From Streptomyces sp. SLBN-31 (GTDB lineage: Bacteria; Actinomycetota; Actinomycetes; Streptomycetales; Streptomycetaceae), in NCBI RefSeq assembly GCF_006715395.1, contig NZ_VFNC01000001.1, positions 744,001 through 808,000 on the forward strand: 64,000 nt of DNA, given 5' to 3'. Positions within the stretch are counted from its first letter, which is position 1; the number at the start of each line of letters is the position of its first letter. Under the pieces are notes generated by a model, which made no database searches, was not told where the DNA came from, and saw nothing but the letters and a program-made list of their open reading frames with translations. The position numbers and the translations under genes are program-made. Below are positions 1 to 64,000 of this stretch, one piece after another.

Positions 1-428
1 ACGGGACCCACACCCAGACCGCTCCCGCGGCCGCCGACGGCGACTGCGCCCCACAGGGGCCACCCGCACCCGGCGACGAAACCCGCACGGGTGGTGCGGG
101 TGGGAGCGAAGAGCGGGCCGAAGGCGAAGCCGAGGCCGCCGAACACACCCGCACCCCGGACGAGGAGGAGCCCGTCACCGCGAAGGGCCTCCCCAAGCGC
201 ACCCCGAAGATCACCACCCCCACCGAGGCACCCCGCCCGCGCGGCGGATCCGTCGACGCCGATGCTCTGCGCCGCAGGCTGGGCGGCTTCCGTCGGGGGG
301 CGGAGGCCGGCTACCGCGACGTACAGGCGGAGATCGCCGAACAGACAGGCCAGACCCAGGCTCCCGCCACAGAACCAGCCACATCCGAAGAAGCCACGGG
401 GGGCACAGTCGAGGAGGCAAGCAGTTGA
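1..428 (+). CDS. Conservon sensor histidine kinase, C-terminal end only (CvnA-like)
   Basis: Only the last 141 codons are in the window; the reading frame begins at base 3 and ends with TGA at 426-428. What remains is a disordered tail rich in Pro, Thr, Glu and Ala, followed near the end by a short conserved block (LRRRLGGFRRGAEAGYRDVQ). This kind of tail is typical of the large conservon histidine kinases with nitrate/nitrite-sensing-like domains. The identity rests mainly on the three following genes, which form the standard cvnBCD order. The stop overlaps the TTG start of the next gene by four bases (TTGA), which suggests translational coupling. The kinase core itself lies outside the window. 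Confidence 0.8.
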   Translation, partial: GTHTQTAPAAADGDCAPQGPPAPGDETRTGGAGGSEERAEGEAEAAEHTRTPDEEEPVTAKGLPKRTPKITTPTEAPRPRGGSVDADALRRRLGGFRRGAEAGYRDVQAEIAEQTGQTQAPATEPATSEEATGGTVEEASS

Positions 429-931
429 CCGCGCCCAGTACCTTCGGACTGAGCAGTGAAGCCCGTAACCTGCACTGGCTGCTGACGAACCTGGTCGAGG
501 AGGTGCCGGGCATCCAGTCGGTGGCGGTCGTCTCCTCCGACGGCCTGCTCCTGCTCTCCTCCGACCAGTCCCGCAACGACGAGGCCCGCCAGGCGCAGAC
601 CCGCACGGCGGCGAAGGGCCCCCGCGGCTCCGCCGCCGACCTCGCCACCATCGTCTCCGGCATCGGCAGCCTCACCATCGGCGCCGCCCGGCTGATGGAC
701 TCCGGCCCCGTGAAGCACACGATGGTCGCGATGGACGAGGGCAGCCTGTTCGTGATGTCGATCAGCGACGGCTCGCTGCTCGGCGTGCACGGCTCCGCGG
801 ACTGCGACATGAGCGTGGTGGCGTACCACATGGCGCTGTTCGTCGGCCGCGCCGGCCACGTCCTGACCCCCGAGCTCCGCAGCGAGCTGCGAAAATCCCT
901 GGAGCAGGAGTCCGCGGGGAGTGCCCGATGA
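425..931 (+). CDS. cvnB: Roadblock/LC7-domain protein (CvnB)
   Basis: A 168-residue single-domain protein. The order (LHWLLTNLVEEVPGIQSVAV, then a segment beginning GLLLLSSD) is the classic bacterial roadblock/LC7 fold. These proteins dimerise and, in the conservon model, bridge the membrane kinase and the small GTPase, acting as GAP or GEF scaffold. The TTG start overlaps the kinase stop, and the end overlaps the next gene by ATGA, so the four conservon genes are one operon. Length fits the family. The function of any one conservon is strain-specific and cannot be read from sequence. Confidence 0.9.
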   Translation: MTAPSTFGLSSEARNLHWLLTNLVEEVPGIQSVAVVSSDGLLLLSSDQSRNDEARQAQTRTAAKGPRGSAADLATIVSGIGSLTIGAARLMDSGPVKHTMVAMDEGSLFVMSISDGSLLGVHGSADCDMSVVAYHMALFVGRAGHVLTPELRSELRKSLEQESAGSAR

Positions 932-1347
932 CCAGTGACAAGCAGCAGAGGCGGACGCTCCCCGTCCGCGGCGGCGACCGCAAACCGGCCCGTGTCCGCC
1001 CCTACTCGCTCACCGGTGGCCGTACCCGCTTCGGACATGTCCTCCTCGTGGAGACGTTCGTCGCGGCGCTCGAGGCCCCGGAGGAGCGCAAGGAACTGAC
1101 GAATGGTTCCCTCAGCACCCGGGTGATGCCCGAGATGCGGGCCATCGTCGAACTGTGCCGCCGCATGCGCACGGTGGCCGAGATCGCCGCGCTGCTGAAG
1201 ATGCCGCTCGGCGTGGTCCGCGTGCTGCTCAGCGATCTCGCGGACCAGGGAAAGATCCGTGTGTACGGCACCGGGACCGGTCACGGCACGGGCCGTCCGG
1301 ACCGCGCTCTGCTGGAAAGGGTGCTGAGTGGACTCCGCCGTCTCTGA
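928..1347 (+). CDS. cvnC: DUF742 protein of the conservon (CvnC)
   Basis: A 139-residue DUF742 protein. The RPYSLTGGRT motif (about residues 28-37) is the family hallmark, and the C-terminal half (TVAEIAALLKMPLGVVRVLL) is a winged-helix-like segment. DUF742 proteins occur almost only between the roadblock protein and the GTPase in conservons; their biochemistry is unresolved. The ATG overlaps the roadblock stop (ATGA), and the last 20 bases overlap the start of the GTPase gene. Confidence 0.9.
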   Translation: MTSDKQQRRTLPVRGGDRKPARVRPYSLTGGRTRFGHVLLVETFVAALEAPEERKELTNGSLSTRVMPEMRAIVELCRRMRTVAEIAALLKMPLGVVRVLLSDLADQGKIRVYGTGTGHGTGRPDRALLERVLSGLRRL

Positions 1348-1963
1348 CGCCGCTGGCGTCGCCGCCTTCGTCGACCCCGACGAGAACCTGCAGTCCTGGC
1401 AGACGGACCGCACACGCGCCCCGATCGCCACGAAGATAGTTGTGGCGGGCGGGTTCGGCGTCGGCAAGACGACCCTCGTCACCACCGTCTCGGAGATCAC
1501 GCCCCTGCAGACCGAGGCGCTGATGACCGAGGCCAGCGAGGAGACCGACGACCTCACCGCCACGCCGGAGAAGCTGACCACCACAGTGGCCATGGACTTC
1601 GGCCGCCTCACGCTCGACGACGACCTGGTGCTCTACCTGTTCGGCACGCCGGGCCAGCAGCGGTTCTGGTTCATGTGGGACGACCTCGTGCGCGGCGCGA
1701 TCGGCGCCGTCGTACTGGCCGACACCCGGCGGCTGAAGGACTGCTTCCCCGCGCTCGACTACTTCGAGAGCTGCGGACTGCCGTACGTCGTCGCGGTCAA
1801 CCACTTCGACGGCAGCGAGCTGTTCGAACCGGAGGACGTGCGGGAGGCGTTGACGATCCCCGCGCACATACCTGTAATGATCATGGATGCGCGGCGGAGG
1901 ATCTCGGTGATCGAGACTCTCCTGTCCCTCGTCGGCCACGCGCTCGACGAGACCCCCGAGTAG
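1328..1963 (+). CDS. cvnD: Conservon Ras-like GTPase (CvnD)
   Basis: A 211-residue small GTPase of the MglA/CvnD type. The GTG at 1328 lies inside the end of cvnC. Visible motifs are the P-loop (GGFGVGKTT, about residues 39-47), a G3-like segment (LFGTPGQQRF) and a G4 position reading NHFD instead of the canonical NKxD. The N-[HK]-F-D variant is common in conservon GTPases. It is the presumed output switch of the kinase-roadblock-DUF742 complex at the membrane. A flavoprotein gene follows after 26 bases and may be the enzymatic effector. Confidence 0.9.
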   Translation: MDSAVSDAAGVAAFVDPDENLQSWQTDRTRAPIATKIVVAGGFGVGKTTLVTTVSEITPLQTEALMTEASEETDDLTATPEKLTTTVAMDFGRLTLDDDLVLYLFGTPGQQRFWFMWDDLVRGAIGAVVLADTRRLKDCFPALDYFESCGLPYVVAVNHFDGSELFEPEDVREALTIPAHIPVMIMDARRRISVIETLLSLVGHALDETPE

Positions 1964-1989
1964 TCGCCCTCTTAGGAGCAGTCACCCGC

Positions 1990-3243
1990 ATGCGGAAGAT
2001 ACTCGTCGTAGGAGCCGGCCAGTCCGGACTCCAGCTCGCCCTCGGCCTCCAGTCGCACGGGTACGAGGTCACCCTGATGTCCAACCGGACGGCGGACGAG
2101 ATCCGTTCCGGCCGGGTCATGTCGACGCAGTGCATGTTCCACACGGCACTGCAGCACGAGCGCGATCTCCAGCTGAACTTCTGGGAGTCCCAGGCCCCGA
2201 AGATCGGGGGACTCGGCGTCTCGGTGGCGGCCCCCGGCTCCTGGAGCGAGGGCCCGGCCGCCCGTGCGATCGACTGGGTGGGCGACCTCGACGGGTACGC
2301 GCAGTCGGTCGACCAGCGGGTGAAGATGGCCGGCTGGATGGAGACCTTCGCGCAGCGCGGCGGCCAGCTGGTCATCCACGGCGCGGCCGTCTCCGACCTC
2401 GACTACTTCTCCCGCACCTACGACCTGGTGCTGGTGTCGGCGGGCAAGGGCGAGCTGGTGTCGATGTTCGGCCGGGACGCCTCGCGTTCCCCGTACAGCG
2501 AGCCGCAGCGCGCCCTCGCCGTCTCCTACGTCCACGGACTCGGCCCGCGTCCCGAGCACCCGGACCGCGAGGCGGTCCGCTGCAACCTGGTCCCGGGCGT
2601 GGGCGAGCTGTTCGTCATGCCGACGCTCACCACCTCCGGCCGCGCCGACATCCTGTTCTGGGAGGGCATACCCGGCGGCCCGCTCGACGTCTTCAACGGC
2701 GTCAAGGACCCGGCGGAGCACCTCTCCCTGACCCTGGAACTCATGGAGCGGTACACGCCCTGGGAGTACGCGCGGGCCACCAAGGTCGAACTGACCGACG
2801 CCGGCGGCACGTTGTCCGGCCGTTACGCCCCGACCGTCCGCAACCCCATCGGCCGCCTGCCCGGCGGCGGCCTGGTCCTCGGTGTGGCCGACGTCGTCGT
2901 CGCCAACGACCCGATCACCGGGCAGGGCTCCAACTCCGCCTCCAAGTGCGCCGCCGCCTACCTCGCGTCGATCCTGGAGAACGGCGAGAAGGAGTTCGAC
3001 GAGAGCTGGATGCAGGCGACGTTCGACCGCTACTGGGAGACGGCCCAGCACGTCACCAAGTGGACGAACGCGATGCTCGCGCCGCCGCCGGAGCACATCC
3101 TCAACCTGATCGGCGCCGCCGGGCAGCTGCAGCCGGTCGCCGACCGGTTCGCCAACGGCTTCAACAACCCCGCGGACTTCGAGAACTTCTTCTACGAGCC
3201 GGCGAAGGCGGAGGCCTACCTCGCCTCGGTCGCGGGAGCCTGA
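1990..3243 (+). CDS. StyA-like FAD-dependent mono-oxygenase (styrene/indole mono-oxygenase family)
   Basis: A 417-residue flavoprotein. The N-terminus has the Rossmann dinucleotide fingerprint (ILVVGAGQSGLQLALGL) at residues 4-20. The body (RSGRVMSTQCMFHTALQHER, then an insert region ending FENFFYEPAKAEAYL) matches the styrene/indole mono-oxygenase StyA family. Such enzymes take reduced FAD from a separate reductase and epoxidise or hydroxylate aromatic substrates; no reductase is adjacent. The ATG at 1990 is chosen because AGGAG sits about ten bases upstream and the FAD motif starts immediately. It closely follows the conservon GTPase on the same strand and probably belongs to its operon. 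The substrate is unknown. Confidence 0.8.
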   Translation: MRKILVVGAGQSGLQLALGLQSHGYEVTLMSNRTADEIRSGRVMSTQCMFHTALQHERDLQLNFWESQAPKIGGLGVSVAAPGSWSEGPAARAIDWVGDLDGYAQSVDQRVKMAGWMETFAQRGGQLVIHGAAVSDLDYFSRTYDLVLVSAGKGELVSMFGRDASRSPYSEPQRALAVSYVHGLGPRPEHPDREAVRCNLVPGVGELFVMPTLTTSGRADILFWEGIPGGPLDVFNGVKDPAEHLSLTLELMERYTPWEYARATKVELTDAGGTLSGRYAPTVRNPIGRLPGGGLVLGVADVVVANDPITGQGSNSASKCAAAYLASILENGEKEFDESWMQATFDRYWETAQHVTKWTNAMLAPPPEHILNLIGAAGQLQPVADRFANGFNNPADFENFFYEPAKAEAYLASVAGA

Positions 3244-4280
3244 TCACCGTCCGGCCGCACGGCCCCGAGGACGGGGTACGAGGCGATCGGGGAGACCCTG
3301 ATCTGCTCGCCCGTCCTGGGGGCCTGGATCACCTTTCCCGCGCCCAGGTACATCGCCACGTGCGTGGCCTCGGGGAAGTAGACCACCAGGTCGCCGGGGC
3401 GCAGCCGGTCGAGGGGGACCCTCGGCAGCCGCGCCCACTGCTCCTGGCTGGTGCGGGGGACCGGCGTTCCGGCGTGACCCCAGGCCTGGGACGTCAGCCC
3501 CGAGCAGTCGTACGACTCCGGGCCCGCCGCGCCCCAGCGGTAGGGCTTTCCGAGCTGCTGCACGGCGTAGCGCAGGGCGCGGTCGCCCGCCCGTGACGGC
3601 TCGCGCTCGGCGCCGAGCGCCCCGGAGGGCACCAGGGCGCGCTGCGCGGTGTCGACGCTGCTCTTCTCCAACTCGTCGATCTGGGCGATCTGTTGCGGGG
3701 TGAGCGAGACGAGGAGTTCCTCGACGTCCCGCAGCCGCTTCTGTACGTCGTCGCGGTTCTTCTTCTGCCGTGCGACGAGGGTGAGTTGCGCGTCGAGCGC
3801 CTTGCGCGCCCTGCGGGCGAGGTCGTCGGCCTTCTTCTCGGTGCCGGTGAGGCGGCCGACGGTCTTGGCGCGTTCCTGGGCCAACTGGCCGATGACATGG
3901 CTCTCGTCGAGGGCCTGCTGGGGGTCGCGGGCGAGGAGCAGGCGGACGTAGGGGGAGAGGGCGGTGCTGTTCTGGTACTGCTCGCGGGCCAGCCGTCCCG
4001 CCGCGCCGCGGCTGTCCTTCAGGGCGATCCGGGTGCGGGTCAGCTCGGTGTCCAGGCGTTCGACCTCGGCCCGCTGCCTGGTCAGCTTCTCCTCGGTGGC
4101 GTCGTACGTCTCGGTGGCCTTCTCGGCCTGCCGGTACAGCCGCTGAAGGTCCGTCAGCAGCTCGGAGACGGGACGCTCGCCGGTGCCGGGCTCGGGAGCG
4201 GCCGTGGCGGGCAGCGGTGCGAGGACGGTGCCGGCCGCCACCGCGGCCGTACACACCAGACGCAGAAGCCTTCCTGACAT
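3216..4280 (-). CDS. Secreted NlpC/P60 (C40) peptidoglycan hydrolase with coiled coil
   Basis: A 354-residue secreted hydrolase. Residues 1-27 are a signal peptide (hydrophobic run ending PATA). Residues about 45-210 form a long coiled coil, as in RipA/Cwl-type hydrolases. The last 110 residues are an NlpC/P60 domain with catalytic Cys in ESYDCSGLTSQAW and His in PEATHVAMYLG. The enzyme should cut D-glutamyl-meso/LL-diaminopimelate links in stem peptides. GGAGGTGAT lies just upstream of the ATG at 4280. The 3' end runs 28 bases into the convergent flavoprotein gene. The coiled coil probably self-inhibits or docks an FtsEX-like activator (inference). Confidence 0.9.
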   Translation of the reverse strand: MSGRLLRLVCTAAVAAGTVLAPLPATAAPEPGTGERPVSELLTDLQRLYRQAEKATETYDATEEKLTRQRAEVERLDTELTRTRIALKDSRGAAGRLAREQYQNSTALSPYVRLLLARDPQQALDESHVIGQLAQERAKTVGRLTGTEKKADDLARRARKALDAQLTLVARQKKNRDDVQKRLRDVEELLVSLTPQQIAQIDELEKSSVDTAQRALVPSGALGAEREPSRAGDRALRYAVQQLGKPYRWGAAGPESYDCSGLTSQAWGHAGTPVPRTSQEQWARLPRVPLDRLRPGDLVVYFPEATHVAMYLGAGKVIQAPRTGEQIRVSPIASYPVLGAVRPDGDQAPATEAR

Positions 4281-4383
4281 GTCATCACCTCCGGTGCGGG
4301 GCAGCCCCTCCGCCCCGCACCGCGAGCCTGCGACGGACGCCGCGGCTTCGCGCGCCGAGTGTGCGCGGTTCGGCGCAACCTCG

Positions 4384-4704
4384 TCACCCGTCGGTGTCCT
4401 CCGGCTTGCCGCCCGGCGTGGCGTCCGGCCGGGACCAGGGCCACTTCGGCCGGCCGGTGTCCCTGCCCTGAGGGTCGTACGCGTACTTCCAGCCTCGCGG
4501 GAGCCCGAGCCGTTTGCTGTGCCCGCGGGGCACCCGCCGGTAGACCAGCACGGTGCCGGGCCCGCCGGCCGGGTCGGGGACCGGGATGCGGTAGGTCTTG
4601 GGCGGGTGCCCGGTGGCGCCGACCAGCACCGGCAGCACCCGGCCGTTCATGGGCCCACCCTCGAAGGGGGTCGGTTCGCTTCTCACGGCACCAGTGTCAG
4701 ACAT
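4384..4704 (-). CDS. Hypothetical protein, translationally coupled to the TetR gene
   Basis: A 106-residue soluble protein that I cannot assign to a named family. It has Pro/Gly-rich ends and a conserved-looking centre (GHSKRLGLPRGWKYAYDPQG, about residues 61-80). The ATG at 4704 lies inside the last codons of the upstream tetR gene, an 8-base overlap, so the two are probably co-translated. An internal ATG at residue 19 (GGPMNGRVLP) is an alternative start. The wall-hydrolase gene follows about 100 bases downstream on the same strand. Confidence 0.6.
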   Translation of the reverse strand: MSDTGAVRSEPTPFEGGPMNGRVLPVLVGATGHPPKTYRIPVPDPAGGPGTVLVYRRVPRGHSKRLGLPRGWKYAYDPQGRDTGRPKWPWSRPDATPGGKPEDTDG

Positions 4705-5344
4705 CCTCGGCCATGGTCCGCACCAGCGCCGCGGTCTGCGGGTCCCGGTTCGCGGTCACGGTGAGGACGGCCAGGAACTGCTCGACCAGCCAGTCCCGCA
4801 GTTCGTCGAGCGGGGGCTGCTTGTCCTCGTCCAGCCAGATGAGCGAGGCCGCCTCCACGGCGGTGATCCACATTCGCACGGTCATGCGCAGCAGCAGACC
4901 GGGGTCGCTCACCCCGAGGTGGTTGAGGATGTGCTCGGCGGCGGCCCGGCGCACGCCGTCCACGATGGCGGTCGTCCGGGACGTCTCGACCACGCTGCCG
5001 CCCTGGAGGAGGGCGCTAAACCCGGCGTCGTGCTGGTCGACGAAGGCCAGGTAGCGGTCGAGGGCGCGGGCGAGGCGGGGCAGGAGCGGCCCCTCCCGGG
5101 GTTCGTCGAAGCACAGCCGCAGCTCGTCGGCGGCCGACCGCAGCGCGGCCTCGTACAACTGCTGCTTGCCGCCCGGGAAGTACCGGTACACCAGCGGGCG
5201 GGAGACTCCGGCCGCCTCGGCCACGTCGTCCAGGGAGACCTCTTCGGGCGCGCGGTGCGCGAAGAGGCCGAGGGCGGCCTCGAGGAGCTGGCTACGGCGC
5301 TCCTCGACACTCAGGCGGCGATAGGCGGGCGCGGCAGGGGTCAT
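4697..5344 (-). CDS. TetR/AcrR-family repressor
   Basis: A 215-residue TetR-type regulator. The N-terminal helix-turn-helix is clear (VSLDDVAEAAGVSRPLVYRY, about residues 36-55), followed by FPGGKQQLYEAALRSA, the usual linker into the ligand-binding domain. It lies downstream of the diiron oxygenase gene on the same strand but is separated from it by a long hairpin (5385-5457). A palindrome at 6434-6456, between the two diiron-enzyme genes, is the best nearby candidate operator. The ligand is unknown. Confidence 0.88.
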   Translation of the reverse strand: MTPAAPAYRRLSVEERRSQLLEAALGLFAHRAPEEVSLDDVAEAAGVSRPLVYRYFPGGKQQLYEAALRSAADELRLCFDEPREGPLLPRLARALDRYLAFVDQHDAGFSALLQGGSVVETSRTTAIVDGVRRAAAEHILNHLGVSDPGLLLRMTVRMWITAVEAASLIWLDEDKQPPLDELRDWLVEQFLAVLTVTANRDPQTAALVRTMAEDV

Positions 5345-5384
5345 GGGTGCAGCGTAGTCGGGCGTCCACAGGTGTGTCGTGGCT

Positions 5385-5457
5385 GGTCGCGCGGTTCCCC
5401 GCGCCCCCGGAAGAACCCAGCCGGACCTCCTCGAGGGGCGCGGGGAACCGCGCGACC
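5385..5457. terminator. Perfect 23-bp inverted repeat (dispersed Streptomyces hairpin/terminator)
   Basis: Bases 5385-5407 and 5435-5457 are perfect reverse complements (arm core GCGCGGTTCCCCGCGCCCC) with a 27-base loop. Very similar GGGGCGCGGGGAAC-type palindromes recur between genes in Streptomyces genomes. Here it separates the end of the diiron oxygenase gene from tetR, both on the minus strand, and would serve as a factor-independent terminator without a U-tract. It may also be a REP-like repeat. Confidence 0.75.
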
Positions 5458-5483
5458 GGCCCCCCGCCGGCCCGCAGCCCGCA

Positions 5484-6422
5484 TCAAGCCAGCAGTCCCG
5501 AGCTCTTCCACAGCCTTCGGCCGACGCCCCGGAGCACCCCGATGTCGTCCAGGAAGTCGGTCAGCCGCTTGGCGCCCGTCTGCATGATCTCGCGCCGGTG
5601 CCCGCTGGTCTTCACCTGCGCCAGGGCCTCCCGCTTGTCGAGCCCGACGTTCGTGTAGACCTCGGGGTTGACGAAGGCGACGGAGAACACCCGCGCGAAC
5701 TCGCCGGAGGTGACCCGGGTGAACTCCTGCGACCACCTCGGCGCCGTCACCATCTGCCGCCGCAGCTCCTCACGCGCGTACCGCACGTGACGGGCCTCCT
5801 CCACGACATGGATGCGCGTGACGCCGCGGATCAGCGGCTGCACCCGCTCGTCGGGGAAGGTCAGTCGCTGCATCCAGTCGAGGACCTCCTCGCCCAGCAG
5901 CGTGGCGGTGAACGACCCCGGCGTGGTCGAGATCGTCTTGAACAGCCGGCCGAGGTGCTGGTGCGCCCGGGCCACCGGGTACCAAGGCGTGCCCCCGTGC
6001 GAGATCAGCCGGGCGAACATCTTCGAGTGCCGACACTCGTCCTCGATCTCGGTGAGCGCGTAGCGCACGTGCGCGCTCGTCGCCGCCTTGTCGTAGATGT
6101 GCCGCACGAGCAGCTGCATCAGGATGATCTCGAACCAGATGCCCAGCGAGGCGAGGGCGGCGGCCTCGTGCTGGGACAGCAGGATCCGCTGCTCCTCGCT
6201 CATCCGCTTCCACATCGGGGTGTCGTAGAGGGACACCAGCTCCGGCGGCCAGAACCACTTGCCCTCCTCGAAGGGGGCGTCCCAGTCCAGCTCCTTGTCG
6301 GGGTCGAAGGAGTGTTTGGCGGAGGACGCGAGGAGTCGCTCGGCGACCTGCTCGCGGTCCTTGAGCAGCCCGAGAGCGTCGCGCAGGCCGTCGAGCGCGT
6401 CGGCTTCCGTGAGAGTCGTCAT
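5484..6422 (-). CDS. AurF-like diiron N-oxygenase
   Basis: A 312-residue protein of the AurF (p-aminobenzoate N-oxygenase) family of ferritin-like diiron enzymes. The helical core carries iron-ligand motifs EIEDECRHSKMF and VVEEARHVRYAREEL, both with the E/D-x-x-H signature. AurF enzymes oxidise aryl amines to nitro compounds; some homologues act on other small molecules, so the substrate is open. The ATG at 6422 is preferred over an upstream TTG at 6458 because homologues begin near MTTLTEADAL and a promoter sits directly before it. It is divergent from a second diiron-type gene across a shared palindromic region. Confidence 0.82.
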   Translation of the reverse strand: MTTLTEADALDGLRDALGLLKDREQVAERLLASSAKHSFDPDKELDWDAPFEEGKWFWPPELVSLYDTPMWKRMSEEQRILLSQHEAAALASLGIWFEIILMQLLVRHIYDKAATSAHVRYALTEIEDECRHSKMFARLISHGGTPWYPVARAHQHLGRLFKTISTTPGSFTATLLGEEVLDWMQRLTFPDERVQPLIRGVTRIHVVEEARHVRYAREELRRQMVTAPRWSQEFTRVTSGEFARVFSVAFVNPEVYTNVGLDKREALAQVKTSGHRREIMQTGAKRLTDFLDDIGVLRGVGRRLWKSSGLLA

Positions 6423-6429
6423 GGTTCTT

Positions 6430-6458
6430 ATGAGACTGCCTGTCAGCAAGGCAGTCAA
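6430..6458 (-). promoter_or_regulatory. Palindromic operator/promoter of the AurF-like gene, probably leaderless
   Basis: On the minus strand TTGACT (6453-6458) and TCTCAT (6430-6435) are spaced 17 bases, a good -35/-10 pair. A perfect 8-bp inverted repeat (GACTGCCT at 6434-6441, AGGCAGTC at 6449-6456) fills the spacer, as expected for a TetR-type operator. Seven bases after the -10 comes the A of the ATG at 6422, so the transcript is probably leaderless. There is no ribosome-binding site in that gap. Confidence 0.6.
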
Positions 6459-6509
6459 TCCCCTGCACGGGACTTGTTGACTCGGCGTCTACGTGTGAGC
6501 CTGCGGGGT

Positions 6510-7631
6510 ATGCCGACCCGTGAGCTGTACACCAATGACCCCGGTGACCATCTCTGGCAGGTTCCCGCCTCCGGCGCGGCCCGTTTCAGCTGGGAGTACG
6601 ACGACGGACGGGACCGGCTGCTCGCCCTGTACCAGAAGGGAAAGGACAAGCAGTGGGACGGACAGCGCCGCATCGACTGGGACCTGGAGGTCGACCCGCA
6701 CGACGTGCTGGGCACACCGGACGAGGCCATCTCCCTGTACGGGACGCCGTACTGGGTGAAGATGAGCGACCGGGAGAAGGGTGAACTGCGGCAGCACTAC
6801 GCCTCCTGGCAGTTCAGCCAGTTCCTGCACGGCGAGCAGGGCGCCATGATCTGCGCGGCGCGGATCGTGGAGTCGGTGCCGGACCTGGACGCCAAGTTCT
6901 ACTCGGCGACGCAGACCATGGACGAGGCGCGGCACGCCGAGATCTACGGCCGCTTCCTGCACGAGAAGGTCGGGATGGTCTACCCGATCAACGACAACCT
7001 CCAGTCGCTGCTGGGGGACACCCTCCGCGACAGCCGCTGGGACATGCCCTACCTGGGCATGCAGGTGCTGATCGAGGGGCTGGCGCTGGCGGCCTTCGGC
7101 ATGATCCGCGACACGACCACCAAGCCGCTGCCCAAGCAGATCCTCGCCTACGTCATGCAGGACGAGGCCCGGCACGTCGCCTTCGGGCGCATGGCGCTGC
7201 GCGACTACTACAAGCAGCTCACGGACGCCGAACTGCGCGAGCGCGAGGAGTTCGTCATCGAGGGCTGCTACCTGATGCGCGACCGGCTGCGGGGCGTCGA
7301 GGTCCTGGAGAACTTCGGCATCCCCACCGCGCAGGCGGAGGAGTACAGCGAACAGTCCGAATTCCTCGCGCTCTTCCGGCAGTTGCTGTTCTCCCGCATC
7401 GTGCCGTGCGTCAAGGACATCGGTCTGTGGGGCAAGCGGCTGCAGCAGGCCTACGTCGACATGGGCGTCTTCGAGATGGGCGACTCCAACCTGGACCTGC
7501 TGATGGCGCAGGACGAGGAGATCGCCGAGAAGCTGGACGCGGAGCGGTTCGCGGCCGAGGAGCACGAGCGGGTCGCCGAGGTGACGGAGGCCATCGAGGC
7601 GGGTGTCGGTGAGGGCGTCGGGGAGGGCTGA
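6510..7631 (+). CDS. Ferritin-like diiron-site protein
   Basis: A 373-residue protein with a ribonucleotide-reductase-R2/ferritin-like four-helix core. Two DEARH motifs are spaced as in diiron carboxylate enzymes (TMDEARHAEIYGRFLHE and MQDEARHVAFGRMALRDYY). The C-terminus is acidic and low-complexity. It is annotated elsewhere simply as ferritin-like; the reaction is unknown, but an oxidase or oxygenase role is likely given conserved ligands and the divergent AurF-like neighbour. The ATG at 6510 is chosen; an in-frame GTG lies five codons upstream at 6495. A shared promoter region and tetR suggest co-regulation. Confidence 0.78.
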   Translation: MPTRELYTNDPGDHLWQVPASGAARFSWEYDDGRDRLLALYQKGKDKQWDGQRRIDWDLEVDPHDVLGTPDEAISLYGTPYWVKMSDREKGELRQHYASWQFSQFLHGEQGAMICAARIVESVPDLDAKFYSATQTMDEARHAEIYGRFLHEKVGMVYPINDNLQSLLGDTLRDSRWDMPYLGMQVLIEGLALAAFGMIRDTTTKPLPKQILAYVMQDEARHVAFGRMALRDYYKQLTDAELREREEFVIEGCYLMRDRLRGVEVLENFGIPTAQAEEYSEQSEFLALFRQLLFSRIVPCVKDIGLWGKRLQQAYVDMGVFEMGDSNLDLLMAQDEEIAEKLDAERFAAEEHERVAEVTEAIEAGVGEGVGEG

Positions 7632-7679
7632 CACCCCGGCGCGGACCGCGGACCCGCCCGTATGCAGTAACGTGCCGAC

Positions 7680-8516
7680 GTGTCCACGCCACCACCGCCG
7701 CAGGGCCCCTACGGGCCGCCGAACCCCTACGGAGGGCAGCAGCCCCCGCAGGGCCCCTACGCCTCCGGCCCGTACCCGCAACAGCCGCAAGGGCAGCCGC
7801 CGTACGGAACCCCCTACCCGCAGCAGCAGCCCTACGGCTGGGGCGCGCCCCCGATGGCCCCGCCTCCGCGCAGGCGCCGGACCGGTCTCGTGCTCGGCAT
7901 CGTCGGCGGAGTCGTCGCGCTGATCGTGGCGGTCGTCGTGGGGCTCGCGATGGTCGGCGCGAAGGTGACCGGCGGCAGCTTCCCCAAGGCCGAGTACACG
8001 CTGACGCTGCCCAGGACCCTGGTGGACGGCCGCTACGAGCTCGCCAAGGACCTCTCCGACACCGAGGGCCAGAAGGTCGAGAGCGAGGCGGAGGGCGCCT
8101 GGGACGCCAAGGACGTGCGGGCCGTGGTCGGCCAGTACAGCCTCGGCGGCGACCAGACCAGGGGCACGCTCGTGGTGTCAGGCATGTACGGGCGGTTCAA
8201 CCACACCGAACTGACCCGCAAGAACATGATGCGGGGCGCCGCCGAGGGCGCCGGCGCCAAGGTGGCCGTACCCGCGCAGGACTTCCACCCCGAGGGCGCC
8301 GACGGCATCACCGTCAGCTGCGAGGTGCTCACCCAGACCCAGCTCGGCACCCAGGTGACCGTGCCGGTCTGCGGCTGGGCCGACGGCAACACGGGCGCCT
8401 CCGTCGCCGAGGTCACCACCGCCACCATGAGCCAGGACCCCTCCGAGGTGGACCTGGACAAGGCGGCGGCGACGGCGGCTCAGATCCGCACGGAGATGCG
8501 CAAGCCCATCGGGTGA
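7680..8516 (+). CDS. Proline-rich membrane-anchored protein, function unknown
   Basis: A 278-residue protein starting at GTG 7680. Residues 1-63 are a cytoplasmic Pro/Gln/Gly/Tyr-rich tail with PYG and PQG repeats. Residues about 69-92 form one transmembrane helix after an RRRR stop-transfer patch (LVLGIVGGVVALIVAVVVGL). The rest is an extracytoplasmic domain with no recognisable catalytic motif. This layout is common among Streptomyces hypothetical membrane proteins. The first 48 bases after the ferritin-like gene hold no obvious terminator, so read-through is possible. Confidence 0.75.
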   Translation: MSTPPPPQGPYGPPNPYGGQQPPQGPYASGPYPQQPQGQPPYGTPYPQQQPYGWGAPPMAPPPRRRRTGLVLGIVGGVVALIVAVVVGLAMVGAKVTGGSFPKAEYTLTLPRTLVDGRYELAKDLSDTEGQKVESEAEGAWDAKDVRAVVGQYSLGGDQTRGTLVVSGMYGRFNHTELTRKNMMRGAAEGAGAKVAVPAQDFHPEGADGITVSCEVLTQTQLGTQVTVPVCGWADGNTGASVAEVTTATMSQDPSEVDLDKAAATAAQIRTEMRKPIG

Positions 8517-8523
8517 CGGGAGG

Positions 8524-9027
8524 TCAGACCGGACAGCCCAGGTCCTCGGGGAGATCCGCGGGCACCGGGGTCCGCGTGCCCGGCGGGAACGAGGTGCGCA
8601 GGGTGAACGCGTACGGCGTCGGGCCGTTGGCCCGCAGATGCAGGACGCGTTCCTCCGCCTCCGCGACCGTGGGGCGGTGGCCCGCCGGGACCCACCACAG
8701 GGCCACCATCGCCTCCGCGACCCGCTCGAAGAACTCCCGGCGCCGCGCCAGCATCTCGCGGTGCCGGCCCTGGTACATGTAGGCCGTCAGCGCGTTCGTG
8801 TCCCGCCACACGGACATGTTGATGATCAGCCACTCGTCGCCGAACACGCCGATGTCCGTCGCGTCGCCGCCGTCGCTCTGCAGCCGCCACACGAATCCGT
8901 CGGCGGCGTCCGCGTCGGCGTTCACGGGGTCGAGGTTGTCGACGAAGTCCTTCAAGTGCGGTGAGTCCAGCGGAGCTTTGAGACGGCCGATGTTGACCTG
9001 GGCGAGTTCGTACGCGGCTGAGATCAT
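8524..9027 (-). CDS. DUF3291-domain protein
   Basis: A 167-residue single-domain DUF3291 protein. The opening (YELAQVNIGRLKAPLDSPHL) and the middle (DEWLIINMSVWRDTNALTAY, then RRREFFERVAEAMVALWWV) are typical of this dimeric alpha/beta-barrel-like family, related in fold to antibiotic-biosynthesis mono-oxygenases. No catalytic role is established. It stands alone on the minus strand, seven bases from the convergent gene end at 8516. Confidence 0.85.
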   Translation of the reverse strand: MISAAYELAQVNIGRLKAPLDSPHLKDFVDNLDPVNADADAADGFVWRLQSDGGDATDIGVFGDEWLIINMSVWRDTNALTAYMYQGRHREMLARRREFFERVAEAMVALWWVPAGHRPTVAEAEERVLHLRANGPTPYAFTLRTSFPPGTRTPVPADLPEDLGCPV

Positions 9028-9114
9028 GGACCGAACGTTAGGTCGGGAGCCGCCGCGTCCGGTAGCCCCGTCTCATCGACCGAGAAGCCGCCCAGGACGA
9101 CCGAGAAGCCCCGC

Positions 9115-10572
9115 CTAGGAGTGCAGGACCGCCTCCATCACCGCCCGCGCGATCGGCGCGGCCACCCCGCCGCCGGTGATCTCACTCCGGTCCGCCGAAG
9201 CGTCCTCCACCACCACGGCCACCGCCACCCGGGGCTCGGGGTCGCGGTCCCCCTGCGCCCAGGACACGAACCAGGCGTACGGCGTCCCGGAGTTGCCGAC
9301 GCCGTGCTGGGCCGTGCCGGTCTTGCCGCCGACGGTCGCCCCGGGGATGGCCCCGTTGGTGCCGGTGCCCTCCGTGACCACGCCCTCCATCAGCTCCCTC
9401 ATCCGCTCCGCCGTCTCGCGGCGCATCACCTGGCGGACCGGGCGCGGCCCCGGCGCGGACAGCGTGCTGCCGCCGTCCGTCGTGGTCCGCTCCACCAGGT
9501 ACGGCTCCCGCAGCTCCCCGTCGTTCGCGACGGCCGCCGCGACCATCGCCATCTGCAGGGGAGTGGCCCGCGTGTTGTACTGACCGATCGAGGACAGCGC
9601 CAGCTGCGCCCTGTCGACCGTCGTGTCGAAGGTGCTCGGCGCCACCGAGAACGGCACACGCACACCAGGGTCGTTGAAGCCGAACGCCTGCGCCGTGGCC
9701 GCCATGTCCGCCACCCCGACATCCACCCCGAGCTTCGCGAACACCGTGTTGCACGACCACTCGAACGCGTCCCGCAGCGGTGCGTCCTCGCAGCCGTCGC
9801 CCTCGTTCGCCAGCAGCGTGCGCGTCCCCGGCAGCCGGTAGGGGTCGGGCGAGTCCGTCGGCCGGTCGACGTCCGTGACGACCCCCGCGTCCAGCGCCGC
9901 CGCCGCCGTGACCACCTTGAACGTCGAACCCGGCGGATACGTCTGCCGCACCGCCCGGTTCAGCATCGGCTTGTCCGGGTCTGCGTTCAGCCGCGCCCAG
10001 GAGCGTTCGGTGGCAGCGGAGTTGCCCGACAGCAGGCCCGGGTCGTACGACGGCGACGACACCAGCGCCAGCACCTTCCCGGTGGCCGGCTCCACGGCCG
10101 CGACCGCGCCCTTGCGCCCGTCCAGCCCCTCGTAAGCGGCTTCCTGCGCCGCCCTGTTGAGCGTGGTGACGACGTGTCCGCCCGGGCTGTGGGTCCGCGT
10201 GAAGTCGTTCCACAGCGGCAGCGGCGTGAGGACCGGGTCGGTGCCGGAGAGGATCGCGTCGTGCGTGTGCTCCAGCAGCGTGGTGCCGTACATCTGCGAG
10301 GCGAAGCCGGTGACGGGCGCGTACAACGGGCCGTCCGCGTACGTCCGTTCGTAGCGGAGCTGCTCGCGGGAGTCCCGGGAGCCGGTGACGGAGCGTCCGC
10401 CGACCAGGATGTCGCCGCGGGGCCGGTCGTAACGGGCGATCGTGGTGCGGCGGTTGGCCGGATCACGGTCGTAGGGGCCGGCCAGGACGATCTGGATGCG
10501 GGCGGCGTTGACGAGAAGGGCGACCAGGAGGAGCGCGCAGAAGGCGGCCGCGTGCCGGATGTACCGGGTCAT
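9115..10572 (-). CDS. Class B penicillin-binding protein (FtsI/PbpA-like transpeptidase)
   Basis: A 485-residue class B PBP. It has an N-terminal membrane anchor (residues about 8-30), a dimerisation domain and a transpeptidase domain with all three active-site motifs: STFK (in PPGSTFKVVT), SCN (in EWSCNTVFAKLG) and KTG (in VGGKTGTAQHG). It crosslinks peptidoglycan stem peptides outside the membrane. The ATG at 10572 overlaps the end of the SEDS gene by ATGA, so both proteins are made together, as expected for a SEDS-PBP synthase pair. It looks like the second Streptomyces pair outside the main division cluster (SCO5301/SCO5302, Sfr, from memory). Confidence 0.9.
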   Translation of the reverse strand: MTRYIRHAAAFCALLLVALLVNAARIQIVLAGPYDRDPANRRTTIARYDRPRGDILVGGRSVTGSRDSREQLRYERTYADGPLYAPVTGFASQMYGTTLLEHTHDAILSGTDPVLTPLPLWNDFTRTHSPGGHVVTTLNRAAQEAAYEGLDGRKGAVAAVEPATGKVLALVSSPSYDPGLLSGNSAATERSWARLNADPDKPMLNRAVRQTYPPGSTFKVVTAAAALDAGVVTDVDRPTDSPDPYRLPGTRTLLANEGDGCEDAPLRDAFEWSCNTVFAKLGVDVGVADMAATAQAFGFNDPGVRVPFSVAPSTFDTTVDRAQLALSSIGQYNTRATPLQMAMVAAAVANDGELREPYLVERTTTDGGSTLSAPGPRPVRQVMRRETAERMRELMEGVVTEGTGTNGAIPGATVGGKTGTAQHGVGNSGTPYAWFVSWAQGDRDPEPRVAVAVVVEDASADRSEITGGGVAAPIARAVMEAVLHS

Positions 10573-11930
10573 GGGGCGCTCTCGCCGTCGTACTGCCTGC
10601 GGGCGCGATCGCTGATCCGGATCAGCAGGGCGACGATCGCCCAGTTCGTGACGACCGAGGAACCTCCCTGCGCCAGGAAGGGCATGGCCATGCCGGTGAG
10701 CGGGATGAGGCCGGTGACCCCGCCCGCGATCACGAAGACCTGCAGCGCGACGATCGAGGCCAGACCGACCGCGAGAAGACGGCCGAAGGGGTCGCGCAGG
10801 GCGAGGCCGGCCCGGTAGCCGCGCTCCACCAGCAGGCCGTAGAGCAGGAAGATCGCGGACAGACCCGCCAGGCCCAGTTCCTCGCCCGCCGTGGCCAGGA
10901 TGAAGTCCGACTTGGTGGCGAAGCCGATGAGGACCGAGTGGCCGAGGCCCAGGCCCGTGCCCAGGACACCGCCCGCGGCGAAGGCGAACAGGGACTGGGC
11001 GAGCTGGTTCGGTCCCAGTCCCGCCTCGATCGACCCGAGCGGGTGCAGCCAGTCCTCCACCCTGCCGTGCACGTGCGGCTCCAGCCAGCCGACGGCCACG
11101 GCCCCCAGGGACGCCAGCAGCAGGCCGACGGCGATCCAGCCGGTGCGGCCGGTGGCGACGTACAACAGCACGACGAACAGGCCGAAGAAGAGCAGGGAGG
11201 TGCCCAGATCGCGCTCCAGGACCAGGACGCCGACGCTCAGCAGCCAGATGGCGAGGATCGGCCCGAGGACGCGGCCGGTGGGCAGCTGTACGAACCACAC
11301 CCGACGGCCCGTGTACGCGAGCGCGCTGCGGTTCGCGGCCAGGTACGCGGCGAAGAAGACCGCCAGCAGGACCTTCGCGAACTCGCCCGGCTGGATGGAG
11401 AATCCGGCGATCCGGATCCAGATGCGGGCGCCGTTGACGGCCGGGAAGAGGATCGGCAGGGCCAGCAGGACGAGAGCGGCGGCGACGCACACGTAGGAGT
11501 AGCGCTGCAGCCACCGGTGGTCGCGCAGCATCAGGACGACCACGATGAACAGGGCCACCCCCAGTGTGGACCACACCAGTTGGGCGGGGGCCGCCCGGTT
11601 GCCGGGCGTCTCCAGGTCGAGGCGGTAGATCAGGACCAGGCCGAGTCCGTTGAGCAGCACGCCGATCGGCAGCAGCAGCGGATCGGCGTACGGGGCCCGC
11701 AGGCGCACCGCCCAGTGGGCGAGCAGCGCCAGCACGCCGAGTCCGGCGCCGTAACCGGCGGCGCCGGGCGGGACGGTGCCGTTCCTGGCGAGGCCGACGT
11801 CGCAGTAGCCGTACACGCAGAGCAGGACGGCGAGGACGATCAGGGACAGCTCGATGCCACGGCGCCGGGGGAGGCGGACGGCGGGAGCGGGGGCGTCCGC
11901 CTCGGCCACGGCGGTTCCGGCGTTGGTCAT
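10569..11930 (-). CDS. SEDS-family peptidoglycan glycosyltransferase (FtsW/RodA/SpoVE-like)
   Basis: A 453-residue polytopic membrane protein of the SEDS family with about ten predicted helices. Family landmarks include WIRIAGFSIQPGEFAKVLL, the long extracytoplasmic loop, and the C-terminal GVTGLIPLTGMAMPFLAQGG signature. SEDS proteins polymerise lipid II into glycan strands together with a cognate class B PBP, encoded directly downstream with a 4-base overlap. The ATG is at 11930. Whether it serves elongation, division or sporulation cannot be decided from sequence. Confidence 0.92.
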   Translation of the reverse strand: MTNAGTAVAEADAPAPAVRLPRRRGIELSLIVLAVLLCVYGYCDVGLARNGTVPPGAAGYGAGLGVLALLAHWAVRLRAPYADPLLLPIGVLLNGLGLVLIYRLDLETPGNRAAPAQLVWSTLGVALFIVVVLMLRDHRWLQRYSYVCVAAALVLLALPILFPAVNGARIWIRIAGFSIQPGEFAKVLLAVFFAAYLAANRSALAYTGRRVWFVQLPTGRVLGPILAIWLLSVGVLVLERDLGTSLLFFGLFVVLLYVATGRTGWIAVGLLLASLGAVAVGWLEPHVHGRVEDWLHPLGSIEAGLGPNQLAQSLFAFAAGGVLGTGLGLGHSVLIGFATKSDFILATAGEELGLAGLSAIFLLYGLLVERGYRAGLALRDPFGRLLAVGLASIVALQVFVIAGGVTGLIPLTGMAMPFLAQGGSSVVTNWAIVALLIRISDRARRQYDGESAP

Positions 11931-11973
11931 GTCCGGAACTTACCCAAATAGTGGGTCTTGTGACCTCAGGGTG

Positions 11974-12588
11974 TCAGCACCAGCGTGGCGTGGGGCCGAA
12001 GGTGTCGATGTAACGGGCCGACCCCCAGGCCCAGGTGCCGTCCGTGAGGAGGTACCAGAGGTGGTTGCCCTGGATGTTCTGGCCGGTGGTCTTGCAGAAG
12101 ATCGAGACGCGCTCGCCCCGGTGGGCCACGCGGATCACCTGGCTGCCGCGGGTGGGCGCGCTGCGCAGGAACAGCTCGCTCGCGGTGACGACGCCCCGGT
12201 ACAGCCGCTGGTCTTGCTGGTCGCCGTTGCCTCCGCCGCCGCTCCAGCCGTCGTTGCCGCCCGACGTCTGGCCGTTGCCTCCGCCGCCGCTCCAGCCGTC
12301 GTTGCCGCCCGACGTCTGGCCGTTGCCTCCGCCGCCGCTCCAGCCGTCGTTGCCGCCCGACGTCTGGCCGTTGCCTCCGCCGCCGCTCCAGCCGTCGTTG
12401 CCGCCCGACGTCTGGCCGCCGCCGCCACCTCCGCCCCAGCCGTCGTCGCGGTCGGCCGTCTGGTTGCCGCCATGGTCACCCTCGCCGTCGGCGAGTGCCG
12501 GGGTGGCGCAGACGGAGGCGAGGAGGGCGCCGGCGGCGGTGGTTATGGCGAGGCGGGTGAGGGCGCCGCGGGGGGAGCGCAGGGACAT
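11974..12588 (-). CDS. Secreted SH3-domain protein with four perfect Gly-rich repeats
   Basis: A 204-residue secreted protein. The ATG at 12588 has GGAGG upstream and starts a signal peptide (residues 1-34, ending TPALA). Residues about 50-130 are a low-complexity linker with the 16-residue unit GNDGWSGGGGNGQTSG repeated four times, encoded by perfect 48-bp DNA repeats. The C-terminal 75 residues form a bacterial SH3-type domain (GVVTASELFLRSAPTRGSQV, then AHRGERVSIFCKTTG) with two cysteines. Bacterial SH3 domains usually bind cell-wall peptides; a wall-associated role is inferred. Confidence 0.82.
   Translation of the reverse strand: MSLRSPRGALTRLAITTAAGALLASVCATPALADGEGDHGGNQTADRDDGWGGGGGGGQTSGGNDGWSGGGGNGQTSGGNDGWSGGGGNGQTSGGNDGWSGGGGNGQTSGGNDGWSGGGGNGDQQDQRLYRGVVTASELFLRSAPTRGSQVIRVAHRGERVSIFCKTTGQNIQGNHLWYLLTDGTWAWGSARYIDTFGPTPRWC
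12226..12417 (-). repeat. Four tandem perfect 48-bp repeats inside the SH3-protein gene
   Basis: Units start at 12226, 12274, 12322 and 12370 and are identical base for base; a degenerate partial unit follows from 12418. Each encodes 16 residues, so copy-number change keeps the frame. The perfect identity points to recent expansion by slippage or unequal recombination. Confidence 0.95.
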
Positions 12589-12658
12589 GGGGTACCTCCA
12601 CGAAAAGGGGCGAACCTGACTATCCGCCACGTTAGGAGGAGTGCCGCGGGGCCGCCCG

Positions 12659-13927
12659 TCACGTTGGGCCGTCGGGGACGGCCGGGTCATGAGGAAGTGT
12701 CAGGACCGCCACCGCTCCGCCGTCCGGGGCGTTGCCGAACTCCAGCCGGGCCCCGAGCACCTCCGCCTGCCCGACCGCGATGGTCAGCCCCAGCCCGTGC
12801 CCCGTGGCCCCGCCCTCGGTCCGGAACCGCTGCGGACCGTGCTCCACGAGGTAGTCCGGGAACCCCTCCCCGTGGTCCCGCACGCGCACCACGGCCCCGT
12901 CCACCGTCACCGTCACCGGCCCCCGCCCGTGCTTGTGCGCGTTGGCGACAAGATTGCCCAGCACCCGCTCCAGCCGTCGCCGGTCGGTCTCCACCCGCAC
13001 GTCCCGTACGACGACGACCTCCGTGTCCGTACCCGACGCCCGCACCACCCGGACCGCCAGCGCCCCCAGCTCCTCGGTGTCCACGTCGAGCTTCTCCCGG
13101 CCGGTGTCCAGCCGGGAGATCTCCAGTAGGTCCTCGGTCAGCGTCCGCAGCGCCGCCACCCGGTCCCGCACCAGTTCCGTGGGCCGCCCGGGCGGCAGCA
13201 GCTCGGCCGCAGCGTGCAGCCCGGTCAGCGGCGTACGCAGCTCGTGTGCCACGTCCGCGGTGAACCGCTGCTCGCTCAGCAGCTTCCCCTGCAGCGAGGC
13301 CGCCATGGAGTCCAGCGCGGCGGCTACCGCGCCCACCTCGTCCTGCGGCCGCGTCGCATCCTCGGCCCGCGGATCACCGACCCGCGCGTCCAGGTCACCG
13401 GCGCTGATCCGGCGCGCCACCGTCGCCGTCGCGTGCAGCCGCCGCGTCACCCGCGTCACCGCGAACGCCCCCACCAGCAGCGTCGCCCCGATCGCCAGCC
13501 CCGAGGACCACAGGATCGCCCGGTCGAGCGCCGCGATGGTGCGGGACTGCTGCGCGTAGTCGACCTCCACGGCCAGCGCCCGGTTCCGGTCGGCGGGACC
13601 GGCCGCCCACATCGTGGGATGCCCGTGCTGCCGGGAGACCATCGTGCCGCGCTCGCCGTCCACCGCCAGCTCGCGCAGCGCCCGCGGCAGCCCCGGCGGG
13701 TCGACGCCCGCGCCCGGCAGCAGCGTGTCCCCGGCCTGGTAGGCCCGCGTCGCGTCCGTCAGCCGCGACAGTGCCAGGTCGCGGGCCTGGCCGACGGTCT
13801 GGTTCGTCACCGAGACGTGCACGAGCACGCCCAGCAGCGCGGCCAGCGCGCAGCACATCACCGCGATGAACACCGCGGCCTTCACGGCGAGCGTGCCGGC
13901 CCACTGGGGCAGCCCGAGCCTGCTCAC
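12659..13927 (-). CDS. Membrane sensor histidine kinase (HAMP, HisKA, HATPase)
   Basis: A 422-residue kinase starting at GTG 13927. Two transmembrane helices (about 13-36 and 138-160) bracket an extracytoplasmic sensor region, followed by a HAMP domain. The H-box (DVAHELRTPLTGLHAAAELL), N-box (VLGNLVANAHKHGRG) and G-box (ATGHGLGLTIAVGQ) are intact. No response regulator is adjacent. The upstream gene encodes a lipoprotein and overlaps by GTGA. That pairing recalls CseA/CseC of the sigma-E cell-envelope system, but here the regulator and sigma factor are missing. Confidence 0.9.
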   Translation of the reverse strand: MSRLGLPQWAGTLAVKAAVFIAVMCCALAALLGVLVHVSVTNQTVGQARDLALSRLTDATRAYQAGDTLLPGAGVDPPGLPRALRELAVDGERGTMVSRQHGHPTMWAAGPADRNRALAVEVDYAQQSRTIAALDRAILWSSGLAIGATLLVGAFAVTRVTRRLHATATVARRISAGDLDARVGDPRAEDATRPQDEVGAVAAALDSMAASLQGKLLSEQRFTADVAHELRTPLTGLHAAAELLPPGRPTELVRDRVAALRTLTEDLLEISRLDTGREKLDVDTEELGALAVRVVRASGTDTEVVVVRDVRVETDRRRLERVLGNLVANAHKHGRGPVTVTVDGAVVRVRDHGEGFPDYLVEHGPQRFRTEGGATGHGLGLTIAVGQAEVLGARLEFGNAPDGGAVAVLTLPHDPAVPDGPT

Positions 13928-14658
13928 GGGGTCGCCGAGGGGGAGGGGGACGGCGTCGAGGGGTGCCCGGTGTCCCGCCGGCCGTGCTCCCGCCTGCCGA
14001 TGTGCAGCATCTCGTCATGGGTGAGCAGCATGACCTTCTGCTCCGGGTCCCAGGTCCACTGGAAGCGGTACTCGTAGTCCGCGAGGTCGGACGGGGCGTG
14101 GATGATCACCGACCGCCCGGCCAGCTCGACCCCGCTGACGGCGTCGTTGTTCGACATCACCTGCACCACCCGGCCGGCCTCGACGGTGTACACGCGCACG
14201 GCCGTCTGGTTGCCGGGCAGCAACCGGAAGCCCAGCGTCAGATCCGGCTTCCCGTCCCCGGTCATGTCCCGGTAGTACGCCTTGAGCAGCGGGCACCTGC
14301 TGTCGGCGGGCTCCTTGCCGCAGTAGGCCATCCGGCGGGCCGTCACGCGGTACGGCGCCTTCGACCCGGCGTAGTCGTCCGGGTGCTGGGCGATCTCCCG
14401 GCGTACGAGGTCCAGCGGCGGCACCTCGCGGATGTCGCCGCCCGGCGCGGTGACGTGCATGGCCTCGGCCTCGCCGTTGTCGTAGTCCCAGGCCGGACTG
14501 GACGCGGGCGCGAGGTCCGGCCACAGCTTCGCCGGGCTGGTCGCCGTCGGCGTCGCCCCGGCCCCCTCCAGCCCGCCCGCGTCACCGCAGCCGGCCGCGG
14601 TCGCCGCCAGCAGCGTGACGGCGACCGCGGCGAGGGCGGTGCGAAGGGGGCGGGGCAC
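13924..14658 (-). CDS. Lipoprotein, CseA-like partner of the sensor kinase
   Basis: A 244-residue lipoprotein. The signal peptide ends in a lipobox (LLAATAAGC, Cys at about residue 24). The mature part includes a region like FG-GAP/repeat-domain proteins (YYRDMTGDGKPDLTLGFRLL) and a Pro/Ser-rich end. AGGAG precedes the GTG at 14658. The stop overlaps the kinase start (GTGA), so the two are co-translated. By analogy with CseA, it may damp the kinase at the outer membrane face; this is inference from layout only. Confidence 0.75.
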   Translation of the reverse strand: MPRPLRTALAAVAVTLLAATAAGCGDAGGLEGAGATPTATSPAKLWPDLAPASSPAWDYDNGEAEAMHVTAPGGDIREVPPLDLVRREIAQHPDDYAGSKAPYRVTARRMAYCGKEPADSRCPLLKAYYRDMTGDGKPDLTLGFRLLPGNQTAVRVYTVEAGRVVQVMSNNDAVSGVELAGRSVIIHAPSDLADYEYRFQWTWDPEQKVMLLTHDEMLHIGRREHGRRDTGHPSTPSPSPSATP

Positions 14659-14775
14659 GGGACTCCTGTGGCTGAGAACGATCGGTGGCCCAGTACACCC
14701 TATGGGGCCGAAGAAACGATTACCTCGCTACTCGGCCACGAACGATTACCGCGCTGCGCGGTCCGCAACGGCTCG

Positions 14776-15282
14776 CTACTCGGCCAGCTCCTCCAGCAGC
14801 CGGGCCGTCGGCAGCCCGGCCCGCAGATAGTCGACAAACAGTTCGTTGTGCAGGGCCCAGGGCGAGCGCCGGGCCCGGATCAGCCGGATCGCCTCCTCCG
14901 CGGTGTGCCCGCGCCGCACCAGGGCGTGCGCGACCACCAGACCCGAGCGGTTGTACCCGTGGTAACAGCGGACGAGGACCTTGCGGCCCTCGTCCAGTGC
15001 CTCGCTCGCGGCCCGCGCCAGGCGGATGACCCCCGCGAGCTGGGTCCCGTCCAGCGGCCCGTCCGGAATGGGCCACACATGGTGCTCGACGCCCGGATCG
15101 GGACCGTATCCGGGCAGTCTCAACAGGGTCTGGACGAGATCGAACTCATCCCGTACGACGACCGTCTCCACCTGTCCGGTCCGGCTCCGGAACTCGTGCC
15201 CGCCCATCCACAGACCGGGCACGATCTCGTTCCAGGGGCCGTCCGGAGCCGGTACGTCGGGTTGTTTTCCGCGGGTACGCAA
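14776..15282 (-). CDS. Protein-tyrosine-phosphatase-like (dual-specificity type) protein
   Basis: A 168-residue protein with the cysteine-phosphatase P-loop HC-type motif VRCYHGYNRSG (C-x5-R, about residues 106-112). Catalytic Cys and Arg are present, and an upstream Asp-rich segment (WPIPDGP) could supply the general acid. A strong GGGGAGG lies before a TTG start at 15282, in frame after a stop. The 3' end lies in a short duplicated sequence: CTCGCTACTCGGCCA occurs at 14724-14738 and 14772-14786. The substrate is unknown. Confidence 0.8.
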   Translation of the reverse strand: MRTRGKQPDVPAPDGPWNEIVPGLWMGGHEFRSRTGQVETVVVRDEFDLVQTLLRLPGYGPDPGVEHHVWPIPDGPLDGTQLAGVIRLARAASEALDEGRKVLVRCYHGYNRSGLVVAHALVRRGHTAEEAIRLIRARRSPWALHNELFVDYLRAGLPTARLLEELAE

Positions 15283-15390
15283 TCACGCCTCCCCAACTCC
15301 CCTCCAGCGGGGCCCAACTGCTCTCAAAGGTAGCCGGGTTCTTGCCGATGGAGCACCCCGCCTGTTCCCATGGTCGAGGGGTGATGGTGC

Positions 15391-16194
15391 ATGAACGGAC
15401 TGCGCGTCATACCGACCTGGCGACACGGTCAGGAACGGCTCTACGTGAGCCGTACGGACGGCCGGAACATCGCCTGGTACGACCGGGAGGCGGCCAGGAT
15501 CAACCTGCTCAGCGAGGAGGTGAGGGACGACGTACTGGAAGTGCTCGGCCCCTTCCTCACCGGCCCGGTGACGGTCGGCCCGCCACCGGTGCCCACGCCG
15601 GCCGAACTGGCCAGGCTCTCCCTCCACCCGGACGACGACCTGGCGCCCAACCGGCCCGGCGAGGCCCTGATCGTCTCCCTGGACCGCGACCCCGGACCGC
15701 CCCACCGCCTGCGCCCGGACCCGCGACGCCGGGCCCTGGCCGCGGAACAGACGGTCGGCGACGCCCTGGACCGGCTCGACGGCGCGGGCTGGCACGCCCT
15801 GCACTCCGTCCCGCTCCCGGGCGGGGACCGCATCCACCACCTGGCGATCGGCCCCGGCGGTCTGTTCGCGATCCACACCCTGCCCGCCCGCAAGCAGCGG
15901 GTGACGGTGACCGACCCCATGATCACCCTGGGCCGCCGCGACCCCCAGCCCCTGCTGCGCCGCGTCCGCGCCGACGCGGACCGGGCGTCCTACGCCCTCA
16001 CCGCCGAGGTCCACCCGGTCCTGGTCCTGGTCGCCCCCACGGACGTCTCCGTCACCGCCCCGCCACGCGAGGTCCGCGTGCTGCGCGACACGGAGATCGA
16101 GGGCCTGTCCCGCACCGGCGGCGTCCTGAAGCCGGCCGACGTGGAGGCGTTGCACGCGATGGCGCGGGACCGGGGGACCTGGGGTCGGGTGTGA
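15391..16194 (+). CDS. NERD-domain protein
   Basis: A 267-residue protein. The central part (ALAAEQTVGDALDRLDGAGW, then IHHLAIGPGGLFAIHT, then a segment starting PARKQRVTVTD) is a nuclease-related domain, NERD, found in many actinobacterial proteins. The N-terminal 110 residues are family-specific. NERD domains resemble restriction-type nucleases but often lack proven activity. Its position next to the LigD-polymerase and Ku genes suggests a DNA-related role, by context only. The genes are convergent, eight bases apart. Confidence 0.72.
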   Translation: MNGLRVIPTWRHGQERLYVSRTDGRNIAWYDREAARINLLSEEVRDDVLEVLGPFLTGPVTVGPPPVPTPAELARLSLHPDDDLAPNRPGEALIVSLDRDPGPPHRLRPDPRRRALAAEQTVGDALDRLDGAGWHALHSVPLPGGDRIHHLAIGPGGLFAIHTLPARKQRVTVTDPMITLGRRDPQPLLRRVRADADRASYALTAEVHPVLVLVAPTDVSVTAPPREVRVLRDTEIEGLSRTGGVLKPADVEALHAMARDRGTWGRV

Positions 16195-16202
16195 AGGGGC
16201 GC

Positions 16203-17084
16203 TCACGGCAGTGAGCCGGCGTTCGCCCGGTCGAGGAGCGGCGCCAGCAGGTCGCCGTAGTCCTGCACGCGGGGGGCGATGTCCGGCGCGAGGAAGGTGA
16301 GCTGCCCCGGCGCCTCGCACTCCTCGACCTCGGTCCAGGTCACCGGGGCGGACACGGTGGGCTCGGGGCGGGCGCGCAGGGTGTAGGGCGTGGCGGTGGT
16401 CTTGCGGGCCGCGTTCTGGCTCCAGTCGACGAAGACCTTCCCCGGTCGCAGGCTGCGGGTCATCCGGTGCAGGGCGAGCCGGGGCATGGCCCGCTCGGCC
16501 TCGACGGCGAGCTGTCTGGCGTAGTCGCTGACCTGCTCGGACGGCGTCGGCCGCACCGCGGCCAGCAGATGCAGCCCCTTGGAGCCGGAGGTCTTGACGC
16601 AGGCGTCGAGCCCGTCGGCGGCCAGCCGCTCGCGCAGCCACAGGGCGACCTCGCAGCAGTCGACCACACTGGCCGGCGCGCCGGGATCGAGGTCGAAGAC
16701 GATCCGGTCGGCGACGCCGGGGTCCTGGATCACCCACTGATGCGTATGGAACTCGGTGACGAGATTGGCGGCCCACATCAGGGACGCCAGATCCTGCACG
16801 AGCACCATGCGCGCGGGCCCCTCCGAGCGGGGGACCTCCGCGGTGGTGACCCAGTCGGGCGTACCGGGCGGAACGTTCTTGGCGAAGAAGACCTGCCCGT
16901 TCGGCCCGTCGGGGTAGCGCAGGAAGGAAACCGGCCGATCCCGCAGGTGAGGCAGCAGCACCTCGGCGTTGCCCGCGTAGTAGTGCAGTACCTCGGCCTT
17001 CGTGAACCCGGTCTGCGGATACAGCACCTTCTCCAGGTTGCTGAGGGCGAGCCGTCTCCCCTCCACCTCCGTGATGGGCGTCAT
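16203..17084 (-). CDS. LigD-type polymerase domain protein (NHEJ primase-polymerase)
   Basis: A 293-residue stand-alone PolDom of the archaeo-eukaryotic primase superfamily. The catalytic DLDPG motif (in IVFDLDPGAPASVVD) carries the two metal-binding aspartates; GSKGLHLLAAV and FVDWSQNAARKT are further family blocks. In bacterial end joining, PolDom fills gaps and adds ribonucleotides at breaks bound by Ku. No ligase or phosphoesterase domain is fused here, so ligation must come from elsewhere. It is divergent from Ku, with 71 bases between the starts, so both could share a control region. Confidence 0.88.
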   Translation of the reverse strand: MTPITEVEGRRLALSNLEKVLYPQTGFTKAEVLHYYAGNAEVLLPHLRDRPVSFLRYPDGPNGQVFFAKNVPPGTPDWVTTAEVPRSEGPARMVLVQDLASLMWAANLVTEFHTHQWVIQDPGVADRIVFDLDPGAPASVVDCCEVALWLRERLAADGLDACVKTSGSKGLHLLAAVRPTPSEQVSDYARQLAVEAERAMPRLALHRMTRSLRPGKVFVDWSQNAARKTTATPYTLRARPEPTVSAPVTWTEVEECEAPGQLTFLAPDIAPRVQDYGDLLAPLLDRANAGSLP

Positions 17085-17155
17085 ACGATGAGAATCTCAC
17101 GCAAACAGTGACAGAACGCCACAAAGCGAACGAAGCAACCGAAAGGGTGCCGCAG

Positions 17156-18220
17156 GTGAGATCCATATGGAACGGCGCCATCTCCTTCGGCCTGGTCAGC
17201 ATCCCGATCAAGCTGGTCAACGCCACGGAGAGCCACTCGATCTCCTTCCGCCAGATCCACACCGAGGACGGCGGCCGCATCCGCTACCGCAAGTTCTGCG
17301 AGGCGGAGGACAAGGAGGTCAGCGGGGCGGAGATCGGCAAGGGCTACGAGGACGCGGACGGCTCGATCATCCCGATCACGGACGAGGACCTGGCCCACCT
17401 GCCGCTCCCGACGGCGAGGACGATCGAGATCGTGGCGTTCGTGCCGGCGGACCGGATCGACCCGTTGCAGATGGACGCGGCGTACTACCTGGCCGCGGGC
17501 GGCGCCCCGGCCGCCAAGCCGTACACACTCCTGCGCGAGGCGCTCAAGCGCAGCAACAAGGTGGCGATCGCCAAGTTCGCGCTGCGCGGGAAGGAACGGC
17601 TGGGCATGCTGCGGGTCGTCGGCGACGCGATCGCCATGCACGGCCTGCTCTGGCCGGACGAGGTACGCGCCCCCGAAGGCGTCGCCCCCGACGCCAAGGT
17701 CACGGTGAACGACAAGGAGCTCGACCTGGCCGACGCCCTGATGGACACGCTGGGCGAGATCGACCTGACCGAGCTGCACGACGAGTACCGCGAGGCACTG
17801 GAGGAGGTCGTCGCAGCGAAGGCGGCGGGCGAGGCGCCGCCGGAGACCCCCGAGCCGGCGAGGGGCGGCAAGGTCCTGGACCTGATGGCGGCCCTGGAGA
17901 AGAGCGTGAAGGCGGCACGGGAGTCGCGGGGCGAGGGCACGGAGGAGAAGGCGGACGAGAAAGCGGAGGCGGAGGTCACGCGCCTTTCGGCCCGCAAGAC
18001 GTCCCGCTCGACCCCGAAACAGGCCAACGGCAAGAAATCGACGTCAACGGCGAAGAAGACGGCAGCGTCGGCCAAGAAGCCCGCAGCCTCCACCCGGAAA
18101 TCGACGTCCAAGTCGACGCAGGGAACGAAGAAGACGGCATCCGCGAAGAAAACGGCGTCTTCGGGAGCGGCGAAGAAGACAACGGCAAAGAAGACGACAC
18201 CGCGCAAGCGGTCGGCGTGA
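17156..18220 (+). CDS. ku: Ku protein of bacterial non-homologous end joining
   Basis: A 354-residue Ku homodimer subunit. The start GTG 17156 gives the standard N-terminus (RSIWNGAISFGLVSIPIKL) and has GAAAGGG eight bases upstream; an upstream in-frame GTG at 17108 is possible but unlikely. Residues 1-255 form the Ku bridge/barrel core. Residues about 265-354 are a long Lys/Ala/Thr/Ser tail with AKKTA-type repeats, similar to histone H1 tails and typical of Streptomyces Ku. The tail is expected to thread or bind DNA non-specifically. Confidence 0.93.
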   Translation: MRSIWNGAISFGLVSIPIKLVNATESHSISFRQIHTEDGGRIRYRKFCEAEDKEVSGAEIGKGYEDADGSIIPITDEDLAHLPLPTARTIEIVAFVPADRIDPLQMDAAYYLAAGGAPAAKPYTLLREALKRSNKVAIAKFALRGKERLGMLRVVGDAIAMHGLLWPDEVRAPEGVAPDAKVTVNDKELDLADALMDTLGEIDLTELHDEYREALEEVVAAKAAGEAPPETPEPARGGKVLDLMAALEKSVKAARESRGEGTEEKADEKAEAEVTRLSARKTSRSTPKQANGKKSTSTAKKTAASAKKPAASTRKSTSKSTQGTKKTASAKKTASSGAAKKTTAKKTTPRKRSA

Positions 18221-18815
18221 GGGGCGGTACGCGGTACGGGTCAACGACCCGAATCGGTAGGTCCGCGTTCGTTCAGCCCTCGCCCTGTCGGGTCGGCTCC
18301 GACCTGATCGCCGAGGCGCTCAACCCTCACGGGACAGCCAACCTCACCAGCGACAACCGTACGACGTCACCAAGCTCATGCCCGGCTCGATCCCAGCCGC
18401 CCTTCCGAGGCCGACGCGGACGGCTGGGTGGCCGGCTGGGGCACATTCAATGGCGGCAGAGGACGAACTACCCCTGTTCGCCTCGTTGCATTGTGTCGGG
18501 CGCCGGCGTGTGTGTCGCGTACCCGGGCCTGACGTCCACGAAGCCTTGCTGGAACTCGTCGGCTGCCCGATCGTCCCTGCCGAGATCCGCTCCTCGTGTC
18601 TGCTGAGGCGGGTCGGAATTCGGCCGTTCGCCCGAAGCTGTCGTCCGCCGCGCGGCCAGGATGCCGGTCCGTCCATGGTTCCGAGGTTCCATGGCCGGTA
18701 TGACAAGGCTGAGCACCTTGGCGCAGCTGCGCCAAGGTGCTCAGCGCAGCTGCGCCGAATTTCTCAGCGAGGCACACGTCAGGGAAGCCGAAGGCGGCGG
18801 AGACGTCTTCGCACG
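18221..18815. other. Gene-poor stretch with no supportable gene
   Basis: Several overlapping open frames exist but none has a convincing start, ribosome-binding site or family. One frame from about 18450 (MAAEDELPLFASLHCVGRRR) reads like protein but runs into the palindrome at 18708. The stretch probably contains remnants. The exceptional feature is the 38-bp palindrome listed separately. Confidence 0.5.
18708..18745. repeat. Perfect 38-bp palindrome followed by a partial copy of its centre
   Basis: Bases 18708-18726 (GCTGAGCACCTTGGCGCAG) and 18727-18745 are perfect reverse complements with no spacer. The central GCGCAGCTGCGC (18721-18732) is repeated at 18744-18755. Such a gapless palindrome could form a cruciform or be a dyad protein-binding site. 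It lies ahead of the broken pentapeptide gene and has no U-tract. Confidence 0.9.
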
Positions 18816-19771
18816 TATGACGGTACGGTCGGCAACCGTCTGCAGTGGGCGGCACTGGCCGCGTCATCTTTGCCGGGGCTCGCTGCTCTTGCCGCCTTGC
18901 TGTTCACCTGGGTCTCGGTCGAGCAGTCGGGCGAACAGCTGAGGATCGCCGAGCGCGGACAGGTCACCGGCCGCTTCAACGCGGCAATCGGCAACCTCTC
19001 CTTGTCCGCCGTGGACGTCCGCCTCGGCGGCATCTACGGGCTGGAACGCCTCATGCGGGACGCGCGCCGTACGACCAGCCCACCGTCGTCACTCTCCTGA
19101 CGGCATACGTCCGTGAACACACTCACGGGCAGGCGAACGGCTCAGCCGATGCCCGTCCGGCCACGGACGTCCAGGTGGCCATGACGGTACTGGCCAACCG
19201 GGATGCCGCGCGTGACGGCGGCGGTGACTTCGACCTGCGCAACGTCCGTCTTCGCAACCTGGGTTACATGAGGATCTGGGACCGGGCTCGCCAACGCGTG
19301 ATCGGTATCAATTCCCCAGAGGCCGACTTCAGCGACGCAGACCTGAGCAGCGCGGACCTGGGGCATGCCGATCTGACCGGGGCGGTCCTGGTGGGCACAT
19401 CTCTGCGCGAAGCAACTCTGGACGGGACCGAGTTGGCAGACGCCGCCCTGACTGACGCCGATCTGTCCCGATCGCGCCTCCTGCGCGCCGACCTGAGGCG
19501 GATCCAGGCGACGGGAGCACACTTCGACGATACCTACCTGACAAGGGCCGTCTTGGAAGGTGCCCGTCTGCAGCGAGCCAGTTTCGTCCGTGCCAGCCTG
19601 CCCGGCGCCATTCCGCGCGGCGCGGACTTGAGGAAGGCCGATCTGCGCGACGCGGACTTCACCGGAGCAGACCTGAGCGGCGCCGACTTCACGGGTGCCA
19701 AGAACCCGTCGACCGTGGACCTCAAGGGCGCGGTCCGCAGGGGCACTCGAGGCTTGAGCCCGTACCGTTGA
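18816..19771 (+). pseudogene. Frameshifted pentapeptide-repeat membrane protein
   Basis: Two overlapping frames together make one typical Streptomyces pentapeptide-repeat protein. The N-terminal part has a hydrophobic helix (LAALAALLFTWVSVEQSGEQ) and ends near RLGGIYGLERLMRDA. The family continuation (QPTVVTLLTAYVREHTHG) lies in a different frame, so one base is missing near 19061-19071. The C-terminal part has tandem pentapeptides such as ADLSS, ADLGH and ADLTG through to about 19720. No good start codon is visible for the N-terminal part. It is either a true pseudogene or a sequencing error. Confidence 0.75.
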
Positions 19772-19992
19772 TGGCTTCCGTCTGGACAAATGCGGGGTTC
19801 TCCGAGGCGCCACGGCAAGTATCGCGTGTCTGTGGCGAGCAGCGGCGAGAAGGCGGGGGTGGCCAGTGCCCTGAACAGTCCGACGGTCGGAACCCGCCCC
19901 CAAGCTTCCGCGCCCGTCGACGCCGGCTTCAGCGGTTCGCTCGGAGTCGGCTCCGGCTCCGGCTCCGGCCGTTGCCGGGGAAAGATGCGACG

Positions 19993-20050
19993 GCCGGACG
20001 GAGACGCGGGTGTACGTCTCCGTCCGGCGTGTCGATGTCAGCCGTGGATG
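19993..20050. repeat. Hairpin plus GATGTCA motif, copy 1
   Basis: Arms 19993-20006 (GCCGGACGGAGACG) and 20015-20028 are perfect complements around the loop CGGGTGTA. It is followed by GTCGATGTCAGCCGTGGATG. A related hairpin and motif occur at 26952-27012, and the motif alone at 37946-37980. As a hairpin downstream of the pentapeptide gene and of the convergent gene at 20087 it could terminate transcription, but the shared flanking motif suggests a dispersed element. Confidence 0.65.
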
Positions 20051-20086
20051 GCAGCTGTCGATCAGGCAACGGGCCCGCCTCTCGCC

Positions 20087-20515
20087 TCAGATCCGCCCAC
20101 CGGTCAGACGGGTGATCGGACCGTGCGTGCGGCGCCCCGAACGGCGACCCGCCAGGTATGACGTGGCACCGAGCGCTGACAAGCCCGCGCCCACACCAGC
20201 CGCAAGGAGCTTTCGTTGGGCGATCAACGTCCATGCCGTCTTCGCCAAGGCCACGGCTTGTCCCGAGGCGGCGACGACGGCCTGGCGGCCGGCTTGGACA
20301 CGTTCGGCCGCGCCGTGCACGACCGCCGTGCCTGCCCGGGCCGTACGCTCGGCCGCGCCCACGGCTGCTGACGCCTGGTCACCCGCCTTCTCGGTCGCCT
20401 TGTCCGCCGCCTGAGACGCGGGAGCGGTTGCCTTCGCCGTGGCACGCCGGGCCTTGGCCGATGCACTGCGATTGGATGCGGAGTTCTGCTTTGTGTCGCT
20501 GTTCGATTGACTCAT
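20087..20515 (-). CDS. Alanine-rich small protein with C-terminal hydrophobic segment
   Basis: A 142-residue protein starting at ATG 20515. Residues 1-100 are rich in Ala, Ser, Thr, Lys and Glu and look helical and amphipathic (KATEKAGDQASAAVGAAER). Residues about 108-128 are a weakly hydrophobic segment (KLLAAGVGAGLSALGATSYL) followed by an RRSGRR patch. I recognise no family; it resembles phasin- or YtxH-like membrane-associated proteins only in composition. Low-complexity composition leaves some doubt that it is real. Confidence 0.5.
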   Translation of the reverse strand: MSQSNSDTKQNSASNRSASAKARRATAKATAPASQAADKATEKAGDQASAAVGAAERTARAGTAVVHGAAERVQAGRQAVVAASGQAVALAKTAWTLIAQRKLLAAGVGAGLSALGATSYLAGRRSGRRTHGPITRLTGGRI

Positions 20516-20746
20516 GGACTTCGCGTTGCCGTTCGCGCCAACGGCAAACCACTCAGCGGGGACGGCACACGCCGATAGACATTCGGCACAACTTCTCTCC
20601 GGTCGGGCCGACTTGGGCGAGTGCCCTCCTCGACCGGGGACGAACCGCTGTGAACGGCTGCTCACCCCGGCTCGCCCGATCCCAGGGGCCTCGCTCCTCC
20701 GGATCTGCCGGCAGACCCGCAGCTCCGGTCAACGCGGTGGGCTACG

Positions 20747-21420
20747 TCATTTGCTATCCGCTCGCTCCCCACCCCCGCGAGGTGAAGTCGGAGAGACACG
20801 ATCAGCGTGAGAGCGCCCCAAGGGGAGTAGAGCCAGCTGAGTGCGACGGCAAGACCGACGAGGGCGTAATCGACGCTCTTGCGGGAACTCTGCCTCAGCC
20901 ACGGCTCTGTCGTACTCGTCGAACAAGTCGTAGTGGGCGATGAGGAGCTTTATCCGAAACTGCCTGCTCTCGCCAAGAATGTCGCGGGCCACAAGTTGAC
21001 CAGACCATGTTCGCCTTGCTCCCGCCGGGCATCTCCACCCTCTCCTTGCCCCGGAGCGGGCACTCGGCCTTGCGTCCGAAGAAAGCGAATCAGGTCATCG
21101 AACGCGAGCTTCGATACGCGGTCTCAGGGCCATCTGAACGTTCCTGAGTCTCGCTGTCTTCCGCGCCTCCCGCACATTCGTTGTGGCGACGCGGGCCATC
21201 AACATCGAGCCGATGAGGTACGCGGCAAAGGCTGCGGACGCCAGTAAAGCGGCAGGGCCGATCAAACCACCGAGAGGATACAGCGACGCCCACACACCGC
21301 GAGCTTGCTCCTTGGTAGGGACCTGGTGCTCCACGATCAGCCTGAGGGTCAGGAGCCATACGCACCCCGAGGACAGCGGTGCCCGGACGTCACGAAGAAC
21401 CAGGCAGTAGGTTCGCCAGC
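20747..21420 (-). pseudogene. Membrane-protein gene broken by several frameshifts
   Basis: Successive minus-strand frames read like one protein in order. From about 21400 down to 21095 there is a hydrophobic part (ASLYPLGGLIGPAALLASAA, then AAYLIGSMLMARVATTNVRE). Then, in a new frame, LAFDDLIRFLRTQGRVPAPG. Then, from about 20992, ESRQFRIKLLIAHYDLFDEY. Then, from about 20880 in another frame, KSVDYALVGLAVALSWLYSP and a segment ending RLHLAGVGSERIAND. At least three frame changes separate these blocks. The family is unknown. This much damage argues for real decay rather than a single sequencing error. Confidence 0.6.
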
Positions 21421-21650
21421 ATCTTCCCTCCTCGACTCCATGCGCTGGCAGCTGCGATCGCCCACACTCCAGGCCACGCACTGCGGAACCTCACAAGTAG
21501 CAGCGTGAAGGCTGGAGGCTGGCGTTGCGGCCACATGCCCGGGATCTTCACTTGCACCACCGTTGATCGGCCGGCGGATCCGCCAAGGTCATTACGTAGC
21601 TAGCACGGGAGCACCGGCATTCGCCGCTCTCGGCCCAGCTGCAGATACGT

Positions 21651-21750
21651 GAAGACCCCGCACGCAGCGTTCTCGCTGGGGGCGGGGTCTCTAGGCACTT
21701 CAGTCGAAGTGCCCCCGGCAGGATTCGAACCTGCGCACACGGCTCCGGAG
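21651..21750 (-). repeat. Attachment site, left: 3' fragment of tRNA-Arg(CCG) plus its terminator
   Basis: Bases 21709-21750, read on the minus strand, are the last 42 nt of a tRNA: anticodon loop CTCCGGA, T-arm GCAGGTTCGAATCCTGC and acceptor CGGGGGC. The bases at 21751 and above do not complete the anticodon stem, so the 5' half is absent. The 42 bp recur identically at 48520-48561. Downstream on the minus strand is a terminator hairpin (AGACCCCGC 21653-21661, GCGGGGTCT 21682-21690), also present beside the other copy. I read this as the left boundary of element 1. Confidence 0.85.
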
Positions 21751-21887
21751 CCCATCAGAGACCGTTGCCCTTCTGGGCCGCTGATCAGCGGGGGAGGGAA
21801 GATCTCGATCTTGATCGAGCAAGGTCATTACGCCCCTATTACGTGGGCGGCCTGTTGACCGGTCGGCCTGGCCCGTATGGTCGAGGC

Positions 21888-22817
21888 ATGATCTCGGGCA
21901 GCAGCGGGGCACCTGACGGCGGCGGCACGGAGTTCACCGCGGAGGGCCTGGAGCCGGTCCTCCGGGAGGCATGCGCGACGGCCCAACTCGACGACCATGG
22001 CGCCGAGTTGCTGCGACTCGGCTCGAACGCGGTCTATCGCCTGGCGTCGTTACCGATCATCGTCCGCATCGCGCGTGATCCGGCGGTGCTCGACGAGATG
22101 GGACGGGCCGTGAGTGTGGCCCGGTGGCTTGAGACGCAGGACTTCCCGGCTATGCGCGTGCCGGCGTCGGTCGACCAACCGCTTGTCGTCGACGACTTCG
22201 TGGTGACCTTCTGGGAGAGCGTCCAAGAGCGCGAGGAGTACGGGACGGTCGGGGAACTTGCCGATCTTCTCCGCCGCCTGCACTGGCTCGAAGAACCTGA
22301 GTCGCTGCGTCTGCCGTACTTCGACCCGCTGGCCAAGGTGGCGGCGTCCCTTGAGGGGCTGGACGGTATCTCGGCGGAGGACCGAACGTTCCTGGACGAG
22401 CGAGCGGCGAGACTCGGCAAGGACTACGACCGCCTGGACTTCGTCCTCCCCTTCGGCATGATCCACGGCGATGCCAGCATCGGGAACATCCTCCGCCACA
22501 GCGACGGGCACGCGGTGCTCATCGACTTGGACGGCTTCGCTCTCGCTCCGCGCGAGTGGGACCTAGTCCAGACGGCGATTTTCTACGAGCGGTACGCCTG
22601 GCACACGAAGGCGGAGTACGCCGAGTTCGTGCACCGGTACGGCTTCGACCTCATGAATTGGCCTGGGTATGACACCCTGGCAGACCTGCGTGAACTGATG
22701 ATGGTTGCCTGGCTCGGCCACCAGGTCACGAGCAGTGACCGGGCTGCCGCCGAGTTCGCTCGTCGAGTGAGGTCCCTTCGCACTGGTGAGGGCCGAGACG
22801 AGTGGGGCCCATTCTGA
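21888..22817 (+). CDS. Aminoglycoside-phosphotransferase-fold kinase
   Basis: A 309-residue protein of the APH/choline-kinase superfamily. The catalytic Brenner motif is clear (GMIHGDASIGNIL, about residues 196-208) and is followed by the metal-binding VLIDLDGFALAPREWDLVQT. The N-lobe is short (LRLGSNAVYRLASLPIIVRI). The family includes antibiotic kinases and many small-molecule kinases, so resistance should not be assumed. ATG 21888 gives the best fit. The convergent XRE-TPR gene ends nine bases downstream; this pairing recurs in Streptomyces. Confidence 0.8.
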   Translation: MISGSSGAPDGGGTEFTAEGLEPVLREACATAQLDDHGAELLRLGSNAVYRLASLPIIVRIARDPAVLDEMGRAVSVARWLETQDFPAMRVPASVDQPLVVDDFVVTFWESVQEREEYGTVGELADLLRRLHWLEEPESLRLPYFDPLAKVAASLEGLDGISAEDRTFLDERAARLGKDYDRLDFVLPFGMIHGDASIGNILRHSDGHAVLIDLDGFALAPREWDLVQTAIFYERYAWHTKAEYAEFVHRYGFDLMNWPGYDTLADLRELMMVAWLGHQVTSSDRAAAEFARRVRSLRTGEGRDEWGPF

Positions 22818-22826
22818 CCGCGCCTT

Positions 22827-24365
22827 TCAGGAACCGAGGTGATCGCCGGAGGCGAGCCACAACCTGTGGTCTCTGACCTGATCGGTGAAGGTCTCTATGT
22901 CCCTGTTGCTGCCGACACCTGCAAGGTTCTGCCGGAACTCGGCAAGGTAGCTGATGCAGCGAGCCGACTTGAGCTGCTCGCCCAGGTCGAGCGCATCGAG
23001 CGCGACACGGCAGGCTTCCTCGACGTCGCCGGCGCGTAGGTGGGCGTCGGCCAGAACCATGGTCGCGAAGAAATCGCTCCGTACGTGGCTGCCGCTCATA
23101 GCGTTCTCGGCGTGGGCGACGGCCTTTCGGGCGCTGTTGACGTCGCGGAAGCAGTGGGCGGCCTCCGCAGCAAGTTCAGCTTCGTCGAAGTAGCTGATCC
23201 ACTCGGGCTCGTCGTCGCTGTTCCTGCTCTCCAGCGCTTTCGTGGCCGCGGTCAGGGCGGCCTCGCAGGCCCGTACGTCGCCGGTGCGGGCAAGTGCGCG
23301 GGCCTCCATGGCGTGGAACTGGGCGCGCAGTGTCGGCGTGGCCACGGGGGAGATGCCCATGAGAGCCGCGCGGGCGAGCGTCGCGGCCTGCGTATAGCGA
23401 CCGAGGAACGTCGCCTGATGGCTCATGGCGGACAGGATGCTTCCGGCGAGCCGACGGTCGTTGGCGTCCTGGCCTAACCGGAGAGCCTGGAGGAAGTACC
23501 GCTGCGCCAGGCCGTGACGGCAGGCGTCGTATGACATCCAACCGGCCAGGAGGGTCGCCTCTGCCACGGTCGAGAACAGGGCTTGCCCAACTTGCTCGCT
23601 GTACTGCCCGCGCAGGAGCGGCGTTACTTCGGTGCTCAGGTACTGGACGGCTGCGTGCCGAGCGTGGTCGCCGCCGAATCGGTCGTCCAACTCGGCGAAC
23701 ATGTCCGCCGTGGTTTTGATGGCGGCCACGTCTCCGAAACCGACGCGCATTCCGTCCCGACGAGGACGAGGAACGGCTGGCTCGGGTGCGACCAACCAAC
23801 GTAGCGAGGCTTCGTTCCACGCGGGCTCGGACGGTTCGGCCTGCAACAAGGGCTCGTGCCGGTTGAGATCAGCGCGCCACAGCTGCCCGACTGTATCGAT
23901 CGCACCTTCGGGACTCGCCGGATAGCTCGCGTCCAAGAGTCCCGTGTCCCGCTCGCCCTCGTGGTTCAGCCCCAACTCGGCGGCGCTGAGGTCGTACGCC
24001 TCGCACAGCAACGGGCCGTAGAAGTCGTCCGGCGTGCTGTGGCCGTTCTCCCAACTGGCGATACGGCGTTTCACGCTGGCGTCCGACGGAAGTTGGTGCC
24101 CGCGGCGAAGCGCAACCTGACGCAACTCGCGCACCAACCGCGGTTGACTCCAGCCGCGGCCGACACGGGCTTGCCGTAAGCGAACGCTGATCGGCTCCAG
24201 CGAAGACGTGACCGTTCCCTCCCCATCTGAGCACGGGTGCGACTTCTGGGGCGCACGACTCTTTGGCCTTACAACCGAATGTACGCGCTGTTCTTCACTG
24301 GGCGCTGCAAGTAACCGGAGATCGAGGGCTGTTGTTCCATGACGGGGGATGACGCCTCCAGGCAT
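22827..24365 (-). CDS. XRE-family regulator with TPR-like C-terminal region
   Basis: Up to 512 residues. The helix-turn-helix lies in the segment RLRQARVGRGWSQPRLVREL to ASWENGHSTPDDFYGPLL; the remaining 350 residues are helical TPR-like repeats, as in Streptomyces regulators of this build. The ATG at 24365 is the only standard in-frame start before the HTH, but it lies inside a set of phased TGAC/GTCA half-sites, and family members usually begin near LEPISVRLRQ. The true start is therefore uncertain. At least two TTA codons occur in the first part, so translation may depend on the bldA tRNA. Likely autoregulated. Confidence 0.75.
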   Translation of the reverse strand: MPGGVIPRHGTTALDLRLLAAPSEEQRVHSVVRPKSRAPQKSHPCSDGEGTVTSSLEPISVRLRQARVGRGWSQPRLVRELRQVALRRGHQLPSDASVKRRIASWENGHSTPDDFYGPLLCEAYDLSAAELGLNHEGERDTGLLDASYPASPEGAIDTVGQLWRADLNRHEPLLQAEPSEPAWNEASLRWLVAPEPAVPRPRRDGMRVGFGDVAAIKTTADMFAELDDRFGGDHARHAAVQYLSTEVTPLLRGQYSEQVGQALFSTVAEATLLAGWMSYDACRHGLAQRYFLQALRLGQDANDRRLAGSILSAMSHQATFLGRYTQAATLARAALMGISPVATPTLRAQFHAMEARALARTGDVRACEAALTAATKALESRNSDDEPEWISYFDEAELAAEAAHCFRDVNSARKAVAHAENAMSGSHVRSDFFATMVLADAHLRAGDVEEACRVALDALDLGEQLKSARCISYLAEFRQNLAGVGSNRDIETFTDQVRDHRLWLASGDHLGS

Positions 24366-24395
24366 GACCCGTCACCCCCCGTCACCTCTCGTCAT
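24339..24395. promoter_or_regulatory. Phased TGAC/GTCA half-sites in a divergent control region
   Basis: ATGAC occurs at 24339, 24349 and 24364, and GTCAC or GTCAT at 24371, 24381 and 24391, mostly on a 10-base period, so the sites lie on one face of the helix. The cluster sits between the XRE-TPR gene and the divergent gene at 24480. It is a good candidate operator for the XRE protein. Confidence 0.55.
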
Positions 24396-24479
24396 CTGCC
24401 CTAGCCGGGGTGGCGACCCCGAGTCTGGACACAGGGCGGCATTGCGGCCCCAACCGAGTCTCGACCGAGGTGAGTTGAC

Positions 24480-25040
24480 GTGCAGAGGATGACCAGGAGG
24501 GGCATGGAGTGGCTGTCGGCGGCAGCGGACAACCCCACCGAGTGCCGGCAGGTTTGGGGGGACGATCCCCGGAAGCCCTGTCTGCTACCGACCGGCCGTT
24601 ACTTCGACGTGGTGAGCGTGGAACAGCGCCTCGGGATGGAGATGTTCGACCGCCTCCTGCGAAGCGCGATGCCGTTCGGACCGACGGTCGTCGACCGCAA
24701 GGCACAGCGGGTCGGGTTCTTCCTCTGCTCGCAGAGCCGCGAGACCTTCACGCACTACCTCGAACGCGAAACGTCCTCGCCACCGCCCTACCGGTACCTG
24801 AGCCACGACTGCGCCGTCGTCGTACCGGGCCCCATCCCGCTGTCCGATGACCGCTATCAGTGGCTCCGCGCGCCTACACGCCGACCGGAAGCCAACCCGC
24901 TGCGCCCCGTCGCTCTCGCCACCGCGCTGGTCGCCTCGGCCGAACTCCCGGCAAGGATCGATCGCTTCGACGAGCAGTACCCGACGCCGTACGCGGCGGT
25001 CGCCGCGCTCCCTGAGGAGACGAGCACGGATGCCGACTGA
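24480..25040 (+). CDS. Conserved Streptomyces hypothetical protein
   Basis: A 186-residue protein. GTG 24480 is favoured by GAGGTGA six bases upstream; an internal ATG at 24504 (MEWLSAAADNPTECRQVW) has AGGAGG but tight spacing and may be the natural start. The body (LLPTGRYFDVVSVEQRLGME, then AQRVGFFLCSQSRETFTHYL) resembles the amino-terminal part of actinobacterial proteins annotated as primase/polymerase-like, but I see no catalytic motif and do not assign one. It heads a run of three same-strand genes, divergent from the XRE gene. Confidence 0.7.
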   Translation: MQRMTRRGMEWLSAAADNPTECRQVWGDDPRKPCLLPTGRYFDVVSVEQRLGMEMFDRLLRSAMPFGPTVVDRKAQRVGFFLCSQSRETFTHYLERETSSPPPYRYLSHDCAVVVPGPIPLSDDRYQWLRAPTRRPEANPLRPVALATALVASAELPARIDRFDEQYPTPYAAVAALPEETSTDAD

Positions 25041-25350
25041 GCCGACCGACGGGCGCGACGCTGCCGCGTGGTCGCCCCTCGACAGCGACGGCTGGTACGC
25101 GGCCCGAAACGCGACCACCGCATTGCGAGACGTCCTCGTTCGTGCCGGGCTGGAGAAGGACTTCCCCTACCTGCGCGCGGACTTGAACGCCTTCGGACAC
25201 GGCCTCGTCGAACTGGGCCGAGTGTCCCCCGCCACGGCCGAGCGTCTCGCAGAGCTCCTGCGCCTGGCCCTGGCAAGCGGCTTCGGCCGAGACCATAACG
25301 ACGACGATCACGGGCCGACCGTCGCCGAAGAACACAAGGGAAGGGCCTGA
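25030..25350 (+). CDS. Small hypothetical protein, paralogue of the next gene
   Basis: A 106-residue protein whose ATG at 25030 overlaps the previous gene by 11 bases. Its centre (LVRAGLEKDFPYLRADLNAF, then GHGLVELGRVSPATAERLAE) matches the next protein over about 50 residues. No known domain is recognised. It is probably part of an operon with its neighbours and under the same divergent control region. Confidence 0.75.
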   Translation: MPTEPTDGRDAAAWSPLDSDGWYAARNATTALRDVLVRAGLEKDFPYLRADLNAFGHGLVELGRVSPATAERLAELLRLALASGFGRDHNDDDHGPTVAEEHKGRA

Positions 25351-25354
25351 CGAC

Positions 25355-25675
25355 ATGACCGACCGGCGCGGAGTGGTAGCCAAACGAGCGGAGAACCTGT
25401 CGCCCGGTGTGCCCTACGTACGCGGCTGGAACCGCGCACGACGAAGCGCCGGCGTCCTGGCTGATCAGCTCGTGCTCCTCGGGCTGGACTCCGACTTCCC
25501 TGGCCTGGTGGCCGATGTGAACGTCTTCGGTGATGGACTGGTGCAGCTCGGGACCGTTCGTCCCGAAGCGGCTGAGTTGCTGGCGACGCTGATTACGGCC
25601 GGACTGGCCGCGGAATCGCGTGACGCGGCGACGGACGGCTCTCTGCTCCCTCCCGGGGAAGCACCTGCGGCTTGA
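25355..25675 (+). CDS. Small hypothetical protein, paralogue of the previous gene
   Basis: A 106-residue protein (ATG 25355, four bases after the previous stop, with AAGGG upstream). Its centre (LVLLGLDSDFPGLVADVNVF, then GDGLVQLGTVRPEAAELLAT) aligns without gaps to the previous protein, so the pair arose by tandem duplication. The ends differ. Function unknown; two diverged copies kept side by side suggests a heteromeric or target-specific role. Confidence 0.75.
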   Translation: MTDRRGVVAKRAENLSPGVPYVRGWNRARRSAGVLADQLVLLGLDSDFPGLVADVNVFGDGLVQLGTVRPEAAELLATLITAGLAAESRDAATDGSLLPPGEAPAA

Positions 25676-25698
25676 ACTGCTCCCGGCGGTCGGGCCAT

Positions 25699-25833
25699 CA
25701 GTTTGGGAAGCTGAGGGTATTCAGGAGTTGTTCCGAGGCCGACCTGCAGGTGAGAAGCGTCGAGGCGTGGTGGGCGGTCGACTGGTTCCCTGGTGATCCC
25801 CGTGGCCGCACGATCTGGCACGGGTTTGGCACG
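25699..25833. repeat. Secondary att-like scar: tRNA-Gly anticodon-arm fragment plus phased TGGCACG repeats
   Basis: CAGTTTGGGAAGCTGAGG (25699-25716) matches the anticodon arm of the tRNA-Gly fragment at 37320-37337 in 17 of 18 bases. At 25808-25833 come three GCACG boxes on a roughly 10-base period (including CTGGCACGGG and TTGGCACG), matching 37432-37457 closely. Box-to-arm distance is almost the same in both places (about 110 bases). This looks like a recombination scar of an integrase using tRNA-Gly. Confidence 0.5.
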
Positions 25834-25932
25834 CCTGTCGTCGGGGGCGTGCTTCAGCAGTCGGCCCGCGTGGCTGACGCGACACGGGGCCCCGAGGGCC
25901 AGTGGGGTCGTTGATGCACAGTCATGAGGAAG

Positions 25933-25956
25933 GCCCCCGCCCACATGGGCGGGGGC
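25933..25956 (-). terminator. Strong intrinsic-type hairpin
   Basis: Perfect 10-bp stem GCCCCCGCCC / GGGCGGGGGC with an ACAT loop, just downstream of the PH/SHOCT gene that ends at 25973 on the minus strand. It also faces plus-strand transcription from the small-gene operon. Confidence 0.75.
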
Positions 25957-25972
25957 GGAGCTTCACCCTGCC

Positions 25973-26515
25973 CTACAGGCTGTCGATGATCGCCTTCCTT
26001 CGGTCCTGATATTCCGCATCAGTGATAGCCCCTGCGGCTCGCAGCTGGTCCAGCGTCGCGAGTCTGGATGCAACATCCTGACCTTGTACGGGAGTGGGCG
26101 CCGCCGCTGGTGCCGCGCCTGGCTGCGTTCCCTGAGCGATGTGCATGCGCAGTTTGTCAGCCATCGCTTTGCCCTGGTCCTTCGGCATGTTCTTGATGTC
26201 CGCGCGGTTCCCTGACGTGTATACAGTCAGCGTCCCCATCACCAGGCCACCGTGCCACTGCACCGAGGAGACCTTGCCGTAGGGGAAGTCCTCCACGGTT
26301 TGTGACATCACACCATGCTTAAGGAACAGCAGCCGCATGTTCGTCATCGCGACGATGCCCGTGCCGTTGGCGTACGTGCCTGTGGCGAGCATGTCGACGA
26401 GTTCGTCTTCCCATAGCACCTCGGGAAGTCTCTTGATCTCCCTCTTGGCGCCAAACGTGTTGCTCAGCTTCGCGGCAGCGGCATCGATGTCCGGCCGCAC
26501 ATTGAAGGTCGCCAT
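25973..26515 (-). CDS. PH-like (bPH) and SHOCT domain protein
   Basis: A 180-residue protein. Residues about 30-130 form a bacterial PH-like domain (TNMRLLFLKHGVMSQTVEDF, then YGKVSSVQWHGGLVMGTLTV). The last 35 residues are a SHOCT motif (RLATLDQLRAAGAITDAEYQ). AGAGGTG precedes the ATG at 26515. PH-SHOCT proteins are common in prophages and integrative elements and seem to mediate membrane or oligomer contacts; no enzymatic function is known. Confidence 0.82.
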   Translation of the reverse strand: MATFNVRPDIDAAAAKLSNTFGAKREIKRLPEVLWEDELVDMLATGTYANGTGIVAMTNMRLLFLKHGVMSQTVEDFPYGKVSSVQWHGGLVMGTLTVYTSGNRADIKNMPKDQGKAMADKLRMHIAQGTQPGAAPAAAPTPVQGQDVASRLATLDQLRAAGAITDAEYQDRRKAIIDSL

Positions 26516-27278
26516 CAGGCACCTCTCTCGAGACAGCAAGGTAGGCGAGGTCCTGGGCCTGGGGGGTTAGCTCGGTGCCCTCCGTGATCCACAATCATAT
26601 CGGTGCACCAACCCAACTGACCCAGATATGCAAGGGGATGGTTCGGTGAAGGGGCGGTTCGTGGCGGCCAGAACGCCAACTCGGGCGGACGCGGCGATGG
26701 ATCGCCACGAAGCCGGAGCCGGCGGAGCATCCTGCCTAGGACCACCGGTGTAGGGGGTTCGATCAGCAGCCAGGGAGCCTCCGACGCTCGCCAGATGTGA
26801 CGGCCACGAGAAGCCCCGTCCCGGTGTGCGTACTGCTGCTGCCGTTGATGTCAGTCGGCGAGGGCTGGCGCTGTCGTTTGTCCGACTGCCCTGCCAGAAG
26901 TAGGAGTTCGATCCGAGCTCGCTCCGGCTGCTGTCGGCGACGGGTGCGTCGGCCGGACATGGGTGCTGGTGTACACCCCCGTCCGGCGTCGTTGATGTCA
27001 GCAGTGAATGTCAGAAGCTTTCTGATCCGTAGCTCTACAGAGATCGGTCAGGGGGGTCATAGAGGTTGTTATTTGGTCCCTTAGGGTGACGGTTGGTCAT
27101 GGTCACTTGCTGTGGCTGCTGTACTTCGCTGCTGTACTGCTGGCCGCGAGCAGCAGCGCCCTGGCGAACGGCTTGGCCATGGTCTCCCTTGTGCGGGTGT
27201 TCCTCGGCGTCTATCGCACGCGCCGCAGGAAGGTCCGTCATACTGCGAGCACGCCATCAGGGATGAGAGGGCTGCGCG
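26516..27278. other. Intergenic stretch with hairpin/GATGTCA copy 2
   Basis: No convincing gene. One short frame at 27086-27298 (GTG start, 70 residues, hydrophobic opening LLWLLYFAAVLLAASSSALA) could encode a small membrane protein overlapping the next gene, but support is weak. At 26952-26965 and 26974-26987 lies an imperfect hairpin with loop CTGGTGTA, followed at 26989-27012 by GTTGATGTCAGCAGTGAATG. A third GTTGATGTCA is at 26846. Confidence 0.5.
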
Positions 27279-27623
27279 ATGACGGACGTAGTGAGTGACC
27301 GGACTACCATCACACCGGTCGCAGTTGACGGCGGCGTGCTGTACATCGAGGCGACGAGCCTTCACGGTGCCTCAGAGACGGGGGGCGGCACATGGTCCGA
27401 GGACGAGGAAGTTGCCAGCGTCATCCCCGACCTCAGCTCCGTCACCGCCGCGTTGTCCGGATTCGCGAGTCAGGTCACCCAGGCGCTGCGCCAAGCCAGA
27501 CCCGACAAAGTGACTCTGGAGTTCGGGTGTGAGCTGGCAATTGAACCTAGCGGACTGAGCGTTCTGATCGCGAAGGGCAGCGCCAAGTCGAATCTGAAGG
27601 TCACGCTGGAGTGGCAAGCGTAG
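27279..27623 (+). CDS. TRYPCO1 (CU044_2847-type) partner of the trypsin-NACHT protein
   Basis: A 114-residue protein. The core (LRQARPDKVTLEFGCELAIE, then SAKSNLKVTLEW) is the trypsin-co-occurring domain 1 signature, known in databases as the CU044_2847 family. Such proteins are nearly always next to a trypsin-like protease in actinobacterial conflict systems and are thought to be regulators or substrates of the protease. It ends nine bases before the protease-NACHT gene, so the two form an operon. ATG at 27279 is the only good start. Confidence 0.82.
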   Translation: MTDVVSDRTTITPVAVDGGVLYIEATSLHGASETGGGTWSEDEEVASVIPDLSSVTAALSGFASQVTQALRQARPDKVTLEFGCELAIEPSGLSVLIAKGSAKSNLKVTLEWQA

Positions 27624-27632
27624 GGGCACACT

Positions 27633-30600
27633 GTGAGTACGTCGGGCATTGCCGGTGCTAGCAGTTTGGAGACAGCATTCCGGACGGCGACTCTTGCCTT
27701 GACTGTCCGGACGGCGGGGGCTACCAAGTACGGCACTGGTTTCTTCGTCGCGCCTGGTGTGGTGCTCACCTGCGCCCACGTGGTTCTTGGTGCGGACGGC
27801 GAGTTGGCACCGGGGGTGGAGGGGCTCTGGAACGGTAAACAGCTTCGGCTGTCGACCGACCCGAAGGACATGCGACCATTTGGGGAGGGACAGGGCCCTG
27901 ACCTTGCCCTTCTTCGGGTCGCTTCTTCTGAGGCCCCTCACCCCGGGGTGTGCTTGGCCGTGCCTTGTGACCCTGGAGACGAACTGTGGGCCTTCGGGTA
28001 TCCCCAGACGGACTATCGGGGCGGAGATCCGCTCGCGTTTCGTTACGTGGGCGGCGGCTGGCATGTTGGCGGCGCGGCTCTCGACAAAGTTGCCGGTGGC
28101 CAGGTGTTCCCGGGGCACAGCGGTGCACCCGTGCTCAACAGGAGGACAGGGTGCGTGGCTGGCGTGATCCGAGCCCGTCAGCGTCCTCAGGCCGGGGCCG
28201 GTGAGGAGTATGGAGCCCGACTCATCCCGACGTCCGTTGTTTTGGACGCGTTTCCCGAGCTTGTAGAAGCCCGCGGGCAGGCGGTGTCCGACAACTGGGG
28301 CTGGCTCAGCCTCCTCGACGACGAACAGATCCGAGCAGGTGGTTGGTGCGCTCCTGGTCCCCGTTTGCGTGCCTATCTCTATGCCGCGCGGGAATCCGCT
28401 GACGAACATCCCTACGCTGCGGCACTTCCCGCTGCCGGAGACTTGTCGGCTGTCTACCTCGAACAGAGGCTCGCCCACGGACCAGAGGCAAGCAGTCCGC
28501 GCTCCTCGGGATCTTGGTCCTCGGAGGATGCCGCCTCACGGCGGTCCATGATGATGATGCGCAGACACATACGACTTGCGTTTGCCGGATACAAAGCCGA
28601 CCGCCAGCGGCAAAGCACCGAACCGGCGGGCGCCATCGACGAACCGGACTCGCTGGACACGGAGGACGGGCGACACGGCGTAGAAGGCGACACGACAGAA
28701 TCCACCTGGGCACCTATGACAGTGGGTGGGCTCCCGGAACTAGCACCCCATGCGCTGATCCTTGGTGGTCCCGGAGCTGGCAAGTCGAGCTTGCTACGCC
28801 ATATGACCACACGGCTCGCGTCCTCCTGGCTCGATCACCGTATGGGCGCCGCGGTGCCCGTACGGGTTCCGGCCGAGGCCCTTTCTGCGTCCACTAGCCT
28901 GTCGGAGGCGCTTCACGCCGCGGCGTGCGCGGACTTGGGGACGCGACTGCACTCTCCGCTGCCAGCAGATTTGTTCCAGGTGTCTCCGGTGCCTGGTGTG
29001 CCGTGGCTAGTGCTAGTCGACGGCCTGGACGAAATTCTCAGTCGTCGTGATCGCCGACGGGCTGTGCACGCGGTGATGGCTGCGGACCCACAGCGATATC
29101 GTTTTGTCCTGACGAGCCGGCCGTTGGACGAGGCCGAAACGCTGCTCTTGTGCCGCAAGGCACCAACGCACTGGCTTCAACCTTTCGACCACTCCGAGCT
29201 TCGTGTACTCGCCACCAAATGGTTCGAGGCAATGAACCTTTCCGGCACCGAGAGCCTTGCTGAGCGTTTTCTTGTCGAGCTGGACCGTGGTCGGCTTCGG
29301 GATGCGGCCCGGGTTCCGCTGCTCGCGACAATGGCCTGCCTGTTGTTCGGCCAGAGCGGGGATTGTCGTCTGCCGAGGAGCCGGGCGGAGCTGTATGAGC
29401 AGTTCACCGAGCTGCTCCTGGATGTCGAGCGAGAGCGCCTCGACCTGTATCGTCGCCTGCCCTCCCATGTGCGCCGCCAGGCAGGGACACGGGGGGAGGA
29501 GGCTGCCGAACAACTCATCTCCGGTGTTCGTGAGTTGATGGAGGAGATCGCCCACAGGCGCATTGAGGGGGACGCTCGACCGTTGTTGGACATCGCCGTC
29601 GAGGCCACAGACGGGCTACGGCCCGCAGGCCTGCCCGTTGGCCAATGGCGCGAAGTTCTCAGGGAACTGCTGCGTCAGAGTGGCGTTTTGGTCGAGCGCT
29701 TCGGAGTGTTCTCCTTCGTTCACGAGACTTTCGCTGAGTATCTGGCCGCCTGCCGGTACTGCCGGGAGGTTCCTCCGGATGAGGAGACACTGTCTCTTGC
29801 GGTTCTCCCCGACATGGAGTCCTTCGCCTTGTTCACGGCTGGGGTGTGGGCGCGCGAGGGCCATAACCTGGAGAGCCTCGTACTCGCTCTGCTGGCGCAC
29901 GGCACCCCGACCGCCCAAGAGGCGGCCGCTGCTTTGGCTATCGATGGGGTTCCACTGTCCGCTGGCGTGATCGAATGCGTGACTGAAGCGCTGGTTCGCT
30001 CTGCGACAGACCCGGACGTGCATCACGCGGATCAGCAACTGGCCATTTTGTATCTAACGGAGCTGGACCGACGTCGGGGAGCTGCCCTGATCGCTCGTCT
30101 CGCCGACGACGAGCGTTTTGGCTCCTGGGCTGCGCGATGGCTCGTCGACGTGGACCGGGAGCAAGGCATCGAGCTGTTGCGCCGCATGGCCGGTTCGGAC
30201 AAGCCTCACGACAAGCGGATCCATGCTGCACGACGACTTCTGGACGTCGACGCACAGTTGGGCGACGAAGCGCTTACAGCGCTGGCAAGTGATGACTCGG
30301 CGTCCCCGTACACCCGGACCATGGCGGCAGCCACGCTGGCTCGGACAGCCCCCGAGCGGTCGATGGCGTTCTTGCTTAGCTTCGCGGCCGATCGCACCGC
30401 GGAGCCTGGCGAACGCATCAACGCAGCTGTGGAGCTGGCTAAAGTCGCTCCCGATCAGGCAAAGGATGTACTTGCGACTCTGACCAACGACGAGGGCCTT
30501 TCCGTGTCGGACCGGCTCCGAGCTGCCACGGACCTTCACTCCGTCGATCCGGAACGAGCCGCCACTCTACTGCGTGTGTTCGCCACGGATCCGCGCGTTC

Positions 30601-30950
30601 CCTCGACCGATCGCGCGGACGCGGCCGGGTCCCTCCTTATGCGTGGCCATGAAGAACAAGGCGTTGCCCTGTTGGCGGAATTGGCCAGTGACCCAGCGAT
30701 CGAGTCGGAAGGCCGCGAGCGTGGCTTGATGTGGCTGATGGAACTCACCAGGGGAAAAGCCGCGGAACTCCTTGCCACCTGGTCGTCGGACCCGTCCCGG
30801 CCCGTAGAAGTACGTATCGAGGCCGCCGAGCGGCTGATGGATCTCGGGTCTCCACTCGCAACAGCGCACCTACAGGCCCTGGCATCGGACCCAGCCTTAA
30901 CTAGCCGCGAGCGCAGACGTGCGAGACGGGCCTTGAGCCGAGGAGAGTAG
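27633..30950 (+). CDS. Trypsin-like protease fused to a NACHT NTPase with helical-repeat sensor
   Basis: A 1105-residue protein starting GTG 27633. Residues 1-210 are a trypsin fold with a complete triad: His49 (LTCAHVV), Asp90 (PDLALLRV) and Ser163 (GHSGAPVLNR). Residues about 365-700 are a NACHT STAND NTPase: Walker A GGPGAGKSS (378-386), Walker B LVLVDGLDEI (459-468) and sensor FVLTSRP (491-497). The rest, from about 780, is HEAT/ARM-like helical repeats, the usual sensor part. The layout (effector, switch, sensor) is that of bacterial NLR-like immune proteins. Activation would unleash proteolysis, perhaps of the TRYPCO1 partner. Target and trigger are unknown. Confidence 0.85.
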   Translation: MSTSGIAGASSLETAFRTATLALTVRTAGATKYGTGFFVAPGVVLTCAHVVLGADGELAPGVEGLWNGKQLRLSTDPKDMRPFGEGQGPDLALLRVASSEAPHPGVCLAVPCDPGDELWAFGYPQTDYRGGDPLAFRYVGGGWHVGGAALDKVAGGQVFPGHSGAPVLNRRTGCVAGVIRARQRPQAGAGEEYGARLIPTSVVLDAFPELVEARGQAVSDNWGWLSLLDDEQIRAGGWCAPGPRLRAYLYAARESADEHPYAAALPAAGDLSAVYLEQRLAHGPEASSPRSSGSWSSEDAASRRSMMMMRRHIRLAFAGYKADRQRQSTEPAGAIDEPDSLDTEDGRHGVEGDTTESTWAPMTVGGLPELAPHALILGGPGAGKSSLLRHMTTRLASSWLDHRMGAAVPVRVPAEALSASTSLSEALHAAACADLGTRLHSPLPADLFQVSPVPGVPWLVLVDGLDEILSRRDRRRAVHAVMAADPQRYRFVLTSRPLDEAETLLLCRKAPTHWLQPFDHSELRVLATKWFEAMNLSGTESLAERFLVELDRGRLRDAARVPLLATMACLLFGQSGDCRLPRSRAELYEQFTELLLDVERERLDLYRRLPSHVRRQAGTRGEEAAEQLISGVRELMEEIAHRRIEGDARPLLDIAVEATDGLRPAGLPVGQWREVLRELLRQSGVLVERFGVFSFVHETFAEYLAACRYCREVPPDEETLSLAVLPDMESFALFTAGVWAREGHNLESLVLALLAHGTPTAQEAAAALAIDGVPLSAGVIECVTEALVRSATDPDVHHADQQLAILYLTELDRRRGAALIARLADDERFGSWAARWLVDVDREQGIELLRRMAGSDKPHDKRIHAARRLLDVDAQLGDEALTALASDDSASPYTRTMAAATLARTAPERSMAFLLSFAADRTAEPGERINAAVELAKVAPDQAKDVLATLTNDEGLSVSDRLRAATDLHSVDPERAATLLRVFATDPRVPSTDRADAAGSLLMRGHEEQGVALLAELASDPAIESEGRERGLMWLMELTRGKAAELLATWSSDPSRPVEVRIEAAERLMDLGSPLATAHLQALASDPALTSRERRRARRALSRGE

Positions 30951-31367
30951 TAGGAGGCCGCCCCGATTGCTGGTGTGTTGAAGAGGACTGTCCACGTGAC
31001 TGGGCTTCGTGGCGATGATCACCCCTCCTCGAATGCCGTTGTGGCATCACTGGGACGGTCGCCACGTGGGCTACGGCACCTCGCGAGCGCGTCTGCCACT
31101 GCTGATTCTCGACGCGGACGGCAACACGCTGGAGGCATGCACCGGCGTCCGGCAAACCCAATCGGGCCAAGCGCGACCAGACACCCGCTGAATCTCGCAC
31201 CGCCAACACGCTTTCCAATTGTGTTGGTGGGGCATTGGGCTTCGTGCAGGGGCGTTCACCTGCGTTCATGCGCGGCTGGCCTCTTGGAGACGGCTGGCGT
31301 CCGGTCTTGTCTGAACGGCCGTGAACGGGGCTGAATGAGACGGAAACCGAGACGGCCGCCCATGGTC
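30951..31367. other. Stretch without a supportable gene
   Basis: A 60-residue plus-strand frame at 31009-31191 (LWHHWDGRHVGYGTSRARLP) reads like protein, but I see no ribosome-binding site for its GTG. Otherwise nothing recognisable. Confidence 0.4.
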
Positions 31368-31790
31368 CTAGAGCTGACCTCGCCACCATGGCACGTCCAG
31401 GCTGTCAGCCGGGATGACCTTGGCCCTCGCCAGGATCTTCTTGTCGAGGGCCCACAGGACGGCGCGCAACTCACGGGCGCTCTTCCTGGGTAGTGCGTGA
31501 GGCACGGCTTCAAGGTGTCCGCGGAAGTCGACGCCATAACACCCGCACCCAAGGATGCCGCAATCAGAGTCCGCGAGTTGGTCCACGAGTTGCCTGAGAG
31601 GGCCATGGGCAAGGGCCTTCCAGTGCCAGAACGCTTCTTCCGTGGCTTCGGGCCAGAAGCGGGTCCGCTCCAGCCGGCGCAGGTCAGCTGTGCAAGATCC
31701 CGACAGGCCATCTATAAACGGGTACCGTCGCCGCCTCAGGAGGCGGATAGAGAGGTCGCCCCGCAGGGCTGATGGGCGCCTACGCGGCAT
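31368..31790 (-). CDS. Hypothetical protein
   Basis: A 140-residue protein starting at ATG 31790 with GAAGGGG six bases upstream. Composition is balanced and soluble (RFWPEATEEAFWHWKALAHG, then CGILGCGCYGVDFRGHLEAV), with three Cys clustered as CGILGCGC. No family is recognised. It stands alone between the NACHT gene and the AICE relic. Confidence 0.5.
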   Translation of the reverse strand: MPRRRPSALRGDLSIRLLRRRRYPFIDGLSGSCTADLRRLERTRFWPEATEEAFWHWKALAHGPLRQLVDQLADSDCGILGCGCYGVDFRGHLEAVPHALPRKSARELRAVLWALDKKILARAKVIPADSLDVPWWRGQL

Positions 31791-32177
31791 TGCCCCTTCG
31801 GTTGTTGGTCATGGGGGCAAGGTACAGAACCACGTGCCAGCTGGCCACTGCGTATCCGGCGGCGGAAGCCCTGAGCTTGGGAACCTGCGGGCATTGCAGA
31901 CGGTCCAGGCAGTTTCATTCGACATCTCTGCTTAGCGGCCTCCCCGGCGACCTGGCGGTGGGGAGACCCGCCCGAGCAGCTCCCACAAGTGGTCGAACCA
32001 TTCGGCATAGTGTTCGAAAATCTTCCGATTCACTTCAGTTCTTGACCGGCGGGTCCAAGCGATCATATTTACGCCGCCGGGGGCCGCCCCGAATGACGAT
32101 GAGTCCAGAGCGTCTCGTGGATGCGGGCGCTCGGTCCTTTCAGCCCGATCATCTCGACGGTTTGCGGTGAATCGCTG
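31791..32177. other. Decayed stretch upstream of the AICE relic
   Basis: No intact gene. A minus-strand frame at 31932-32066 (KIFEHYAEWFDHLWELLG) looks like the C-terminal end of an XRE-type regulator, without its body. If correct, it would be the divergent regulator once paired with the SCO3933-type relic next to it. Confidence 0.35.
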
Positions 32178-32438
32178 ATGACCATCGGCGTCGTCCACAT
32201 CGCGGAAGGCGAGTCGTCGCTGATCAAGGTCACCGTTCCGGAGAGCGGTGTCTCCGAGGGGCTGGCGTTGGGCGCGCCGGTCTCGCTGCCGGGGCTGGTC
32301 GCCCGGCCGTGGGAGTCCGTGTTCGACGGGCAGCAGGCCATGCCGGTGCACGCCACCGCCGCCCCGGCCGCGGTGAGTACGACACCGGTCGTCACAAGCC
32401 GGGTGCTGATCTCGATCGTCCGTTGGGACCGGTGGTGA
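32178..32438 (+). pseudogene. Relic of an AICE SCO3933-type gene
   Basis: The frame from 32178 encodes a degraded third copy of the short AICE protein found intact at 42160 and 60578. It reads IKVTVPESGVSEGLALGAPV then SLPGLVARPWESVFDGQ; the intact 60578 copy has LNVTVPETGISGDLQMGTPV then ALTGLIARPWENEFNGQ. The usual N-terminal strand and the RHGIAFRA end are missing or replaced, and no FtsK gene follows. It shows that an additional element once occupied this place. Confidence 0.7.
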
Positions 32439-32748
32439 TGGTTCATGACTCCACCATCCAACGGCGGAACCGCATCGCATCCCGGCCAACGGCTCAGGAC
32501 CCCGCTGCGGGGCCCCGAAGGCACCGGGTGGGTGATAGGCGCAGCCGGCCGGAAAGGTCCGGTCAGGAATCTGTTGGCCACGTGGTCTCCGTGCTCGAAC
32601 TCGCCACCTGAACCCCGCATCGTGGACGCACGGACGTGCAGGTCGCTCCCTTACGGCCGGGATCTGTACATTTATACGCCAGGGCATACAGACTGCCAGG
32701 CGTGCCGACGGCCGCACCCGCCTTATGAACCTCGCAGGCGAGGACCCT

Positions 32749-35700
32749 ATGTTGGATTTGAGTGCGCCGATCCTCACTACGTTCCTCATATACGTGGCTG
32801 CCATGATCGGAACAGGCGTCTGGGCGTACACCCGCACTCACACCTTCGCCGACTTCGCCCTGGGTGGCCGCAGGCTCAGCGCGTTCGTCGCCGCCCTGTC
32901 CGCCGGGGCCAGTGACATGTCCGGCTGGCTGTTCCTCGCGCTTCCCGGAGCGGTGTACGCGGCCGGCCTCGGCGCCAGCTGGATCGCTGTCGGCCTGGTC
33001 ATCGGCACCTACCTCAACTGGCTGTTCGTCGCCCCCCGGCTGCGCACCTACACCGAGCGCGCCGAGAACTCCGTGAGCCTGTCGGCATACCTGGAGGAGC
33101 GGTTCGAGGACCGCACCCGGATGCTCCGGGTGGTGTCGGCTGCGGTCACCCTCGTGTTCTTCACCGTCTACGTGGCCAGTGGCCTGGTGGCCGGCGGGTT
33201 GCTGTTCAAGCAGGTCTTCGACATCCGTTTCGGGGTCGGGGTGACTCTGACCGCTTTGGTGATCGTCATCTACGCGTGCCTGGGCGGCTTCCTCGCCGTG
33301 AGCCTGACGCACGTCATGCAGGGCACCCTGATGTTCCTCGCCCTGCTCGTGGTCCCTCTGACCGGTGTCGCGGCGCTCGGCGGCTTCGGCGCGTTGCGCC
33401 ACGGCCTCGACGGCGAGGCGTCGCACCTGCTGGACATGGGGGCCCGGGTCGACTACGCGGACGGCCGGTGGTCGCCAGGCGGGTCGCTCGGCGCCGTGGC
33501 GACGGTCTCCTTGCTCGCCTGGGGCCTCGGCTACTTCGGCCAGCCGCACATCCTGGCCCGCTTCATGGGCATCCGCAGCACAGGTGCCATCCCCGCGGCC
33601 CGCCGTATCGGAACGGGATGGGTCATCGTCGTGCTCGCCGGCGCCACGCTCGTCGGCCTGGTGGGCATCGGGCGGCTCGGCACGCCGCTCAGCGACCCGG
33701 ACACGGTGTACATCGCCCTGACCCAGACCCTGCTCACGCCCTGGATCGCCGGCGTGATGCTGATCGCCGTACTGGCCGCGATCATGTCGACCGCGGACAG
33801 CCAGCTTCTCGTGTCGTCCGTCGCCCTCACCGAGGACTTCTACCGCGCGCTTCTCCACCGGCGTGCCGGGGACAAGGCGCTCGTGTGGGTCGGTCGCGGC
33901 GCCGTCGTCGTGGTGATCCTGGTGGCCTATGGGATCGCGCTCAGGGGCGGCGGGCTGCTGGACATCGTCGCGCACGCCTGGGCGGGTTTCGGAGCCGCCT
34001 TCGGACCGGTCGTCCTCCTCTCGCTGTACTGGCCGCGCATGACGTGGGCGGGGGCCATGGCCGGGATCGTGTCGGGCGCGGCCACGGTCCTGCTCTGGAA
34101 GAAGATCAATCCACTGCTCGGACCACTCGAGTCGGGCATCTACGAAATGGTCCCGGGCGTACTGGTCGCCACGGTCGCCGCACTGGTCTTCGGCAGGTTC
34201 GTCGGCCGACCACCGAAACGGGCCTTCTGGCGGATGCCGGGCGGAGGGACGAGCCAGCTGATGGGCACCCCGTTTCTCACTCACGCACCGGTCGGCATGG
34301 CCGTCCTGGACACGGATCTGCGCTACGTCTGGGTGAACGAGCCACTGGACCGCCTCATCCCCCTCGAGCAACGACTGGGGCGGCACGTGAGGGAGGTACT
34401 GCCGAGGCCGGAGGCGGAGGTGTTCGAGGAGCAGATGCGCAAGGTTCTCGAGACCGGGACCCCGGTGCTGGACCACGAGTACCGCGGTCCCAGTTACACC
34501 GACCCCGACCGCATGCGCGCGTGCTCCGCCTCCTTCTTCGGCATGAAGGACCGCAAGGGCCGGTACGTCGGCATCTCGTACATGGTCGTCGACGTCACCG
34601 AGCGCTGGCGGGCCCAGGAACGCCTGGCCCTGCTGAACGACGCGGGCGCGCGTATCGGCAGCACGCTGGAAGTGACGCGGACCGCGCAGGAACTGGCGGA
34701 CGAGGCGGTCCCGTCCGTCGCCGAGTTCGTCGCCGTCGACCTGCTGGACGCGGTCATGAGAGGCGAGGAGCCGGCCCCCGGACCGGTGGGCATGACGCCC
34801 GTCATACGCCGCGCGGGCCAGCAGTCGGTGCGGGAGGGCTGCCCGGAGGCGAGCCTGGCCGTGGGCGAGACGGTCCGGCGTGCCCCCTTGTCGCCGGTGA
34901 CCCGGTGCCTGCTGGAGAGCACCACCCTGGTGGAACTCGCCCTGGACCTCTCCTCCAGCGCCTGGGTGACCGAGGACGAGTCACTGGGAGCCAACCTCCG
35001 CGATTTCGACTTCCGCTCGCTGATGGTGGTCCCGGTTCGGGCGCGCGGCATCACCTTGGGCGTGGCGACGTTCGCCCGCACCGGGCGTACGGGCCCCTTC
35101 GAGGACGACGACGTGCGGCTCGCCGAGGAACTCGTCTCCCGTGCGGCCGTCGCCGTCGATAACGCGCGCCGCTACACCCGCGAGCGCACCGCGGCCCGCT
35201 CCATGCAGCGTTACCTGCTCCCTCAGGAGCTGACCGGAGGCTCCGCCCTGGAAGTGGCGTCCTGGTACCTGCCCGCGGATGCCCCCAGCGGTGTGGGCGG
35301 CGACTGGTTCGACGTGATTCCGCTCTCCGGAGCCCGGGTCGCACTGGTCGTCGGGGACGTCGTCGGACATGGCATGAACGCGGCGGCGACCATGGGGCGC
35401 CTGCGCACCGCGGTACGGACGCTCGCCGACCTGGACCTCCCCCCGGACGAACTGCTGGCCCATCTGGACGACCTGGTCATCGGCCACATGGGGGAGCAGG
35501 GCGGCGAGGAGTCGGCGGCGGCCGACGACGAGACCGCCGCCGCCGCATTCCTGGGGGCCACCTGCCTGTACGCCGTGTACGACCCCATCAGCAGACGGTG
35601 CACGCTGGCCCGCGCCGGCCACCTCCCGCCCGTGATTGTCGGCCCCGACGGCACCGCCGATGTCCTCGACCTGCCCGCCGGACCACCCCTCGGGCTCGGG

Positions 35701-36348
35701 TACCTCCCCTTCGAGTCCATCGAGGTGGAGCTGGCCGAGGGCACCCTCATCGCCCTCTACACGGACGGCCTCATCGAGACGTTCGACCGGGACATCGACG
35801 TAGGGCTCTCCCGGCTGGGCGACGCCCTCGCGGTGTGCGGGAAGGCGCTCGAGGAGATCGGCATGGGCGCGGTCGACGCCCTGTTGACGGGGCCGCCGTC
35901 CGACGACGTGGCCCTGCTCCTCGCCCGGACCCACGTCCTGGCCCCTGACCAGGCGGTCTCATGGCACCTGCCCAGCGATCCGGCCGCCGTCGCGGACGCC
36001 CGCGGCCTCGCCGTCCGGCAGTTGTCGGAGTGGGGCATGCTCGATCTGGCCTTCACCACGGAGCTCATCGTCAGCGAGTTGGTCACCAATGCCATCCGCC
36101 ATGCGACCGGACCGGTCTCCCTCCGCCTGGTCCGGGACCGCGGCCTGATCTGCGAGGTCTCCGACGCCAGCAGCACTTCACCGCGCCTGCGCCACGCCCG
36201 TACCACCGACGAGGGAGGGCGGGGCCTGCTGATCGTGGCCCAGCTCGCACAGCGATGGGGCACGCGTTACACGGCGACCGGCAAGATCATCTGGACGGAG
36301 CAGGTCATACCCGCCGACACGGTTGCCCATCCTGGTCCTACGGCATGA
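32749..36348 (+). CDS. SSS-family transporter fused to PAS, GAF, PP2C phosphatase and HATPase domains
   Basis: A 1199-residue fusion. Residues about 1-475 are a sodium:solute symporter (PutP-like) with around 12-13 helices (TFADFALGGRRLSAFVAALS, then ASDMSGWLFLALPGAVYAAG). A PAS domain (about 505-620), a GAF domain (about 625-810), a SpoIIE/RsbU-type PP2C phosphatase (about 822-1063; GVGGDWFDVIPLSGARVAL, then LYTDGLIE, then PSDDVALLLAR) and a serine-kinase-type HATPase (about 1068-1180; SELVTNAIRHATG) follow. ATG 32749 has GAGG upstream; an earlier ATG at 32725 does not. The design implies that transport or ligand occupancy controls an anti-sigma/STAS switch, as CbrA-type transporter-kinases do for phosphorelay. 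The partner is not nearby. Confidence 0.85.
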   Translation: MLDLSAPILTTFLIYVAAMIGTGVWAYTRTHTFADFALGGRRLSAFVAALSAGASDMSGWLFLALPGAVYAAGLGASWIAVGLVIGTYLNWLFVAPRLRTYTERAENSVSLSAYLEERFEDRTRMLRVVSAAVTLVFFTVYVASGLVAGGLLFKQVFDIRFGVGVTLTALVIVIYACLGGFLAVSLTHVMQGTLMFLALLVVPLTGVAALGGFGALRHGLDGEASHLLDMGARVDYADGRWSPGGSLGAVATVSLLAWGLGYFGQPHILARFMGIRSTGAIPAARRIGTGWVIVVLAGATLVGLVGIGRLGTPLSDPDTVYIALTQTLLTPWIAGVMLIAVLAAIMSTADSQLLVSSVALTEDFYRALLHRRAGDKALVWVGRGAVVVVILVAYGIALRGGGLLDIVAHAWAGFGAAFGPVVLLSLYWPRMTWAGAMAGIVSGAATVLLWKKINPLLGPLESGIYEMVPGVLVATVAALVFGRFVGRPPKRAFWRMPGGGTSQLMGTPFLTHAPVGMAVLDTDLRYVWVNEPLDRLIPLEQRLGRHVREVLPRPEAEVFEEQMRKVLETGTPVLDHEYRGPSYTDPDRMRACSASFFGMKDRKGRYVGISYMVVDVTERWRAQERLALLNDAGARIGSTLEVTRTAQELADEAVPSVAEFVAVDLLDAVMRGEEPAPGPVGMTPVIRRAGQQSVREGCPEASLAVGETVRRAPLSPVTRCLLESTTLVELALDLSSSAWVTEDESLGANLRDFDFRSLMVVPVRARGITLGVATFARTGRTGPFEDDDVRLAEELVSRAAVAVDNARRYTRERTAARSMQRYLLPQELTGGSALEVASWYLPADAPSGVGGDWFDVIPLSGARVALVVGDVVGHGMNAAATMGRLRTAVRTLADLDLPPDELLAHLDDLVIGHMGEQGGEESAAADDETAAAAFLGATCLYAVYDPISRRCTLARAGHLPPVIVGPDGTADVLDLPAGPPLGLGYLPFESIEVELAEGTLIALYTDGLIETFDRDIDVGLSRLGDALAVCGKALEEIGMGAVDALLTGPPSDDVALLLARTHVLAPDQAVSWHLPSDPAAVADARGLAVRQLSEWGMLDLAFTTELIVSELVTNAIRHATGPVSLRLVRDRGLICEVSDASSTSPRLRHARTTDEGGRGLLIVAQLAQRWGTRYTATGKIIWTEQVIPADTVAHPGPTA

Positions 36349-36360
36349 GGAGGCGACAGC

Positions 36361-37137
36361 CTAGCTGGGCGGCCACATCAACGAGCTTTTCGGCACCGAC
36401 CAGTTGAAACCGTTCTTCTCGCCGCGTCGGCCGGGGTGGTGCACCAGCATCCGGTAGATCAGGCGGGTCCGCTCGCCCGGCTTCGCGCAGACCATCCCGG
36501 CGACCGACACCCGTCCCGATCCCTGCCCCGACACGTTGACCTGCGGTGGCACTCCGATACGGGACCAGGTGCGGGCCTTGGGCGGACGCAGAGCCTGGCC
36601 CGACTCGTCCTCGAACACCAGCCACGCATCCTGCTCCCTCACCTTCTTTCCACGCGCGCCCAGGTCTCCTCTCGCCACACGCGTACCTGCTCCTCGTCCC
36701 GTTCGGCGGCCCGGTGCACCGGGACCTGGACGGAAAAGCCCATCTGCCTCAGGATCCTGGAGAGTGCGGCTGGCTGAAGCGCACATGGAAACGACGGGCG
36801 ACCAGCACCGAGACCCGAGCAAGCGTCCACAGCTGGTCTTCCGCCCAGCCGTGCGCAGCCGGCCCTGCTCCAACGCCCCAGCCAGCCAGGCCCGCCAGGC
36901 CGGCTTCATCCGCGAAGCCACCCCCGAGGGCCCCTTGGAACGCAGGGCGTCCATCCCGCCCTCCCGCCAGGCGGCATGCCAGGCATACGCGGACTTCCGC
37001 GACACCCGTAACGCCCGCGCGACCTGCGGCGGCTTCATGCCGGCCGCGAACATCCCGGCGGCCTGGAACCGGAACCGCACCCGCTCCCGCCTGTCCCGCT
37101 CCACCGCGGTCAGGCCACCCCCATCGGGATACCTCAT
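36361..37137 (-). pseudogene. Broken IS630-family transposase
   Basis: The N-terminal helix-turn-helix (AAGMKPPQVARALRVSRKSA, then YAWHAAWREGGMDALRSKGP) and a DDE block (AWLVFEDESGQALRPPKART, then WSRIGVPPQV) are present, as in IS630-type transposases. Between them the correct frame moves: QPAALSRILRQMGFSVQVPV is read in another frame around 36700-36780. After FEDES the end is lost; the DNA stops matching near 36360. So it has at least two frameshifts and a 3' truncation. No terminal repeats are seen. Confidence 0.8.
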
Positions 37138-37286
37138 GTCACCGGACTACACCCACCCACGGCGGCCTCGTCACCCCGAAGCGAAAACCTCAGTTCGCCT
37201 CGACTTAGGGCACGCGGAGGGCACGTCACCCTCGAATTGGACTAGACAACAAGTGACCCCCAGGCCGCTGACCTGGGGGCAAATTC

Positions 37287-37337
37287 TGGAGCGGGTGACG
37301 AGAATCGAACTCGCGCTCTCAGCTTGGGAAGCTGAGG
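37287..37337 (-). repeat. tRNA-Gly(CCC) 3' fragment (attachment-site remnant)
   Basis: On the minus strand it reads as anticodon arm TCAGCTTCCCAAGCTGA, T-arm with GAGTTCGATTCTC, then CACCCGCTCCA: the 3' half of tRNA-Gly. The D-arm and 5' acceptor are missing upstream (beyond 37337). Such 3' fragments mark integrative elements. About 100 bases further on come phased TGGCACG boxes (37432-37457). Confidence 0.8.
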
Positions 37338-37431
37338 TGATCTAGGGGCGATTGTCCGGCTGACCTGGGCGGAGCGCTGCCAGCATCCGATTGCGTGTGG
37401 AACCAGTACCCGATGTTCCCCGTGGTTCCCC

Positions 37432-37457
37432 GCACGATCTGGCACGGTTCTGGCACG
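37432..37457. repeat. Phased TGGCACG boxes (possible integrase arm sites)
   Basis: Three GCACG boxes (GCACGATC, TGGCACGGTTC, TGGCACG) lie on a 10-11-base period next to the tRNA-Gly fragment. The same arrangement is at 25808-25833; a two-box version (CTGGCACGGTTGTGGCACGG) is near 38465-38484. They may be arm-type binding sites of a lost integrase. Confidence 0.5.
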
Positions 37458-37516
37458 TCTGCCTTCTACGGACGGTAAGCCGGAGTCGCTAGCATCCTCC
37501 ATATCGAGGGGGAGTC

Positions 37517-37846
37517 ATGACACTGGGGCGTAAGGGCGCACGGCGCATCGTCGTGGATGGCACGGCCTACCGCTGGCGGTTGCGACGCTGGCCGACCTAC
37601 GCTCAGGGTCTGGCCTGGTCACCGTGCACGTACGCGGTCGAGCACGCGGATATCCCGGGGACGACGCTTGTGGTCACCACCAATCAGGCGCACCCGAGCA
37701 ACTGGATCGGGCGCGAGGCTGAAGCGGTACTGCCGTCCGCCGTTGCCCGAGCCATCGAACGCGCCCTGTGCGAGGGCTGGATTCCAACGGCTTCAGGATC
37801 CCCCTTCCATCTCAACCTGTCCGCCGACTTCATGCCCTGGACCTGA
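37517..37846 (+). CDS. Hypothetical protein
   Basis: A 109-residue soluble protein with a strong GAGGGGGAG just before its ATG. The opening (RRIVVDGTAYRWRLRRWPTY) and the end (LPSAVARAIERALCEGWIPT) look like a conserved actinobacterial hypothetical family; no function is known. It stands alone to the right of the tRNA-Gly fragment. Confidence 0.65.
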   Translation: MTLGRKGARRIVVDGTAYRWRLRRWPTYAQGLAWSPCTYAVEHADIPGTTLVVTTNQAHPSNWIGREAEAVLPSAVARAIERALCEGWIPTASGSPFHLNLSADFMPWT

Positions 37847-37960
37847 GCGGAAGGTGAGCACCGCTTCAGGAGTTCGATCACTCCTCGGCCCTGCCGGGGA
37901 GCCACATGACCAAACTGGCCCTGCCAGGTCGCCTAGGAGTGCTGGCGTCCGGGGCCGTTG

Positions 37961-38335
37961 ATGTCACTTATGGATGTCAGGGCGGCCCAACTGCGCGCGC
38001 TGCGCTGGCACGATGGTCCCGTGGTTGACCTGGAGCGAATCGCGGCAGAGATCATGGCGTACCTGCGAGCACTCGACGAGAGCGCCACGCTGCGGCACCA
38101 CTTCCGCCACGCTGACGAGGAAGGCGGCCTCTGGTACATCGAGGCCGTACCCGACCGCGGCGAGTTGATCGTCATCAAGCAGGCCGAGCTGACCTCGGCC
38201 GGCCAGCTCCACCGGTACAGCTGGGAGCACCTGGAGGACGAGCACGGCGGCCTGACAGACCAAGCGATCGATCCTGAAGAAGATCCGCTGGAGGCCATCC
38301 CGGCCGAAGAGTTCCAGAGAGTGTGGACTCAGTGA
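37961..38335 (+). CDS. Hypothetical acidic protein, start inside a GATGTCA motif
   Basis: Up to 124 residues, acidic, ending EAIPAEEFQRVWTQ. The body (LRHHFRHADEEGGLWYIEAV, then ELIVIKQAELTSAGQLHRYS) is regular and probably folded; I do not recognise the family. The upstream ATGs lie within a GTTGATGTCACTTATGGATG repeat motif that also occurs away from genes (20030, 26989). A GTG at 38021 (VVDLERIAAEIMAYLRALDE) is therefore a serious alternative start. Confidence 0.55.
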   Translation: MSLMDVRAAQLRALRWHDGPVVDLERIAAEIMAYLRALDESATLRHHFRHADEEGGLWYIEAVPDRGELIVIKQAELTSAGQLHRYSWEHLEDEHGGLTDQAIDPEEDPLEAIPAEEFQRVWTQ

Positions 38336-38823
38336 GCGTGCTGGACAACCACTTTAGGAGAGAGGATGGGCGATCTTACGCCTGAGCTGCGGCTTTGCTG
38401 GCCGGCGAAGCGAGCCGCTACTCGACCGCAGAGCACTGGCGTTGACCGTGGCTGACCCCTGCATCTGGCACGGTTGTGGCACGGACCTCAGCCGACGACA
38501 GTGAGCCACGACGGCGGGTGCGCCGACCGACCAGGCGCGCGTGTGCCTCGCTGCACCCCCACCGGCGTCAGCCACGCTGCCGCTCGTATCGTCTTTGGCC
38601 CCGCCTCACGGCCATGACTTGAGGTTGACCTGCATGTCGCGCTATCCGCACAGGTCCAATGACCATCCGACATGCCGTAGACGCGAGAATGTGCTTCCCT
38701 ATTTGTATGCGCGTCCTCAAGGCGGACAGACGCTTCGGTGAAGCCAGCAAATGAGATTCCACGCTGGGGTTCTCGTTGTTGACACCGCCCAAGTGGGGGA
38801 CTTCGTTTGAAGGAATGAGAACC
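38336..38823. other. Intergenic stretch, no gene seen
   Basis: It contains the two-box TGGCACG sequence near 38465-38484 and marks a sharp change from GC-rich DNA to the AT-richer gene that follows. Nothing else is recognised. Confidence 0.5.
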
Positions 38824-40830
38824 GTGACTCCTTCAGTCATGCGGGCCAAAGAAGTATCGGCAGAGATACTTACGACTCTTGCCGCCCCAAAAGGCAGCGT
38901 GCCAGTGCACGCGTACAGGGATGCAATTATAGAAGGGCCTCTTAATCTCTCGCATGCGGTTGTTGAGCAGCCATTGATATTCGATCATTGCTTTTTCACG
39001 GATGAGGTGAATCTGACAGAAGCAACCCTTCCCTCTGTCTCGTTGAGGAGGTGCACATTCCCGAAGCTAGAGGCCAGCCACTTGGAGGTAATGAAGGGTG
39101 ACCTGCACCTGGAAAGTATCACAGGGGCGGTAAATATTTCGGGGGCTCACATACGCGACGATGTGCACCTCGAAGGTGCAAGACTGTGCGGGGACGATGC
39201 GCTAGCAGCGAGCCACATGGAGGTCGGGGGAAATTTCATTAGCAGCTGTACTAAAAGGCGTTTGTCCGTCACGGGACGAGTAGATCTGTACGGTGCGCGT
39301 ATTCGTGGCTCACTGAACTTGCAGGGTGCGAGAATCACCAATGGCAGAAATGTCGAAGGGTGCGAGAACGCGGAAGCAATTTTCGCGGAAGACATTAAAG
39401 TTGATGGTGAACTCGAAGCCGACCAACTCAGGGCATTTGGTCAGGTGAATTTCATCGGGGCCAAGGTTGGTGGAGAGTGCAATTTTAGGGGTGCGCATTT
39501 CTGCAATATTACCAACGTTCATGAGTGTCACGGGGAGCACCCTTCCGTCTATCTCGATCGCGCGCAGATTGGAGGCAGCCTATTTTGTGACCGCGCAATG
39601 ATATGCATTGGTACATTGCATGGAATTGGATGCACTGTGGATGGGTCAGTGTATTTCGATGGCGCCACACTCCATGGGATATCGTCGTTGGTTGCTCAAG
39701 ATTCGATAATTTTTGATAGATCCACTATCAAAGGAAACCTGTACCTCCGCTCGTGGCGCCCCGCAGTGGATTTGGACCGAAAGTCCTTTCTTCGGAGGTG
39801 CCGTCAGGTAAACCCTGAAAACACATCGCCTCAGTTGTCGTTCGCTGCCCGTGGCACAGTAAGTCTAATGGGGGTTACGGTCGGCGGAGAGGCTTGGGTG
39901 AAGACAACTGATTTGGAGAGGGGTAAGTGGGAGCCGGCGCTTGACCTCGGTGGCCTTCGGGCCGGTATTCTGCACATCTCAGGAGAATGCGCTCCGCAAG
40001 AAGGAGGTATAGTCGACCTGACGGGTGCCAAAGTGGGCGTACTGCTTGATGACTTGATAGACAAGGAATGCTACGCGGCGGTACTGAAGGGTTTTGAGTA
40101 CTATCTTATACATGGCGCTGATCCGCAACGGCGGCTCAACTGGGTCGCTCAAGGGGCGCGCAAGTCGCGACACCGCAACGATAACCAGTCTGACCTGCCT
40201 GCAATTTCCTACGATGACCTTAAAGAAGAGGGGCCTAGCCCTCAGCCGTTTATGCAGCTAGCGAAAGCCTACGAGCGCGATGGTCGGAAAGCGTCGGCTC
40301 GAAAGGCACTGTGGCGTATGACTGCGGATGGTTATGGGGTCAGCTTCCCGTCTAGTTATGCAGAGTGGAATAAGGCTATACGGAGATGGCTGAACACTAT
40401 TCGGCGGGTTTCAGCGAGAGTTGTGCATTTGTTCCGGCGTCAGAATACCGCCATAGTGACGGGCGAGGTCGCGGTTCGGCGAGGTAAGCTGCGGAATTTT
40501 ATTCATTGGGTGGAGGATGCGACTATAGGCTACGGTTACAAACCGTGGCGTGCGGCGAAATGGCTGATTGTTCTATGGGGCATAGGTTTGATTACCTTTG
40601 CGGCGAGCGCGCCAGAATCGGTTACTGCGAAGCCGCTGCATATGTCTTGGGTCGAGCACATTATTTACCCCCTGGACTTAATTATCCCATTGGTAGGATT
40701 CAGTGAACAAGCTAGGTGGCATCCGACTTGGTGGGTTCCACAACTGGTAGCTGCCTGTCTCGTTATCTCAGGCTGGGTGATCGGAGCCACGGTTATTGGC
40801 GCAGTGAGCCGCGTCCTCCGACGCGGCTGA
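38824..40830 (+). CDS. Large beta-helix (pentapeptide-like) protein with C-terminal membrane domain
   Basis: A 668-residue protein from GTG 38824, chosen because GAAGGA lies ten bases upstream; an ATG at 38815 is possible. Residues about 30-420 are a right-handed beta-helix of loose repeats (GDLHLESITGAVNISGAHIR, then DDVHLEGARLCG). The last 120 residues hold three membrane helices (AAKWLIVLWGIGLITFAASA, then a segment ending LIIPLVGFSEQARW, then VAACLVISGWVIGATVIGAV). Related proteins are often labelled membrane-associated oxidoreductase without proof. Codon use is clearly less GC-rich than its neighbours, with TTA codons, suggesting recent transfer. Confidence 0.78.
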   Translation: MTPSVMRAKEVSAEILTTLAAPKGSVPVHAYRDAIIEGPLNLSHAVVEQPLIFDHCFFTDEVNLTEATLPSVSLRRCTFPKLEASHLEVMKGDLHLESITGAVNISGAHIRDDVHLEGARLCGDDALAASHMEVGGNFISSCTKRRLSVTGRVDLYGARIRGSLNLQGARITNGRNVEGCENAEAIFAEDIKVDGELEADQLRAFGQVNFIGAKVGGECNFRGAHFCNITNVHECHGEHPSVYLDRAQIGGSLFCDRAMICIGTLHGIGCTVDGSVYFDGATLHGISSLVAQDSIIFDRSTIKGNLYLRSWRPAVDLDRKSFLRRCRQVNPENTSPQLSFAARGTVSLMGVTVGGEAWVKTTDLERGKWEPALDLGGLRAGILHISGECAPQEGGIVDLTGAKVGVLLDDLIDKECYAAVLKGFEYYLIHGADPQRRLNWVAQGARKSRHRNDNQSDLPAISYDDLKEEGPSPQPFMQLAKAYERDGRKASARKALWRMTADGYGVSFPSSYAEWNKAIRRWLNTIRRVSARVVHLFRRQNTAIVTGEVAVRRGKLRNFIHWVEDATIGYGYKPWRAAKWLIVLWGIGLITFAASAPESVTAKPLHMSWVEHIIYPLDLIIPLVGFSEQARWHPTWWVPQLVAACLVISGWVIGATVIGAVSRVLRRG

Positions 40831-41216
40831 TTATGGGAGACTGCGGAATTTTCGTGATTAGAGGTCGGTGCAACGGCTTTGATGTGGCGCTGCTTTGGCG
40901 CGAGTGATCACGAACCCGTAAGCTTTCGGCGCGTCGGGCAGTCTGTGGACCTGCCCGGTAAAGCATGACCTTGAGGCCGTGACCTTCGAGGCTCGCACCA
41001 AAGCGGCTCCGCAAAGCCGTGAAGCCGACCGCCCCAGCCACGACGTACCCCTTTTCTGGCCTCAGGCGGCTGATTGCTGCGCGCGGGGCGGGCGCCGGCC
41101 GGGCTGGAGCGGGGCGGAGACTGGAGCGCAGGCCCGGCCGGGGGCCGGGCCGCGCGCGGGGAGCGGAGCGAGCCGCCTTGATTCCGTGGAGAAAGTCTGA
41201 GCCAACTGGGGTTCGG
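40831..41216. other. Non-coding AICE backbone segment of element 1
   Basis: No gene. It contains structured copy A (40894-41002) and a GC-rich run. At about 41161-41198 is a block (GAGCGGAGCGAGCC, TTGAT, then AGAAAGTC) that also occurs in element 2 at about 57149-57186. Two shared blocks in the same order indicate homologous backbone DNA. Confidence 0.6.
40894..41002. ncRNA. 109-nt structured element, copy A
   Basis: It aligns without gaps to 56472-56580 with 13 differences (88% identity). Ends TTTGGCGCGAG and CTCGCACCAAA are near-complementary; inside are GATCACG / CGTGACC and a hairpin CGGGCAG-loop-CTGCCCG. One paired position co-varies with copy B (C-G here, T-A there), while other differences weaken pairing. 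Candidate single-strand origin, structured RNA or protein-binding site; no protein-coding frame is shared. The type label is tentative. Confidence 0.45.
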
Positions 41217-41957
41217 CTACAGCCGGAACGACAGCTCCAACTCGTCGCCCGGTAGGTGGAACTCTTCCAGCGCCAAGGGCTTGTCCGCCTCCGCGAGCGT
41301 CACGCGGAGGACGTGTAGGAGAGGTACGCCATCCGCCAGTCGGAGCGCCTGGGTCTGGTCCGGTAGTGGCATGCGGGTGCGGACGTACTCCGTGAAGTGG
41401 AGTTCGTGGCCCAGGCCAGCGAGTGCGCTGTAGAGCTCCGGAGCTGGCGGCGGAGCCTCCTCCTCGTACTTGGTGTCGATCAGTACTGAGAACGGCACGT
41501 ACGTCCGGTGGAGCTGGCGGAGCCGGCCATGGTCGGCCGTCTGTAGGGCGTCGTACGTGAACATCGGCTCGCCCGGTGGGATGCGGAGTAGGTCCGCCAG
41601 GGCCAACGGGGCGTCGGTTCGGGTGGCTACGGGTGGCTCGGCGTCGGTCCAGCGGATGCCATCGGCCTCGATGTAACGGCCGTCGGGGGCCCGGCGTACG
41701 CCGCGCGGACGCGTGTGGCTCGGGCGGTTGTGGGGGGAGCGGGCGAAGGTGCCGCGGCCCATGATGGCCTCGACGAGACCGGATGCCCGTAGCTCGGACA
41801 GGCCCTGACGGACTGTGGGGCGCGTCACGCCGAACTGCTTCGCCAACGCCTCCTCCGACGGAAGCGGTTGGCCGGCCGCGAAGGTGCCGTCCAAGATGCC
41901 ATCGCGCAGGTAGTCGGCGATCTGCCGATACTTCGGCTGCGTGTTCTTCGGCGGCAT
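41217..41957 (-). CDS. GntR/HutC-family repressor of the AICE (KorSA-like)
   Basis: A 246-residue regulator. The winged helix (PLPSEEALAKQFGVTRPTVR, about residues 31-50) is followed by a UTRA ligand-binding domain (residues about 95-240). ATG 41957 has GGAGGG upstream and matches the family start (PPKNTQPKYRQIADYLRDGI). In pSAM2 the equivalent KorSA represses the activator gene and its own. Here the divergent promoter of the SCO3933-type gene contains two matching palindromes, so the same circuit is likely. Confidence 0.88.
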   Translation of the reverse strand: MPPKNTQPKYRQIADYLRDGILDGTFAAGQPLPSEEALAKQFGVTRPTVRQGLSELRASGLVEAIMGRGTFARSPHNRPSHTRPRGVRRAPDGRYIEADGIRWTDAEPPVATRTDAPLALADLLRIPPGEPMFTYDALQTADHGRLRQLHRTYVPFSVLIDTKYEEEAPPPAPELYSALAGLGHELHFTEYVRTRMPLPDQTQALRLADGVPLLHVLRVTLAEADKPLALEEFHLPGDELELSFRL

Positions 41958-42049
41958 GTGGGCCCTCCGTGGCCGTGGCTTCTGCGGCTGTTCTTCGTCG
42001 TAGACGGCGTGCCCACGATCGTGGACAGCTTCTCGCATCGCTGAGTCTG

Positions 42050-42104
42050 TTGACAACCCGTACTACGGGTTGCACTCTTGTCTGCGTCACCCGTACTACG
42101 GGTG
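42050..42104 (+). promoter_or_regulatory. Promoter with twin palindromic operators (element 1)
   Basis: TTGACA (42050-42055), a 17-base spacer and CACTCT (42073-42078) form a plus-strand promoter. The palindrome CAACCCGTA-C-TACGGGTTG (42054-42072) fills the spacer; a second, CACCCGTA-C-TACGGGTG (42088-42104), lies 33 bases further, about three helical turns. The likely ligand is the GntR protein at 41217. Element 2 has the same layout at 60427-60471. Confidence 0.75.
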
Positions 42105-42159
42105 GTCTAGCAACCCGGAGGATTGGCCTTCGAGTGCCAGAGAAGAGGAGATCCGAAAA

Positions 42160-42507
42160 GTGGCAAGCCTTCCGATCGACACCGCGAAGTTCACGGGGAT
42201 CATCTGCGCCGTACCTCCGGCTCCGCGGGTCGCCAACCGAGAGACCGGTCAGCTTCGCGTCGACCGCGAGACCGGCAAGACCATGTATCAAGTCGGGCTC
42301 TGCCTGATGGCCGGGTCGTCGGCGGACGTCGTGAACGTGAGCGTGGCCGGCGAACCGAGTGGCGTGCAGCTCGGCATGCCGGTGGCCGTGCGGGACCTGG
42401 TCGCGACGCCGTGGGAGAACGAGGGGCGGCACGGGATCGCGTTCCGTGCTGCGGAGATCCGGCCCCTGAACGCTCCCGCGCCGGCGGGTAAGGGGGCCGC
42501 GCAGTGA
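42160..42507 (+). CDS. SCO3933-family AICE regulatory protein
   Basis: A 115-residue protein, GTG 42160 with GAGGAG about ten bases upstream. The C-terminal part (LGMPVAVRDLVATPWENEGR, then HGIAFRAAEIRPL) is the family signature, shared with the gene at 60578 and the relic at 32178. It is the first gene of the AICE transfer/replication operon and its exact function is not established. It is under the twin-operator promoter. The stop overlaps the next start. Confidence 0.8.
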   Translation: MASLPIDTAKFTGIICAVPPAPRVANRETGQLRVDRETGKTMYQVGLCLMAGSSADVVNVSVAGEPSGVQLGMPVAVRDLVATPWENEGRHGIAFRAAEIRPLNAPAPAGKGAAQ

Positions 42508-43826
42508 TGAACCTGGCCTCCACCACTTCGGCCGGTGCGTCCGGGCCGAATTGGGTTCTGGTGGTGGCCGCAGCACTGGTGTCGGGCCTGCTCCTGGCAG
42601 GCCCGGCCCTGCGCGGCCGCTATCCCGTTGCCGGGTGGTTGTTACTCGGCTTCCCGGTCGCCGTCTTCCGCGTCATGCGGACCTGGCGGCAGCTGATGGC
42701 CGGGTGTGGGCTCGCCGTCAGTCGGCGACCGGCGCTGATGGTCGTGTCCGGGCTCGTCGGCAATGGAGCGCCTCCGCCTCAGCCGCGGGTCCCGCGTCGC
42801 GGGCTCATACGCCCGACCTCCGGCGGCTTCGTGCTGCTGGTACGGCTGTTGCCGGGCCAGGTGCCGGAGAACTTCGTCAAGGCTGCGCCCGCCATGGCGG
42901 AGGACTGGCAGGTTCACGCGGTGCGCGTGACCTCCTGGAAGCCGGGGGTCGTGCGGATCGTCGCCTCGGCCGCTGACCCGTTGGCGGCTCCGCGGATACC
43001 GAAGCAGCGGGGTCCTGGCCATCTGCTCCGGGTGACCGTGGGCGCGCTGGAGACCGGTGCCGCGTGGGTGCTCGACCTGCGACGCGTGCCGCACTGGCTG
43101 ATCGTGGGCGCCACCCGTTCCGGCAAGTCCACGCTGATCAACGCTCTCGTCGCGGGGCTGGCTCCGCAACCCGTCGCCCTCGTCGGCATCGACTGCAAGG
43201 GCGGCATGGAACTGTCCCTCTACGAACTGCGGTTGTCCGCCCTCGCGACCAACCGTGAACAGGCAGTGCGGCTACTGGCCGCGCTCGTAGACCTGACCCT
43301 CGACCGCATGGCGGTCTGTCGCGCGGCTCGTGTGCGCAATATCTGGGGTCTGCCGGACAAGGAACGCCCGGTCCCTGTCGTCGTGATCGTCGATGAGCTG
43401 GCGGAACTGTTCCTCGTCGCGAACCGGAACGAGAAAGACGAAGCTCAGGCGGCCGGTACGGCGTTGATCCGACTTGCCCAACTCGGCGCGGCCCTCGGGG
43501 TGTTCCTCGTCGTTGCCGGCCAACGCGTCGGCTCCGACCTGGGGCCCGGTGTCACCGCCCTGCGGGCACAGCTCGGCGGCCGTGTCTGCCATCGCGTGGC
43601 CGACCCCGGTACGGCCGAAATGGCGCTCGGGGATCTGAATCCCGACGCCCTGAAAGCGGCGCAGGCCATCACCCCGGAGCAGGCCGGTACGGCCGTCCTC
43701 GCCTCCGGCGACGGCTGGGAGCGGGCCAGGTCGCACCTGATCACGGAGGCGGAGGCAGAAGCCGTCGCCGCCGAATACGCGCACCTGACTCCCGTCCTGT
43801 CCGAACTGCTCGTCGACGCACGGTGA
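42504..43826 (+). CDS. FtsK/SpoIIIE-type conjugal DNA translocase (TraSA-like)
   Basis: A 440-residue ATPase. Two hydrophobic helices lie near the N-terminus (residues about 10-55). Walker A is VGATRSGKSTL (about residues 206-216) and Walker B is PVVVIVDELAELFL. In pSAM2-like elements such a single protein moves double-stranded DNA between mycelial cells. GTG 42504 overlaps the previous stop; ATG 42507 is equally possible. All motifs are intact, so transfer may still function even if replication does not. Confidence 0.9.
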   Translation: MMNLASTTSAGASGPNWVLVVAAALVSGLLLAGPALRGRYPVAGWLLLGFPVAVFRVMRTWRQLMAGCGLAVSRRPALMVVSGLVGNGAPPPQPRVPRRGLIRPTSGGFVLLVRLLPGQVPENFVKAAPAMAEDWQVHAVRVTSWKPGVVRIVASAADPLAAPRIPKQRGPGHLLRVTVGALETGAAWVLDLRRVPHWLIVGATRSGKSTLINALVAGLAPQPVALVGIDCKGGMELSLYELRLSALATNREQAVRLLAALVDLTLDRMAVCRAARVRNIWGLPDKERPVPVVVIVDELAELFLVANRNEKDEAQAAGTALIRLAQLGAALGVFLVVAGQRVGSDLGPGVTALRAQLGGRVCHRVADPGTAEMALGDLNPDALKAAQAITPEQAGTAVLASGDGWERARSHLITEAEAEAVAAEYAHLTPVLSELLVDAR

Positions 43827-43838
43827 AAGGGGCCTGCC

Positions 43839-44033
43839 GTGCTGGTGTCCATGTCCGGCGTCCTGCTGCTGGGCCTGCTGATCTGGTTCCTGCTGCGCAT
43901 CCGGTACCTGCGGTGGGTCGACGCGCTGCTCTGCGGAGCCTTCGGCTTCCTGCTCTCCAAGACCGTGGCTGCGCCGTTCGCTCAGGCCTTCCTCGACGGC
44001 GTGAACGGATTCCTCGGCCAACTCCGCTTCTGA
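43839..44033 (+). CDS. Small two-helix membrane protein of the AICE
   Basis: A 64-residue hydrophobic protein (GTG 43839, with AAAGGGG upstream). Two helices are visible (GVLLLGLLIWFLLRIRYLRW, then ALLCGAFGFLLSKTVAAPFA). Comparable small membrane proteins follow the translocase gene in other AICEs and are presumed to help intramycelial spread. The assignment rests on position and size. Confidence 0.65.
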   Translation: MLVSMSGVLLLGLLIWFLLRIRYLRWVDALLCGAFGFLLSKTVAAPFAQAFLDGVNGFLGQLRF

Positions 44034-44065
44034 GACGACACGTTGACCCGAGAGGAGTACATCCC

Positions 44066-44356
44066 GTGTCCGCATACACCATCCGCTCCGGTGACCGCGC
44101 CGCGTTCCTGGCCGGTCTGCGAGAGCTGGTCGACTTCCTGACAGCCAACCCCGCGGTCGTCGTACCGCGCCATGCATCCGTCGCCGTGCTGGTCGACGCG
44201 TCCGACTCCGCCGGTCGACGAGAGGGAGTGGAGTCCGTCGCCGCTCCGCTCGGTGTGCCGACGGAGGACCTCGGTCAGGGCTACTTCGACGCGCGCCGCG
44301 AGTTCGGACCGATCGCGTACGTCGTCGTCGCGATTCCGCCCGAGGAGCGGCAGTGA
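44066..44356 (+). CDS. Small AICE protein of unknown function
   Basis: A 96-residue soluble protein, GTG 44066 with AGGAG ten bases upstream. It reads YTIRSGDRAAFLAGLRELVD at the start and ARREFGPIAYVVVAIPPEER at the end. I recognise no domain. It lies between the small membrane gene and the next small gene, whose GTG overlaps its stop. Confidence 0.65.
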   Translation: MSAYTIRSGDRAAFLAGLRELVDFLTANPAVVVPRHASVAVLVDASDSAGRREGVESVAAPLGVPTEDLGQGYFDARREFGPIAYVVVAIPPEERQ

Positions 44357-44721
44357 TCGCCCGTACGAAGGGCTCCCGACGGGGCGCGAAGTCGCCAAAC
44401 CCGACCCCGTCAGGAACCCACTCCATCCGCCACATGAGCAGTGAAAGGAGCACTCACACTTTGACCAGCGCGCATCATTCGCGCAAATCCCCGCTGCCCG
44501 ACTGTGAACTCAGGCAGCGCGACTCGGAGGTCTCGACCTGCGCCGGCAAGGAACAGGTCGTCCTCATCGGACTCGACGACACCGAGCAACATCTGTGCCC
44601 GGCACACGCCGCGGCGCTCTGGCTCACGGATCCGACGTTCCGCTTCAGCGCCAAGACTCGGCCCGAGGGCATCTCGGCCGTGATGGCGCATGCGTTCGGC
44701 GGTGGGGGTGGTCGCCGATGA
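44353..44721 (+). CDS. Small AICE protein, start uncertain
   Basis: Up to 122 residues. GTG 44353 overlaps the previous stop (GTGA) and has GAGGAG six bases upstream. However, the first 36 residues are low-complexity, and a TTG at 44461 with AAAGGAG upstream would give a more regular 86-residue protein (LTSAHHSRKSPLPDCELRQR). The end overlaps the initiator gene by ATGA. It contains two cysteines near DTEQHLCPAHAAALW, perhaps a small zinc site. Confidence 0.6.
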   Translation: MIARTKGSRRGAKSPNPTPSGTHSIRHMSSERSTHTLTSAHHSRKSPLPDCELRQRDSEVSTCAGKEQVVLIGLDDTEQHLCPAHAAALWLTDPTFRFSAKTRPEGISAVMAHAFGGGGGRR

Positions 44722-46093
44722 CCACGACCCTCACGAGGAACGCCGCCGCTCTGGTCGCCAGGGCATCTGAGGCGGACTTCGCGGCCTGGCGCCGGAACAT
44801 CGTCCGCCTCGGTGGCTGCAGCAACCCGATCCACCTGGTCGGTGCGGCGACCGTCTACGACACAACTACGGGCGCGGCCCTGCTCTCCTATGGGTCGGAC
44901 CTCTACGGCGGTCGCCTTCTTGTCGCATGCGGCAATCGGCGCGCGACAGTCTGCCCGGCCTGCTCGGGTCTGTACCGGGCGGACACGTATCAACTCGTCC
45001 GGGCGGGCTCGTCGGCGGCAAGAACGTCACGGAGGCGGTGAGCGCGTTCCCGCGCGTGTTCGCCACCCTCACCGCTCCCAGCTTCGGCTCAGTCCACACA
45101 CGGCCGGAACGCGACGGGCGCGTACGTGCCTGTCGTCCCCGTCGGGCGGGGGAGTCGTGTCCCCATGGCCGGCCGACTGGATGCCTTGAGCGTCACTCGA
45201 CGAACGATCTCCGTCTCGGCGAGCCGCTCTGTCCGCACTGCTACGACTACGCGGGCGCTGTCCTCTGGCACGCGTTCGCCGGTCGGCTCTGGCATCGGTT
45301 CGGTTTGGAGCTGCGGCGGGACGTTGCTCGGCGTGTTGGGGTGTCGCGAACGGAGTTCGGGGAAGTCGCCCGACTCTCGTACGCCAAGGTCGCCGAGTAC
45401 CAGCGGCGCGGTCTGGTCCACTTCCATGGCGTGATCCGCCTCGACGGACCGGAGGGGCCGGACTCACCCCCGCCGGGCTGGGCGACTGTGCCACTGCCAC
45501 TCCTGATCGATGCCGTACGGGAGGTGGCCGGTCGGGTGCGGCTGGCCGCTCCGGGCGCGGACATCGTCGGCCCGCGGGAGCTCCGCTTCGGAACGCAGGT
45601 CGACGTACGACCGGTCACCTCGTACGAGCGGGATGCGGGGGAGCGTCCTGCCTCCGCGGCGGCTGTGGCGGGCTACATCGCCAAGTACGCCACGAAGGGA
45701 GCGGAGTCCGCCGGCGCAGTGGACGGCCGGATCTACCACGTGCGGGACATGGTCATGCTGCCTGTGCGCGCACACGTGCTGCGCATGATCGGTACGTGCT
45801 GGTGGCTCGGCGGTCTGCCGGAGTTCGAGCCGCTCGGGCTGCGTCGTTGGGCCCACATGCTCGGGTACGGCGGGCACTTCTCCACCAAGTCACGCCGCTA
45901 CTCGACCACGCTGACAGCGCTCCGGCAAGCCCGTGTCGATCACCGTGCGGAGCAACAACGGACGTCGCTCGGCCTGGTCGGCGGCTCGACTGTCACGGTC
46001 GGCGAGTGGCGTTACGCGGGACGTGGCTATTCGCCCGCGGCGGCGCTCCTTGCCGCTTCCGTGCGGGAGGGCGGTGGTCTCCATGGCGCGTGA
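44718..46093 (+). pseudogene. RepSA-like rolling-circle replication initiator, single frameshift
   Basis: Two frames join into one 458-residue AICE initiator. The first ends in RADTYQLVRAGS; the second continues LVGGKNVTEAVSAFPRVFAT. Inserting one C at about 45006-45008 restores the frame exactly. The downstream frame keeps the HUH-type motif (GLVHFHGVIRLDG) and the Tyr region (AGYIAKYATKGAES). The element would replicate as a circle by this protein, so the frameshift would disable it. The site is a short GGGC run, so a sequencing error is possible. Confidence 0.82.
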
Positions 46094-46295
46094 CAGCCGC
46101 GCAAAGACGGCCGAACTGCTCACGGTCCGCCAGGTGCTCGACGAACTGGGCGGCGTCTCCCGACGAACCTTCTACCGCTGGCGGGAACTGCGACTCGCTC
46201 CGTCCTGCATACGGCTCCCCAATGGGGAGCTCCGGATTCGGCGGGACGTGCTCAACGACTGGCTGGAGGACCGGGCGGAGGGGGCTGCGTCGTGA
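46083..46295 (+). CDS. xis: Excisionase (MerR-like HTH, Xis)
   Basis: A 70-residue protein starting ATG 46083, overlapping the initiator end by 11 bases. The winged helix-turn-helix is plain (ELLTVRQVLDELGGVSRRTF, then LPNGELRIRRDVLNDWLE). Small proteins of this type direct integrase towards excision. Its stop overlaps the integrase start by GTGA, the usual AICE arrangement. Confidence 0.85.
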   Translation: MARDSRAKTAELLTVRQVLDELGGVSRRTFYRWRELRLAPSCIRLPNGELRIRRDVLNDWLEDRAEGAAS

Positions 46296-47677
46296 AGTCG
46301 TACAAGGTTTCTGTCTGGAAGATTTCCGTCAACAAGACCACCAAGAAACCGACGTACCTGGTCCGCTGGGTTGTCGACGGACAGCCGTTCAGCGAGTCGT
46401 ACAAGACCAAGACGCTGGCTGACCGCTTCCGCGCGAAGCTGGTGCGGGCGCTCGACAAGGGTGAGCCGTTCGATACGGTCACCGGTCTGCCCGACTCGCT
46501 GCGCGGGGGCAAGGCTGCCCTGTCGTTCCTCGACTTGGCGGTGAAGTACCTGGACGCACGTTGGCCGGAGGCCTCGGCCAAGCAACGGGACAGCATGACC
46601 GATGCACTGGCGACGGTCGTTCCCGTTGTGGTCAAACCGGCAAGGGGCAGGCCTGCTCCGGAGGTGCTTCGGAAGGCGTTGCGCTCGTACGTCCTGCCGG
46701 TTCCGCGCAGGGAGCGGGAGCGACCCGAGGAGATCGACGCGGCCGTGCGGTGGATCGAGAAAGCGTCGCTTCCGGTGGGGGAGCTCCAGGAGATCACCCG
46801 GGTACACGAGCTGATCGATGCGCTCGGCCGGAAGCTGGACGGTAAACCGGCTGCGACCCAGACGTACCGGCGACGGCGCGCGGTGGTGTTCAACGCCCTT
46901 GAGTACGCAGTGGAGTTGGAGCATCTTCCGTCGAATCCGTTGACGCGTGTCCGGCGCAAGCGCGGGAGACGGGCGGTGCAGGAGGTTGACCGCCGGGTGG
47001 TGGTCAACCCTCGGCAGGCTCGGGAGCTTCTGACTGCGCTCACGTACGTGGGCGGCTACGACCGGGCGAGCGGTCGGCGGCTCCGGGCGTTCTTCGGGTG
47101 CCTGTACTACGCGTCGATGCGGCCGGGGGAGGCGCTGGGGCTTCGCCATTCCGACTGCACGCTTCCGGCGTCCGGCTGGGGCCGCATCGAGCTGGCGGAG
47201 ACCCGTCCCACAGCGGGCAAAGCCTGGACTGACTCCGGCGAGGCTCACGATCGTCGCGGCCTGAAACAGCGAGCCCACGGTGAGGTGCGCATCGTGCCGA
47301 TACCGCCCCCGCTCGTGCGCCTGCTCCGTGAGCATCTGAAGGAGTTCGGCACCGCGAAGGACGGCCGGCTGTTCTCCAGCGAGCGGGGCAACGTGATCGC
47401 CGCATCGTCGTACTCCCGCGCGTGGAAGCAGGCTCGTGAACTGGCGCTCGTCCCCGACCAGGCCTCCTCGGTCCTGGCCTTCCGGCCGTACGACCTCCGT
47501 CACGCGGGCGTTTCCCAGTGGCTCAACTCCGGCGTCCCGGCCCCGGAAGTCGCTGCCCGCGCCGGCCACTCGGTCGACGTCCTTCTGAAGATCTACGCCA
47601 AGTGCATCGACGGCCAGGAGGAGGAGATGAACGACCGAATCATGCAGGGCCTGGGGGAGGAGGATTCCACGGACTGA
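46292..47677 (+). CDS. int: Tyrosine-recombinase integrase
   Basis: A 461-residue integrase. The C-terminal catalytic domain has Arg (YASMRPGEALGLRHSD), the H-x-x-R-type box (RPYDLRHAGVSQWL), a G-H motif (ARAGHSVDVLL) and the nucleophile Tyr (LKIYAKC). The N-terminal part includes SAM-like core-binding helices. It lies about 840 bases from the right tRNA-Arg fragment, as AICE integrases normally do, so the 42-bp core is its likely crossover region. Motifs are complete; integration or excision activity is plausible. Confidence 0.92.
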   Translation: MKSYKVSVWKISVNKTTKKPTYLVRWVVDGQPFSESYKTKTLADRFRAKLVRALDKGEPFDTVTGLPDSLRGGKAALSFLDLAVKYLDARWPEASAKQRDSMTDALATVVPVVVKPARGRPAPEVLRKALRSYVLPVPRRERERPEEIDAAVRWIEKASLPVGELQEITRVHELIDALGRKLDGKPAATQTYRRRRAVVFNALEYAVELEHLPSNPLTRVRRKRGRRAVQEVDRRVVVNPRQARELLTALTYVGGYDRASGRRLRAFFGCLYYASMRPGEALGLRHSDCTLPASGWGRIELAETRPTAGKAWTDSGEAHDRRGLKQRAHGEVRIVPIPPPLVRLLREHLKEFGTAKDGRLFSSERGNVIAASSYSRAWKQARELALVPDQASSVLAFRPYDLRHAGVSQWLNSGVPAPEVAARAGHSVDVLLKIYAKCIDGQEEEMNDRIMQGLGEEDSTD

Positions 47678-47788
47678 ACCCCATGACCCACTGCCGGTAG
47701 CCTCGGGCCGCTTCTGGTCCGGGGCTCTGGTCTGTCTATGTGCCTGCACGCGATTGCCTGTGATCACCGGCTGGTTAAGCTTCCGGGC

Positions 47789-48310
47789 ATGGCGAACGAT
47801 CTCGGCTACACGTGCTCATGCTGCGGGGAGTACCACGCAGAAGTTCCGATGGGCTACTCGACCGTGGCTCCTGATGTCTGGGATCAGAGTTTTGCGGACG
47901 ATCCCGACAGCATGCTGTCCTCCGATCAGTGCATCATCAAGGGCCAGCATTACTTCATCAAGGGCCTGATCGAGATACCGGTGATCGGCAGTGAAGCCTC
48001 TTTCTCCTGGGGCGTCTGGGTCTCCTTAAGCCCAGACAACTTCGCCCGAGCCCTCGAAGTGTGGAACACCCCCGATCGCGAGACTGAGAAGCCGTACTTC
48101 GGCTGGCTGACAACCGAGCTGAGTCTGTATTCGCCCAGCACGCTCAACCTGAAGACGAACGCTCACACTCGTCCGCTGGGCCAGCGCCCCTTGATCGAGC
48201 TGGAACCTACAGACCATCCGCTCGCCGTCGAGCAGCGGACTGGTATCACCCGGGATCGCGTGCGCGAGATCGCAGAGGCCGTCCTGCACCCCAAGGTCGA
48301 CAACGGCTGA
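47789..48310 (+). CDS. DUF2199-domain protein
   Basis: A 173-residue protein. The N-terminus (YTCSCCGEYHAEVPMGYSTV) carries the Cys pair typical of DUF2199, and the middle (HYFIKGLIEIPVIGSEASFS, then WGVWVSLS) matches the family. ATG 47789 has no strong ribosome-binding site; an upstream ATG at 47738 exists. The function is unknown. It lies between the integrase and the right attachment copy, a usual place for cargo. Confidence 0.8.
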   Translation: MANDLGYTCSCCGEYHAEVPMGYSTVAPDVWDQSFADDPDSMLSSDQCIIKGQHYFIKGLIEIPVIGSEASFSWGVWVSLSPDNFARALEVWNTPDRETEKPYFGWLTTELSLYSPSTLNLKTNAHTRPLGQRPLIELEPTDHPLAVEQRTGITRDRVREIAEAVLHPKVDNG

Positions 48311-48461
48311 TCCGACCGGTCCACAGGTAGTCCACACGGCTTCGCTGCGAGGTGCGAAGAACGCCCTCTGACCTGCCGTGAAGTCCCTCAAGATCAAGAC
48401 GCTATTACAGCGTGATCACTGTCAGACGGCTGCTTGCGACGGCATCCGCCTGCATACACGC

Positions 48462-48561
48462 GAAGACCCCGCACTCAGCGAATGCGCTGATGGCGGGGTC
48501 TTTAGGCACCTCATTCAAGGTGCCCCCGGCAGGATTCGAACCTGCGCACACGGCTCCGGAG
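48462..48561 (-). repeat. Attachment site, middle: second tRNA-Arg(CCG) 3' fragment plus terminator
   Basis: Bases 48520-48561 equal 21709-21750 exactly. The 58 bases before them align without gaps to 21651-21708, with the same terminator arms (48464-48472, 48493-48501) but a different loop. The sequence at 48562 and above does not supply the tRNA 5' half. Interpreted as the junction between tandem elements 1 and 2. Confidence 0.85.
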
Positions 48562-48865
48562 GGCCTGTCACTTCGACGGCAACCTGCTGGGCAGAGGCAC
48601 GGCTGAGGCCGATTGTGCCGCGTCTGTCCACGGATGGTCCACGAGGCGGCGACGTTCGTAGTCGATCCACGTCCGCACTCGGTGATCTTGTCCTGTGTCC
48701 TTCGTCTGCCGGACGGGGTGCCACGCGGCACCTACCGAGACGTAACTTGTGACGGGTCATCAACTACACCGTGAGAGTCGCTAGACTGCGGTAACGATGC
48801 CGTGCTGGAGCCTCGCCCCGGGCAACGCCCCAGCTACGTCAGCCAATTGAACGAGGTGGCCCTTG
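48562..48865. other. Left end of element 2, no gene seen
   Basis: No gene is supported. GAGGTGG (48853-48859) is the ribosome-binding site of the following gene. No clear promoter hexamers were found. Confidence 0.5.
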
Positions 48866-49480
48866 GTGAGCGCCGCGAATGAGAGCGAGCTCGAGAATGA
48901 AATCACTCGTGCGTTGGCTGACTTTCGGGAGGGTCTGAAGAGACATAGCGCTCCTCTCGGCATAGTCCGCGAGTTCATTACGCATGGACCTTGTGTAGCT
49001 ATCGACCGACCAACACATGCGGCATTGCGCGAGACGGTTGCGAGTGCCCTCGGCGTCCACCCTAATCGAGACGTGTACACAGTAGGGTCTGCGAAATTAG
49101 GGTTCAGTATCAAGCCGAAGGCTCGTTACCGGCCTTTTGGTGACACCTCAGATGTGGATATCGCTGTGGTTTCACCTGAAATTTACGCTGATCTTTGGCG
49201 TGAAGTTCGTGCGTTCAAGTCAGAACGTGGAATTTGGAAACCCGAGCAAGAGGACCGATTCAAGCTTCGCCACTTCTGGGGATCAATTCACCTCTCCGAC
49301 ATTCCTCGATCGCCGCTCATCCCAACTCAAAAGAAGCTATGGGAGCTCGGGAGATCCCTCCAACGAAGTAGAGCTGCTGGGCCGTACAGGGTCACCTTTG
49401 CTGTTTGGAGCGAGATGGAGTCTCTAGAGACCTACCAGTGTCGTGCAGTGGCGGCATGTCAGGAGAGTAACCGACTGTGA
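48866..49480 (+). CDS. Nucleotidyltransferase-fold protein, first gene of a three-gene operon
   Basis: A 204-residue protein from GTG 48866, six bases after GAGGTGG. It has the nucleotidyltransferase signature Gly-Ser (YTVGSAKLGFSIKP, about residues 72-85) and an Asp pair (FGDTSDVDIAVVSPE), as in CBASS, MNT and other polymerase-beta-like enzymes. The C-terminal part is helical and unassigned. Base composition is lower in GC than its surroundings, and it has a TTA codon. The end overlaps the DUF262 gene by GTGA. A role in defence is suggested by fold and context only. Confidence 0.7.
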   Translation: MSAANESELENEITRALADFREGLKRHSAPLGIVREFITHGPCVAIDRPTHAALRETVASALGVHPNRDVYTVGSAKLGFSIKPKARYRPFGDTSDVDIAVVSPEIYADLWREVRAFKSERGIWKPEQEDRFKLRHFWGSIHLSDIPRSPLIPTQKKLWELGRSLQRSRAAGPYRVTFAVWSEMESLETYQCRAVAACQESNRL

Positions 49481-50499
49481 AGACGACTGCTACAAACAAG
49501 AAGATTCGCCAGCTCCTGACGGAAATCAGCGACGGAAGCCTGATTCTCCAGCCGGAATTCCAACGGCGGCTTGTATGGACCCATAAGCACAAGCAAGAGT
49601 TCATTCGGACCGTCCTCGAAGGGCTTCCATTTCCAGAGATCTTCTTGTGTGATGGCGACGTTAACCTGAAAACCGGTCAAGGGAACCAGCAAGTTGTTGA
49701 CGGTCAGCAACGACTGACGACGCTGCACCAGTATTTCACTGCTTCCATGGATTTGGTGCTCGGCTCGCTTGCACCGTACGAAGACCTTGAGGACGACTCG
49801 AAGCTTGCCTTTCTGAACTATGACGTTGTCGTTCGAGATCTCGGGGAATTGACGAACGCCGAGGTTCGCGATGTATTCACTCGAATGAATTCCACTAACT
49901 ATGGACTCAATGCGATGGAGGTTAATAATGCTCGCTTTGACGGTGCACTTAAGCGCACTGCACAGGAAGTGAGTGAGTGGACTTTCTTTGATGACCATCG
50001 AGTCTTTAACGCTGTCGATATTCGCAGGATGAACGATATTAGGTGGTGTCTGACCCTAATTATCACCCTTGCCTCCGGATATTTCAGCAGAGATGTCGAA
50101 CACGAAGCCTACCTTGAGCAATACAATGACGAATTTCCGGAATCGGACGATGTCAAGACGAAACTGGAAGCAGTGGCTGACTTGATCGAGAATCTGGGAA
50201 TCGTCAGCACGAGTCGGATGTGGCAAAAGAACGACCTTTTCACGCTCATGGTAGAACTTTCAAATCTCGATCCGAAGAAATGTAATGACGCGGCTGGTCT
50301 TGGCGAGAGCCTAGCCACTTTTTATGCGGAGGTTGACGGGATCTCGGAAGGCGCAGAGCCAACGGTCTTTAAGGACGAGGCTGAGCAGTATCGAGTTGAC
50401 GTTATTTCCGGCACGAACGAGCGGGCTCGTAGGATTAGGCGAGGGGATATCATCCGAGATATTTCTGCACCATACTTTGAGTCGCCTGCTGAAAGCTGA
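49477..50499 (+). CDS. DUF262 (GmrS/ParB-like NTPase) protein
   Basis: A 340-residue protein. The N-terminal DUF262 domain is clear: ILQPEFQRRLVWTHKHKQEF then IRTVLEGLPFPEIFL, and the key VVDGQQRLTTLHQYF motif. DUF262 is the ParB-like nucleotide-hydrolysing half of GmrSD type IV restriction enzymes; the HNH nuclease half (DUF1524) is absent here. Instead the gene is coupled to a nucleotidyltransferase upstream and an unknown gene downstream. GTG 49477 overlaps the previous stop. Lower GC than the host. Confidence 0.85.
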   Translation: MKTTATNKKIRQLLTEISDGSLILQPEFQRRLVWTHKHKQEFIRTVLEGLPFPEIFLCDGDVNLKTGQGNQQVVDGQQRLTTLHQYFTASMDLVLGSLAPYEDLEDDSKLAFLNYDVVVRDLGELTNAEVRDVFTRMNSTNYGLNAMEVNNARFDGALKRTAQEVSEWTFFDDHRVFNAVDIRRMNDIRWCLTLIITLASGYFSRDVEHEAYLEQYNDEFPESDDVKTKLEAVADLIENLGIVSTSRMWQKNDLFTLMVELSNLDPKKCNDAAGLGESLATFYAEVDGISEGAEPTVFKDEAEQYRVDVISGTNERARRIRRGDIIRDISAPYFESPAES

Positions 50500-50555
50500 G
50501 TAAATGCGGCTAACCAGTGGTGTGACCGCCGGTGTCACTCATGGAGGATGTCAAA

Positions 50556-51251
50556 ATGTCACCCGCGCCACCGCTGAGCGTCCGTGGCTTCATCGCACCT
50601 GGCAATCCAGAGTGTTTGGCCTGCGGAGCTATACATCCGGTTTGGCCTAATGCTGAAATGTATCCGCCCCTTGGTGAAATGGGCTCGAACCCCTACACAC
50701 CTGGGTTGGTGCTGCGCGTCCTCGCCGCAGCAGGCGATGGTTCACCCAAATGCAACACAACTTTGCTCCTTGCTCCCGTTCAGGCATACAGAGCAGTACT
50801 CGAGCGCGATGGCACGAGCGAACGAAAGCGGCGTAAAGACCAACGACAGCGTATACGGCGGCGTCAACCGCTGTTGCATGAGGAGCTTTTTTACGCCTTC
50901 AATAGTCTCACCCTGTGGTGGGCCATGCGGATCGGGAACCATACGGGCGAGTCGTATCTCGGAGACACCATTTTGAATCGTGTCGTCTACCCAGCGAATG
51001 CCCTCATTGCGGATGTACCCGAGGACCTCGCAATGCTGGCGGGTGCTGTTTTTCACGTCGCCCTCAAGTCCACTCCACCTCTTAGCGATGGCGCCATAGT
51101 GGAAAGCCTCTTGCGTGAGAGCGTGCAGTTGGAGGCTCTGGCGGAGCGGGGCCGTCCACTCGATGTGTACGCAGGTATGCATGGCATGTTGCTGACCGCT
51201 GCTTCCTACACGATTTACGCCTGTGCTCTTGCCGCTCAGCTAGACAGCTGA
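50556..51251 (+). CDS. Unknown protein, third gene of the nucleotidyltransferase-DUF262 operon
   Basis: A 231-residue protein from ATG 50556, nine bases after GGAGG; an in-frame GTG at 50532 is an alternative. A C-x-x-C knuckle lies near the N-terminus (GNPECLACGAIHPVW); the middle is basic (ERKRRKDQRQRIRRRQP); the C-terminal half is helical (LAMLAGAVFHVALKSTPPLS). I recognise no family. The position 56 bases after DUF262 and similar base composition tie it to that operon. Confidence 0.65.
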   Translation: MSPAPPLSVRGFIAPGNPECLACGAIHPVWPNAEMYPPLGEMGSNPYTPGLVLRVLAAAGDGSPKCNTTLLLAPVQAYRAVLERDGTSERKRRKDQRQRIRRRQPLLHEELFYAFNSLTLWWAMRIGNHTGESYLGDTILNRVVYPANALIADVPEDLAMLAGAVFHVALKSTPPLSDGAIVESLLRESVQLEALAERGRPLDVYAGMHGMLLTAASYTIYACALAAQLDS

Positions 51252-51269
51252 CCCCATACCTCGGTCGCC

Positions 51270-52595
51270 TTACGACAGGACGTCATCTTCCTTGCCGGGC
51301 CAGGCCAAGGTGATCCCCACTCCGCGGCAAAGGTCAACCCACCTTGTTTCAGACGGCTCACGTTCCACCCATAGAACGGCTGTTACCGCTGGCGCCCGGC
51401 GGCTGAGTTGGTCGTGGTAGTCGAGAACCTGCCCGAGGCCTGTACGAAGTTGGCGGACCTCGTTGGCCCTCGTCAGTGACTTGACTTCGCAGACCGTTAC
51501 ACGACCTTGAGAGTCACGCCACGCAATGTCGAAGTCGGGATCGGCTGCGTCTGGAGACAATATTGTGAAGCCGCGCTTCTCCGCCTCCTCGGCAAGGGCG
51601 TTTTGCAGCCGCCGGTGCGCCGACAGGTTCCGTCCAGCCAAGTCAGGGTCGGGGGCGCTCGGTGTGGCAGGGGCCGGCGTCACGCTTTCATCTGGCGCCA
51701 CGTAGCTGCGCCCGATCTGTACGTCGGGGTCGGTGATCGTGGCTTTCACGGGAACCAGGTGGAAGCGGATGACCTTACGATGAGGGCCTCCACCTGTGGC
51801 CGGCGCCACTCCTTCGGAATACGGCTGATCCGGGTGAAGGACCCACTCGCCGAGATAGCGAACCGTTCCGCGGGCGCCCTCGAACAGACGCAGCCGTTTG
51901 CCAGTTTCACGGTGTTCGTAGATGGCTTTGTTGCCGCGGATCATCCTCTGATCACCGGTTTGTCCCTCACCGGTGTAATGGAACGTGCCGTCTTCGTTCC
52001 AGGTGTCGTAGTAGCCGTGCTGGTGCCCCGAGCTTGGTGCGGTGAATATGAGGATGTTGTTCGTCGTTCGTGACGGACTGATTCCGTTCTGGGAGCTCCC
52101 GCCGTAGCGCTCGTGTAGCTCTACCCGTCGAATCTCCTCGCCCGGGGTCAACTGCCAGTTGGGATCCTCGGTCTGTGATGCGGTGATGGCTGCTCGGATG
52201 GCTTCCCACTGTGCGTCGGTCAGACGGTGAGGATTGGCCGCCCACGGCTGGGTGAAAATGCTCGCGCCGGCCATACGGGGATCATCAGCCAGCTGACCCT
52301 TGGGCGCCAATCGGTCCAGCCATTCAGTGACTTCGAGAGGGACGTAGTCCCGGACCCCGGGGTCCGTTGCCCAATATTCTCCGTCGGAGGTGGTACCGCG
52401 GGTGGCCCCTCCAATGAAGTGACCGTAGGCGATGACGCCTGCATTGGGGCCGGTGGTCCAGATGGCAAAGTCGTCTCCTGCCGCGACATCAGCCTTGTGA
52501 CGCGCGATGGTCCAGGAGTCAAGTATTTGGCCATCGCTACGGAAGCGCCCGAGGTCGAAGACGTCAGGATTGCAGGTCAACAGCCACGCGGCCAC
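51270..52595 (-). CDS. EVE / SRA-like / PD-(D/E)XK modification-dependent restriction enzyme
   Basis: A 441-residue three-domain protein. Residues 1-140 are an EVE (PUA-like) reader (AWLLTCNPDVFDLGRFRSDG). Residues about 160-285 are an SRA-like domain of the ScoMcrA type (RYGGSSQNGISPSRTTNNIL, then FHYTGEGQTGDQRMIRGNKA). Residues about 325-441 are a PD-(D/E)XK nuclease with Asp356 (DPDFDIAW), Glu370-Val-Lys372 (VCEVKSL) and a QxxxY motif (389-393). Two base readers plus a nuclease make a type IV restriction enzyme against modified phage or foreign DNA. It is convergent with the nucleotidyltransferase-DUF262 operon. Confidence 0.82.
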   Translation of the reverse strand: MAAWLLTCNPDVFDLGRFRSDGQILDSWTIARHKADVAAGDDFAIWTTGPNAGVIAYGHFIGGATRGTTSDGEYWATDPGVRDYVPLEVTEWLDRLAPKGQLADDPRMAGASIFTQPWAANPHRLTDAQWEAIRAAITASQTEDPNWQLTPGEEIRRVELHERYGGSSQNGISPSRTTNNILIFTAPSSGHQHGYYDTWNEDGTFHYTGEGQTGDQRMIRGNKAIYEHRETGKRLRLFEGARGTVRYLGEWVLHPDQPYSEGVAPATGGGPHRKVIRFHLVPVKATITDPDVQIGRSYVAPDESVTPAPATPSAPDPDLAGRNLSAHRRLQNALAEEAEKRGFTILSPDAADPDFDIAWRDSQGRVTVCEVKSLTRANEVRQLRTGLGQVLDYHDQLSRRAPAVTAVLWVEREPSETRWVDLCRGVGITLAWPGKEDDVLS

Positions 52596-52766
52596 GATTC
52601 CCCCAAAGTCAAGAGACAGGTGTGCGAACCCTACGGCACCGCTCTGACACTCGGGTTCCGCGCCGGCAACCTTGCTGGGTACTGGCCCTCAATGCGCATT
52701 CGACAGGGGGCGCCGGGGGAGCCGTAGAAGCTACGGAGCGTGGAGCCTCCCTGGCCTCGGCCCTGG

Positions 52767-53480
52767 TCAGGATGTCTCCAGTTTCCCAACGGCGTCCGCC
52801 CAGGCCGGGCTCTTGGCATACTCCTTTAGCCAATCGACCATCGCTTCACAGCTCGCGATGTAGTCCTGGGCGGCACCAGTGGTTGGGAGTCGCCTTCTGT
52901 CTCGGAGCTCCCGTGAGATTGCGTGGAGATCACGCAGGGATTGCGCGATGTCATGGGGGAAGTACCGTTCACTCCAGAAGAGACGCGTCAAGATGGTCTC
53001 GCCGATCCTGCCGTAGGTCGTGTGCTCCAACACCATGCGGCTGATAGTCGAGCGAACTTGACTCCACGCTTCAAGCATCGCGTTGGTCGGGTCAATGTAC
53101 GGAGCTGTCGGTCGCGCATCACGTTCACGTCGCTCGGCAACTCTCGCGGTCGACGGCAGCAGCAGTTCGCTGGCCTGCGGCTCGGCCTGTGTCACGGCCT
53201 CCTCTACCTCAGCGCTGGCCTGCTCAACAGCTTCCGAGAACTCAGCGTCCACACCGACAGCGCTCAGCGCTTTGACTCGCCGGAGCAAGCCTCGAACCTC
53301 CTCTCTGAACCCGTATGCGACGGCAAGGATCACGGCCGGCCACACGAGCATCTTGACGAACTCCAGAACCAAACGGGCTATCTCCACCAGATCATCTTGG
53401 CTTCCGGGGGCAACGCTGTAAGGCGTTTGCGCAACTAAGTCAGAAGGTGCGACGACCCAGGGGTGGGTGGAAGGCGTCAC
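52767..53480 (-). CDS. Single-helix membrane protein with coiled-coil region
   Basis: A 237-residue protein. One transmembrane helix (about 36-60; VLEFVKMLVWPAVILAVAYG) is followed by an acidic coiled-coil stretch (FSEAVEQASAEVEEAVTQAE) and a cytoplasmic helical domain (LFWSERYFPHDIAQSLRDLH). No family is assigned. It follows the EVE nuclease gene on the same strand after a 170-base gap, in a putative defence region; a membrane-associated role cannot be specified. Confidence 0.7.
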   Translation of the reverse strand: MTPSTHPWVVAPSDLVAQTPYSVAPGSQDDLVEIARLVLEFVKMLVWPAVILAVAYGFREEVRGLLRRVKALSAVGVDAEFSEAVEQASAEVEEAVTQAEPQASELLLPSTARVAERRERDARPTAPYIDPTNAMLEAWSQVRSTISRMVLEHTTYGRIGETILTRLFWSERYFPHDIAQSLRDLHAISRELRDRRRLPTTGAAQDYIASCEAMVDWLKEYAKSPAWADAVGKLETS

Positions 53481-53725
53481 ATCTTGGCCAAACGTGCAGG
53501 TAGAGGGCCCGTTTGCTGCTGAATTCCTGTCAGTTCTCCGGGCTTAGGCATGGCTCAACCACTGTCGCAGATCCAATCGGGTGACCCGGGGCTGCGAGGT
53601 GAGATATCTATCGTTGGCGGTCGTCGTCCGTCGCCGCCGAGCCTCCTCTAACGGCCCACAGACGGCACGGAACTGCGCCGGACTTGACTGCGTCTACCAG
53701 CGTGGATCAAGGAAGAAGGGGTTCA

Positions 53726-54136
53726 ATGAGCACTTGGCTGACGCCCGTGCTGGGTCTTGTGGGCGCATTCGTCGGTGCATCGTTGGCGCCGTGGATGACC
53801 GCTCACCTGGCATGGCGACGTACCCGCCGAGAGGCATTCAATGGGGCGATTTCTGTTCTTCGAACCGCCCAGGTAGCACGTCACTTTGCGAACGGAGTTC
53901 CCGCTCACTATGTCGGAGGCGACGCGGCCACGGTCGAGGCCTATAGCCAACGACTAAGGGAGCGGGGCATTGACCGCTTCGTCGACTCCATGCACGAAGC
54001 GAAGCTGGCACTGGCGGCTCTTGAGCCCTTCTACAAGGTCAGCGGCGACCTTGACAGTTGGGAGATCACAGAGCCAGACGCTGACCGGATGCTGGCGGAG
54101 TTGCTCCGGGAACGAAGGCACCTGGGGTCTGCGTAG
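53726..54136 (+). CDS. Small membrane-anchored protein
   Basis: A 136-residue protein from ATG 53726, with GGAAGAAGGGG upstream. An N-terminal helix (WLTPVLGLVGAFVGASLAPW) anchors a helical cytoplasmic part (VDSMHEAKLALAALEPFYKV). I recognise no family. It resembles in layout other small membrane-anchored accessory proteins in integrative elements. Confidence 0.65.
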   Translation: MSTWLTPVLGLVGAFVGASLAPWMTAHLAWRRTRREAFNGAISVLRTAQVARHFANGVPAHYVGGDAATVEAYSQRLRERGIDRFVDSMHEAKLALAALEPFYKVSGDLDSWEITEPDADRMLAELLRERRHLGSA

Positions 54137-54171
54137 GAGCTTGGGGCTGGGGTCTCAGTGACCGAGACCGC

Positions 54172-54798
54172 TCACTCAAGAGGCGGGGCCGTCACCCTCA
54201 GCTGTTCACTGTGCAGCCACGTGAAGGTGCGGTCCGGTTCGAGGTGGGCGTCTCCCCAGTGGATGGCGTGGATGCCGTTCTCTGGGTCGGCCGTGAAGAA
54301 CAAGCCTACGAGCTTCGTGGAAGCGCCCAACGCCTCGAAGGTCTCGTGCAGCTCCTCGTACTCCTCCGTCGTAAGGTCGTCGCCAAGAGGGAAGAGCCCG
54401 TCCTGCGGCTCCGGCCCATGACTGAGAAGCATCCGACGTCGAGTGGGGGAAGCGTTGGCCGCCAACCGGGCCCGTTCGAGAGGCTTGGGCCGGTCGGCGT
54501 ACTTGAAGGGGAAGAGCGCGTGGTCGTTGATAACGGCGTACTCGTACCCGCGCACGTCCCGCACAGATTCGCCCAGCTCACGAGCCGTATCCGCTAGGTT
54601 CTCGCGCACCGCCTCGGCCAGGGTGAAGCCGTAAGGGCTGCGCTTCTTGAGTCTCGCTGTGAGGTGAACGGCATGAGCCCGGGCGTGGGCCCTGGCCAGT
54701 TGTTCCGGGATCGCTTCGACGAGCTTGCCGGCATGCCGCCCGAACCGTTCCACGGCCCAATCCGACGGCTCACCTCTGTTGCCACCCAACACAGACAT
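54172..54798 (-). CDS. Hypothetical protein
   Basis: A 208-residue soluble protein from ATG 54798, with GGGAG about eight bases upstream. It contains LTARLKKRSPYGFTLAEAVR and, near the end, GLFFTADPENGIHAIHWGDA; no known domain is recognised. It ends 35 bases from the convergent gene at 54136. Confidence 0.7.
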   Translation of the reverse strand: MSVLGGNRGEPSDWAVERFGRHAGKLVEAIPEQLARAHARAHAVHLTARLKKRSPYGFTLAEAVRENLADTARELGESVRDVRGYEYAVINDHALFPFKYADRPKPLERARLAANASPTRRRMLLSHGPEPQDGLFPLGDDLTTEEYEELHETFEALGASTKLVGLFFTADPENGIHAIHWGDAHLEPDRTFTWLHSEQLRVTAPPLE

Positions 54799-55184
54799 GC
54801 AGAGTCTCCCTCCCCCAGACACTCCATCCACAACTGTGTGACACGTACATGAAGTATCAACAAGAGGGCGTAACCGGCCATGCGGCGTGAAGTGGCCTGC
54901 TGGACGTGCACTGACAGGCTTGGGTAAAGCGCTCAGAAGGCGCTTGACGATCAGACGCCGCGTACTGCCTGAGCTGCTATGAAGGCGGCTTGGATGCCTG
55001 TCAATCTAGGACATCGACGCGCATTCGACTGCGGCGGGGCGCGTCAGATTGAGGAACTAGAGACCAGCGCCTTCGTTTCTCCATAGGGTAGGCGTTGCGG
55101 CAGGGACGGATGGTCAACCCTGTCGGGGTAACGTAGCGGGCCTCCCCATGGCCCTGGTGGCCCTTGGTGCTCTGGAGGGTGGTC
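54799..55184. other. Intergenic stretch, no gene seen
   Basis: 386 bases between divergent genes. No convincing frame, hairpin or promoter hexamer pair was found; GGAGGG at its end serves the next gene. Confidence 0.5.
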
Positions 55185-55598
55185 TTGGCTCGACTGCAGT
55201 ACGCGTTGCTGGCGGAGTACGCGCGGGTAGACGCTGCCGGCTTACTCACCGTCGTTGGCGCTGGCTTTGACCACGTTGGAGTTCAGTCGCTTCCCGCCTA
55301 CCAATCGATGGGGTTGGCCCTTCGGCTGCTGCTGCCAGAAGGGCAGGAACAAGCCAATGTAGGCATCGGATTGAGACCTCCTGAGGGCGTGCAGCTGCGC
55401 TTTGAGTCAACCTTGACTCGTCCTGTGGGTGCGAGGCCCCATCAGGGTTTTATCGGGGTTCCGCTGGCTATCAATCTCACAGTCCCTCTTACTGCGACCG
55501 GTGTCTATCACTGGAAGATCGAAGTAGATGGCGAGGAACAGCAAGGTCTGTCCTTCGAGGTGGAGGTGTCAGGAGCTACCCCGCAGGGCGCCGGCTGA
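55185..55598 (+). CDS. DUF6941-type protein
   Basis: A 137-residue protein. The opening (LQYALLAEYARVDAAGLLTV, then VGAGFDHVGV) and the beta-rich C-terminus (HWKIEVDGEEQQGLSFEVEV) match the DUF6941 family. TTG 55185 has GGAGG six bases upstream and is chosen over GTG 55179. The stop overlaps the next start by one base, making a three-gene operon. Function unknown. Confidence 0.72.
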   Translation: MARLQYALLAEYARVDAAGLLTVVGAGFDHVGVQSLPAYQSMGLALRLLLPEGQEQANVGIGLRPPEGVQLRFESTLTRPVGARPHQGFIGVPLAINLTVPLTATGVYHWKIEVDGEEQQGLSFEVEVSGATPQGAG

Positions 55599-55831
55599 TG
55601 AGGCTCACCTACACTCGCCACGCGCAACGACGAATGGTCCAGCGCAACGTCACCAGGGCTGATATCGAGAACGCCCTGCAGCACTACATAGAACGCTTGG
55701 CTACACCCGAACCGAGCATCCGGTACAGAGGTCCTGGCCTCAACGGTGACATACTCAAAGTGTGGGTTGTCCCCGACGGTAGTCCTGGAGCAGACAAGAC
55801 GATCAAGAGCGTAGCCTGGGAGGGTCGATGA
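55598..55831 (+). CDS. DUF4258 protein, candidate toxin
   Basis: A 77-residue protein with the DUF4258 pattern (YTRHAQRRMVQRNVTRADIE, then ILKVWVVPD). DUF4258 resembles RelE/BrnT-type small toxins and often sits next to DUF2283, as here. It overlaps both neighbours (TGATG before, ATGA after). Toxin activity is inferred, not shown. Confidence 0.78.
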   Translation: MRLTYTRHAQRRMVQRNVTRADIENALQHYIERLATPEPSIRYRGPGLNGDILKVWVVPDGSPGADKTIKSVAWEGR

Positions 55832-56208
55832 AGCAGGAGCCGACGATCATCGTCGAGATAGACCCCGATGCAGACGCCGCATACGTCACGCTAAGTGACG
55901 GCGCTGTTGCTCGGACCGTTGAGTTCTCTCCAGAGATCATGGTGGACCTGGACGAACTCGATGTTGCGGTGGGTGTGGAATTGCTGACTTTGACGTCAGT
56001 GTTCGGTGTTGCTGAGGTTGCAGAGCTGGCGCGACGCTTCCACGTTCCCACATCCGTAGCTGCTGCCCTCCCGGCTGCCTTCGAAGCGCTTGCCCGTTGG
56101 ACGCCAGCGAACATCTCGACCGCCGCCACTGGGACTGGGACCCTTCAGCGGTCGGGATTCGCGACGCTGCGTTCATCGGTTGGAACTCTCGAAGAGTGTG
56201 CGGGCTAG
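55828..56208 (+). CDS. DUF2283 protein, candidate antitoxin
   Basis: A 126-residue protein. Residues about 5-60 are the DUF2283 fold (IEIDPDADAAYVTL-like start, then FSPEIMVDLDELDVAVGVEL). The remaining 65 residues are an extension that loses regularity after ARWTPANIS and may reflect a frameshifted or extended tail. It is coupled to DUF4258 by ATGA. The pair is a plausible toxin-antitoxin module. Confidence 0.75.
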   Translation: MKQEPTIIVEIDPDADAAYVTLSDGAVARTVEFSPEIMVDLDELDVAVGVELLTLTSVFGVAEVAELARRFHVPTSVAAALPAAFEALARWTPANISTAATGTGTLQRSGFATLRSSVGTLEECAG

Positions 56209-56310
56209 GCGCCGTAGCCTGCCGTGGCATTGGAGCTCTCTCCACTGACGGTTACTTTGCCTGCTCCGCTGCCATTCACAGACTGTGACTGAAACGGTGG
56301 CTGTCCTCTC

Positions 56311-56370
56311 GCCCGGCTACTACGCTGCGTCGCTACGCTGATCTTTGATCACGCAGCGTAGTAGCCGGGC
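56311..56370. terminator. Strong 20-bp perfect hairpin
   Basis: Arms 56311-56330 (GCCCGGCTACTACGCTGCGT) and 56351-56370 are perfect complements around a 20-base loop. It lies about 100 bases after the DUF2283 gene and probably ends that operon. Confidence 0.75.
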
Positions 56371-56471
56371 GTCCCCTTCCGCGGTGAGTTCTGCCGAAGG
56401 TAGTCAACAGTCAGGCCACATGGCCCTGCGGTTGTACGTAGGTCGGCGTAGCGACTTTGGCCGGGAGCTGC

Positions 56472-56580
56472 TTTGGCGCGAGTGATCATGGCCCCGTAAG
56501 CTTCCGGCGCGTCGGGCAGTCTGTTGACCTGCCCGTTGAAGCACGACGTTGGGGCCATGATCTTCGAGGCTCGCGCCAAA
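56472..56580. ncRNA. 109-nt structured element, copy B
   Basis: Ungapped partner of 40894-41002. Here the ends are perfectly complementary (TTTGGCGCGAG and CTCGCGCCAAA), as is an inner 12-bp stem (GATCATGGCCCC / GGGGCCATGATC), with the conserved hairpin CGGGCAG / CTGCCCG in between. Similarity to copy A continues about 35 bases past the right end. It lies in the equivalent place of element 2, ahead of the regulator genes. Its nature is unknown; the type label is tentative. Confidence 0.5.
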
Positions 56581-57198
56581 GTGGCTGGCTAAAGTCGCGG
56601 AGCCGACCGCCCCAGCCCCCGCGGGTTTCTGCCCCCATCATGGCCGCGTCCGCCGTCCGGCCGGTGGCCCGGTGCGGGATCAGCGGGCCGTTCGAATGCC
56701 CGCGCATCACGCAGCGTCGACCCGCGTGCCGCCGCCACGACGGTCCAGCCTCTTTCGGTGACACAAAGCGTCTTCTACCTGCACCGTTAAGGCCATGGTT
56801 CACCCCCGTGCCCGTGTTGGATTTTGGCCGCTGAGTGCGGCGACGGTCGGGCGCCGACGTGCGCCGGTGGCGGAGACATGGAGGCGGCGCGGCGGCGACC
56901 GACCGGCGCCGCCGCGCTTGGAGCGGCCCTCGGACCTTGTTCGACCCCGTGTGGGCAACCGGGTGGAAAGGGGTGAGTGTGTGGCCTTTGAGACGTGGGC
57001 GTTGGGGTCTAGCTGCCGAGGATCCTTTTCACCCCTCAGGCCGGATCGTGGTGGCGGTGGCATGCGGGTCGACGGGTCCGTTAATGGGTCTGGGCGGAGT
57101 ATGCGGCGGTCGGGTTGGCGATGATTGGCAAGCGCCGTCGGCCGCCGAACGAGCGAGCGCAGCGAGCCTTGATGAGGTAGGGAAAGTCCCACCGCGCT
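56581..57198. other. Non-coding AICE backbone segment of element 2
   Basis: No gene is supported. The block at about 57149-57186 (GAGCGCAGCGAGCCTTGATG, then GGGAAAGTC) matches element 1 at about 41161-41198. The remainder is GC-rich and unassigned. Confidence 0.5.
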
Positions 57199-57213
57199 CT
57201 TTGATCGTCCCTG

Positions 57214-58237
57214 TGTGCAACCGACGATGATCGTTTACGCCTGGGGCGCGGTCTTCTGCTTGAGGCGTTCGTAAGGCGTCTGGCCGCCGAGGCCGCCGTG
57301 CGGGCGATGGTAGTTGTAGTAGTCCTCCCACTCGCGCAGCTTGTCGTTGAAGACCTCGGCGTCGTCGATGATGACGCCCTCCAGGAGCCGGTAGAACTCC
57401 TCTCCGTCGATCCGGTGGGAGCGTTCGACCTTCCCGTTGAGCCGCGGTGTGCGGGGCTTTATGTAGGCGTGGCCGATGCCTTTGTCGAGCACGTGGAAGT
57501 GGAAGGCTGACTGGAACTCGGCTCCGTTGTCGGTCTGGATCACCTCCACCTGGAACGGCAGCCTCTGCAGGACGTAGTCGACGAACTGGATGGCAGTGGC
57601 CTGGTTAAGGGTCGGATAGATCTTCAGGACCCGCAGCCGGGTGCAGTCGTCGATCGCCGTGAACTGGTAGTACTTGTTGCGGCCGCCGCGCCGGCCCTGG
57701 GGCATGGAGGCCAGCGGCTCGATGAACTTCACGTCGATCTGCACCCGGTGGCCGGGCAGTTGCTTCTCGTAGCGCTTCCACCGGCGGTCGTGCCGCTTGT
57801 AGCGCTGGGAGGCCGGCAGGCGGCCCATGTCCAGGCGCTTGAGGATCCGCCACACGCCCGATTTGCTGATCGTGACGTCGTGGTACCGCTTGAGGTACAT
57901 CGCGATCTTCTCGGGCCCGAAGTGGTAATTCTGCCGGAGATAGATGATCTTCCCGACGACCTCGACGTGCGTGGCGTTCGGGCTGTGCTTGGGCGCCTTC
58001 GAGCGAGTGCGCAGCCCCTCGATGCCCTCCGCCTGGTAGCGGCGATACCAGATGTAGTACGCCTGCCGACTGACGCCGAAGTACCGGCAACTCATGGCGA
58101 CGTTGCCGGTGACCTCTTCGACATGGCGTATGACGGCCAGGCGCCGCTTGGCCTCGCGATCGAGCGGGGGTGTCTTCGACATGTGGATCTCCTAGTGATC
58201 GGAGACCCAGGTGTCAACGATGATCGGCAGTTTTAGA
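57214..58237 (-). mobile_element. Complete IS481-family insertion sequence with 15-bp target duplication
   Basis: The ends align as imperfect 32-bp terminal inverted repeats, 24 of 32 matching (GATCGTTTACGCCTGGG on the left, GATCATCGTTGACACCTGGG when the right end is reversed). The 15 bases before the left end (57199-57213, CTTTGATCGTCCCTG) are repeated exactly after the right end (58238-58252). The transposase is intact, so the insertion is recent. Confidence 0.88.
57235..58182 (-). CDS. IS481-family transposase
   Basis: A 315-residue DDE transposase. The N-terminal HTH (VAMSCRYFGVSRQAYYIWYR, then RYQAEGIEGLRTRSK) is followed by the rve catalytic core: first Asp in RVQIDVKFIEPLA, second in EVIQTDNGAEFQSAF, and Glu in RIDGEEFYRLLEG, with the usual end (YYNYHRPHGGLGGQTPYERL). 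Length and motifs are complete. The ATG is at 58182. Confidence 0.93.
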   Translation of the reverse strand: MSKTPPLDREAKRRLAVIRHVEEVTGNVAMSCRYFGVSRQAYYIWYRRYQAEGIEGLRTRSKAPKHSPNATHVEVVGKIIYLRQNYHFGPEKIAMYLKRYHDVTISKSGVWRILKRLDMGRLPASQRYKRHDRRWKRYEKQLPGHRVQIDVKFIEPLASMPQGRRGGRNKYYQFTAIDDCTRLRVLKIYPTLNQATAIQFVDYVLQRLPFQVEVIQTDNGAEFQSAFHFHVLDKGIGHAYIKPRTPRLNGKVERSHRIDGEEFYRLLEGVIIDDAEVFNDKLREWEDYYNYHRPHGGLGGQTPYERLKQKTAPQA

Positions 58238-58256
58238 CTTTGATCGTCCCTGTCTG

Positions 58257-58298
58257 GTGTCGGCCATGACGGCTACGCTTAGGTGGGTCGGCCGACAC
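58257..58298 (+). promoter_or_regulatory. Promoter region flanked by a 9-bp inverted repeat
   Basis: GTGTCGGCC (58257-58265) and GGCCGACAC (58290-58298) are perfect inverted arms with a -10-like TACGCT (58274-58279) between them. The IS481 copy inserted just upstream and supplies TTGATC at 58240-58245, too far for an ideal -35. Likely autoregulatory operator of the GntR-NUDIX protein. Confidence 0.5.
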
Positions 58299-58324
58299 AA
58301 CATGGCGGGAGCGTGGCTGAGGGG

Positions 58325-59119
58325 ATGGGACCGAAGTCGGAGCGGGTATACCGCACGATTCGTGAGTGGATCGCAGCAGGCAAGTACTCGCCGGGTTCCA
58401 AGCTCCCATCTGAGCGGACGCTGTCTGAAGAGCTGAGCATCGGCCGCACGGCGCTCCGCCAGGTGCTGGCCAAGCTCGTCAACGAGCGTGTCATCGAGGT
58501 GCACGGCCGAAGCTCCTACCGTGTTCCAGACCGATCCGTGACCACTCAGGCCCCCGGCGACCTGGAGCCATGGCAGATCCATGGTGAGCGGACGCTGTAC
58601 GACAACCGGTGGGTGAAGTTGAGTCTCGTCGACGTTGAGCCGCCGGGCGTCGAACGGTTCGAGCATCACGTAGTGCGCCTGCACCATGTTGCGATCGCCG
58701 CGGTGATCGATGACCAAGACCGCGTACTCATGCTCTGGCGCTACCGCTTCGTTCCTGCGTCGTTCGGCTGGGAGCTGCCCGGCGGCATCGTGGATGAGGG
58801 CGAGGACCCCGCCGCGACCGCACTACGGGAGGTTGAGGAAGAGACTGGTTGGCGACCAGATGCTCTTGAGCACGTCGTCACCTATCAGCCCATGGTGGGC
58901 ATGGTCGACTCACCGCACGAGATCTTCGTTGGCCGTGGCGCTAAGCACGTCGGCGACCCCACCGACCTCGAAGAGTCCGGTCATGTGGCCTGGGTGCCAC
59001 TAGCCGACATCCCTGGACTCATGGAACGCGGCGAGCTGATGGGGTCGGGAACGCTCGTTGCTCTCTTGCACGTGCTCGCGTCGCGTGCTGCTGGACCGTC
59101 GCCTACAACCGCTGCGTGA
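58325..59119 (+). CDS. GntR-type DNA-binding domain fused to a NUDIX hydrolase
   Basis: A 264-residue fusion. Residues 1-70 are a GntR winged helix (KLPSERTLSEELSIGRTALR, then QVLAKLVNERVIEVHG). Residues about 90-250 are a NUDIX domain; the catalytic box is intact (GGIVDEGEDPAATALREVEE then ETGW). NUDIX fusions can sense or hydrolyse nucleotide-linked metabolites, such as ADP-ribose. ATG 58325 has GAGGGG immediately before it; in-frame GTGs at 58313 and 58283 are alternatives. It probably replaces or supplements the AICE repressor. It is convergent with the XRE gene, with a 17-base overlap. Confidence 0.85.
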   Translation: MGPKSERVYRTIREWIAAGKYSPGSKLPSERTLSEELSIGRTALRQVLAKLVNERVIEVHGRSSYRVPDRSVTTQAPGDLEPWQIHGERTLYDNRWVKLSLVDVEPPGVERFEHHVVRLHHVAIAAVIDDQDRVLMLWRYRFVPASFGWELPGGIVDEGEDPAATALREVEEETGWRPDALEHVVTYQPMVGMVDSPHEIFVGRGAKHVGDPTDLEESGHVAWVPLADIPGLMERGELMGSGTLVALLHVLASRAAGPSPTTAA

Positions 59120-60242
59120 GCTGTTCGATGCGCCGCCGGTGACGTACTGAGCCGGTTCGGCTGGCGAGTAGCCGTGCCTGACGCAGATGCTCGTGAGCCT
59201 GGTCGTATTCGCCGCGTGCGAGGTGCGCTTGCGCGAGATCGCACCGCAGTCCGGCTGTGGCCCGGACAAAGGTCGGGTCCGCAGAGTCCAGCGCAACGTA
59301 CAAGCTGTCGACGGCATCGTCGTCTCCGAGCAGAGCGAGCGCGTTTCCACGCCACCGAGTTAGGTGGCCCTGGTTGAGGAAAATGCTCAGCATGTCGGGG
59401 TCGCGCGCCTCATCGCCGGGCGGGAGCGAGCTCACGGCCTTATCGAGGGCGTGCCGGCACTCCTCAGGCATCCCGGCCTTGGCGCATAGCTCCGCTTCGG
59501 CGGCGTATAGCCATGCTTGAAGCCGCGGCGACATCATCTTGCCGCCGACTCGCTGAGCGTCGCGAACAAGCTCGACTGCGATGGCTGGGCGGCCAGCGTC
59601 GCAGAGCACGTAAGCCTGCTCGGCCATGGCGTGCGCGAGGTACATCGGCTCGTCGGCTTCCTTGGCCGCCCGCTTGCCCAACTCGTAGTGGCGCCAGGCT
59701 CGTTCCACTGCGCCGACATCGAGGGCCTGCCAGGCTGCCAGGGTCGCCGCTCCCGCCAGTGCGCGAGCGACAGGGCGCCTTGTGTCGGGGAGCACCGCAA
59801 AGGTCAACGCGTCTTCCAGCGTCGACAGGTGGCCCGTCATCTGATCGATGAGGCTCGCGGCTCCCATCTGGCGGTCGACAGTGCGCAGTAGCTCGGTCTG
59901 CTGCATGAAGGTGTCGACCATGGTCAGGCTGACGCTTCGCGCTGCGTCGATCCGAGTGACTAACTCGTCGTACCCGTCGGCCTCGATCGCTTCCGCGGAC
60001 GCCATGGACTTGCCGTGTAACTCATCGTCCGTTGCGCCTAGTAGAGCCCGGAGGATCTTCGCATAGTGATCGCTGATCGGCCTCCTGCCGTTCTCCCACT
60101 CCGAGACGTACACCTTGAGGCTCGCCTTAGACGCGACCGTGAGGACGTGCCGGCGTGCGTACTGCTCGATCTCGTGAACCAGTCGTTCTTGCGACCACTC
60201 GCGCGCGGTCCGCACTGCTCGGAGTCCGCTACTCACCTGCAC
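59103..60242 (-). CDS. XRE-family regulator with TPR-like repeats
   Basis: A 379-residue regulator. The HTH covers AVRTAREWSQERLVHEIEQY to LKVYVSEWENGRRPISDHYA. Residues from about 110 are TPR-like helical repeats (AAEAELCAKAGMPEECRHAL). It resembles the XRE protein at 22827 in build. Divergent from the SCO3933-type gene across a 335-base region that carries paired palindromes, which it or the GntR-NUDIX protein may bind. Confidence 0.82.
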   Translation of the reverse strand: MQVSSGLRAVRTAREWSQERLVHEIEQYARRHVLTVASKASLKVYVSEWENGRRPISDHYAKILRALLGATDDELHGKSMASAEAIEADGYDELVTRIDAARSVSLTMVDTFMQQTELLRTVDRQMGAASLIDQMTGHLSTLEDALTFAVLPDTRRPVARALAGAATLAAWQALDVGAVERAWRHYELGKRAAKEADEPMYLAHAMAEQAYVLCDAGRPAIAVELVRDAQRVGGKMMSPRLQAWLYAAEAELCAKAGMPEECRHALDKAVSSLPPGDEARDPDMLSIFLNQGHLTRWRGNALALLGDDDAVDSLYVALDSADPTFVRATAGLRCDLAQAHLARGEYDQAHEHLRQARLLASRTGSVRHRRRIEQLTQRL

Positions 60243-60426
60243 CGCCCTGCATGTGATTCCTGATCCCTAACACCAGCATGCATCACATCAACGCAGGTCG
60301 GGAGGGGTTAACAGGGGACTTAACTGTGCGGTCGTGAACCCCTGTTGGCTACCGAGGCGTTGAGCTGCGCGGTTCCCTAGAAGTGTCGCAGGAAGGCGCG
60401 TTGAGAAAGCCAGAGCGCGACACCGC

Positions 60427-60471
60427 TTGACATCTGGTGCGCACCAGATGCAACCTACTGGTGCGCACCAG
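60427..60471 (+). promoter_or_regulatory. Promoter with twin palindromic operators (element 2)
   Basis: TTGACA (60427-60432) and CAACCT (60451-60456) are spaced 18 bases. A perfect 20-bp palindrome CATCTGGTGCGCACCAGATG (60431-60450) fills the spacer, and a second copy of its core CTGGTGCGCACCAG (60458-60471) follows 24 bases further. This is the same design as element 1 (42050-42104) with an unrelated operator sequence. Confidence 0.75.
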
Positions 60472-60577
60472 ATGGGAACGCAAAACCGGCGTTTTCGCCG
60501 GCCAATGTCAGCACAGGAGCGGCGACCCACCGCCAAGCAAGTACGCCGCTCCCGCCCCTCTGAAGGGAACTTCAATC

Positions 60578-60934
60578 ATGCGTCAGATCCCCGTCGACAC
60601 GTCCACTGCCACCGTGATGGTGGCGCAGAACCCGGAGCCGAAGGTCAAGGACCGCCGTACCGGTGAGGTCGCTACCGACGCCGACACCGGCGCCACGCTG
60701 ATGACCGTGAACGTGATGTTCGCGGCCAACGGTGAGGTCGAGATCCTGAACGTCACCGTCCCGGAGACCGGTATCTCCGGTGACCTGCAGATGGGTACGC
60801 CGGTCGCGCTCACTGGTCTGATCGCGCGGCCGTGGGAGAACGAGTTCAACGGCCAGAAGCGTCACGGCATCGCCTTCCGCGCGGTTGCGGTCACCTCGCT
60901 TGCAGCGGCTGCGTCGAAGCCGAAGGCGGCCTGA
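60578..60934 (+). CDS. SCO3933-family AICE regulatory protein
   Basis: A 118-residue protein from ATG 60578, with GAAGGGA upstream. It carries the family core (LNVTVPETGISGDLQMGTPV, then IARPWENEFNGQKRHGIAFR) shared with 42160-42507. First gene of the element 2 transfer operon, downstream of the twin-operator promoter; two bases separate it from the translocase gene. Exact role not established. Confidence 0.82.
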   Translation: MRQIPVDTSTATVMVAQNPEPKVKDRRTGEVATDADTGATLMTVNVMFAANGEVEILNVTVPETGISGDLQMGTPVALTGLIARPWENEFNGQKRHGIAFRAVAVTSLAAAASKPKAA

Positions 60935-60936
60935 TC

Positions 60937-62283
60937 ATGCGGTGGTTACTCCTCGCCACCGTCGCGGCCCTGGTGGGGTCGGCGCTGCTGCTTCGGTGGC
61001 GCCGCCCGGCCTGGTACTGGATGACCTTCGGTGCCCTGTGCGCCATGGCCAAGGTTCGGCTCCGGTACGCATCAGTGATGGACGCCTGCGATCTCACCGT
61101 CGCGGCCTCACGGTTCCGACTGACGCTGGCGCGCTGGTTCGGCTGGGAGACCCCGATGCAGCGCGTCCCGCGGCTGCTGTGGATCAAGCCCACACGAACC
61201 GGTCTGCGACTGCGTATCCGAATGCGGCCCGGTCAGGACGCCTTCGACTACTCGGCCGCGGTCGACCGGCTGCGCCACGCCTTCGGCGTCCACCAGGTGA
61301 CCTCCCGCGAGATCAAGCCCGGCACCATCGAGATCGCCATGACCGGCTATGACGTGCTCAAGCGGGTGCAGATGCCCGCCCGCGTGGATCGCGGCATGTT
61401 GCGTGTCCCGGTCGCGCTGTGTGAGGACGGCTCGGTGCACTACCGCGACTACCGCGAGGTGCCCCACTCGATCACCCTGGGTGCGGTCGGCTCGGGTAAG
61501 TCGGTGACGCAGCGCCGGGTGATCAGGGAACTCGCCGCACAACGAGTGGCGCTGGTCGGGATCGACTGCAAGAACGGTGTCGAACTCGCCCCGCTCGCCC
61601 GCCGCTTCTCCGCCCTGGCCGACAACGCCGACGATGCCGCCGACCTCCTCGAAGCCCTCGTGGCCCGGATGGAGACGATCTATCAGGTGATCCGGCGCGA
61701 GCAACGCATTAGTGCGGACACCCCGGATGCGGAGATCACCGCGGATATCTGGGGCCTTCCCGAGCACCTGCGCCCCGTCCCGGTCGTGCTCACCATCGAC
61801 GAGATCGCCGAACTCGCCCTGTTCACCACCGCCAGGGAGAAGAAGCGCCGCGAACGCGCCGTGGTCGCCCTGGTCCGCCTCGCCCAGCTCGGCCGCGCCG
61901 CCGGCATCTTCCTCGACATCTACGGCCAGCGGTTCGGCTCCGAACTCGGCGACGGCATCACCATGCTGCGCGCACAGTTGACCGGCCGCACCTCGCACCG
62001 GGTCAACGACGAATCGTCGGCCAAGATGGCGTTCGGGGACATCTCCCCGCACGCGGTGTTCGCCGCCACGCAGATCCGCAACGACCGCCCCGGCATGGCC
62101 GTGGTCGGCTACTCCAACGGGGAGTGGAGGCGTATCCGCTCCGCCTACACCTCCATGCGGGAAGCCGTCTCCGCCTGCAACAAGCACGCGGACCTGACCC
62201 CGGACCTTCCCGAGCTGGCCCGCTTCCGCCCGCTGGTGGACGTTACGCCCGTCGAGGCGCCCGCCATGGCCGAAGCCGCCTGA
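60937..62283 (+). CDS. FtsK/SpoIIIE-type conjugal DNA translocase
   Basis: A 448-residue ATPase. The N-terminus has a hydrophobic helix (LLLATVAALVGSALLLRWRR). Walker A is LGAVGSGKSVT (about residues 183-193) and Walker B is PVVLTIDEIAELALF. The central part (RVALVGIDCKNGVELAPLAR) parallels the element 1 protein, but overall identity is low, so the two elements belong to different lineages. It should move double-stranded element DNA between cells. Confidence 0.9.
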   Translation: MRWLLLATVAALVGSALLLRWRRPAWYWMTFGALCAMAKVRLRYASVMDACDLTVAASRFRLTLARWFGWETPMQRVPRLLWIKPTRTGLRLRIRMRPGQDAFDYSAAVDRLRHAFGVHQVTSREIKPGTIEIAMTGYDVLKRVQMPARVDRGMLRVPVALCEDGSVHYRDYREVPHSITLGAVGSGKSVTQRRVIRELAAQRVALVGIDCKNGVELAPLARRFSALADNADDAADLLEALVARMETIYQVIRREQRISADTPDAEITADIWGLPEHLRPVPVVLTIDEIAELALFTTAREKKRRERAVVALVRLAQLGRAAGIFLDIYGQRFGSELGDGITMLRAQLTGRTSHRVNDESSAKMAFGDISPHAVFAATQIRNDRPGMAVVGYSNGEWRRIRSAYTSMREAVSACNKHADLTPDLPELARFRPLVDVTPVEAPAMAEAA

Positions 62284-62369
62284 TCTCCTTCCCCTCCTGC
62301 TCGACGGTCGGCGTGACCGCTTCACGCCAGGTCCCTACCCGAGCCATGCCCGAAAGGAGATCACCCGCC

Positions 62370-62570
62370 ATGTGCCCGAACTGCGAGGACTTCGCCCGCA
62401 CCGTGGTGATGCTCGGCCAGCTCTCGCTCTACGCGGAGACCGTCGGCGCCGACCTGGACTTCGTCGACACCGTCGGCCCGTGTCTGGCGGCGTCGCTGCC
62501 CGAGCCTCCGCCCGGCCTCATCCCGCCGGCCGACGGCCCCGACTACCCCGGCGAGGGGTGGACCCCGTGA
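62370..62570 (+). CDS. Small AICE protein
   Basis: A 66-residue acidic protein. ATG 62370 follows AAAGGAGA and starts with a C-x-x-C pair (CPNCEDFARTVVMLGQLSLY). The end overlaps the next gene by GTGA. No function is known. Confidence 0.65.
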   Translation: MCPNCEDFARTVVMLGQLSLYAETVGADLDFVDTVGPCLAASLPEPPPGLIPPADGPDYPGEGWTP

Positions 62571-62767
62571 CCGCCGCCAAGCGGCCCGCGACCCGCCGCA
62601 AGACCGCCCCGGCCAAGCCGCAGCCCGCGAAGTGCCCGGACTGCGACGGCCGCGGCGAGATCACCGAAGCCGTCAAGGTCGGCGCTCGCAAAGGCCGTAT
62701 CACCGGCCACCAGCAATCCGGTCTGTGCCTGACCTGCCTCGGCACCGGCCACGCCCTCACCGACTGA
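62567..62767 (+). CDS. Small zinc-knuckle protein (DnaJ-type CxxCxGxG motifs)
   Basis: A 66-residue protein from GTG 62567. After a basic N-terminus it has two zinc-binding repeats (KCPDCDGRGEI and CLTCLGTGHAL), as in the DnaJ central domain and many small AICE or plasmid proteins. It likely binds zinc and perhaps nucleic acid; the role is unknown. Confidence 0.72.
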   Translation: MTAAKRPATRRKTAPAKPQPAKCPDCDGRGEITEAVKVGARKGRITGHQQSGLCLTCLGTGHALTD

Positions 62768-62845
62768 AGCCCGCCCGGGCGGGGCGGGGCGGACACCACT
62801 CCCCGCCCCGCCCCGGGCCCGACTAAGAGAAAGGAGACGCCCACC

Positions 62846-63118
62846 ATGGCTCAGCCGCTGACTACCTTGGACGATCTCACCGCAGATGACTTCCTGCGTC
62901 AGCTTGCGGCGCTGCGAGATCAGCGAGAACAGATCGATCGACACATTCGCGCCTGCCTGGCCTACGCGCGGGAGTTCACCGGTCCCCGCCCGTACACCCT
63001 GGCGTCGCTGGCTGAAGCGGCCGGACTATCAATCTCGGGCGTTCGCACCGCCTACAGCCCGGCCGACTGCGAAGCCGTAGCCCGTGCGCTGGGTCGGGCT
63101 CCTCGGAGGCAGGCATGA
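62846..63118 (+). CDS. Small HTH-like AICE protein
   Basis: A 90-residue protein from ATG 62846, with AAAGGAG upstream. The C-terminal half (YTLASLAEAAGLSISGVRTA) is a helix-turn-helix. It is the second transcriptional-type protein inside the operon; the target is unknown. The stop overlaps the next gene by ATGA. Confidence 0.7.
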   Translation: MAQPLTTLDDLTADDFLRQLAALRDQREQIDRHIRACLAYAREFTGPRPYTLASLAEAAGLSISGVRTAYSPADCEAVARALGRAPRRQA

Positions 63119-63780
63119 CCCGGCCCACTGGGCGCCTCCGCCCCGATGCTGTGCTCGTACAAGCCGTGATCGCCGGTGCTCTGTCCTTCGCCCATTTGCA
63201 CGACCTCGCCGACGCGGCCGGGCAGTCCGGATGGAAGGCCTGGGCCTACCCCGTCTCGGTCGACCTGCTGCTCGTCGCAGCGTGGCGACGGCTGCGCTCG
63301 GATGGTCCTTCCCGACTCGCCTGGTGCTGGTTCCTGGTAGCCCTGGTGGCCTCGCTCGGTGCCAACATCGCCACCGCCGGATTCCTCGACCTGGCCGACC
63401 CGCCCGCCCTGCTCCGCCTCGGCGTCGCGGGATGGCCTGCGCTGGCCTTCCTCGGCGGCACATTGCTCGCCCACTCACCCTCACCCGCTCCGACCGCAGA
63501 CCGCAATCCGGTTGTGCCGGCGCCCACAGCGCCTGTCCCCGCACCCGACGTCGAGCCCGAACCGGTGCCTGCTCCGGCTATCACTGCCGAGGACACCCCG
63601 GCGCTTCCGGCCCGCGAGCCTCCGGCGGTGGCGGTCCCGGCTGCCCTCGTGGACCACGCACGAAAGGTCGCTGCCGACCACGAAAGCCGCACCGGCACCC
63701 GGATCGACACCGAGACCCTGCGCGCCCGCCTCGGCGTCCCGCCCCACCTCGCCGACGCCATCGCCGCCCAACTCGCCTAA
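63115..63780 (+). CDS. DUF2637 membrane protein (spread-type)
   Basis: A 221-residue protein. The N-terminal 120 residues carry DUF2637 helices (VIAGALSFAHLHDLADAAGQ, then VALVASLGANIATAGFLDLA). A Pro/Ala-rich linker and a C-terminal helix-turn-helix-like segment (TETLRARLGVPPHLADAIAA) follow. DUF2637 proteins are typical of Streptomyces plasmids and AICEs and are linked to intramycelial plasmid spread. Confidence 0.8.
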   Translation: MTRPTGRLRPDAVLVQAVIAGALSFAHLHDLADAAGQSGWKAWAYPVSVDLLLVAAWRRLRSDGPSRLAWCWFLVALVASLGANIATAGFLDLADPPALLRLGVAGWPALAFLGGTLLAHSPSPAPTADRNPVVPAPTAPVPAPDVEPEPVPAPAITAEDTPALPAREPPAVAVPAALVDHARKVAADHESRTGTRIDTETLRARLGVPPHLADAIAAQLA

Positions 63781-63798
63781 TCGAAAGGAGTCTGACCG

Positions 63799-64000
63799 AT
63801 GGGACACCGCTTCTTCCTCTTCGAACGCCTCCAGCGCTACGGCCCCGTGGAGATCGGCCGCGCCCTCACCCGCGACGGTGAAAAGGGGTACGTCGCCTCA
63901 TGCACCGCGGATCAGTGCGGCTGGTCGGCCGAGTACTCCAGCTACGGGCCGGCCTGCATGGCGGCCAAGGGGCACCGCTGCCAGATCAAGAGCAAATACG
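63799..64000 (+). CDS. Mobile-element transfer protein, 3' end outside the window
   Basis: Only the first 67 codons are visible. ATG 63799 follows AAAGGAG. The sequence (HRFFLFERLQRYGPVEIGRA, then TADQCGWSAEYSSYGPACMA) with Cys-x4 to Cys spacing is typical of the small transfer proteins that follow DUF2637 genes in AICEs. It is cut by the window edge. Confidence 0.7.
   Translation, partial: MGHRFFLFERLQRYGPVEIGRALTRDGEKGYVASCTADQCGWSAEYSSYGPACMAAKGHRCQIKSKY

Follow-up and report, generated by a model that had tools for sequence, protein, structure and literature searches.

The window analysed is a 64,000-nucleotide stretch of the genome of Streptomyces sp. SLBN-31, and coordinates are positions in this window unless a contig or another locus is named. 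Two closely spaced genes lie on its forward strand. The first (27279..27623) encodes a Trypco1 protein of 114 aa (PF19493, Pfam E 4.7e-19; NF041216, CU044_2847 family). The second (27633..30950) is a single ORF encoding 1105 aa, in which Pfam and structure prediction place a trypsin-like protease, a NACHT domain and HEAT repeats. The genes are co-directional and in the same frame, with a gap of nine bases after the Trypco1 stop codon. The score of the first ORF is above the curated cut-off for PF19493 (69.2 against 24.6 bits) and also for NF041216 (61 against 23), and an earlier sequence-only reading was right in letting a Trypco1 gene end nine bases upstream. An in-frame TAG separates Trypco1 from the larger gene, and readthrough would give one chain. 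A scan of 26500-31400 found no sigma-70-like promoter site, and Rfam gave nothing at the gathering threshold in 20000-50000.

The Pfam matches of the 1105-aa protein are Trypsin_2 (E 3.3e-12), NACHT (E 6.9e-6, marginally below the curated cut-off) and HEAT_2 (E 5.9e-8), while its PADLOC matches are all weak (RT-Protease_XI 4.8e-6, mads_8 2e-5 and Avs1b 0.034). The HtrA/trypsin-like protease domain comprises residues 15-213 (27675..28271, + strand; Pfam, residue check and fold), with the triad codons for His49, Asp90 and Ser163 at 27777-27779, 27900-27902 and 28119-28121. The remaining parts follow on the same strand. A conserved helical linker (residues 216-285, 28278..28487; profile and predicted structure) looks like a part of the NACHT chassis, because its profile also matches many relatives that have no protease. 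A loop that is poorly conserved and mostly predicted with low confidence (residues 286-360, 28488..28712) leads to the NACHT NTPase (residues 366-540, 28728..29252) with Walker A at 378-386 and Walker B at 459-468. Downstream of it are a helical and presumed winged-helix part with the invariant H697 (residues 541-716, 29253..29780) and HEAT helical repeats to the C-terminus (29781..30947; Pfam and predicted structure), which are the presumed sensor. The combination of protease, NACHT and helical repeats in one protein, proposed from the sequence only, is borne out by the Pfam domains and the predicted structure, and the residue numbers given for the triad and both Walker motifs are correct in the translation.

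Across 56 aligned sequences the triad is invariant, as are G381, G383, K384, S385, D463, E467, R496 and H697. The winged-helix histidine has a role in NACHT STAND switches, and the protein has this residue and both Walker motifs between an N-terminal effector and C-terminal repeats. The triad columns are H, D and S in 119 of 120 listed homologues (249 found); the exception, homologue P0118, has gaps at the His and Asp positions of the alignment. An Arg at the position of the triad Asp in one relative (L069, narrow profile) is probably an alignment slip, as its ORF has LDVAVL there. The motif GHSGAP around the serine had been taken as a deviation from GDSGGP; it is ordinary for the family, where the motif varies among the listed homologues (PGFSGAP, GGYSGSP, PGMSGAP, PGHSGAP and others).

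The predicted structure of the 1105-aa protein (pLDDT 86) resembles NLRP3, NOD2 and NLRC4 and the Deg/HtrA proteases. As regards a possible CARD-like N-terminal bundle, structure in the model starts near residue 12, with helices at 208-257. The build is similar to that of the human inflammasome sensors, here armed with a protease. The earlier description of the protein as immune-like is supported by this NLR-family fold and by the way in which one NACHT family has exchanged its N-terminal modules (protease, Cap4-type nuclease and HTH).

Trypco1, named for its co-occurrence with trypsins, is a protein of about 100 residues with no recognised enzyme domain. Its predicted model is poor (pLDDT 58, pTM 0.44), and its profile gave nothing below E 0.06 against the PDB. 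A common origin of Trypco1 and Trypco2 is unsupported by profile comparison (probability 0.8%; 5.2% local, 1.4% global). The available text of PMC7159879 describes both families and reports that they exclude each other next to VMAP trypsins. In the accessible parts of the literature using the word Trypco, functional data on Trypco1 were not found, and neither the pairing with NACHT-HEAT proteins nor the absence of the partner beside dead proteases is described, although supplements may list it. In the one listed paper that uses it, the name EruA stands for an unrelated E. coli regulator.

The mobile element and the distribution of the pair

The pair is located in the first of two stacked elements, element 1 at 21.6-48.6 kb and element 2 at 48.5-68.6 kb. 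A repeat search found a 112 bp att repeat at the left end (21639..21750), carrying the 3' part of tRNA-Arg(CCG), and between the elements (48450..48561; 87%), and it is found again at 812471 of contig C1. The intact tRNA-Arg(CCG) is located at 812540-812613 of that contig (position 12541-12614 of locus L133). A tRNA-Ile called by ARAGORN at 21709 is actually the att copy of tRNA-Arg(CCG). Element 1 encodes, on the + strand, an FtsK/TraB-type transfer protein (42504..43826, PF01580 E 8e-30), a RepSA-type replication initiator (44927..46093, PF20199 E 7e-123) and a tyrosine integrase (46292..47677, PF00589 E 2e-11), and on the - strand a GntR-UTRA regulator (41217..42056, Pfam). The tRNA att repeats, tyrosine integrase, RepSA, FtsK-type transfer protein and GntR regulator are those of a pSAM2-type AICE. 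In element 2, Pfam finds RepSA (1.5e-147), and a gene resembling an integrase scores below the cut-off.

A 14.6-kb sister element in another genome (G014) matches the window at 74-75% at both ends and differs in the middle. It gave no DNA match to the pair and has no such ORF among those listed. The sister element thus has the backbone without the pair, which is therefore cargo; element 1, at 27 kb with mixed cargo, is the longer of the two. Together with the att repeats and the element genes this confirms the AICE location given by the sequence-only reading. The pair might serve the element itself rather than defend against phages, by excluding or killing cells that receive competing elements or by making loss of the AICE costly. 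Its carriage as cargo on an AICE with a second one stacked at the same tRNA gene, and the different cargo of a sister AICE with the same backbone, are consistent with such a role. This explanation is nevertheless unlikely, as no homologue of the integrase, RepSA, TraB or GntR protein (E <= 1e-10) was found in flanks of up to 8 kb on each side at any of the 80 loci with relatives of the NACHT protein (the best 80 of 118 from a genome-contig scan with protease and NACHT motifs).

The homologues named among the matches listed are all actinobacterial (Streptomyces, Amycolatopsis, Nonomuraea and others). The closest among these matches is 84% identical and found in one strain, Streptomyces sp. NPDC002676, where the Trypco1 counterpart is 83% identical and lies on a contig of equal length; the pair has probably been kept together there. 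Because identity to this relative hardly differs between the domains (trypsin 82%, NACHT 86%, HEAT 85%), nothing points to a rapidly evolving sensor over this distance; across the wider family the HEAT part is less conserved. A DNA search of 294 other genomes of the genus, with two candidates scored per genome, gave matches in 63, none above 188 bp among the matches listed. The protein search of 60 relatives gave matches in 24, none spanning the entire 1105 aa. No relative of the protein was matched in the phage collection, and none of 18 matching plasmid records covered 80% of the query. The pair of Trypco1 and trypsin-NACHT-HEAT protein thus looks rare in these sequence searches. Such rarity, seen in both searches and in the one 84% relative among the matches listed, speaks against a signalling or developmental STAND regulator with no part in conflict. 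Actinobacterial STAND proteins do include regulators, and several NACHT relatives have HTH domains in place of the protease, but a regulator of this kind appears quite improbable here.

Association of Trypco with the protease domain

A trypsin-like domain was found with local profiles in 31 of the 80 main genes (best 80 of 118 loci). The protease-bearing loci were counted with a broad local profile built partly from those same loci, and of two genes split between frames one was counted with the protease, from its first part (L065), and one without (L041). Trypco adjoins 28 of the 31 protease-bearing genes (Trypco1 in 21, Trypco2 in 7), while none of the 49 protease-less genes among these best 80 of 118 loci has a Trypco of its own. 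At one protease-less locus (L039) a nearby Trypco2 abuts a separate trypsin gene; with this locus counted against the association, Fisher's test of 28/31 against 1/49 gives p 4e-17 for loci that are related and not independent. Three protease-NACHT loci (L047, L064 and L079) have neither Trypco beside them. Another convergent downstream gene is common to all three, and a membrane protein to two of them.

The position of Trypco1 (n=21) is upstream and co-directional in 14 loci, divergent in 3 and convergent downstream in 4, and Trypco2 is upstream in 7/7. As the placement of the partner varies, the link is more than one inherited operon. In two loci (L020, L023) Trypco1 adjoins the main gene and Trypco2 adjoins another trypsin gene farther away, and at one locus (L060) each of two protease-NACHT genes has its own partner, Trypco1 for one and Trypco2 for the other. 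Trypco thus goes with the protease rather than with NACHT, an observation that is new in this analysis.

Counts anchored on the partners show in which direction the association holds. Among the 31 best-scoring Trypco1 loci of the genus, a trypsin is found within 1.5 kb in 19; larger stretches around the remaining 12 added two with a trypsin 4-5 kb away. A recognised trypsin is absent from the stretch analysed in 10/31 (one of these stretches reaches only 2.4 kb upstream), which rules out that Trypco1 is strictly bound to trypsin. For Trypco2 in the same genus the count within 1.5 kb is 27/30. Where such a protease is present a Trypco usually accompanies it, but the converse fails for Trypco1 and trypsin.

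The tree of 85 protease domains has a clade of 33 rows, all with Trypco2, set apart from the rest (SH-aLRT 99). The 79 labelled rows (43 Trypco1, 36 Trypco2) require 2 changes of partner, compared with at least 19 in 300 shuffles. Proteases borne by NACHT proteins are found on both sides of the split, and many of the other ORFs are cut by the 1.5-kb flank. In the NACHT tree (81 rows) a four-state label for the N-terminal module requires at least 11 changes, against at least 24 in 200 shuffles; the modules have therefore been exchanged, but not freely. The Trypco1 and Trypco2 rows alone need 2 changes in this tree as well, so partner type by itself cannot separate descent with the protease from descent with NACHT. 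The separation comes from the protease-less rows, which stand among the other rows and are without Trypco. In a mirror-tree comparison of 21 pairs, Trypco1 distances correlate at 0.873 with those of the protease and at 0.816 with those of NACHT (partial correlations 0.58 and 0.27), a borderline difference (bootstrap 5-95% -0.002 to 0.164).

Four loci (L032, L037, L041 and L067) retain a reduced protease region whose aligned positions for His, Asp and Ser each show another residue or none at all; no Trypco is present at any of these loci. The four group together (support 94) within a clade (98) in which the remaining five rows all have Trypco1, and the loss therefore probably happened once. The alignment and tree suggest that the partner became dispensable after catalysis was lost.

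Proposed mechanism and related systems

The larger protein is probably an NLR-like sensor of abortive infection with an HtrA-like protease as effector and Trypco1 as a partner dedicated to that protease. At rest, the NLR-like (STAND) protein would be an inactive monomer. By analogy with related switches, the C-terminal HEAT repeats may detect a sign of invasion, upon which nucleotide exchange in NACHT would lead to oligomerisation, bringing the protease domains together and switching the protease on. Proteolysis would then stop or kill the cell, and such abortive infection would protect clonal kin and the element. The AICE-borne pair may be a portable anti-phage defence, as the sequence-only reading had proposed.

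The layout of effector, STAND NTPase and C-terminal sensor is common to bNACHT and Avs STAND proteins in the available text of PMC12169576; the effector described there for bNACHT25/32 is a DNase, in contrast to the serine protease plus Trypco1 found here. Avs1 (Avs1a/Avs1b) and HamMAB, in the accessible part of PMC12799240, likewise have an N-terminal trypsin-like protease on a switch and a partner gene immediately upstream. Oligomerisation there triggers the protease, which cuts the upstream-encoded partner, and the nuclease-protease pair is common to several systems. The 1105-aa protein is likewise a STAND protein with an N-terminal trypsin-like protease (Pfam). The partner in those systems is a pro-nuclease of the metallo-beta-lactamase type, whereas here it is a small protein that is not enzyme-like; Pfam found no such nuclease among 24 ORFs of element 1, and the upstream gene is Trypco1.

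Trypco1 may, as in those systems, be a substrate cut by its protease. In 21 of the 28 Trypco-bearing loci (best 80 of 118) the partner is upstream and the protease N-terminal on the switch, partner and protease co-occur as in the part of PMC12799240 available, and loss together with catalysis is also expected of a substrate. The small size of Trypco1, its lack of a recognised enzyme domain and the Trypco1 genes with no recognised trypsin nearby make this possibility rather doubtful. For the same reasons a regulator or specificity factor is, as a matter of judgement, slightly preferred. Such a regulator would bind the protease and either hold it off until assembly or supply it with a target.

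Further systems share parts of this arrangement. CARD-NLR and LypABC, as far as described in the text available of PMC13236601, likewise couple an NLR-like switch to trypsin-like proteases, with several proteins carrying a CARD-like domain instead of one protein plus Trypco1; trypsin domains are also listed among the effectors linked to STAND proteins, NACHT-clade ones included, in the accessible part of PMC8195603. For the VMAP ternary system (Kaur et al. 2020, PMC7159879, available text) the Trypco pairing is described for VMAP proteins; in the present pair the protease forms one protein with NACHT-HEAT, and neither VMAP-C nor MoxR lies alongside. A Pfam scan of 24 ORFs of element 1 gave no VMAP-C, MoxR ATPase or vWA protein. 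Elsewhere in the same genome (L134) a Trypco1 gene is found together with genes for a trypsin-VMAP-C protein, a MoxR-like AAA ATPase and a 1091-aa protein.

The protease with Trypco1 or Trypco2 may form a portable two-part cassette that has repeatedly been plugged into NACHT and VMAP switches, the partner being kept only with a live protease. This reading is tentative, since 2 switches between Trypco1 and Trypco2 also suffice on the NACHT tree. The comparison yields the testable claim that a Trypco partner follows a live protease, whichever switch bears that protease. If the cassette reading is true, Trypco proteins would represent a novel type of protease-dedicated partner in bacterial immunity, comparable to the pro-nucleases of Avs1 and HamMAB but separate from them. 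If the claim on live proteases is right, Trypco1 would show how bacterial NLR-like proteases are restrained from killing, or what their target is, which is the missing step in such systems.

The attachment site and cargo of the two elements

The tRNA-Ile reported by ARAGORN at 21709-21795 on the minus strand is the att copy of the tRNA-Arg(CCG) gene, and the gene proper is situated outside the window, at 12541-12614 of L133, a further stretch of the same genome. AICE 1 encodes a protein in which PAS, GAF, SpoIIE and HATPase domains are joined to a sodium:solute symporter (32725-36348, plus strand); its gene has a high GC3 of 0.90 and is adjoined by a transposase-like ORF (36361-37137, minus strand). 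The pentapeptide-repeat gene (38776-40830, plus strand) has a GC3 of 0.55, which is low compared with the majority of ORFs in the window, and may have been imported recently. A GmrSD_N/NsnA-like gene (49477-50499, plus strand; PADLOC NsnA, E 8e-27) and a gene with a weak SRA domain (51270-52595, minus strand) are candidates for restriction-type defence cargo of element 2. Each element also carries one copy of a 178 bp direct repeat (40862-41039 and 56440-56617) with 83% identity.

Trypco1, the protease and possible other partners

Only a TAG and three further codons (27621-27632) lie between Trypco1 and the protease gene, which share a reading frame; a fusion by read-through of the TAG is conceivable. 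Three same-genus loci (L168, L169 and L170) contain a Trypco1 gene without a recognised trypsin nearby; each has a very large ORF, and these ORFs are similar to one another at their C-termini. Among the best 80 of 118 related NACHT loci, the three protease-NACHT loci without Trypco (regions L047 11343-12654, L064 11382-12969 and L079 11972-12514) have one and the same kind of convergent gene downstream, and two also share a membrane-protein gene. These shared genes are possibly an alternative partner in place of Trypco.

Relatives with RelA/SpoT-type or HD-type domains

Six of the 120 homologues listed, out of 249 (P0089, P0105, P0110, P0115, P0119 and P0120), combine what is presumably a RelA/SpoT-type or HD-type domain with the trypsin domain in one protein; NACHT is also present in three of them. 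The joining of such domains to trypsin suggests a link to alarmone metabolism.
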